From the NCBI GenBank assembly GCA_903918045.1, contig CAIXCY010000175.1:1-33998 (forward strand): DNA of 33,998 nt. Direction: 5' to 3'. Position numbers and translations under genes: made by a program. A model generated the notes under the pieces. The model was not told the origin of the DNA, ran no database searches, and saw only the letters and a program-made list of their open reading frames with translations. This stretch comes from an uncultured Bacteroidia bacterium (GTDB lineage Bacteria > Bacteroidota > Bacteroidia > Bacteroidales > Prolixibacteraceae). Shown in pieces: positions 1-33,998 of the stretch (position 1 is its first letter; every line of letters starts with the position of its first letter).

Positions 1-735
1 CGCAATACCGGTCAACGGCGGAACGACACCTTCGTATCAGTGGATGGTGAACGGAATGAATGCCGGGACAAACAGCGATACTTATTCATTTATTGCGACA
101 AATGGTGATGTCGTTGAAGTGGTGATAACCTCCGATCTGAATGGCGTATCCGGAAGTCCGGCATCTTCAAATCAGGTGACTACAATTGTAAACGCTCCGC
201 TTACGGCTTCCGTTTCGATCACCGCAGACCAGACAACCGTAACAACAGGAACAACTGTCAACTTTACTGCAACACCAATAAACGGAGGAACAACGCCAAC
301 CTATCAGTGGATGGTGAACGGAACAAATGCCGGAACAAACAGCGCTACCTATTCCTACATTCCGTCAGATGGCGATATGGTGAATGTAATAATGACCGCT
401 ACGCAGGGATGCGTCACAGGATCGCCCGCAACTTCAAACCAGATTCAAATTTCAGTTACAACCGGTCCGGTCGCATCGGTCACAATAACCGCCGATCAGA
501 ATAATGTCTGCGCAGGAACAACCATCAGTTTCATCGCAATACCTGTCAACGGCGGAACGACACCTTCGTATCAGTGGATGGTGAACGGAATGAATGCCGG
601 GACAAACAGCGATACTTATTCCTATATTCCATCCAATGGTGATGTCGTTAAAGTGGTGATGACCTCCGACCTGAGTGGCGTATCCGGAAGTCCGGCAACT
701 TCAAATCAGCAAACAATTAATGTACAACCAATTCC
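1..735 (+). repeat. 267-bp tandem Ig-like repeat units in the adhesin
   Basis: Units recur every 267 bp (89 codons), with the shared stretch YQWMVNG then AGTNS-TYS. The first visible unit (partial) and the third (from about 535) are nearly identical in DNA over more than 150 bases, at an offset of 534. The middle unit is more diverged. Each unit resembles an SprB/PKD-like beta-sandwich. Confidence 0.85.
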
Positions 736-3700
736 AGCTGCACCGACTGCAACTGTTATTACCCAACCAACCTGTGCAGTACCTACCGGAACAATTGTGA
801 TTGGTGCTCCGTTAGGTGCCAATTTGCAATACAGCAGAAACGGGACTACCTGGCAGAGTTCAAACACCTTCAGTGGATTAACTGCTGATGCCGGTTACAC
901 CATAAGTGTGCGGAATTCAACCAGTTCCAATTGCGTTTCGTCAGCAAACTTTATTATCAATGCCATACCTAGTGCGCCGGCAGCACCAGTAGGCACAATC
1001 TTACAGCCAACGTGTTCTGTAAGCACTGGAACCATCCAGATCACATCACCACTGGGCGGGAACCTGCAATACAGTTCCAACGGAACAACCTGGCAAAACT
1101 CAACGACCTTTGCCGGCTTGACTGCGAATACGACCTATTCAATAAGCATACGAAGTTCCATTAATCCGACATGTATATCTTCAGCGAATTTTGCGATTAA
1201 TGCAGCACCTGTGGTACCAGCTATACCAATAATTGGCACTTTAACCCAACCAACCTGTTCAACAGCTACAGGAAGTGTCATTCTATCCGGATTACCGGGA
1301 ACAGGAGCCTGGACATTAACGAGAAATCCGGGAGGAATTACCATTAACGGAACCGGAACCAGCAGAACCGTTACTGGTCTTGCATCAGGAACCTTTAACT
1401 TTACAGTTTCAAACACTGTTGGCTGCACCTCATTCCCAACAGCAAATATTACTATTAATGCGGCCCCGGACACCCCATCCGCTCCGATTGTCGGGAATAT
1501 TATCCAGCCAACCTGTGATACCCCGACAGGGACAGTTTCATTATCCGGATTGCCTGCCACAGGAATATGGACCTTATCAAGAAATCCTGGAGGAACACTA
1601 ACTGGTGCTGGAATAAACACAACCATTGGGGGTCTCTCGCCTGGAACGTATCAATTTACGGTAACAAATTCATCGGGATGCACTTCATCGGCATCGAATC
1701 CGGTCGTTATTAACACCATCACACCGATAACCCCACTCTTTAATCCGATTGAGCCATTGTGTCAGAACTCAGTACCGCCTGGTTTACCAACACTTTCAAC
1801 AAACGGGATTTCCGGAGCATGGAATCCGGCAGTGATTAGTACACAGATTACTGGTACACAAACGTACAATTTCACGCCATTACCAGGTCAGTGTGCCAGT
1901 AATGCGACATTGCCGATAACCATAAATTCACCGGTCTTACCGCTGTTTGATCCCATCGGATCACTTTGCCAATATGGCGCGCCACCGGTGTTGCCAACGA
2001 CCTCAACAAATGGAATAACTGGAATATGGTTCCCCGATATTATTAATACCGATCAGGTTGGAATGTCAACTTATACCTTTACACCGGCAACCAGTGAATG
2101 TGCAAAACCTTTATCCATAACAATCACTATAAATGCTCCGATAAATCCCACTTTTTCAGGTATTGCTCCAATTTGTAGGAATAGCATTCCGCCGCCTTTA
2201 CCTACATCTTCGACGAACGGAATTAAAGGAACCTGGAGCCCGGCAGTAATTAATGTAACTATTCCAAGAACAAATACCTATAAATTCACCCCTGCCACTG
2301 ATCAATGCGCCAATACTCTGCCCATCCAGGTAACTGTCTATGACCGTATAACACCAACCTTTGAAGTTATTGGCCCTGTTTGTCAAAATACGATACCACC
2401 AGCTTTGCCGATACACTCTATTGAAGGAATAACAGTTAAATGGGATCCACCGACAATAAATACAGCTAAAATAGGAACCACTGGTTATTTGTTTACACCG
2501 ATGGAAGGTTGCGCATGGACCGACGCGATATCGGTAACTGTCACCCCCAAGGTCACTCCTGATTTTGCACCAATCGGGCCGTTATGCCAATACAGCTTAC
2601 CACCGATTTTATCAGCAACCTCCTTAAACAGAATAACGGGAAATTGGAGCCCGGCCGAAATAAGTACAGATAAGGATGGATTATTCACCTTCACATTTAC
2701 ACCGCTGGATCAGGAGTGCTATAATACAATTAGTAAAGAAGTAATTGTAAATAGCAGTCTCATAACAGCTTTCGATCCGATCGGACCGCTGTGTCAATTC
2801 GATGTTCCACCGGCACTTCCATTGACATCCGTTAACGGAATAGCAGGAACCTGGGAACCTTCCGCAGTGAATACAGCTAATGCCGGAACCTTTAACTTTA
2901 CATTTACACCCGATTCACAAGGTCCATGCGCATCCCAATTTAAAACAGTAATTATTGTAAGACCGAAGCAAAAGCCAATCTTCGATGCGATAGGACCACT
3001 TTGTTTAAACAGCAAAGCGCCTCAATTACCAGCGATCTCGGCAAACGGAATTAAGGGAACCTGGGAGCCAGCAAATATTAATACGGAAAATAGCGGATCG
3101 ACAACTTATACTTTTACTCCGGATGGTACAGAGTGTGCCTTTACACAAACATTAGCAATCGTGGTCATTACTCCGGCAATTCCAACATTTGATCCTGTCG
3201 GACCCCTTTGCCAGAACACAACAGCGCCTGTATTACCGTTAAATTCCAATAACGGCGTAACCGGATCATGGTCGCCAACAACGATCAACACAGAAAATTA
3301 CGGAACCTTTAGCTTTACGTTTAATCCTGCCTCAGATCAATGTGCAATCCCGGTTCCACAGGAAATTAGTATTAATCCAACAACCACCTCTTCTACAGAG
3401 CAAACCATCTGTATCAGTCAGTTGCCTTATAACTGGAATAACATCATTATTAATAGTGCAGGAACATTTGATGCTAAATTGATTGGTTCACAAGGATGTG
3501 ATTCAATTGCAACTTTAAACCTCAAAGTTAACACACTCATAATTCCAACTTTTGACCAGGTCGGGCCTCTGCTTTATGGTTCAGCTGCGCCAGAATTATC
3601 ATTAGCTTCAACTAACGGAATAACAGGAACCTGGATTCCTTCAGCCATCACAACTGATGCTGTCGGCACAACCAGCTATCGTTTCACCCCTGATTTGAAT

Positions 3701-4822
3701 CAGTGCGCTTCAACAGCGACAATGAATATTCAGGTAGATATCCAGGCTGTTATTTCGGAAGGGGGAATCGTTCCCGATCCAAACGGAATTCAAATCGGAT
3801 CTTGTGAAGTTGTAAAACTTGATGGTTCAAAATCTGTCGGTGATAACCTTCAATATCAGTGGTCAACCACTGATCAGGGTTGCATATTGACTCAGTCAAC
3901 CGGGATGACAACCGAATTTTCGCTGTCAGGTGAATATAAAGGTTCTCTGCCTGCCGATTTCAGTGTGAAGCTTCAGGTAACCGACAAATTTGGAAATTCT
4001 AAGAGCGATTTGGTAACTATTCATATTGATCCTCCTCCAAATGCAGAGGTCTACTCTTCAGGAGAAATTGAAAAAGACGGAAGTATGATTGTCGACGGAA
4101 CAGTTTCAACAGGGATCGCCATAAGCTATAAATGGTCGACCTCTGAAGGGAAGATAATCGGACCTGCTGACCATTCAACAGCGGCCTTCTTTGGTGCTGG
4201 AATGTATCAATTAACGATTGTTGACATTCATGGCTGCCAAAGTATAAAAGATTTTAAATTTCCGCTTGAGGTATACAGGATCACCGCAAGGCCCGATAAT
4301 TACAGGATTACCTGGTCGCAGGACACAATTCTTAATGTAAAAGATAATGATTATTCCAATTCTGTGTTCAGCACGGTTCGGGTGATTAGATTACCTTCAA
4401 ATGGCACAGTTACGGTAAATTCAGACCTTTCAATCACCTATACACCGACGATCAGAAAACCTGGAAACGATCAGTTTGAATATGAAATCTGCAATCCTGT
4501 CAGCTTATGCGATTCGGCATTGGTGACACTTGAGATCTTTGACAGTAGCCTATATCTCCCGGAAGGATTTTCTCCAAACGGCGATGGGGTAAATGATTAT
4601 CTGAAGTTCGATGGTCTTCAAAATTACAAATCCTCAAAACTTTACATCTACACACGTTCAGGACAACTTGTTTATTCAAGCGGTGATTATCAGAATAACT
4701 GGGATGGAAGGATCGGAAGCGGATTGAACAGGCAGCTGGTCGCAACGGGAACGTATTATTATGTGCTGAAACTGGGAGAGACAAACCGGACAATCAAAGG
4801 GTTTATTTATATCGGGTATTAA
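1..4822 (+). CDS. T9SS-secreted multi-repeat adhesin, 5'-truncated by the window edge
   Basis: The reading frame is open from base 2, and the first ATG (44) lies inside a repeat unit, so the true start is upstream of the window. More than 1600 residues are visible. From the N-terminal side they are: about 2.7 Ig-like units of 89 residues; four units of about 80-86 residues with a QPTC motif; nine units of about 68 residues with NGI-G-W and TFTP motifs; a PKD-like region; an Ig/cadherin-like region with YTPT; and a C-terminal domain of about 90 residues. That last domain begins [20 protein letters not shown] and contains NWDG and GTYYYVLKL. It matches the gliding motility-associated C-terminal (CHU_C, type B T9SS sorting) family. 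The protein is therefore expected to cross the outer membrane by T9SS and stay at the surface or be released. Ligand and role are unknown; adhesion is inferred from the repeat architecture. Its stop codon overlaps the stop of the opposing acyl-CoA synthetase gene. Confidence 0.93.
739..1729 (+). repeat. Four QPTC-type repeat units in the adhesin
   Basis: Four consecutive units of about 80-86 residues each contain Q-P-T-C then TGT or TGS, a central W-containing strand, and a second Cys near the end. Units 1 and 2 share an LQYS-NGTTWQ core. Units 3 and 4 share a GLP-TG-WTL-RNPGG core, so the block is two pairs of closer relatives. The conserved Cys pair suggests one disulfide per domain. Confidence 0.8.
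1730..3748 (+). repeat. Nine repeats of about 68 residues in the adhesin (interrupted)
   Basis: Nine units share the pattern F-x-x-I/V-GP-LCQ, then PP-LP-S-NGI-G-W-P, then YTFTP and a late Cys. An unrelated module of about 50 residues ([11 protein letters not shown] onward) separates units 8 and 9. In unit 9 the first Cys of the LCQ motif is replaced (GPLLYG), so its disulfide should be missing. Confidence 0.85.
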
Positions 4823-6471
4823 ACAGGTTCAATTCCCTGCTCTTTTAAAAGGTCTAAACTTAAATTACGAAGTTTATATTTCTGGATTTTCCCACTCGCT
4901 GTCATTGGGAACTCCTCAACAAAGAAGATATACTTTGGAATTTTATACCGTGAAATTTTTCCACGGCAAAAATCCTTCACATCCTCTTCTTTGAAATCCT
5001 CCCCGGTGCGCCGTGTAATAAATGCCCCAACCTCCTCACCATATTTCGGACTTGGGACTCCCACCACTTCGACAGCCTGAATCTGAGGCATCGTATAAAG
5101 AAAGTTCTCAATCTCACGGGGATAAATATTCTCGCCACCACGTATAATCATATCCTTGATCCGCCCGGTAACTCTGAAATAACCCTGCTCATCCATCACA
5201 CCCAGGTCTCCGGAATGAAGCCAACCTTCACTGTCAATAGCATTGGAGGTAGCTTCCGGATTCTTGTAATACCCTTTCATCACATTATATCCACGGCAGC
5301 ATAACTCCCCCTGCTCACCATGTTTTAACTCGATTCCGGTTGCCGGATCAGCCACTTTAACTTCAACTGCTGGATAGGCTTTCCCGACAGTGGTGCTCCG
5401 GATATCCGGTTCGTCATAGGTTCGGGTAGCTGTCATTCCGGGAGATGATTCGGTAAGACCATATACAATGATCAGTTCAGACATGTGCATCTTATTCATA
5501 ACCTGCTTCATCGTTTCGATGGGACAAGGGGCACCCGCCATAATTCCGGTACGGAGCGTCGAAAGATCAAACATGCCAAACATTGGGTGATTCAACTCGG
5601 CAATAAACATCGTTGGAACACCGTAAAGGGCTGTACATTTCTCTTTTTGTACTGAAGCTAGAACAACAAGCGGATCAAAATTCTCTACCATTACCATTGT
5701 GGCACCATGGGTGATAACTGCACAGAGTGCCAGAACACATCCAAAGCAGTGGAACAATGGGACGCATACACAAAGTCGTTCATCGCTGGTGAAATTCATA
5801 CATTGACCGGTAGCAACTCCATTATTTAAGATATTATAATGAGTCAGCATCACCCCTTTGGGAAATCCAGTCGTACCTGAAGTATACTGCATATTCACAA
5901 CATCGTGACAAGTTACTTTGGATTTGGTCTCCAGTAACATCCGGTCATCAAGCTGGCTCCCCAGTAAAATAAGCTCCGCCGTATTAAACATTCCGCGGTG
6001 CTTCTCCTGTCCGATAAAGATCACATTCCGAAGAAAGGGGAACTTTTCACTATGAAGATATCCCCGCTGACTATCCCTTAATTCCGGCACAAGTTCATAA
6101 ACCATCTGAACATAATCACTGTCCTTCCATCCATTTACAAGACAAAGCGCCTTTAAATCAGAGTTCTTTACAAGATAATCGAGTTCATGCGTTTTGTAAT
6201 TTGTATTTATTGTCACAAGTACTACACCGATTTTGGCAGTAGCAAACATGAAGGTTAACCAATCGGGGACATTATTGGCAAAGATCCCAAGCTTATCGTC
6301 AGGTCTCATTCCAATATGCAGCAGCGCTTTTGCAAGGTGATCTACTCTTATATTAAACTCCCTATAAGAGAAACGGAGATTCCGGTCAGGATAAACCATA
6401 AAATCTTTATCTGGTGTCTCAGATGCCCATTGTTCAAGATACGCTCCAAATGTTTTCTCAATTAACTCCAT
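4819..6471 (-). CDS. AMP-binding acyl-CoA synthetase (fatty-acyl-CoA ligase type)
   Basis: This 550-residue protein has the full ANL-superfamily motif set. The P-loop [11 protein letters not shown] is at 196-206, YGLTE at 337-341, SGD at 420-422, GRIKD at 436-440, GGENIYP at 445-451, and the C-terminal catalytic lysine is K528 in TASGK. The family activates a carboxylic acid with ATP to an acyl-adenylate, then transfers it to CoA. Medium- or long-chain fatty acid is the usual substrate for proteins of this length and motif style, but the substrate cannot be read from sequence. It is probably cytoplasmic or membrane-peripheral. It lies 190 bp downstream of an XRE-cupin regulator on the same strand. 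Such regulators often sit beside an AMP-binding enzyme in Bacteroidota, so co-regulation is likely. The start is the ATG at 6471, giving a full-length N-terminus. The stop overlaps the adhesin stop. Confidence 0.93.
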
Positions 6472-6610
6472 CCTACTAAGGTTTTTTTAAGTAGCAAGTT
6501 TTAGCTATAATTCAATATTACAATAGATTACCTATTATAAGGCAAGAGAATCTTAAGGTTAATAACTTTGTGGCTTAATTGCCGGGTTCTTCCAAAATTC
6601 AACCTTGTTG

Positions 6611-6659
6611 AGCGAAGCGGCTAATAGCAAGCAGCCAATTGCCAGTTGCCGGCATCCAG
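6611..6659. repeat. Degenerate heptamer tandem repeat between the regulator and acyl-CoA synthetase genes
   Basis: Seven consecutive 7-mers read on the plus strand as AGCGAAG, CGGCTAA, TAGCAAG, CAGCCAA, TTGCCAG, TTGCCGG, CATCCAG. They fit a loose (C/T)(A/T)GCCAG consensus. The array starts just after the stop codon of the XRE-cupin gene and lies in otherwise AT-rich spacer. It looks like a decayed intergenic repeat and no function is apparent. Confidence 0.5.
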
Positions 6660-6661
6660 AT

Positions 6662-7237
6662 CTAATAGGGTGCATAAACCACCGCCAGAATTTTTGCCGG
6701 TAAATCATTTGCCGAATGAACATGATGATCGACCACCGAGTCGTAGTAGATGCTGTCCCCTTCAGAAAGGGTATACATTGTTTTTCCGTAATTAATCTCA
6801 ACCTCACCGGCTAAAACATAAATAAATTCCTCCCCTTCGTGCGACGATTGGGTGAAATCAGTACCGGTCGCCGGATTAATTTCCACAATAAATGGTTCCA
6901 TATGCCGACCAGACTTGTCACTTGCCAACGGGAAAAAATTGAGATTCTGGTGGGTATTGCTGCTTTTGCTCGAGAAACTTCCCCCCTGAGATAAATCACC
7001 CTTACGTGAAATTACCGGTCCAAGCTGATCCATATCGTCGAGAAAAGTTCCGAGCCTCACCCCTAAAGCCCGGGCAACTTTAATCAGATGGCCCAGGGAT
7101 GGAATCGCTTCATTTTCTTCGATTTTACCCATCATGGTCTCCGTGAAACCGCAACGATCGGCCAGTTCAACTAGCGTAATTCGTTTAGATTCCCGAATTG
7201 AAACTATTTTTTCGCCTACATTTTTAATCGTGCTCAT
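6662..7237 (-). CDS. XRE-family transcriptional regulator with C-terminal cupin domain
   Basis: This 191-residue protein has an N-terminal lambda-repressor-like helix-turn-helix (about 7-65; LVELADRCGFTETMMGKIE is the HTH core). A linker follows, then a cupin_2 barrel (about 113-188). The barrel keeps HEGEEFIYVLAGEVE (H133, E137) and GDSIYYDS followed by a His cluster (H171, H172, H174), so a metal or small carboxylate ligand could bind. In this family the cupin senses a metabolite and the HTH binds DNA. The neighbouring acyl-CoA synthetase suggests an acyl or organic-acid effector, which is inference. The start is the ATG at 7237, with a TAnnTTTG-type promoter element 23 bp upstream. Confidence 0.9.
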   Translation of the reverse strand: MSTIKNVGEKIVSIRESKRITLVELADRCGFTETMMGKIEENEAIPSLGHLIKVARALGVRLGTFLDDMDQLGPVISRKGDLSQGGSFSSKSSNTHQNLNFFPLASDKSGRHMEPFIVEINPATGTDFTQSSHEGEEFIYVLAGEVEINYGKTMYTLSEGDSIYYDSVVDHHVHSANDLPAKILAVVYAPY

Positions 7238-7259
7238 AGTGATATGAATTCAGAATAAA

Positions 7260-7267
7260 CAAAAATA
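7260..7267 (-). promoter_or_regulatory. Candidate promoter -7 element for the XRE-cupin gene
   Basis: On the minus strand these bases read TATTTTTG, an exact match to the Bacteroidota -7 consensus TAnnTTTG. They lie 22 bp upstream of the ATG at 7237. No convincing -33 TTTG was found, so this is a candidate only. Confidence 0.35.
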
Positions 7268-7305
7268 TGGATTTTAGTGAGTTCGCGGGGCCTTTATGAA
7301 AGGTT

Positions 7306-8169
7306 TTAAAATGTTTTAAAACACGATCCGGTTTCGACATAATTAATTTTTAAATCCTTTGGAAGAAACCCTTTTAGCCACTTTGTACAATAATTCATTC
7401 CGGCCTCCTCTGAATTGGCATGTCCTAAAAAGATCACCGCTTTGTTTTTTCCCTGTAGCTGTGCATCATAAACATACTGATAAGTCTCCCATTCCGGAGC
7501 TTCGCCGGCAACCAGCACTTCAATTTGAGGTTCCTGCAATAACTGAATATGCTCAATGGAACCGGGAGCACCCACGGCAAGGGCAACACCAGTGAATTTA
7601 AGGTCAGGATTTCCTATAACCCGCAATGAACTCCCCGGGAAAATCGCCTTTAGTTTAACCACGAATTGGGAAAGTTTCTGGGAATCAAATTGAAACCTCA
7701 CCATCGATTGGTCTGTCTGGAACTTGCCCCATCCCAGTTTTTCGATCATCCCTGCATATATTCCGTCAGGTTTCATCCGATGAAAGTGGTCGTGAAACCG
7801 CCAGATAATTAATTTATGATCGTTGATAAACTTAATCTTGGCCTGATAAACCAGATCATTTTCGAGATTTTTAGTTTCATCCAGATGGTTATAGAAAACC
7901 GGTTCGTGCGTAATAATCAGGTTGGTTTTTTCGGCCACCGCCTTTTGAAGAACTTTCATATCTGCAAACATGCAGGTTGTGATGCCGGTCACGCCATCCT
8001 CCGGATTTCCGGTTTTAAAGGTATCTACAGTTTGTCCAGACCAGGGTACTCCAACATTCTTCTTAATTAAACCGATAACCTGGTTAGCAGTCAACAGGTT
8101 CGGCTGTCCGGATAATGTTCCGGAGATAAACAGGCAAAACAATACTAATCTAAAAGTTTTAAAATCCAT
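7306..8169 (-). CDS. Nif3-like dinuclear metal protein with an N-terminal signal peptide
   Basis: This 287-residue protein resembles the Nif3/YbgI (GTP cyclohydrolase I type 2-like) family. It has ITHEP at 87-91, a His/Asp cluster RFHDHFH at 124-130, LGHANSEEAGM at 248-258 and a terminal VETG. The family's metal ligands come from these segments, so H88, D127, H250 and E254 are the likely ligands. The usual ITHHP motif has become ITHEP. Residues 1-21 (hydrophobic FRLVLFCLFISGTLS then GQ) look like a cleavable signal peptide, which is unusual because Nif3 proteins are normally cytoplasmic. Function is not established even for the family; hydrolase activity is plausible. It is 68 bp upstream of the XRE-cupin gene on the same strand. 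Confidence 0.85.
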   Translation of the reverse strand: MDFKTFRLVLFCLFISGTLSGQPNLLTANQVIGLIKKNVGVPWSGQTVDTFKTGNPEDGVTGITTCMFADMKVLQKAVAEKTNLIITHEPVFYNHLDETKNLENDLVYQAKIKFINDHKLIIWRFHDHFHRMKPDGIYAGMIEKLGWGKFQTDQSMVRFQFDSQKLSQFVVKLKAIFPGSSLRVIGNPDLKFTGVALAVGAPGSIEHIQLLQEPQIEVLVAGEAPEWETYQYVYDAQLQGKNKAVIFLGHANSEEAGMNYCTKWLKGFLPKDLKINYVETGSCFKTF

Positions 8170-8185
8170 CGGATAAAGGATTAAA

Positions 8186-8218
8186 TTGGTGCCAAATTTA
8201 ATAAAAAAACTAAATTTG
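8186..8218 (+). promoter_or_regulatory. Candidate promoter for the lone TonB-dependent receptor
   Basis: TAAATTTG at 8211-8218 matches the Bacteroidota -7 consensus TAnnTTTG exactly. A TTG at 8186-8188 lies 22 bp upstream as a possible -33 element. The leader to the ATG at 8292 would be about 65 nt. Confidence 0.4.
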
Positions 8219-8291
8219 TTGACTGCCGTTTGATTTGAAAGATCTCTGATAAATCGGAGTCGGTTTAAACTGAAAATCCTATTATCAATAA

Positions 8292-10649
8292 ATGCAAGTA
8301 GTTATAATTCAAAGACCTCGTATTTCAAAGTTTCTAAAAGCGTTGAGATGCTTTGAATTCATATTGTTGCTGGCGATACCCATTAATGCATTAGCCCAGC
8401 ACCGGTATACCTTATCGGGGTACATGCGTGATCAGACCACTGGTGAAGCGTTGATTTACGCGAATATTTATCCCGAAGGTCTTAAAAGTGGCACAACAAC
8501 CAATGAGTATGGATTCTTCACAATAACACTTCCGGAAGGAAAATACACTATTGCATTTTCATTCGTTGGTTATCAGACAATTAACAAGGATATTCTGCTG
8601 GATAGGGATATCTATCAAACCTTCGCTTTAACATCGTTTAATACTAAAATTGATGAGGTAACGGTAATTGGTCAGACTACCACTAACCGAATAAGCCAAA
8701 ATGAAATTGGAGCAGTTCGCATGAATGTTAAAGATCTGAGTACGATTCCAGTACTTTTCGGAGAGCAGGATATTCTCAAATCTATCCAGCTTATGCCGGG
8801 GGTTTCCCCTGTGGGGGAAGGAAATGCAGGATTTTATGTGCGTGGCGGAAACGCTGATCAAAATCTAATTTTACTGGATGATGCCCCTCTGTTTAATCCT
8901 TCTCACCTGCTTGGATTTTTCTCGGTATTCAATTCCGATGCGCTAAGTGATGTTCAATTATTTAAGGGAAATGTCCCTGCAAGATATGGAGGTCGGGCAT
9001 CCTCTGTAATGGATATTCGGATGAAGGAGGGTAACAGAAAGGAGTACAATTTTTCCGGAGGTATTGGACTCATCTCTTCCCGAATGATGGCCGAGGGTCC
9101 GATAATTAAGGAGAAATCGTCGTTTATGATTTCAGGCCGAAGAACCTATGCCGATCTTTTTCTCCCCCTTTCGAATAACGAAATCATAAAGGATAACAAA
9201 TTATATTTTTATGACCTTAATATAAAATCAAATCTGATTGTAAACCGCAATAATCAACTTTTTCTCTCCGGATATTTTGGACGGGATGTCCTCCTTTCGA
9301 AAGATTTTGGATTTAACTGGGGCAATAAAGCAGGTTCACTCCGTTGGACTCATCTGTTCTCTCCCACCCTTTTTGCCAACACTACCATCGTAGTCAACGA
9401 CTATAATTATAGATCGCAGGGGGATATCAGCGGGCAATTTTCGTTGCAGGCAGGGATTAAAGATCTTTCCATCAAACAGGATTACGCATTATCCCTGATT
9501 AACCATCAAAATATACTTTTCGGATTTAATTCGGTGCTACATCAGTTCAAGCCAGGGGAAGTGGTTTCAAAGTCAAACGCCATCAAAAATTTTAATATTC
9601 CGGAAAAGAGCGGATGGGAAAATGCACTATATCTCTACTCTGAGAAGCGATTATCTGATCAATTTAAAATTGGTGTCGGTTTCAGGCTATCTGCATTTTC
9701 AAGAATCGGTCCGGGAGCCGAAATTACCTATGATTCAAATGGGAATATTATCCGATCCGAAAACTTTTCTACTGGAAAGTTTTATCGCAACTATGCCACC
9801 TTCGAACCCCGGATTAATTTAACCTGGTTTCTGGCTGAACAGTCAGCTGTAAAAGCAGGCTACAACCGGATGAGCCAGTATATCCATCTGCTATCGAACT
9901 CCTCGGCAGGAACACCTGTCGATTATTGGCTTCCAAGCTCAAATAATATCAAACCCCAGCTGGTTTCTCAATTCTCGTTAGGGTATTTCAGGACAATGAA
10001 ATCAAACGGAACTAACTTCTCAATCGAGGGTTTTTATAAGCAAATGACCCACCAGATTGATTACAGGAATAATGCGGACGTATTTTTGAATGAAAATGCT
10101 GAAGCAGAACTTGTTTACGGGAAAGGGCGAGCTTACGGCGTGGAATTTTTTGCAAAAAAGGAAATTGGTCTTTTTTCCGGGTGGATTTCGTATACATTAT
10201 CCCGCACTGAGAAACAATTTGATGAAATTAACAATGGAATCTGGTACCCCGCGCGTCAGGACCGGACACATGATCTCTCCATTGTAGCCAACTTCAATGC
10301 TGGCAGGAAAATCTTATTCTCTGCCACATGGGTATACTATACTGGAAATGCAGTCACTTTCCCAAGCGGGAAATATCTGATCGATGGTAATATTGTCAAT
10401 TACTACACCAGCAGAAACGGGTACCGGATGCCGGCTTATCACCGGCTCGATTTGGGGATGACTATCTTATTGAAGGAACGACCAAAATTCAAATCAGAAC
10501 TAAATATCGGGGTCTTCAATGCCTACGGACGTAAAAATGCCTACGCCATCCTGTTCCGAACCAATAAAGATAATATCGCACAAACAGAGGCCGTAAAACT
10601 TTACCTCTTCTCGGTAATTCCTTCCATTACCTGGAATTTTCGGTTTTAA
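8292..10649 (+). CDS. TonB-dependent outer-membrane receptor with carboxypeptidase-like N-domain (no SusD partner)
   Basis: This 785-residue protein has a signal sequence (hydrophobic 19-35, cleavage before Q36) and a carboxypeptidase regulatory-like beta domain (about 38-115; GFFTITLPEGKYTIAFSFVGY). It then has a plug domain (about 140-245; GNAGFYVRGGNADQNLILLD, and PARYGGRASSVMDIRMKEG). A 22-strand-type barrel follows and ends in aromatic Phe (FRF), as expected for outer-membrane insertion. It is shorter than SusC proteins and has no SusD gene next to it, so it is more like a siderophore or small-ligand receptor than a glycan SusC. The substrate is unknown. It is monocistronic, between divergent and convergent neighbours. 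The ATG at 8292 is the only start that keeps the signal sequence. Confidence 0.9.
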   Translation: MQVVIIQRPRISKFLKALRCFEFILLLAIPINALAQHRYTLSGYMRDQTTGEALIYANIYPEGLKSGTTTNEYGFFTITLPEGKYTIAFSFVGYQTINKDILLDRDIYQTFALTSFNTKIDEVTVIGQTTTNRISQNEIGAVRMNVKDLSTIPVLFGEQDILKSIQLMPGVSPVGEGNAGFYVRGGNADQNLILLDDAPLFNPSHLLGFFSVFNSDALSDVQLFKGNVPARYGGRASSVMDIRMKEGNRKEYNFSGGIGLISSRMMAEGPIIKEKSSFMISGRRTYADLFLPLSNNEIIKDNKLYFYDLNIKSNLIVNRNNQLFLSGYFGRDVLLSKDFGFNWGNKAGSLRWTHLFSPTLFANTTIVVNDYNYRSQGDISGQFSLQAGIKDLSIKQDYALSLINHQNILFGFNSVLHQFKPGEVVSKSNAIKNFNIPEKSGWENALYLYSEKRLSDQFKIGVGFRLSAFSRIGPGAEITYDSNGNIIRSENFSTGKFYRNYATFEPRINLTWFLAEQSAVKAGYNRMSQYIHLLSNSSAGTPVDYWLPSSNNIKPQLVSQFSLGYFRTMKSNGTNFSIEGFYKQMTHQIDYRNNADVFLNENAEAELVYGKGRAYGVEFFAKKEIGLFSGWISYTLSRTEKQFDEINNGIWYPARQDRTHDLSIVANFNAGRKILFSATWVYYTGNAVTFPSGKYLIDGNIVNYYTSRNGYRMPAYHRLDLGMTILLKERPKFKSELNIGVFNAYGRKNAYAILFRTNKDNIAQTEAVKLYLFSVIPSITWNFRF

Positions 10650-10688
10650 TTGCGCGGTTGACTACACTACTTTTCAATCCTCTTTGAC

Positions 10689-11609
10689 TTAAGCCTTTTT
10701 TAAAATCTCTTTCACCCCATCTTCATATAAAGTAGGCTGGTATTTGAAATAATTCTCAAATTTGGTGCTGTCGAAAAAGTACTCCCGGTCAAACTGATAA
10801 CGCATTTCATAGAGTTCTTTCATAAACGGGATAAAAAGCCCTAAAATACGAACCATCCATGCCGGAATAAGGGTGTAATTATCACTCCTTCCCATCTCCT
10901 TCGCAAAAAGGCTGACCCACTGTTCCGCAGTAAGTGATCTGCGATCAGTGGGAAGGTTCCAGATCTGATTATATGCCGCAGGTGTATTTCCCAGCAAAGC
11001 AGTCGCCTTCCCTGCATCAGGAACATAAATATAAGAGTGTCTGACTTTTGCATTAAATAGCCATTGCGCTTTTTTCCCTTCAAGGAAATTCTTATAGATT
11101 ACAGTCATCAGCATACTCTTATCGATATTTCCGCCATAAAAATCGGGTGCACGGGCTATAATTGCCTGAATCTTTCCTGTATTCATCTGATCGAGAAGCA
11201 TCAGGTCGACCTGCGCTCGGACCTCCCCCTTCTTACTGGTTGGGCTTACCGGTGAATCCTCCTTGATATGTTTCACAAAATCACCTCCAATGGCATATAC
11301 GTTGTCAAAGAAAACAAGTTTTGCCTTATACAAAATGCAGGCATCAATAACATTCTGCATCAGGGTAGGCCACAATTTTTCCCAAATTTTGATGCTGTAT
11401 TCAAGTCCTACAGTCAGGTAAACGATATCTGAACCATCTATTGCCTTGAATACCTGTTCACGATTAGTAAGATCAGCTTTAAGCAATTGATCCGTTTCAT
11501 TTACTTTTTCGGGATTACGACCCACCAACCGAATCTCTTCGGTGAAATTTTTTAATGATTTGGCGAGTTCAATACTAATAGAGCCCCCCGCCCCTAAAAT
11601 CGTTTGCAT
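10689..11609 (-). CDS. NAD(P)-dependent epimerase/dehydratase-like SDR protein
   Basis: This 306-residue protein has an N-terminal Rossmann dinucleotide-binding motif (GAGGSIS, 6-12), followed by LVGRNPEK. Later it has FFDNVYAIGGD and a KKGEVRAQVD segment, features of extended or atypical short-chain dehydrogenase/NmrA-like reductases. The canonical YxxxK catalytic pair is not clear, so catalysis is uncertain. The C-terminal half contains substrate-domain-like segments (HSYIYVPDAGKATALLG) common to nucleotide-sugar epimerase relatives. The family is cytoplasmic. It is a single gene, convergent with the TonB receptor and divergent from the first ROK gene. Confidence 0.85.
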   Translation of the reverse strand: MQTILGAGGSISIELAKSLKNFTEEIRLVGRNPEKVNETDQLLKADLTNREQVFKAIDGSDIVYLTVGLEYSIKIWEKLWPTLMQNVIDACILYKAKLVFFDNVYAIGGDFVKHIKEDSPVSPTSKKGEVRAQVDLMLLDQMNTGKIQAIIARAPDFYGGNIDKSMLMTVIYKNFLEGKKAQWLFNAKVRHSYIYVPDAGKATALLGNTPAAYNQIWNLPTDRRSLTAEQWVSLFAKEMGRSDNYTLIPAWMVRILGLFIPFMKELYEMRYQFDREYFFDSTKFENYFKYQPTLYEDGVKEILKKA

Positions 11610-11693
11610 AGTTTCTATAGTTTAAACTTAATTTGGAATGATTCCTTGGACTTAATTAAATTTCAGGTCCCCAATCCCCCTGAAAATTCATTA

Positions 11694-11723
11694 CAAAGCT
11701 AACTTTTTAACTTCTATTTTAAA
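11694..11723 (-). promoter_or_regulatory. Candidate promoter of the epimerase-like gene
   Basis: On the minus strand 11701-11694 reads TAGCTTTG, an exact TAnnTTTG -7 match. A TTTA at 11723-11720 lies 18 bp upstream, close to the expected -33 TTTG. The leader would be roughly 80 nt. Confidence 0.42.
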
Positions 11724-11859
11724 CCATTTAAAATTGGCTTCTTCCTCATTTTAATGACAAATATCATTGGTTGTGAACTGAATATCCTAAATCGAAAGAT
11801 GCCACTTTAAATTGCATATTAATTTATTTTCTTTATTTTATAAAATAAGTTAATAAAAT

Positions 11860-11929
11860 ATAAATAGATCCTTAAACTTTTTATTATCTTAGCGGTTACT
11901 TAAGAAGTGCTTAATTAAGTTTTCTTAAC
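11860..11929 (+). promoter_or_regulatory. Candidate promoter and CTTAA-repeat operator of ROK 1
   Basis: The block at 11860-11890 (ATAAATAG ... TTATCTT) matches 23 of 31 bases of a block upstream of ROK 2, and lies a similar distance from the start codon (55 versus 53 nt). Downstream, CTTAAG (11899-11904), the perfect 10-bp palindrome CTTAATTAAG (11910-11919) and CTTAAC (11924-11929) form a cluster that could be an autoregulatory operator. The cluster is not found upstream of ROK 2. Confidence 0.4.
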
Positions 11930-11945
11930 TAAAAACATCTGAATC

Positions 11946-13175
11946 ATGGGTCAGGCAAGTGAATTACCAGCTAAAAAAGTCTCTTCTGCAGAAACAAATA
12001 AAATCAGACAAAAGAAAAAAATCCTGAGTTTAATGCGTTCCAGTGGTTACACCTCAGCGCCGGGCTTAAGCGAAGTACTCAAGATTAGTTTGCCCACTTG
12101 CATACTGCTTCTCAATGACCTGATCGCTGCGGGCTTTGTTAAGAATTTCGGGATTGGGGAATCGAGCGGTGGCCGAAAGCCAAGTCTTTATGGATTACCC
12201 GAAGATGGCTATTATGTAATCTCCTGTGATTTTTCGCGCTATTCTGCCAATATGGCAATTCTCGATTCCTATCACAAATTTGTTACCCCTGTAATTGAAG
12301 TCAATACCCATATTGATGATCCGCAATTGATGGACAAACTCTACGAAGCAGCGCACCAACTCATGACTGATCATCACATTCCTGATGAAAAGGTTTTCGG
12401 GATCGGTGTGGATATGCCGGGGCTGATCAATTCCAAAACAGGGATTAATTACACGATAAAAGATAAAAAACGGCAAAACGTAGGGCGCGATTTGAAATCA
12501 AGATTCAACAAACTGGTTTACATCGATAATGATGCCAGAATGCACGCCTACGGAGAGTTCCATTTTGGATCCGCAAAGGATTATAAAGATGCTATAATAA
12601 TTCACTGGAGTTGGGGTCTGGGGCTTGGAATTTTCGTGAATGGAGAGCTTTGCAGTGGGAAAAACGGCTTTGCCGGGGAATTCTCTCATATTCCGATTGT
12701 AGAAAACGGCGAATTATGTATCTGCGGGAAACGGGGATGCCTCGAAACAATTGCCTCCTCCAACACAATCATACGCAGGATAAAGCAGGGTTTTGCAGAG
12801 AAGGAGATCTCATCGCTGATTACCCGCTTTGAAGGTCACCCCGAAAGAGTTACTCCGGAAGATGTAATTAATGCCGCCCGCCAGGGTGACGAATTTTGTA
12901 TTGCAATTCTGAATGAGATCGGAACTGCAATGGGTAAGGGGCTCTCCTATATCATTCAATTGCTTAATCCCGAAATTATCGTCCTTAGCGGACCACTTTC
13001 GAAAGCCAAGCAATATGTTTTATCCCCAATCCAGCAATCTTTAAACCGCTTTTGTCTTGAGAAAATATCAGAAAGCACTATACTTCTTATCTCGGATATG
13101 GGTGATCAGTCAGCTCTGATTGGAACGTCCGAAATGATTTTTCAAAAAGTCTTTACCGAAATAAATTTTGCATAA
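11946..13175 (+). CDS. ROK-family transcriptional regulator (NagC/XylR type), copy 1
   Basis: This 409-residue protein has an N-terminal winged helix (about 18-80; SAPGLSEVLKISLPTCILLL, with wing ESSGGRKPSLY). A ROK sugar-binding/kinase-like fold follows. The ROK zinc motif is intact: H248 plus CICGKRGCLE (C258, C260, C265, E267). GAGEFSH-like AGEFSHI and the NDA catalytic-Asp motif (D196) are present, but the N-terminal phosphate loop DxGxT is degenerate (CDFSRYS at 94-100). It is therefore probably a sugar-responsive DNA-binding regulator and not a kinase. ROK repressors of this type sense GlcNAc-6-P, xylose, glucose and similar ligands; the ligand here is unknown. It directly precedes a SusC/SusD pair, its presumed target. 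A second copy of equal length, alignable without gaps and roughly three-quarters identical by eye, starts at 18743. Confidence 0.93.
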   Translation: MGQASELPAKKVSSAETNKIRQKKKILSLMRSSGYTSAPGLSEVLKISLPTCILLLNDLIAAGFVKNFGIGESSGGRKPSLYGLPEDGYYVISCDFSRYSANMAILDSYHKFVTPVIEVNTHIDDPQLMDKLYEAAHQLMTDHHIPDEKVFGIGVDMPGLINSKTGINYTIKDKKRQNVGRDLKSRFNKLVYIDNDARMHAYGEFHFGSAKDYKDAIIIHWSWGLGLGIFVNGELCSGKNGFAGEFSHIPIVENGELCICGKRGCLETIASSNTIIRRIKQGFAEKEISSLITRFEGHPERVTPEDVINAARQGDEFCIAILNEIGTAMGKGLSYIIQLLNPEIIVLSGPLSKAKQYVLSPIQQSLNRFCLEKISESTILLISDMGDQSALIGTSEMIFQKVFTEINFA

Positions 13176-13207
13176 AAGAATCCAAATTTAAAACCAAATG
13201 CAACACT

Positions 13208-13231
13208 ATGAAACACATTAAAAGTGGCTAA
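13208..13231 (+). CDS. Candidate leader micro-ORF (MKHIKSG) upstream of susC 1
   Basis: ATG-AAA-CAC-ATT-AAA-AGT-GGC-TAA encodes seven residues, M-K-H-I-K-S-G. The equivalent position before the second susC has M-K-V-M-K-S-G with the same length, the same stop and a synonymous Gly codon change. In both leaders the stop is 13 nt before a stem-loop. No clear Shine-Dalgarno site is visible, which is common in this phylum. The alternative is that the 26-bp block is a protein-binding site or promoter and not translated. Confidence 0.35.
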   Translation: MKHIKSG

Positions 13232-13244
13232 AATTGATCATGAC

Positions 13245-13269
13245 CTCCGATTTTGAAGCATTATCGGAG
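13245..13269 (+). promoter_or_regulatory. Leader stem-loop with conserved TTTTGAAGCA element, susC 1
   Basis: CTCCGAT (13245-13251) pairs perfectly with ATCGGAG (13263-13269) around an 11-nt loop. The segment TTTTGAAGCA and the flanking CTCC/GGAGAC are repeated in the leader of susC 2. The 3' arm contains a GGAG that the stem would hide. No T-tract follows, so it is not an intrinsic terminator. Confidence 0.55.
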
Positions 13270-13271
13270 AC

Positions 13272-13323
13272 TTAACTTCGTATAAATCCACAGATGCGAA
13301 GTTAACGGATCAGTTTTCTGTGG
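13272..13323 (+). promoter_or_regulatory. Possible H-type pseudoknot in the susC 1 leader
   Basis: TTAACTTCG (13272-13280) pairs perfectly with CGAAGTTAA (13297-13305). Its 16-nt loop contains CCACAGA (13288-13294), which is perfectly complementary to TCTGTGG (13317-13323) downstream. The two helices (9 and 7 bp) can form together as an H-type pseudoknot with connecting segments of 7, 2 and 11 nt, or can act as alternative hairpins. The structure ends 46 nt before the susC ATG. Confidence 0.45.
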
Positions 13324-13369
13324 TAAATTATCAACTCAGAATTTCAAATTTGATTAATTCAAAAAACTT

Positions 13370-16300
13370 ATGCGAAAGGTTTTATTATTAACCGTTATGT
13401 GCCTTGCACTCATAGGAAGTGCAATAGCGCAACATTCGGTATCCGGAACTGTTGTTTCCGGATCTGATGGACAAGGGATGCCGGGAGTTACTGTTGCCGA
13501 AAAAGGGACTACCCAGGGAACCCTAACCAATATAGATGGTAAATTTACATTAAAGGTCACTTCCGAAAAATCAACACTCGTATTTTCGTTCGTCGGAATG
13601 AAACCAGTTGAAGAGGTTGTAAATAGCCGAACAGTTGTGGATGTGAAAATGGCTTCACTCGAAATCGGATTGGACGAGGTGGTGGTTACCGCTTTGGGGC
13701 GTACCAGAGAATCAAAAAAACTCGGTTTCTCAACTGCACAGGTTGCCGGGGCCGAACTGGCTATGACTCAGCAGGTCAATCCGGTCAACTCCCTTCAGGG
13801 AAAGATCGCCGGGGTGCAAATTGACCAGGGTGCCGCAGGACCTTTTGGTAGTTCAAGAATCGTCATCCGGGGAAACTCAACGTTGGGAACCAATAACCAG
13901 CCAATTTTCGTGGTTGACGGAGTAATTGTCGAAAATAACGCAGTTACAGGCGGACGCGATTTTGGAAATGACCTGAAAAACTTAAACAGCGAGGATTTTG
14001 AAAGCGTCTCTGTCCTTAAAGGTTCAGCTGCAGCAGCGCTTTATGGCTCCCGCGCTATCAACGGCGTTATCCTGATTACTACCAAAAAAGGGAAAAAGAC
14101 AGGTGGAATCGGAGTTGATGTATCTCAATCCTACACCTCCTACAATCCTTACAAAGGTCCTGATTTTCAGAATGAGTATGGTGGTGGTACTGTGGGGGAC
14201 TTTTTTACGGACACCCGCGACCCGAATTATACCGCTCAGCAACGATGGACAACCAAAGTGTTCCCGATCGACCCTTCAACACACGAACCCTATATCGACC
14301 GTCAGATTGGCCGCGAACTCGAAAACTGGGGGCCTAAATTCGCAAACCAGAAAGTGCGAAATTACGATGGTACATGGACCGAATATAAGGCCGTTCCGAA
14401 TAACTTCCTCGATGCATTTGAAAAAGGGATGTTAAATTCTACCAATGTCGCTTTTCAGGGAGCAACAGACCGGACAACCTTTAGATTCTCCTTTACAAAC
14501 GAAGATCAGAAAGGGATTGTTGCGCAAAACAGTTTAAAGAAGAACGGATTTAATCTGAGAGCAACCCACGAATTAACAAAGTGGCTAAGTGCAGATATCA
14601 GTGTTGATTATACTACCACTGACAATGCCAATCCACAGAACTTATCCACTGATGATTCATTTGCAGGAAATAACTACGGCCATGCATTTACCTGGGTTCT
14701 CCCTCGTAACTACGATACCAAATACTGGATGCAACGCTCAAAATATACAAGCGTATTCGGAGGAACACCAAATCCAAATAATCCGGCTGAAACCAACAAG
14801 ATCTTTGTCCCTGAATTATGGTTTAACCTCTATGAAAATAAAGTTACCCAACAGGACAGAAGTATCCGTGGAAGATTTGCCGTAACAGCAAAACTGACTA
14901 AATGGGCGAGCCTTATCGTAGAAGGGAATTTAAATAATATCTACGGCAAGTACGAAAATAAGGAACTAGGCAAAGGGACTGGATTTGATGGCGGTGTATA
15001 TGCGACAAACGAGTCCCGAAGAGAGAGCAATTTTCTTAAATGGATGTTAACCTTTAATGACATCAAGCTGATGGATGACCTAAAATTCAGTGGTTTTGTC
15101 GGAGGCGAGAAACAGAATATTATACGATCTTATGTTTCAGGAAGTACTAATGGAGGGCTCTTAATTCCGGGCAATTTCTTTATTGCAAATTCTAAAAATC
15201 CGGCAACTGTAGCGGGAGGAGTTAACTACAATAAAAAATTCAACTCCCTATATGCAAGCGCCGACTTCGAATATAAAAATCAGCTTTTCCTCACCACAAC
15301 AATGCGCGGCGACTGGTCATCTGCTTTAACCTATAAAAACGGAACAGGAAACAATTTCTACAGTTACCCTGCTGCCTCCCTTTCATGGATCTTTACTGAA
15401 ACCTTCAAAAACCTTCCTGAAGCCATCTCTTTTGGGAAATTGAGGACAAATATTGCAGCCCTTGGTAAGGATACAGATCCGTTCCTGATCAATCCGGGCT
15501 ACAATTTCACAGGAAATGCAACCGGAGAAGTTGGAAGTCCTTCTACTGCAGGATTCAGTTCAAGTACCACGTTAACACCCAACATCAAGCCTGAGCGCAA
15601 AATTGCCAAGGAGATCGGTGCAGAAATGCGCTTCCTGAAAAACAGGGTTGGATTCGAAGTTTCACTATATCAGGATAACACGTACAATCAGATTATTGAT
15701 GTCACAACGCCATCAGAGTCAGGTGTATCGGGCATTAAAATCAATGCCGGAGATATTCAGAATAAGGGGATTGAGATCACATTGGACGGTACACCAATTA
15801 AATCAAAAGATTTCCAATGGAATTCAAGGCTGACCTTCTCGCAAAATAAAAATATGATTAATTCGCTTTACGGCGGAAGAACCGAATATTCCCTGGGAGG
15901 TGGCGCAGCAGAAACCAGCGCATGGGCCATTGTTGGCAAATCGTATGGGGTTATCCGTTCTACAATTGCTGCAGAAAGGTATGTTGGCACTGGCAGTTCC
16001 GACCCGAAGAACGGAATGGCCGTCCTTAACTGGAGAGGTGATGCACGGACTGCATTCCCAAAAAGAAGTAATACCTGGAAAACCCTCGGCGATATCAATG
16101 CAAAATTCAGAGGCGGATTCTCGAATGATTTCGTATACAAAAATTGGTCCCTGAATGTTCTGATTGACGCCAAAATCGGTGGAGACATGGTATTGGCCTC
16201 ATACCGTTTCGGAACCCATACAGGGGTTTTACCAAATACGTTGAAAGGCAGAGATGCTTCCCATGGCGGGATCACCTGGACCAGCAAATATGACGGCATC

Positions 16301-16750
16301 ACCTATGATGACGGATTAATTGCGGATGGTGTATTCGCTGCCGGACAGACTATTACACAGGCAGACAATACCTCCGCAAATGTTGGCGGCATGACTTTTA
16401 AGGAAGCTTACGATCAAGGCCTTGTTGAACCATCGCATGCACCCCAGTTTTACTATCGTTACGGATCTTCCTCAACGGGGGTTGCCGATTACTGGGTGAA
16501 AGAGAGCACATGGGTTTCTTTACGTCAGTTAGCGCTTTCTTACACTCTTCCAAAGAATATCAGTTCAAAAATCAAGATGAGCTCTGTCGTTGTGAGCCTG
16601 ATCGGAAGAGATTTATTCTATATCTACAACTCATTGCCATACAATTTCAATCCGGCCTCTTTGAATTCAACCTCTACAGCTGCTGTCGGCGAATTGGGCT
16701 TCTTGCCAATGATGCGCTCTCTGGGCGGATCCATAAGGGTGAGTTTCTAA
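13370..16750 (+). CDS. SusC/RagA-family TonB-linked outer-membrane protein, module 1
   Basis: This 1126-residue protein has a signal peptide 1-20 (cleavage ...GSAIA/Q) and a carboxypeptidase regulatory-like domain (about 22-95; FSFVGMKPVEEVV). The SusC signature EVVVTALG is at 103-110. A plug follows (about 115-240), including VIRGNSTLGTNNQPIFVVDGV and SVLKGSAAAALYGSRAINGVI. A large beta-barrel ends in Phe (RVSF). SusC proteins form the TonB-powered outer-membrane channel closed by a SusD lid. There is no STN domain, so control by an ECF/FecR system is not expected. This fits the ROK gene upstream. A susD gene starts 38 bp downstream. The ligand cannot be read from sequence; glycan or glycopeptide import is inferred from the PNGase gene in the cluster. 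Confidence 0.95.
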   Translation: MRKVLLLTVMCLALIGSAIAQHSVSGTVVSGSDGQGMPGVTVAEKGTTQGTLTNIDGKFTLKVTSEKSTLVFSFVGMKPVEEVVNSRTVVDVKMASLEIGLDEVVVTALGRTRESKKLGFSTAQVAGAELAMTQQVNPVNSLQGKIAGVQIDQGAAGPFGSSRIVIRGNSTLGTNNQPIFVVDGVIVENNAVTGGRDFGNDLKNLNSEDFESVSVLKGSAAAALYGSRAINGVILITTKKGKKTGGIGVDVSQSYTSYNPYKGPDFQNEYGGGTVGDFFTDTRDPNYTAQQRWTTKVFPIDPSTHEPYIDRQIGRELENWGPKFANQKVRNYDGTWTEYKAVPNNFLDAFEKGMLNSTNVAFQGATDRTTFRFSFTNEDQKGIVAQNSLKKNGFNLRATHELTKWLSADISVDYTTTDNANPQNLSTDDSFAGNNYGHAFTWVLPRNYDTKYWMQRSKYTSVFGGTPNPNNPAETNKIFVPELWFNLYENKVTQQDRSIRGRFAVTAKLTKWASLIVEGNLNNIYGKYENKELGKGTGFDGGVYATNESRRESNFLKWMLTFNDIKLMDDLKFSGFVGGEKQNIIRSYVSGSTNGGLLIPGNFFIANSKNPATVAGGVNYNKKFNSLYASADFEYKNQLFLTTTMRGDWSSALTYKNGTGNNFYSYPAASLSWIFTETFKNLPEAISFGKLRTNIAALGKDTDPFLINPGYNFTGNATGEVGSPSTAGFSSSTTLTPNIKPERKIAKEIGAEMRFLKNRVGFEVSLYQDNTYNQIIDVTTPSESGVSGIKINAGDIQNKGIEITLDGTPIKSKDFQWNSRLTFSQNKNMINSLYGGRTEYSLGGGAAETSAWAIVGKSYGVIRSTIAAERYVGTGSSDPKNGMAVLNWRGDARTAFPKRSNTWKTLGDINAKFRGGFSNDFVYKNWSLNVLIDAKIGGDMVLASYRFGTHTGVLPNTLKGRDASHGGITWTSKYDGITYDDGLIADGVFAAGQTITQADNTSANVGGMTFKEAYDQGLVEPSHAPQFYYRYGSSSTGVADYWVKESTWVSLRQLALSYTLPKNISSKIKMSSVVVSLIGRDLFYIYNSLPYNFNPASLNSTSTAAVGELGFLPMMRSLGGSIRVSF

Positions 16751-16788
16751 TAAGATGTTATAGAAATTAATAATTTAATTCTTTAAAA

Positions 16789-18453
16789 ATGAAAAAAACC
16801 ATTTTATATATCATATTGGCCACCTTGACCAGCTTGTTCTCAAACTCGTGTACGAAGGACTTTACAAGCACCAATGTGGATCCAAGCATAATCAGCAATG
16901 TCGATGTGAGGTTCCTCTTCACTACATCGCTGGAGAATCTGCAGGGAAACCGCGAATGGATCTGGGAAGACCTCGAACAATTACTCAGATATAGTCAATT
17001 GTTAACTTCCGACCCTTATGAGCTCTCGGGAAGCGTAAATAATCGTTACGGCGCATTTTACTCGGCCATCCTCCCCAACTTATTTGAGATGAGACGTCTT
17101 ATCGATAACAAAGCGGATAAGGATAACTTTCAGAAAATCTACGCAGCTACCTATATCATCCAGGTTTTCCAGGGTCTTAAAGTTACTGATATGAACGGTT
17201 CTATACCGTACACTGAAGCAAACCAGGGTAGAGATAAGGGAAAATACAACCCCGTTTACGACACTCAGAAAGTACTTTACGATACCTGGATTAAAGAACT
17301 GAGTAATTCGATAACCGTTCTGGAAAAGGATCTTGCCAATCAGGAATCATTCGGTAATAACGATATCTTCTACCAGGGAGATTGGACCAAATGGGCTAAA
17401 CTGGCCAATTCCTTAAAATTGAGGATTGCTGCAAGGTATCAGAATCCTGATCCTGCCGCTGCAACGCAAATATTTAAAGAGGTGATGGCAGATGCCGTTG
17501 GACCAATCAGTTCAATCGCAGATCAGATGACCTATAGTAATACCAACTATATCCCGTTTGGACCTACTGAGATTGACTATCGCAGCAGGCGTTATGCCGC
17601 CGAAAATGTTGTCGACTTTATGAAAGCAACAGGCGACCCCCGTATCTCGATTTACTATGACAAGAACTCACTGGTGGGAGATTTTAAGACAGCTTTGACA
17701 GCAAACAGCGTTACACTCCCATCATGGATAAACCTCGATGATCCGCTGGTCGCATTCCAGGGTGGCCCTTCCGATTTTGGCGCCAACGGGGATAAAAACA
17801 AATACTTTTCGAACGGTGTTCCTGTCGGATCAAGTAAATATAATTTGATCTCAACGATAAACCGTAGGTTCTTTATGCCTCATTTGGATGGAGCCAACGG
17901 TCAATACATTGATGTATTAGTCTCTTATGCAGAAGTTTGTCTGAACATAGCCGAATTTATCCAGAAAGGATATGGCTCTGCATTTGATACGAAAGGGACT
18001 GCATCCGATTGGTATAATAAAGGGGTTCGTGCATCCGCCAATACAATGAATACGATCGCAATTGCAGCAGGATCAGCCTCGGTTGTATCGATCGATCCTT
18101 TGGTTGACACCTACCTCACCAGCCCAAAAGTCAAACTGGATGGAAATAATAACCTTGAAAAAATCTATATCCAGCAACTCTTGAACTTCTATCGTCAGGG
18201 CAACGAAGCATTTACATTGGTTCGCCGCACAGGATTCCCTAAATTTAATTCAACAATACTGGCCAGGGAGACAATGCCCGACATGATACCAAGAAGGTAT
18301 TGGCTGCTCGATCCGGGTGAAGTAAACCGCGCAAATTGGAATGCTGCCATGACTGAGGAGGGTTTTACACCGAATGACAGAAGCGCAGAAAAACTTAGTA
18401 CAGAGCGCATCTGGTTTGACAAGAATTCTCCGGCTTTCGGAGCAGGGAATTAA
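16789..18453 (+). CDS. SusD/RagB-family surface lipoprotein, module 1
   Basis: This 554-residue lipoprotein has a signal peptide ending in SNSC with lipidated Cys at 21. The body has SusD-like alpha-helical (TPR-like) segments. These include the DMNGSIPYTEA region near 140-150, the long WTKWAKLANSLKLRIAARYQ helix, and a C-terminal FYRQGNEAFTLVRRTGFP segment typical of the SusD-like nutrient-binding outer-membrane lipoprotein family (RagB-like branch). It caps the SusC barrel encoded 38 bp upstream and captures ligand at the cell surface. A strong terminator lies about 85 bp downstream, closing the first module. Confidence 0.94.
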   Translation: MKKTILYIILATLTSLFSNSCTKDFTSTNVDPSIISNVDVRFLFTTSLENLQGNREWIWEDLEQLLRYSQLLTSDPYELSGSVNNRYGAFYSAILPNLFEMRRLIDNKADKDNFQKIYAATYIIQVFQGLKVTDMNGSIPYTEANQGRDKGKYNPVYDTQKVLYDTWIKELSNSITVLEKDLANQESFGNNDIFYQGDWTKWAKLANSLKLRIAARYQNPDPAAATQIFKEVMADAVGPISSIADQMTYSNTNYIPFGPTEIDYRSRRYAAENVVDFMKATGDPRISIYYDKNSLVGDFKTALTANSVTLPSWINLDDPLVAFQGGPSDFGANGDKNKYFSNGVPVGSSKYNLISTINRRFFMPHLDGANGQYIDVLVSYAEVCLNIAEFIQKGYGSAFDTKGTASDWYNKGVRASANTMNTIAIAAGSASVVSIDPLVDTYLTSPKVKLDGNNNLEKIYIQQLLNFYRQGNEAFTLVRRTGFPKFNSTILARETMPDMIPRRYWLLDPGEVNRANWNAAMTEEGFTPNDRSAEKLSTERIWFDKNSPAFGAGN

Positions 18454-18536
18454 TTACAGAAATTCTAAAATTCCCCAGATATATTAATTGATATCTCCTT
18501 ACTAAGGGGGGTTCGTTAAACTTAATTACAATTTCG

Positions 18537-18576
18537 AGAGACCGTTCCATAATAAAATGGGGCGGTCTCTTTTGTT
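18537..18576 (+). terminator. Intrinsic terminator after susD 1
   Basis: AGAGACCG (18537-18544) and CGGTCTCT (18563-18570) form an 8-bp perfect stem with an 18-nt loop, followed by a T-rich tail (18570-18576). It separates module 1 from ROK 2. Confidence 0.8.
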
Positions 18577-18658
18577 AAATAATATTGGAAAAAGCCGTTT
18601 GTAAACCTATAATACCTTCCAAAATTTAAGGATATTAATTAAAACATGTTAAAAAGTC

Positions 18659-18690
18659 ATAAATAGTTTATAATATTTTTAATAATCTTG
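18659..18690 (+). promoter_or_regulatory. Candidate promoter of ROK 2
   Basis: ATAAATAG (18659-18666) leads to TAATCTTG (18683-18690), which matches the TAnnTTTG consensus at all but one base. The block aligns with the one upstream of ROK 1 (23/31 bases) and lies 53 nt from the ATG. The 18454-18742 gap otherwise holds only the terminator and AT-rich spacer. Confidence 0.45.
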
Positions 18691-18742
18691 TGCTCTCTAA
18701 ATATTTAAATTCCTAAACAAACTTTTAGAGAAATGGATTTTA

Positions 18743-19972
18743 ATGGATCAGATTAAACCTAAAAAGAATAAAACCGGCTCTTCCACTGAAATGAATAAGA
18801 TTTCGCAAAAGCGGAAGATGCTGAATTTGATGCGGACCAATGGAGTCATATCTGCTCCAGACTTAAGTAAGTTGCTTAAAATCAGCCTACCTACTTGTAT
18901 TATGTTGCTTAATGATATGATTGCTACAGGATTTGTGAAGAATTTCGGGGTTGGGGAGTCGAGTGGTGGGCGTAAACCCCTGTTATATGGGCTGCCCGAA
19001 GATCGCTTTTATGTGATCTCCTGTGATTTTTCACGCTTCTCAGCTAACATGGCCATTCTAAATTCGTATCATCAGTTTGTTACTCCGGTAACAGAAATCG
19101 ATACTCATATTGACGATCCAAATATTGTCGAGAAATTATATCAGGCAGCCAATATGCTGTTAAAAGAAAATCATATACCGGCAGAGAAGCTCTATGGCAT
19201 CGGTGTGGATATGCCGGGACTTATCAATTCGGGAACGGGCATTAATTATACAATAAAGGACAAAAAAAGGCAAAATATTGGACGAGACCTGAAACATCGC
19301 TTTTCAAAACGCGTATACATAGAAAACGATGCAAGAATGCACGCCTTTGGAGAATACTATTTTGGTGCGGCCAGGGGTTTTAAGGATGCGATCATTATCC
19401 ATTGGAGCTGGGGACTTGGATTGGGGATTTTTGTAAATGGAAAGCTGTGCAGTGGTAAAAATGGTTTTGCCGGCGAGTTCTCCCATATACCGATAGTGGA
19501 AAACGGAGAGTTGTGTATTTGCGGGAAACGGGGTTGTCTTGAAACCATCGCTTCTTCAAATACAATACTAAGCAGGATAAAACAGGGTGTAGCCACGGAA
19601 GTAGTTTCACCCCTTATCAACCAGATTAAAGAACATCCCGAGAAAGTAACTCCGGAGGATGTGATAAACTCGGCACGGCAGGGAGATGAATTTTGCATTT
19701 CCATCTTAAATGAGATTGGAACTGCAATGGGCAAAGGGCTCGCATACATTATTCAGTTGCTCAATCCGGAGGTAATCGTACTTAGCGGACCATTGTCTAA
19801 AGCCAAAAAGTATGTTTTATCACCAATTCAGCAAGCGCTAAACCGCCTTTGCCTCGAGAAGATTTCAGAAAGTACAACGATACTTATTTCGGATCTGGGG
19901 GATCAATCAGCCATGCTCGGAACTTCCGAGATGATCTTCCAGAAAGTTTTTGAAGAGCTGGATTTTGAATAA
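18743..19972 (+). CDS. ROK-family transcriptional regulator, copy 2
   Basis: This 409-residue paralog of the ROK protein at 11946 aligns with it end to end without gaps. The winged helix (about 18-80; SAPDLSKLLKISLPTCIMLL), the NDA motif (D196), H248 and the zinc motif CICGKRGCLE (258-267) are all conserved. The phosphate loop is again degenerate (CDFSRFS). The ligand-pocket region WSWGLGLGIFVNG-LCSGKNGFAGEFSHIPIVENGEL is almost identical in both copies, suggesting they sense the same or a very similar sugar. Most differences lie in the first 20 residues, around 125-150 and around 275-295. It precedes susC 2, its presumed target. An ATG 10 bp upstream (18733) is out of frame. Confidence 0.93.
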   Translation: MDQIKPKKNKTGSSTEMNKISQKRKMLNLMRTNGVISAPDLSKLLKISLPTCIMLLNDMIATGFVKNFGVGESSGGRKPLLYGLPEDRFYVISCDFSRFSANMAILNSYHQFVTPVTEIDTHIDDPNIVEKLYQAANMLLKENHIPAEKLYGIGVDMPGLINSGTGINYTIKDKKRQNIGRDLKHRFSKRVYIENDARMHAFGEYYFGAARGFKDAIIIHWSWGLGLGIFVNGKLCSGKNGFAGEFSHIPIVENGELCICGKRGCLETIASSNTILSRIKQGVATEVVSPLINQIKEHPEKVTPEDVINSARQGDEFCISILNEIGTAMGKGLAYIIQLLNPEVIVLSGPLSKAKKYVLSPIQQALNRLCLEKISESTTILISDLGDQSAMLGTSEMIFQKVFEELDFE

Positions 19973-20017
19973 ATCAGATAACTAAGAAAGGAGAAAATTA
20001 ACCCCTAAATCAAAAAT

Positions 20018-20041
20018 ATGAAAGTAATGAAAAGTGGATAA
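20018..20041 (+). CDS. Candidate leader micro-ORF (MKVMKSG) upstream of susC 2
   Basis: ATG-AAA-GTA-ATG-AAA-AGT-GGA-TAA encodes M-K-V-M-K-S-G and parallels the micro-ORF before susC 1 in length, K2, K5-S6-G7 and stop. The distance from the stop to the stem-loop is 13 nt in both. A purine-rich AAAGGAGAAAA at about 19987-19997 is too far upstream (about 20 nt) to be a standard ribosome site. Confidence 0.35.
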   Translation: MKVMKSG

Positions 20042-20054
20042 AGACCATTGAAAC

Positions 20055-20081
20055 TCTCCCGTTTTGAAGCAAGACAGGAGA
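20055..20081 (+). promoter_or_regulatory. Leader stem-loop with conserved TTTTGAAGCA element, susC 2
   Basis: TCTCCCG (20055-20061) pairs with CAGGAGA (20075-20081) with one C-A mismatch, around loop TTTTGAAGCAAGA. Compared with the susC 1 element, the CTCC/GGAG pairs and the loop are kept. One stem pair has changed A-U to G-C (compensatory), and the neighbouring pair is G-C in one copy and mismatched in the other. Confidence 0.5.
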
Positions 20082-20112
20082 CCGTACTTTTTAAACCGGA
20101 GGTACATAATTA

Positions 20113-20132
20113 TTCCGCATTTTACCGCGGAG
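20113..20132 (+). promoter_or_regulatory. Second hairpin in the susC 2 leader
   Basis: TTCCGC (20113-20118) pairs with GCGGAG (20127-20132), with five Watson-Crick pairs plus one G-U, around an 8-nt loop. It occupies roughly the place of the pseudoknot candidate in the susC 1 leader but is unrelated in sequence. Confidence 0.35.
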
Positions 20133-20170
20133 CAAATTTTCAATTAAAATTAAAACTAAAATTAAAACTT

Positions 20171-23100
20171 ATGCGTAGGATCTTATTATTGACTGTAATG
20201 TGCATTGCACTGTTAGGCAGTGCAATTGCGCAGCATGCAGTAACTGGCAGGGTTACTGATAATGAAGGGACTGGGATACCCGGTGTTACGGTATCCGAAA
20301 AAGGGACAACCAATGGTACCATTACCAGTACAGACGGAAAGTATTTCATTAAGGTTGCTTCAGATAAATCTATTGTTGTATTTTCCTTTATCGGAATGAA
20401 GCCCGTTGAACAGGTTGTTAACGGCCGGATGACTATTGATGTCAAAATGGTGGCTGAAAACATTGGACTCAATGAAGTCGTTGTTACAGCTTTGGGAATT
20501 AGCAAGGAGTCCAAAAAATTAGGATATGCTGTCACACAGGTTGCAGGTGATAAAATAGCCGCTTCAACGACTATCAGTCCGGTAAATGCACTTCAGGGGC
20601 TTGCTCCGGGAGTTGACATTGCTCCAAGTGAAGGCGGTATTTTTGCAGGTTCGAAAATAACAATTCGTGGTAATTCGACACTCAAAGGGAACAACATGCC
20701 AATATTTGTTGTTGATGGAGTAATTATCGACAATTCAACCTCAGGAGGTAGCGAATGGGGCGGAGTTGACTGGGGTAATGATCTTAAAAACCTGAATGCT
20801 GATGAATTTGAATCGGTATCTGTTTTGAAGGGAGCAGCGGCCACAGCGCTTTACGGATCACGTGCGTTAAATGGCGTTATCGTAATTGCAACAAAAAAAG
20901 GAAAATCACGCAAGGACCTTGGGGTTAAAATTTCTCAGAGATCAAATATCAAAACAGTTTATGCAGGCCCTTCATTCCAAAATGTATACGGCGAAGGTGC
21001 GCCTCCGGGATATGACACCCGTTACCCCGACATGTACGCCCCTCAAAAATCGTTTTTAATGAATGCTCAGGGAGAGCCTTATATCGAAGGTATTTCCGGT
21101 GACTGGTGGGTTCCAATGAGTTTCGGACATAAAATGGACGGATCGAAGATTCGTGACTATGAAAATAACTGGGTAAATTACGATGCACAACCCAATAATG
21201 CTATTGATGCATTTCAACAAGGTTATCAGACAAATACCAATGTGACTCTTGAGGGTGGCGGAGACAATTCAACCTTTCTGGTCTCTTTGTCCCATTTCGG
21301 TGAGACAGGTACATTACCCCGTAATATTTTTACGCGTGAATCTCTTTTTACAAAGGTTACACGGAAATTCAACAAATACATTTCTACTGAATTTACTACA
21401 AGTTATAATAACTCAACCCCGGAAAATCCTGCAGGAACAATGATGCAGAATTTCATTACTGGAAACTGGGCAAGAAATTATAATACCTCTTATTGGAGAA
21501 CCCGCTACAGAGCTCCTCATGGAGGGATCCCACAGACCCATCCGGATGGAACAATAGACCCGGGAGCAAGTATTCCCGATGCTGGTGTTTGGTTCAATCT
21601 TTACCAGAATAGCAGCAAACGGATCGAAGAATCGCTTCGTCTTACAGGTAAAATGACCTTCACAATTAACGATTGGTTTAACGTTGTTGCAGATGGATCT
21701 TTGAATAATTATTACATAAAATCTGAAGATAAAATTCTTGGTCAGGGTTATCGTAATGAAGGTGGCAGCTACAGTCTTAACCATTCAAGAAAAGAACAAT
21801 ACGACGGAAAGCTATGGTTGAATTTCCATAAAGCCTTCAAACACGATCTTGACGCTTCGCTATCTGTTGTAGCTGAGCATTGGGAATCAGGAAATAGCTA
21901 TTCGGGTGCATGGACAAATGGTGGTTTGATTGTTCCTGGTCAGTATTCACTCTCAAACAGTAAGTCGCAACCTGGCCAGCAGGCTGGTATCGACGGAACC
22001 AAGATCCTTGAATCCCTGATGTTTTTCTCCGATATTTCCTGGAAAAACCAACTGTTCTTAAGTATCTCAGGTCGTAATGACTGGTCATCCACACTTGCCT
22101 ATGCTGACGGATCGGGCTCAATGAGTTATTTTTATCCTTCCGCCAGTTTATCCTGGTTAGTTAATGAAACTTTCAAATTACCCGAAGTAATCGATTACGG
22201 CAAACTTAGATTCTCAGTGGCTCAGGTCGGAAATGACTACTCTCCATACTCTATCAACCCGGGTTTTGGCAGAACAGGAACAGTTCAGAGCTACAATGGC
22301 GATTTGCCTACCTACAGTTTCATTAATAGCCAGATGCCTAATCTGGGTATCAAACCTGAAAATAAGAAATCAATCGAAATGGGTTTTGAGACCAGGTTGT
22401 TGAAAAACCGCATTGGAATCGATTTTTCCTATTACAAGGAGAACACCTATAACCAGATTCTTGCAATTCCTGAAAACGGTTACACCGGCGTTTCAAGTCA
22501 GTTAATCAATGCAGGTAATATTCAAAACCAGGGTATTGAGATTGCATTAAAAACAACTCCAATTAAGACGAAAGATTTTAGCTGGTTTGTAAATCTGAAT
22601 TACGCCCGTAACCGCAATACAATTGTCGATTTATATCCAGGCATTGCAGAATATGATCTTTACGGAAGCTGGAATTATGGAAATACCCGCGTTGGAACCG
22701 TTGCAAAAGTTGGCGGCCCATGGGGAGTGCTGATGTCAGATTCAAACCCTAAACTCTACAAAAACGCAGCAAATCCAAATGATCCGCTTAATGGTCAGAA
22801 ACAGCTTACCTGGAATGCTGGTCAAAGAGGAGGTTATTATACAAGAAGTTACGAGAAACAAGTGGTCGGAAATATGAATCCTGATTTTATCGGAAGTGTT
22901 ACCACTGGATTCGACTTTAAAAATTTCCATGTTGAGGCATTATTTGACATGAAAATTGGGGGTGATATTTCTACCTATTCAGGACGTTATGGTACTGCTT
23001 ATGGCTTATTGGCCTCAACACTCGCAAACCGGGATAAGGAACATGGCGGATTTGAGTGGTCAAGTGCCTGGACCGGAAACTCTTATGATGATGGTTATAT

Positions 23101-23545
23101 TCCTGATGGAGTTTTTGCTGCCGGAACAACCGTTAAAATGAAAAATTCAGCCGGTGCAGAGGTAAGTAACAATGTTGGTGGAATGACCTACAAAGATGCC
23201 TATAAACAAGGATTAGTTGATCCTGTGCATGGTGCATGGTGGCATTGGAAAAATAATTCATGGGGCGGTGGCGTAATTGATGACGCCGTAGTTCAGGAAA
23301 ATTCATACATCGGATTCAGACAATTTACAATAAGCTATCGCATCCCTTCAAATGTCTGTAAAAAAGTGGGATTATCTGCTGCTGATGTTTCATTCTTCGG
23401 TCGTGACCTTGGATTTGTTTACAAATCTTTGAAAGATAACCTGAATCCATTCAGTGTCAGAAGTAACGAATCTGGTTCGGCTCACGAATGGCAACAATCT
23501 CCTTACACAAGGACATTGGGTCTTGCCTTCAATTTATCATTCTAA
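20171..23545 (+). CDS. SusC/RagA-family TonB-linked outer-membrane protein, module 2
   Basis: I take the ATG at 20171, giving 1124 residues. It yields a proper signal peptide (MRRILLLTVMCIALLGSAIA/Q) nearly identical to that of SusC 1. The frame stays open upstream to a TTG at 20048, but that stretch is the AT-rich leader (a run of LK repeats) and not protein. Domains are a carboxypeptidase regulatory-like domain (about 22-95; FSFIGMKPVEQVV), EVVVTALG (103-110), a plug (KITIRGNSTLKGNNMPIFVVDGV; SVLKGAAATALYGSRALNGVI) and a barrel ending LAFNLSF. It is clearly paralogous to SusC 1, with diverged barrel loops, so the ligand may differ. Its susD partner starts 38 bp downstream. Confidence 0.94.
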   Translation: MRRILLLTVMCIALLGSAIAQHAVTGRVTDNEGTGIPGVTVSEKGTTNGTITSTDGKYFIKVASDKSIVVFSFIGMKPVEQVVNGRMTIDVKMVAENIGLNEVVVTALGISKESKKLGYAVTQVAGDKIAASTTISPVNALQGLAPGVDIAPSEGGIFAGSKITIRGNSTLKGNNMPIFVVDGVIIDNSTSGGSEWGGVDWGNDLKNLNADEFESVSVLKGAAATALYGSRALNGVIVIATKKGKSRKDLGVKISQRSNIKTVYAGPSFQNVYGEGAPPGYDTRYPDMYAPQKSFLMNAQGEPYIEGISGDWWVPMSFGHKMDGSKIRDYENNWVNYDAQPNNAIDAFQQGYQTNTNVTLEGGGDNSTFLVSLSHFGETGTLPRNIFTRESLFTKVTRKFNKYISTEFTTSYNNSTPENPAGTMMQNFITGNWARNYNTSYWRTRYRAPHGGIPQTHPDGTIDPGASIPDAGVWFNLYQNSSKRIEESLRLTGKMTFTINDWFNVVADGSLNNYYIKSEDKILGQGYRNEGGSYSLNHSRKEQYDGKLWLNFHKAFKHDLDASLSVVAEHWESGNSYSGAWTNGGLIVPGQYSLSNSKSQPGQQAGIDGTKILESLMFFSDISWKNQLFLSISGRNDWSSTLAYADGSGSMSYFYPSASLSWLVNETFKLPEVIDYGKLRFSVAQVGNDYSPYSINPGFGRTGTVQSYNGDLPTYSFINSQMPNLGIKPENKKSIEMGFETRLLKNRIGIDFSYYKENTYNQILAIPENGYTGVSSQLINAGNIQNQGIEIALKTTPIKTKDFSWFVNLNYARNRNTIVDLYPGIAEYDLYGSWNYGNTRVGTVAKVGGPWGVLMSDSNPKLYKNAANPNDPLNGQKQLTWNAGQRGGYYTRSYEKQVVGNMNPDFIGSVTTGFDFKNFHVEALFDMKIGGDISTYSGRYGTAYGLLASTLANRDKEHGGFEWSSAWTGNSYDDGYIPDGVFAAGTTVKMKNSAGAEVSNNVGGMTYKDAYKQGLVDPVHGAWWHWKNNSWGGGVIDDAVVQENSYIGFRQFTISYRIPSNVCKKVGLSAADVSFFGRDLGFVYKSLKDNLNPFSVRSNESGSAHEWQQSPYTRTLGLAFNLSF

Positions 23546-23583
23546 TAAGTGTGTTGAATTGTAAATACTTAAAATTACAAATT

Positions 23584-25314
23584 ATGAAACAAAGAATATA
23601 TAAGATGTTATCGGTATTGCTCTTAACCATGGTATTGGTTAACTGTACTGATCGGTTCGCAGCAATAAACAAAGATCCGGGAGAGGTTACCGATCCCGAT
23701 ATTACCTATCTTTTTACCAATGCCTTGAACGGCTTGGGCGATGGATATCTAGACTGGTTCTACAATAACAGCGTTTACTACTGGCGATATGCACAAATGA
23801 CGGTAGCACGCGGCGGAACAAATTCTGACTTTAATAATGTCGCAGCATTGGGAGGTGTTTCACCTTATGGTATGCTAATTGATATGAAGGAAATCAGGAA
23901 TCGCATCGAAAAAATGCCAGCCGATCAAAAAGCGGTATATCAGGCATTCAACGCAGTTACCTTTATTCCCGTTATTGATATCGCAATGAGAGCCTCTGAC
24001 TGGGAAGGGAGTATGGTCTATTCCGAAGCAGTTGATGCAAGGTATGGTGGCAATATGAAGCCTAAATATGATACTCAGCAGGAGCTTTACGATATCTGGA
24101 TCAAGGAACTCGATGCAGCAATAACTGCCTTAACAACTGCAGATTCTAAACAAGTCCAGATCGGAAATCAGGATTATATGTTTAAAAGTGACTGGGAATT
24201 ATGGGCACGTTATGCCAATTGTCTGAAACTTCGGATTGCAGCGCGTCTTGAGAAAGCCGACAATGCAAAAATGAGAACCTTACTTACTTCAATTGTTAAT
24301 CAAAAGGATAAAAGTGGACAGACCTTATTGATCACCGAGTTGAACCAACAGGCAGTTTGGGCACCAGGCGCAAATGAAGCAGGTCCTGGCGGCGGAAATA
24401 GCCTCTGGATTGAAAATTATGCACCTTCAAATAAGTATAGCAAGTTTATGCGTACCGTTAATGATCCCCGTCTGAGAATCTGTTTCAGAACAAACTCACT
24501 TAACGATGCTGCCATAACAGCCTTACAGGCAACCCCTGGTATCTCTGTTCCAAAGTTTGCCACTAAACCGGTAAATGAGCCCTGGGACCGTTTGGTTGGC
24601 GCTCCGGTCGCCCCTGACAGTGCTGGAGTCAAGGACTATTTCGGCGCAACTTTAATTGATGCAACAGGTGCTACCTATCAGAGACTTCCCTTCGTAGAGT
24701 ACAATTACATTAAGCCAAAACAAAATGGCCGAAATGGCGAGTATCTCAATTATGTAGTTGGGGCTCCTGAAATATGCCTCTATATGGCTGAATTCATCGA
24801 AAAAGGCTATATTACAGGGATCGGAACAGCCAAGGATTGGTATGAAAAAGGGGTAAATCTTTCTTTACAAAATTACAATAACCGCGCAGCAAAAGCACAG
24901 ATTCCTGATTATAACACACGTGGTTTAGTAACAGGTGAAGTTGAGTCTCTTTTGGCAAAAGATAATGTGAAATACATTTCCGGTGACCCAAAAAATATTG
25001 AGAAAATTATCCTTCAGGAACTTGTAAACCTTTTTGATAATCCATATCAATGTGTTTCTGTAGTACGCAGAACAGGCTTTCCTAAAAAAGGGAGTACAAT
25101 CTGGCCTTGGGAACCTTATACAGTTTCCGGGACTGAATTAAAGCTTCCTCGCAGATTCCCTGTTAATACTCCAACAATTGATAATAACAAGGCAAATTGG
25201 CAAACCGCAATTACAGCTGAAGGATTTACACCTGATAATAATACAGGCGACATACTTAATGCTGAAAGAGTATGGTGGGATAAAACAGCCCCCGATTATG
25301 GTGCCGGACAGTAA
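23584..25314 (+). CDS. SusD/RagB-family surface lipoprotein, module 2
   Basis: I take the ATG at 23584, giving 576 residues. It begins a lipoprotein signal with lipobox LVNC (Cys 21) and leaves a 38-bp gap to susC 2, the same as in module 1. An ATG further upstream (23488) would overlap susC and push the signal sequence inward. SusD-like segments parallel module 1: DWEGSMVYSEAVDARYGGNMKPKYDTQ, SDWELWARYANCLKLRIAARLE, and the C-terminal VNLFDNPYQCVSVVRRTGFP. It captures ligand on the cell surface with SusC 2. Confidence 0.93.
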   Translation: MKQRIYKMLSVLLLTMVLVNCTDRFAAINKDPGEVTDPDITYLFTNALNGLGDGYLDWFYNNSVYYWRYAQMTVARGGTNSDFNNVAALGGVSPYGMLIDMKEIRNRIEKMPADQKAVYQAFNAVTFIPVIDIAMRASDWEGSMVYSEAVDARYGGNMKPKYDTQQELYDIWIKELDAAITALTTADSKQVQIGNQDYMFKSDWELWARYANCLKLRIAARLEKADNAKMRTLLTSIVNQKDKSGQTLLITELNQQAVWAPGANEAGPGGGNSLWIENYAPSNKYSKFMRTVNDPRLRICFRTNSLNDAAITALQATPGISVPKFATKPVNEPWDRLVGAPVAPDSAGVKDYFGATLIDATGATYQRLPFVEYNYIKPKQNGRNGEYLNYVVGAPEICLYMAEFIEKGYITGIGTAKDWYEKGVNLSLQNYNNRAAKAQIPDYNTRGLVTGEVESLLAKDNVKYISGDPKNIEKIILQELVNLFDNPYQCVSVVRRTGFPKKGSTIWPWEPYTVSGTELKLPRRFPVNTPTIDNNKANWQTAITAEGFTPDNNTGDILNAERVWWDKTAPDYGAGQ

Positions 25315-25329
25315 AAATATCATTGAACA

Positions 25330-25357
25330 CAAATAGGCCAGGAATTAAACCTATTTG
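25330..25357 (+). other. Hairpin between susD 2 and the PNGase gene
   Basis: CAAATAGG (25330-25337) and CCTATTTG (25350-25357) form a perfect 8-bp stem with a 12-nt loop. It has no T-tract and precedes the weak terminator at 25374. It could protect the 3' end of the susCD transcript. Confidence 0.5.
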
Positions 25358-25373
25358 AAAATTTGATAAAATC

Positions 25374-25408
25374 AAGAGGGGCTGTCTGAAAAGGCGGCCT
25401 CTTTTTTT
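25374..25408 (+). terminator. Probable intrinsic terminator after susD 2
   Basis: AAGAGG (25374-25379) pairs with CCTCTT (25398-25403), with an imperfect GC-rich interior, then a run of T to 25408. The short perfect stem suggests partial readthrough into the PNGase gene is possible. Confidence 0.65.
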
Positions 25409-25461
25409 GAATTATATCCTATTGTTTATTAGTCTTATACACCAATTTCCGAAAATATATT

Positions 25462-27177
25462 ATGAAAATATTTCTTGTTGTAATCCTGTTTATCGTATTT
25501 ACTGTTACCGGTTTCACTGCTCCAAAAAAAAAATCCCCCGCTCTCCGCGTTACCTACCAAACCATCGTGAACGGAAAACCAAATCATGAAGGGACCAAAA
25601 GCATCGTGATTTGTACCTCTGTAGCTTCAAAATCGGAGCAGGCCAAAGATACCGTAAAACTACTCCCCTCTATTGCTTTGGAAAGCAGCTATATCGATTA
25701 CATAAACAAAAAGACATTCCAGGTTGCCCAATTTAAAAATGGAATAACAATCAATAACTCCCAACCCTTCTCCTATTATCCGGAGTTGACCGAGACCAGT
25801 GAAACAATAAATATCCTGGGCTATGTCTGCAAAAAAGCAAAAACATCACTCCGCTCAAATTCGATCGAAATCTGGTATACTACAGAATCCGGTGTAAAAG
25901 GGACCCCCTCGATGGGCTATGGAATACCCGATGGATTGGTGCTCAAAATTGTCCGAAACGGTAACTACGAACTGGTTGCAACCGAAATAAAAGTTTTAAA
26001 GGAAAAGAATCCCGAGAACGTTCTCCCGGTACAGATTGGCGAAACCCTTGACTTACCATTATATAAGTATCGCATCACCCAAAATCTGATCACAACGGTA
26101 CCAATTTTTGTAAATGAGCAAATCAGTTTCGGGAATTCAATTGCCAATCCTGCGGATAGCTCCACCCAAAAAACGTTTAAATATGCCTCAGGAACCGTTC
26201 TCCTTAAGAGGGTGAAATTACCTGTAGTTCCTGAAGATACCCAGATCTATGCAGAACTTTACCAGCATTCGAATGGTGATGCCTACGACCGGACAGGATC
26301 AGTGTTTTTAATCCCAATGGATAAAGAGAAATCGTTCCTTGAAGGGCTTAAAAAAGGGGTAAATCTCCTCCCAGCGTTTCAGGGAAAAAACGGAAAAATG
26401 TACCAGGGAGTTTCTGCTTCAGAACATTATTCCCCCATTGTTGAAATTATGCGATTTTTTACCCCTTTCGGAATTGGTCATTTCAACGACAAAGTTACCG
26501 TCTATGGCCAGCAATGGGAAGACTCAACCTACTACAAACAGGAGGTCACGGAACTTCTTCCATTACTTCAGGGAGAACAATGGATCGGTATTTTCATCGG
26601 CAATTACGACAAAGGGGGTCATCGGGCCAGCCTGAGTTTAAAATATTATCCCGGAAGCCGGGAAATTTCGTCAAAACCCGAAAAAAAAATATGGAGCATG
26701 CCTCTCTTCAATACCCTCAATGTGATGGAAATGGCCGGACAGGAATACGGTACGATGTTCGATTCCGATTCATTAACCGCAGTGGTGACTGTTCCATCCG
26801 GAATAAAAAATATCCGCATCCGTTACATCACCACCGGACACGGTGGCTGGGATGGGGGCGATGAGTATAATCAAAGGGTGAACACCATCCTTCTTGACGG
26901 AAAGGTTTTATTTCAGTACACCCCATGGCGATGCGACTGCGCCACTTATCGAAAATACAATCCCGCCTCGGGTAATTTCTGGAATGGGATAACTTCAAGT
27001 GATGGAAGCCGTTCAGGATGGTGTCCCGGAACTGCTACAAATCCTTACTATTTTCCAATAAACATCCTTACACCCGGAAAACACAGATTCTCGGTCGCTA
27101 TACCGATGGGGAAAACTGAAGGGGGGAGTTTCAGTTCCTGGAATGTTTCGGGTATTTTATTGGGTGAAGTGGAATAA
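25462..27177 (+). CDS. Secreted PNGase F-like peptide-N-glycosidase with extra N-terminal domain
   Basis: This 571-residue protein has signal peptide 1-20. The family cleaves the bond between asparagine and the innermost GlcNAc of N-glycans. The catalytic half (about 225-571) matches PNGase F. AYDRTGS (275-280) corresponds to the segment holding catalytic Asp60, giving D276. HGGWDGGDEYN (460-470) corresponds to the segment holding Glu206, giving E468. The signature PWRCDCATYRKYNPASGNFW (488-507) and GWCPGTAT (519-526) follow. Residues about 25-180 form an extra domain. It contains GYVCKKAK, IEIWYTTE and GIPDGLVL, which resemble the GLPGLI-family core and occupy the place of the N-terminal bowl-like domain of PNGase F-II-type enzymes. 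No T9SS tail is present, so it is periplasmic or released by another route. It lies last in the ROK-SusCD cluster, where it would supply N-glycans or deglycosylated peptides to the SusCD importers. Confidence 0.93.
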   Translation: MKIFLVVILFIVFTVTGFTAPKKKSPALRVTYQTIVNGKPNHEGTKSIVICTSVASKSEQAKDTVKLLPSIALESSYIDYINKKTFQVAQFKNGITINNSQPFSYYPELTETSETINILGYVCKKAKTSLRSNSIEIWYTTESGVKGTPSMGYGIPDGLVLKIVRNGNYELVATEIKVLKEKNPENVLPVQIGETLDLPLYKYRITQNLITTVPIFVNEQISFGNSIANPADSSTQKTFKYASGTVLLKRVKLPVVPEDTQIYAELYQHSNGDAYDRTGSVFLIPMDKEKSFLEGLKKGVNLLPAFQGKNGKMYQGVSASEHYSPIVEIMRFFTPFGIGHFNDKVTVYGQQWEDSTYYKQEVTELLPLLQGEQWIGIFIGNYDKGGHRASLSLKYYPGSREISSKPEKKIWSMPLFNTLNVMEMAGQEYGTMFDSDSLTAVVTVPSGIKNIRIRYITTGHGGWDGGDEYNQRVNTILLDGKVLFQYTPWRCDCATYRKYNPASGNFWNGITSSDGSRSGWCPGTATNPYYFPINILTPGKHRFSVAIPMGKTEGGSFSSWNVSGILLGEVE

Positions 27178-27180
27178 ACT

Positions 27181-27212
27181 AAAAAAAGCTGCCCCCTTTC
27201 GGAGGCAGCTTA
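27181..27212. terminator. Bidirectional terminator between the PNGase and minus-strand SusD genes
   Basis: AAGCTGCC (27186-27193) and GGCAGCTT (27204-27211) form an 8-bp perfect stem. The A-run at 27181-27187 makes a strong U-tract for minus-strand transcripts. The plus-strand T-tail is short. It lies between the convergent PNGase and susD 3 genes. Confidence 0.8.
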
Positions 27213-27278
27213 ACATTAATCAACTATGAAACAGAAAGTACTCAAAAATCATTTGCTTGGTTAATAGAGTTTTTATAA

Positions 27279-28949
27279 TTAAAACGGAAACCCTGTACCT
27301 TGCAATAACCACATTTTCGAATAGATATGGTCTTTACTCTGGCCAGACGAAACATAACTTGTGGTTTCAAGCCTGGTAACCGCCTCGTTGTAATTCACAA
27401 GGTATTTGGGATCCTGGCTCGGAACAGGGTACATAAAACGCAAGGGAAGCGCTGCACCATATTGTGTTACAGGACCAACTGCCAATGCAGGTAAACCTGT
27501 CCGGCGATAATCAAACCAAGACTCTGCATTAAACCATTGGGATACCCATTTCTGCTCCATTATCCGTTGTAAACCGTTTGAAGCGCTGGTATAATCCACC
27601 TTCTGATTGCTGTAGTAGTTGGTGAAATTAAAACCATTAGCCCCATCCGATATACCCCATCTGGCCATCGAAGCTTTAATCCCGTTTTTGTAATGTGCTT
27701 CGGGGTCCGAAACGTTAAAACCTCCACGCTGAGCAGCCTCTGCCAGTAAAAACTCCACTTCGCTATACATCATCAGATCCATTTTGATATAAGGATCGAT
27801 ATTCGCCCTGAACCGGGAATGAAGATAAGAGATATAAGGGCTTTGCTCCGGTTTGGAAAATGAAGGTCCTGCTCCTTTATTGTATGACATCGCATCGAAG
27901 AGCGAAATATTTGGAGGAAGTCCAACATAGAACGATGTGTCAAGCGCTGTATTGGTAGTTGGCATAATTGTTACTGAAAAGGACTCGCCAAACCAGTTTT
28001 TTATTGTGACAGTCGATGAAGCCACTGCATTCAGGTCCCATTTTGTTTGTACCGGAATGACCCAGCGATGAAGCCTTGGATCTCTTAAAGACTTCAGAAG
28101 GTCAACCATTGTTTTGCATGGTTTGGTTTGAAACTCCGGATTCGATGTGTTCAGAATTCCACCTTTTGCAGAATTATTGGCAGTTGTGCCAATATAATTA
28201 ACCACCGCCTCATCGGATGAAGCCGCAAATGCAAGAGAGGAGGCAGCATTAAATTCGGCAGCGATATCTATCCCAAGTGAGCTCATATCAGCTTTCTTGT
28301 TGATCAACCGCATACTGTACCTTAACCGGAGAGAATTGGTGAACTTTCTCCATTTGGCAGCATCTCCGCCATACATCACATCAGCCCCTGGAGAGATCTT
28401 GTAAGCTGAGATTCCCGGATCACCTAAGATAGCTTCTGCATTTTTAAGATCGGTAAGTATCCCTTTATAGATATTTTTCTGATCATCGTATTTCGAAAAA
28501 TAGAGCCCGTCCGAAGCCTGCAAACTTTCAGAATAAGGGATATCACCAAAGAGATCGGTTAGCGTGCCGAAAACAAAAGCCCTAAGCGTCAGCGAAATTG
28601 CCTCAAAAAGTTTATTGTTTTCAAGAATCGATTTCTCGTTGATGATCTTTATATTTCTTAAAAGATCATAATAACCTGCCCAGGAACCGTTTGCCCACAA
28701 GTATTGGTTTACCTCCGGCATTCCATCGTTTGTCCCCATCTGAACGTATTGCAAAGCTCCGGATACCCCTGTCTTGTGGTCACCAATTGATTTATAGGTC
28801 TTTGCAGTATTTGTCAGAACATAAGTCAGGATGTAATTTGAGGATACACTGACAGGATTATTCGGATCCTTATTTAACTCATTAAGATCAAGGCATGATG
28901 TGGCCTGAAACAGAAAAATCAGGGCTATAATTATTTTTATCGTTTTCAT
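27279..28949 (-). CDS. SusD/RagB-family surface lipoprotein of the sigma/FecR-controlled pair
   Basis: This 556-residue lipoprotein has signal ATSC with Cys 19, then LDLNELNKDPNNP, a typical SusD start. Later segments include TDLFGDIPYSESLQ, KWRKFTNSLRLRYSMRLINK, KMDLMMYSEVEFLLAEAAQRGG and WFNAESWFDYRRTGLP, all characteristic of the SusD-like family. It starts 14 bp after the stop of susC 3. An unusually good Shine-Dalgarno GGAG (28957-28960) sits in the gap, suggesting translational coupling. It forms the lid of SusC 3. The ligand is unknown. Confidence 0.94.
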   Translation of the reverse strand: MKTIKIIIALIFLFQATSCLDLNELNKDPNNPVSVSSNYILTYVLTNTAKTYKSIGDHKTGVSGALQYVQMGTNDGMPEVNQYLWANGSWAGYYDLLRNIKIINEKSILENNKLFEAISLTLRAFVFGTLTDLFGDIPYSESLQASDGLYFSKYDDQKNIYKGILTDLKNAEAILGDPGISAYKISPGADVMYGGDAAKWRKFTNSLRLRYSMRLINKKADMSSLGIDIAAEFNAASSLAFAASSDEAVVNYIGTTANNSAKGGILNTSNPEFQTKPCKTMVDLLKSLRDPRLHRWVIPVQTKWDLNAVASSTVTIKNWFGESFSVTIMPTTNTALDTSFYVGLPPNISLFDAMSYNKGAGPSFSKPEQSPYISYLHSRFRANIDPYIKMDLMMYSEVEFLLAEAAQRGGFNVSDPEAHYKNGIKASMARWGISDGANGFNFTNYYSNQKVDYTSASNGLQRIMEQKWVSQWFNAESWFDYRRTGLPALAVGPVTQYGAALPLRFMYPVPSQDPKYLVNYNEAVTRLETTSYVSSGQSKDHIYSKMWLLQGTGFPF

Positions 28950-28963
28950 CGTTTATCTCCTTT

Positions 28964-31900
28964 TTAAAAATCAAAGTTTAACTTAAATCCCATTGAACCG
29001 GTCCATGGCATCATATTGTAATACTCTGCACCCTGAATCCAGTTACTACCGGTATTTCGGTAAGCTCTTTCAGGATCGATATGAATTCCAGCCTGGGTCC
29101 ATTCGAAGATGTTTGAAGCCACAAGTGCAACCGAGGCGTGCTGAATACTGACTTTCTCAAGCCATTTCTTTGGAAAACGATAGGTTAAGGCAACCTCTCT
29201 CAGTTTAACATAGGTAGAGCTATAGATTGCCCTGTCAACAATGGCTCTGTTGGATGCCTGATTGGCATTAAACGGATCGAGCCAGACTGTGGTAGCAGGG
29301 GCTCCCAGATTCTCGACATACGATTTTACACCGCCTGTTGTCACTTCGCGGACACCCGGATTGAAACTGGCATCGGCGTAACGTGTCGAAGGGTTAGGGG
29401 TTGGCCAGGCAAATCCACCCAGTTCAGGGAGCCTGCCACCTACCCAATTGCCAAAGAAAGCATCGGGATTACCTTTTATCTGAGTAGTTATATCGCTGCC
29501 TTTATCATAAGGCGCACCGCTGAATGAGAGTTCGTTCACCCCGTTGTTTTGCATAAACATCCACGAATTGGAATAAAATTTACCCCCCTGGTTCCATTCG
29601 ATATTGGCATAAAGTGAAAAGGATTTATAGGAGAAGTTTGGCTGTATTCCAAGTACAAAATCCTGATTGGAGTTTCCAATTTTAACCATATGTTTTGGAT
29701 CCTGATCCATCTGGTATTTCCCCGAAGATGCAAGAATTGGATAATTGTAATATGGCGAAGCCGCGTCTGCAACCTTTAGAATCGGTTTTTCCCAGATATC
29801 CCCCATCAATTCACCAACCTTTGTGCGAATCACACCATTTCCCCCTTCAATAGAGTAGAAGTCAATATTGGACAGCCCCTCAGCGAGTGCTTTTAAATAG
29901 GTTTTGTTTTTGGTAAAACTAAAGTTCATATCCCATTTAAAATCTCCCGCAATAACCGGAGTTGAAGTTAAATTGATTTCCCAACCCCTGGCTTCAATAT
30001 TTCCTGCATTGATCGACTTAGATCCCGCTCCCGATTCAATAGGCAACGAAATATTTAAAATCTGATTTTTATTCTGTACAACATAGTAAGTCGCTTCAAG
30101 TCCCAGCCTGTTTTTCAAAAATTTCATGTCAATCCCAATTTCATTGGATGTTTGACGTTCAGGTTTCAGTGTGTTATTGGTTAGATTTCCACCCATATAC
30201 ATCACCTTGGCAGCGCCCCAGTCCTGCCCGATTGAAAATGAAGGATTCAATGCATACGGATTTGTGTCATTCCCAACTTGTGCAATACCTGCCCTCAATT
30301 TCGAAAAAGTGATCCATTCAGGCATTGTAAACATCTCTGAAAAAATCAAACTCAGCGAGGCGGAGGGATAAAAATAGGAACGGTTCGCAGCAGGTAATGT
30401 ACTTGACCAATCATTACGTCCGGTCAAATCGAGATAGCCCATCCCCTTATAATCGATAGATGCCATTCCATATACACTGTTAACCGACTTCTGAGACCAC
30501 GAACTGCTATAGGTTACTGTACCAGGCGCACCATTTGAGATCGTATAAAGTCCGGGAATTACAAGTGAACTTGCCGTATTGCTTATTCCCCTGCCATAGG
30601 CATATCTTCGGTTCGCAGCAACAAAGGCATTAACACTCCACTCTTCATTGATTTTCTTTTTATAAGAGAGGTTTAATTCCAGGTTAGTCTCCTTGTTGTA
30701 AAAGTCAAATATATTGTAATAACCTGTAAGATTAGTAGTTGTACTAAATGCTCTTTTGCCTTGTCTGTTCTCCGAGTATGCATCTCTCGAAAAGCGACCC
30801 ATCAGGTTCAGCTCTTTGGTTATTTGCCAATCCATCTGAACTTTGCTTATCAGCCTGTCTCTTTTGAATGAATTCGTATTCTCTTTTGCGACAAACCACG
30901 CATTATTCTGCTTCGAGGCATTTACTAGTTGCTGTATCCCTTCCATCCCTGGTTTCCAGTAATTTTTAAGATCCAGGATATTTATCTGTGAACCCTTTTC
31001 GTAAAGACTCCTGACAATATCATTCCGGTCATCACCCGTGACGTTGGTGCGATTATCTGAACCCGATTCATTCCAGTTAATATTAGCCGTAACAGAAAGC
31101 TTGTCGGTAAGCTTATATTGCGTGTTCAGGTTTATGGTACTCCGGGTTAAATTGGTATTGGGAATCATTCCGACATTTCTCATATCTCCCATCGATAACC
31201 TGAAATAACCGTTCTTATTTGTGCCATCAACCGACACATTGTTGGTAGCGGTATATCCGGTTCTCATGAAATCCTTTATCCGGTTCGGATAGGAAACAAG
31301 CGGAACTTTTACCCCGTTACTATTCCACTGTGACCAGAGTTCTCCCTTATCCAGCTGAGCGCCCCATGACTCATTTTCAGCCTCTTCAAGCACATGTGCT
31401 CCCGCTTTACCACTTCCAAATCTGGTTTGATAAGGATATATATCCGTAAGGACATCAAAAACCATCGAGGAGTTAACAGATACACCTACCCCTTTTTTAC
31501 CCTTTGCCGCTGACCGCGTTGTAATTAATATCACTCCGTTGCCGGCACGTGATCCATAAAGTGCGGCTGCACTTGCCCCTTTTAAAACGGATACACTCTC
31601 AATATCATCCGGATTGATGTCTGATATTGCATTCCCCATATCAGCTCCATTGTAAAGGTTTACCGAAGCATTAGCTACCGGAACCCCATCAACAACAAAA
31701 AGTGGCTGATTGTCATTACTTAATGACTTGGCCCCCCGTATGATTATATTCACAGAAGCACCTGCAGTACCATTCATTTGCGAAATCCTTACTCCGGCTA
31801 CTTTCCCCTGTAGTGCATTTAACACATTATTCTGTGGAATTTCGTTCAGGAGCTCACCTTTCACTTCACCAACTGAGTAGCCCAGCGATTTTTTCTCCCG

Positions 31901-32569
31901 CTTAATTCCAAGTGCTGTAACAACAACGTCCGAAATTGCAACCGTTTCCATTTCCATTACAATCTCCAGATTGGTTTTGGTACCCGGAGTTACCTCCTGT
32001 GTTTTCAATCCGATAAATGAAAATTGCAATGTTGCGCTTTCAGAAATACCTGACAGTGAAAAACTGCCGTTCGCATCTGTAATTATACCGGTTGTAGTCC
32101 CCTTAACAATAACTGAAACACCTGGAAGCGTTGTCCCACTCTGGTCAGTCACCCTGCCACTAACCTTCCTTCCACTTTGACCGGATTGAGAAGGTAATTC
32201 GTATGGCATTAACACAATATGACGGTCAATAATTTCATAGATCACATTCTCGTTCGAAAACAATTGAGCTAAAATCACCTCAACCGTTTTTTCATCGGCC
32301 TTAACGTCAACTTTTCGGGTCACATCAATCTTATTGTTATCGTACATAAAAGAGAATTCCGTTTTATTCTCTATTTGCTGAAGAACCTCCTTTACTGCGA
32401 CATCGTTCAGGTTGATCGACATTTTTGTTTTCTGGGCATAGGTCGTTCCCATACTACTCAAAAGGCCTGTAAAGCAAATCAATACAATGATTAGTTTCAT
32501 AGTCAGTAGGATTTTCATAATAGGGAGCTTTATAAAATCGCTTCCCACACAATGATCGATTTTTTTCAT
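28964..32569 (-). CDS. SusC/RagA-family TonB-linked outer-membrane protein with STN signalling domain
   Basis: This 1201-residue protein (or 1184 if translation begins at the ATG at 32518) has a long leader with hydrophobic segment 24-40 and cleavage near TYAQ (46). An STN domain follows (about 49-122; MSINLNDVAVKEVLQQIENKT). Next come a carboxypeptidase regulatory-like domain (about 136-207; LQFSFIGLKTQEV), VVVTALGIKREKKSLGYSVGEV (215-236), a plug (IIRGAKSLSNDNQPLFVVDGV; SVLKGASAAALYGSRAGNGVI) and a barrel ending FKLNFDF. The STN domain touches the FecR protein in the periplasm, so ligand binding should activate the ECF sigma factor encoded upstream. Long leaders are common in STN-type SusC proteins, so I keep the first ATG. 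An inverted repeat around that ATG leaves the choice open. Confidence 0.94.
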   Translation of the reverse strand: MKKIDHCVGSDFIKLPIMKILLTMKLIIVLICFTGLLSSMGTTYAQKTKMSINLNDVAVKEVLQQIENKTEFSFMYDNNKIDVTRKVDVKADEKTVEVILAQLFSNENVIYEIIDRHIVLMPYELPSQSGQSGRKVSGRVTDQSGTTLPGVSVIVKGTTTGIITDANGSFSLSGISESATLQFSFIGLKTQEVTPGTKTNLEIVMEMETVAISDVVVTALGIKREKKSLGYSVGEVKGELLNEIPQNNVLNALQGKVAGVRISQMNGTAGASVNIIIRGAKSLSNDNQPLFVVDGVPVANASVNLYNGADMGNAISDINPDDIESVSVLKGASAAALYGSRAGNGVILITTRSAAKGKKGVGVSVNSSMVFDVLTDIYPYQTRFGSGKAGAHVLEEAENESWGAQLDKGELWSQWNSNGVKVPLVSYPNRIKDFMRTGYTATNNVSVDGTNKNGYFRLSMGDMRNVGMIPNTNLTRSTINLNTQYKLTDKLSVTANINWNESGSDNRTNVTGDDRNDIVRSLYEKGSQINILDLKNYWKPGMEGIQQLVNASKQNNAWFVAKENTNSFKRDRLISKVQMDWQITKELNLMGRFSRDAYSENRQGKRAFSTTTNLTGYYNIFDFYNKETNLELNLSYKKKINEEWSVNAFVAANRRYAYGRGISNTASSLVIPGLYTISNGAPGTVTYSSSWSQKSVNSVYGMASIDYKGMGYLDLTGRNDWSSTLPAANRSYFYPSASLSLIFSEMFTMPEWITFSKLRAGIAQVGNDTNPYALNPSFSIGQDWGAAKVMYMGGNLTNNTLKPERQTSNEIGIDMKFLKNRLGLEATYYVVQNKNQILNISLPIESGAGSKSINAGNIEARGWEINLTSTPVIAGDFKWDMNFSFTKNKTYLKALAEGLSNIDFYSIEGGNGVIRTKVGELMGDIWEKPILKVADAASPYYNYPILASSGKYQMDQDPKHMVKIGNSNQDFVLGIQPNFSYKSFSLYANIEWNQGGKFYSNSWMFMQNNGVNELSFSGAPYDKGSDITTQIKGNPDAFFGNWVGGRLPELGGFAWPTPNPSTRYADASFNPGVREVTTGGVKSYVENLGAPATTVWLDPFNANQASNRAIVDRAIYSSTYVKLREVALTYRFPKKWLEKVSIQHASVALVASNIFEWTQAGIHIDPERAYRNTGSNWIQGAEYYNMMPWTGSMGFKLNFDF

Positions 32570-32589
32570 AATTTTATAACGATTTTATA
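32531..32589 (-). promoter_or_regulatory. Inverted repeat enclosing the susC 3 start codon
   Basis: TATAAAATCG (32531-32540) and CGATTTTATA (32580-32589) are a perfect 10-bp inverted repeat separated by 39 bases. The ATG at 32569 lies in the loop, and the alternative ATG at 32518 lies 12 nt beyond the stem. In mRNA the stem could block or steer initiation. The arms are AT-rich, so stability is moderate. Confidence 0.4.
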
Positions 32590-32637
32590 GCATCCTTGTT
32601 TAATGTATAAACGCCAATAAATACATTATAGGATGCT
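32589..32637 (-). promoter_or_regulatory. Long imperfect inverted repeat in the susC 3 leader
   Basis: AGCATCCT/AGGATGCT (32589-32596, 32630-32637) flank TAATGTAT/ATACATTA (32601-32608, 32621-32628). Together they give 16 bp of stem with an asymmetric internal bulge and a 12-base loop. It directly abuts the start-codon repeat. It could be a leader hairpin or a dyad operator. Confidence 0.45.
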
Positions 32638-32666
32638 GATTATTAATATTATATACATTTTTGCTG

Positions 32667-32703
32667 TACAGGTTTGCCACATTGGCAGACCTGTATTTTT
32701 TTT
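32667..32703 (+). terminator. Plus-strand intrinsic terminator in the minus-strand fecR-susC gap
   Basis: TACAGGT then TGCCA (32667-32679) pairs with TGGCA then ACCTGTA (32683-32695). This is a 12-bp stem plus one T-G pair with a 3-nt loop, followed by eight T (32696-32703). On the plus strand it is a textbook terminator, but no plus-strand gene precedes it. On the minus strand the hairpin follows an A-run and has no U-tract. Confidence 0.75.
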
Positions 32704-32754
32704 AGTCCTGGCAGTCGTTATTTCATAGGCATCACAGTTTAAGTATTTTAGTTG

Positions 32755-33747
32755 TTAGTCAGCATATCTGATGGTTACATTTTTACCATCAATTTTGTAG
32801 GTAAGTGGAGTAATTACCTGTAGTAATTTTAATAACTCCCGAAGGGATTCTGTTTTTATTTTGAATGTATAATTGTGTTTCATTTTTACTTTCTCCTCAA
32901 TGGTTATCTTCACACCATACCATCGCTCAAGATACCTGATCCCCTCCTCAAAAGGGGTCCCATCGAAGATCAGTTCATTATTTCTCCAGGCAGTAACGAC
33001 ATCAACTCTTGCATCGGTTAAATGTACTTCACTATTCCCTTCATGAATAGTAGCCTGATTCCCTTTTGTAAGTTTTGCAAGTTGAGTTCCCCCTTTTAGC
33101 ACTCCAACATTGCCACTTTCTACAGTAACCTCGAATTTCTTCTCCTCTTTGTAATTCTTTACATTAAAAGCGGTACCATAAACCTCTACATTTATTTCAC
33201 CGGCATTAACCTTGAACATTCTGGATTTATCCTTTTTTACCTCAAAAAATGCCTCACCCTCCAATTCAACTTCGCGTATTACAGCATTAAAATCTCTTTT
33301 GTATTTAAGTATTGAACCCGAATTGAGCCATACACTTGAACCATCTGGTAAAACAACCATCGATTTCTGCCCCTCAGGCACTATAAAAGTGGTATACTGG
33401 TTTAAAAACTCACCAGAAACCTTATCTGAAAGGAGGTATTGAAAACCCATTCCAACCAGAAAAAAAATTAAAGCTGCTGCAGCGATCTGCGAGAACTTCA
33501 CAATTAACCGGATCTTTTTATGTGGAATTGAAATGGTATTCCTGATTTTTGTCCATGCCAACTCCCGATCTGTGGTAATGGGATCAAGGTCCGGAGAGGC
33601 TAATGCAAAAGCAGACCAAATCTGGTTGTATAATTTTTGATTATCAGGACTTTCAGCAATCCATTGACTGATCATTTGAGAATCTTCGGGTGAAGCATCT
33701 CCTTTTAGCTCCCGAACAATAAGCGATTGATAAAATATTTCAGCCAT
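32755..33747 (-). CDS. FecR-family anti-sigma factor
   Basis: This 330-residue inner-membrane protein has a cytoplasmic N-terminal anti-sigma region (1-75; ISQWIAESPDNQKLYNQIW) and one transmembrane helix (about 86-106). A periplasmic FecR domain follows (about 122-215; PEGQKSMVVLPDGSSVWLNSGS, then VELEGEAFFEVKKD and VYGTAFNVKNY). A C-terminal DUF4974-type domain ends it (about 255-328; FDGTPFEEGIRYLERWYGVKI). It holds the ECF sigma factor inactive until the STN domain of SusC 3 signals ligand. Order sigma-fecR-susC-susD on one strand is the standard layout. It ends 185 bp before susC 3. Confidence 0.95.
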   Translation of the reverse strand: MAEIFYQSLIVRELKGDASPEDSQMISQWIAESPDNQKLYNQIWSAFALASPDLDPITTDRELAWTKIRNTISIPHKKIRLIVKFSQIAAAALIFFLVGMGFQYLLSDKVSGEFLNQYTTFIVPEGQKSMVVLPDGSSVWLNSGSILKYKRDFNAVIREVELEGEAFFEVKKDKSRMFKVNAGEINVEVYGTAFNVKNYKEEKKFEVTVESGNVGVLKGGTQLAKLTKGNQATIHEGNSEVHLTDARVDVVTAWRNNELIFDGTPFEEGIRYLERWYGVKITIEEKVKMKHNYTFKIKTESLRELLKLLQVITPLTYKIDGKNVTIRYAD

Positions 33748-33848
33748 ATCGGTAAATACTGTTTACAGATAAGGCACACTAAAGACCCATTACCCCCAAA
33801 GAGAAACGAAAAAATAAATTCAAAATGGATGAAAAGAGAAGGATCGGA

Positions 33849-33998
33849 CTATTTTTCTATTAAACTGAACAGTAGAAGTACAAAAATCTGTTCATAATAA
33901 GGGGCAAGTTGTTCTTTGAGTTTCTTTAAGGCTATCGACATCTGATTTTCGACTGTTTTTTCGGCAATATCCATTTTGAATGCAATCTCTTTATACGA
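33849..33998 (-). CDS. ECF RNA polymerase sigma factor, C-terminal part (truncated by the window edge)
   Basis: The frame runs from the right edge to TAG at 33849-33851 and gives 49 residues. SYKEIAFKMDIAEKTVENQM then SIALKKLKEQL is a sigma-70 region 4 helix-turn-helix typical of Bacteroidota ECF sigma factors paired with FecR. The N-terminal part lies beyond the window. The hydrophobic tail (YYEQIFVLLLFSLIEK) is also common in this group. It is 101 bp upstream of fecR and should drive transcription of susC 3/susD 3. Confidence 0.88.
   Translation of the reverse strand, partial: SYKEIAFKMDIAEKTVENQMSIALKKLKEQLAPYYEQIFVLLLFSLIEK

Follow-up and report, generated by a model that had tools for sequence, protein, structure and literature searches.

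In leader-peptide (uORF) mRNA leaders, a very short ORF is followed by structured RNA and then by the regulated gene. SAM-II and preQ1 riboswitches are built on H-type pseudoknots. SAM-V is likewise described as an H-type pseudoknot riboswitch. For susC genes of gut Bacteroides, control at the RNA level by small and antisense RNAs is known from two sources (PMC11697453, PMC7366714). According to these, the susC gene BT_3983 of the N-glycan locus PUL72 is controlled at its 5' region by FopS small RNAs together with RbpB (PMC11697453), and susC homologues are targets of DonS-type cis-antisense RNAs (PMC7366714). The latter source also mentions, for B. thetaiotaomicron generally, sORFs in long 5' UTRs.

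Here, leaders preceding susC genes were analysed in a 33,998-nt window, i.e. the whole of one contig from the draft genome of an uncultured member of the Prolixibacteraceae, and in related genomes. As in leader-peptide leaders, a very short ORF is followed by structured RNA and a presumably regulated gene. Unlike in these, neither a terminator-like site nor an alternative fold kept among the leaders was found, the pseudoknot appears older than the ORF on the tree, and the seven codons end in SG-stop and hold no regulatory codon run. With the FopS/RbpB and DonS systems, the leaders would have in common that a susC homologue is controlled via RNA at its 5' region, PUL72 being directed at host N-glycans. 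The agents there are a protein and RNAs that act in trans or as antisense, whereas a cis structure with a micro-ORF is present here, in another family. The overall H-type topology within a leader is that of SAM-II, SAM-V and preQ1 riboswitches, but the loop letters are unconserved, no Rfam match was obtained and the target is a glycan importer. The best reading of the sequences is that the leader is a real, lineage-restricted RNA with a conserved micro-ORF, and that the pseudoknot is its most deeply kept part.

Layout of the ROK-susC units and their leaders

Two tandem ROK-susC-susD units (11946-25314) are followed in the window by a PNGase F-like gene (25462-27177). ROK family regulator 1 (11946-13175, plus strand, Pfam PF00480) precedes susC 1 (13370-16750, plus strand, Pfam Plug and CarbopepD_reg_2). 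ROK family regulator 2 (18743-19972, plus strand) and susC 2 (20171-23545, plus strand) were likewise assigned by Pfam search. The ROKs of the tandem units are 77-79% identical. The best named ROK match (89% identical) came from a Prolixibacteraceae MAG, and other ROK matches were mostly from Prolixibacteraceae, Mariniphaga and uncultured Bacteroidia (22 loci). Elsewhere in the window, 44-4822 encodes a large repeat protein of Ig/PKD type whose C-terminal domain is of the type IX secretion (CHU_C) kind, and direct repeats with 267 bp spacing are found at the start of this gene. A third susC/susD pair lies on the minus strand (27279-33747); its STN domain and an adjoining FecR-type gene suggest a kind of control different from that of the ROK units.

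Ahead of susC 1, a first-pass annotation made from the letters of the contig had reported a micro-ORF, a 13-nt spacer and a 7-bp stem-loop, and all of these were present. Micro-ORF 1 (13208-13231, plus strand, ATGAAACACATTAAAAGTGGCTAA) encodes MKHIKSG-stop and is backed by the coding-type variation seen among homologous ORFs (sets of 10 and 12). Its stop codon is separated by the spacer (13232-13244, plus strand, compared across the spacers of 14 leaders) from hairpin P1 (13245-13269, plus strand), in which folding and covariation place the 7-bp stem CTCCGAT/ATCGGAG with an AAG tip. The annotated stretch ended at 13269, and an H-type pseudoknot at 13275-13323 was therefore missed. Stem S1 of this pseudoknot (P2, 13275-13302, plus strand) is formed by the arms ACTTCGTA (13275-13282) and TGCGAAGT (13295-13302). 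Stem S2, placed by covariation, has its 5' arm CCACAG within the S1 loop (13288-13293, plus strand) and its 3' arm CTGTGG (13318-13323, plus strand) 46 nt upstream of the susC 1 start codon. The stretch from the pseudoknot to this start codon (13324-13369, plus strand) is AU-rich.

The same arrangement had been claimed for susC 2. Leader 2 (20018-20080) does contain a micro-ORF (20018-20041, plus strand, ATGAAAGTAATGAAAAGTGGATAA, MKVMKSG-stop) and a stem-loop with AAG tip (P1, 20056-20080, plus strand, by folding), but the spacer between stop codon and stem is 14 nt instead of 13 nt, and the stem is mismatched (4 bp, a C.A mismatch and 6 bp). Folding places two plain hairpins (20084-20130, plus strand) where leader 1 has the pseudoknot, and leader 2 scored only 29.8 bits with the covariance model R1 described below. 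These plain hairpins are shared with G094c (L086), the nearest relative on the ROK tree.

Distribution and descent of the leader

To compare related loci, 140 genomes of the family were searched for ROK orthologues and the ROK-to-susC gaps were then read. A covariance model (R1) was built from 7 leaders and run on the 140 family genomes under strict filters. Matches at E ≤0.1 were obtained in 11/140 genomes, all within the genus of the window, and in 0/122 family genomes outside it. Because the G080 and G088 leaders, already spotted via their ROK genes, escaped R1, a second model (R2) was built from 12 leaders and run on the same 140 genomes. Again 11/140 genomes gave matches, now including three G080 leaders and still without that of G088, and 0/122 family genomes outside the genus did. 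Since both models failed on G088, leaders as divergent as this one could be overlooked elsewhere. When 393 genomes drawn from the order were searched with R2, the window's own leader and one match over a long ORF were returned. Model matches in G424 and G085:C300, over long opposite-strand ORFs, and the match in G089, one of the 11 genomes of the R1 run, at the end of an unrelated ORF, were attributed to chance.

All sources combined, 19 leaders were found in 12/18 genomes of the genus (three each in G080 and G094, two each in G000, G086 and G091, and one each in G078, G081, G083, G085, G087, G088 and G092). The third instance for which the annotation had looked to related genomes thus exists. 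The micro-ORF query proposed in the annotation proved too narrow: with ≤1 mismatch, it gave 34 matches among the 122 genomes from other genera of the family, compared with 28 for the reversed pattern (counted by hand). This is background level, and the pattern alone was discarded as a search query outside the genus. The leader was absent from 13/13 sister-genus ROK-susC loci read, in which the gap measures just 40-60 nt. Within the genus, the ROK-susC gap of G082 is also 40-60 nt and without a leader, and none was present in the 420 nt following the third ROK paralogue of the window's genome (C61).

A ROK gene adjoins 17/19 leaders. In G091a and G094b, the leader lies ahead of susC with no ROK gene in the preceding gap, and therefore goes with susC there. 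In G086a, G092a, G083 and G088 (L082, L094, L093, L110), the leader stands ahead of a more distant susC kind, whose first 130 residues share 41-47% identity with those of susC 1. Because the ROK-leader unit precedes this more distant kind, ROK plus leader and susC seem to have been reshuffled.

In a ROK tree of 28 rows (G087, G091a, G094b and G083 left out), the leader-bearing ROKs formed one clade (96/96). The clade also holds G000c and G094d, which have no leader to show, G094d being situated at a contig end. G085, G078 and G081, which carry the pseudoknot and no micro-ORF, were placed outside the clade (99/97) that holds every micro-ORF row, in a branching order that this tree does not resolve. 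Inside the micro-ORF clade, the ORF was lost in G088. Since the pseudoknot-only rows branch outside the micro-ORF clade, the pseudoknot would have come first, and the micro-ORF would have been added later or lost in the earliest branches.

Pairing and coding signatures

In leader 1, the 79 nt that run from P1 through the pseudoknot folded with z = -4.52, and the 75-nt block of leader 2 did so with z = -3.97 (0/200 shuffles as good in both). Folding z-scores of 10 cores ranged from -4.52 to -1.10, calculated by a program that cannot form pseudoknots. When 7 leaders were aligned with MAFFT, paired cells made up 93.0% vs 35-50% with slid partners, and double changes occurred in 8/25 pairs vs 1-4. 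For the 19 leaders aligned with R1, 87.5% of 447 cells were paired vs 38-46% with slid partners and double changes were seen in 17/25 pairs vs 7-13, in an alignment that is biased towards P1 and S1, to which it was fitted, S2 being outside the model. Hairpin P1 and the pseudoknot are thus preserved by compensatory changes.

Read by hand, the H-type pseudoknot is formed in 12/19 leaders. S1 (8 bp) has 7-8 pairs formed in 11 of these and 5/8 in G080b, whereas S2 (6 bp) is fully paired in 10 and has 5/6 pairs in G087 and G080a. Loop L1 is constantly 5 nt long and L3 12-16 nt. The S2 arms CCACAG/CTGTGG covary to CCACAT/ATGTGG and to CTGCAG/CTGCGG, with in-step changes from A-U to G-C at pair 3 and from G-C to U-A at pair 6. 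In the remaining 7/19 leaders (w2, which is the second copy in the window, G094c, G091a, G094b, G086b, G083 and G088) the pseudoknot is lost or replaced, plain hairpins standing in its place in w2 and G094c. The P1 tip UUUUG-AAG-CAAAA recurs among the leaders, and the last core base is 36-50 nt from the susC ATG (14 leaders measured). G-U cells outnumber A-C cells (35 vs 12 cells, which are not independent, and 18 vs 9 distinct kinds). This excess points to a leader that acts as RNA read in the susC direction.

A frame of 6-7 codons is found at the micro-ORF position in 14/19 leaders. Ten of the 14 end in Ser-Gly-stop (MKHIKSG, MKVMKSG, MKKLKSG, MKNIKSG, MNNPLSG, MKEMKSG, MNEINSG, MNYLKSG, MNYLESG and MNNLKSG), and the others read MKTHKS, MKTSKS, MNKNNSN and MEKNQIK. 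The first three of the latter, each closed by a stop codon, are the shortened or altered ORFs of G080 (L083, L084, L165), whose three leaders have covarying pseudoknots, with S1 weak in G080b. Among the 10 Ser-Gly-stop ORFs, AGT and AGC for Ser, GGA, GGC and GGT for Gly, and the stops TAA and TGA interchange. Codon 2 is AAN, each of the four letters occurring as N, and codon 4 specifies a hydrophobic residue except in a single ORF, which has Pro there. Averaged over pairs, the differences per codon position were 0.263/0.152/0.537 in these 10 ORFs (column permutation p 0.012, ignoring the tree). Because picking SG-ending ORFs biases this test, it was repeated with two 7-codon non-SG ORFs added (12 total), giving 0.32/0.236/0.556 (column permutation p 0.013, again ignoring the tree); the two 6-codon ORFs were excluded owing to their length. 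The micro-ORF thus varies like coding DNA and shows the conservation as a short coding ORF by which leader peptides are recognised. The coding reading, originally drawn from two copies, is strengthened by the number of leaders with a frame and by the third-position and stop-codon exchanges.

The distance from stop codon to hairpin, whose start was set by hand, is 9-16 nt in 13/14 leaders and 3 nt in one. A ribosome covers about 12 nt past the translated codon, as given in PMC4833913, and with this spacing a ribosome at the micro-ORF stop would stand near the foot of P1. The coding-type exchanges and the spacing together make a translated leader ORF ending at the hairpin credible, and with it the earlier suggestion that a ribosome ending on the micro-ORF would reach the stem.

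Five of the 19 leaders (G078, G081, G083, G085 and G088) are without the frame; the hairpin is kept in 4 of them and the pseudoknot in 3. The fold is therefore independent of the ORF, and the ORF dispensable. A broken frame in a conserved DNA block had been named as a sign of a DNA operator. The frameless leaders come near to this, but their ORF block is gone rather than conserved and broken.

A candidate cis-acting leader RNA and its alternatives

For signals of transcriptional control, 13100-13420 was scanned for intrinsic terminator-like sites; none were found (0.2 expected by chance). T runs of at least 6 were not found in 15/19 leaders (runs of 5 occur in three). TAnnTTTG, the promoter motif used in the leader scan, was found neither in 15/19 leaders nor upstream of either ROK gene, and since the motif is missing there as well, its absence from the leaders says little. 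No sigma-70-like site was present in leader 1, and the promoter of these genes was thus not located. Since terminator-like sites, T runs and TAnnTTTG were all lacking in these scans, there is no support for transcription attenuation or for a promoter within the leader. Transcription may start inside or after the leader.

Rfam searches at gathering scores gave 0 matches in the window. At E up to 5, weak matches were obtained in leader 1 (uup, RAGATH-25) and none in G091b. The uup RNA motif (RF03060) resembles a single hairpin of leader 1, but with 19.6 bits (E 0.11, 0.05) the match is far below the gathering score of 36.8, and it was rejected. Weak Rfam matches in four loci and two leader regions were also ascribed to chance, those of the loci being below gathering scores. 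Among the matches listed from open-licence literature there was no SusC leader peptide or micro-ORF, and no leader was found among the matches listed from ROK, SusC and N-glycan literature. SusC and TonB have 0 occurrences in the main text of PMC2864571, which deals with 104 candidate RNAs. The earlier statement that no such class had been described agrees with these searches.

The chances are judged about even that the element is a cis-acting susC leader RNA, composed of a translated 6-7-codon ORF, a hairpin and an H-type pseudoknot, which sets SusC(D) output post-transcriptionally. In such a leader, the short ORF of 6-7 codons would be translated, the foot of P1 would lie approximately at the leading edge of a ribosome halted at the ORF's stop codon, and the pseudoknot would be positioned 36-50 nt ahead of the susC start codon. 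The amount of SusC(D) would be set by the leader on a transcript that mostly reads through from the ROK gene. The leader's fold would separate the AU-rich start region of susC from the RNA upstream of it, possibly as a stability or processing barrier or an insulator. The micro-ORF would serve as a ribosome landing place, and ribosomes on it would cover the upstream part and let hairpin and pseudoknot form.

A regulated switch, in which translation of the micro-ORF or a stall at Ser-Gly-stop refolds hairpin and pseudoknot and turns susC on or off as in translation-coupled leaders, is unlikely. It would account for the conserved ORF, with its seven codons and SG-stop in 10/14, and for a spacer that places the hairpin near the edge of a ribosome with about 12 nt of cover (PMC4833913). 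By eye, however, no conserved alternative pairing was seen: an outer helix of leader 1 (AAAATTGATC/GATCAGTTTT) is absent from the other leaders inspected, and the GTGG of the micro-ORF cannot pair with the CCAC arm in G086a, which has an AGC codon. Leader 1 moreover has no terminator-like site, and each of the 5/19 leaders missing the micro-ORF keeps hairpin or pseudoknot. That the leader instead offers a binding site to a small or antisense RNA or to an RNA-binding protein, on the Bacteroides model, is considered quite improbable. The same gene type is under a post-transcriptional layer there (PMC11697453, PMC7366714), and the recurrent P1 tip might be such a site. FopS, however, pairs with the translation initiation region and not with a structured block about 40 nt upstream, and the G-U excess favours the sense strand.

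Very little probability is assigned to a metabolite-binding riboswitch. H-type pseudoknots do carry riboswitches (SAM-V), and both a covariation-supported pseudoknot in 12/19 leaders and an L1 of constant length are in line with one. The L1 letters of the 12 pseudoknots vary, however (TAAAT, CAAAT, AAAAA, TTGAC, GGGAT and others), L3 is variable, and near-invariant loop letters as of a ligand pocket were not found; neither leader 1 nor G091b matched any Rfam riboswitch, even at E 5. A DNA operator mimicking RNA structure, for instance for the ROK repressor, is rated as very unlikely. Such a site would fit the conserved inverted repeats and the ROK gene next door in 17/19 leaders, but interleaved pseudoknot arms are unlike a simple operator, G-U pairs outnumber A-C pairs, and the ORF block shows coding-type change. 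The block is also absent in all sister-genus ROK-susC pairs read and in G082, and the leader stands without ROK in G091a and G094b.

In its most far-reaching form, the cis-acting leader reading would have ribosomes that finish the 7-codon Ser-Gly-stop peptide gate the pseudoknot, so that the state of translation sets the supply of a glycan importer near the PNGase F-like gene, the micro-ORF having been grafted onto an older pseudoknot leader and the whole forming a new class of leader RNA. This full version is unlikely. For uncultured Prolixibacteraceae, a conserved cis-acting pseudoknot and micro-ORF leader would mean a layer of control different from that by small and antisense RNAs in gut Bacteroides. 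With the pseudoknot early and the micro-ORF later or lost early, it would also make it possible to test how leader peptides become placed in front of structured leaders.
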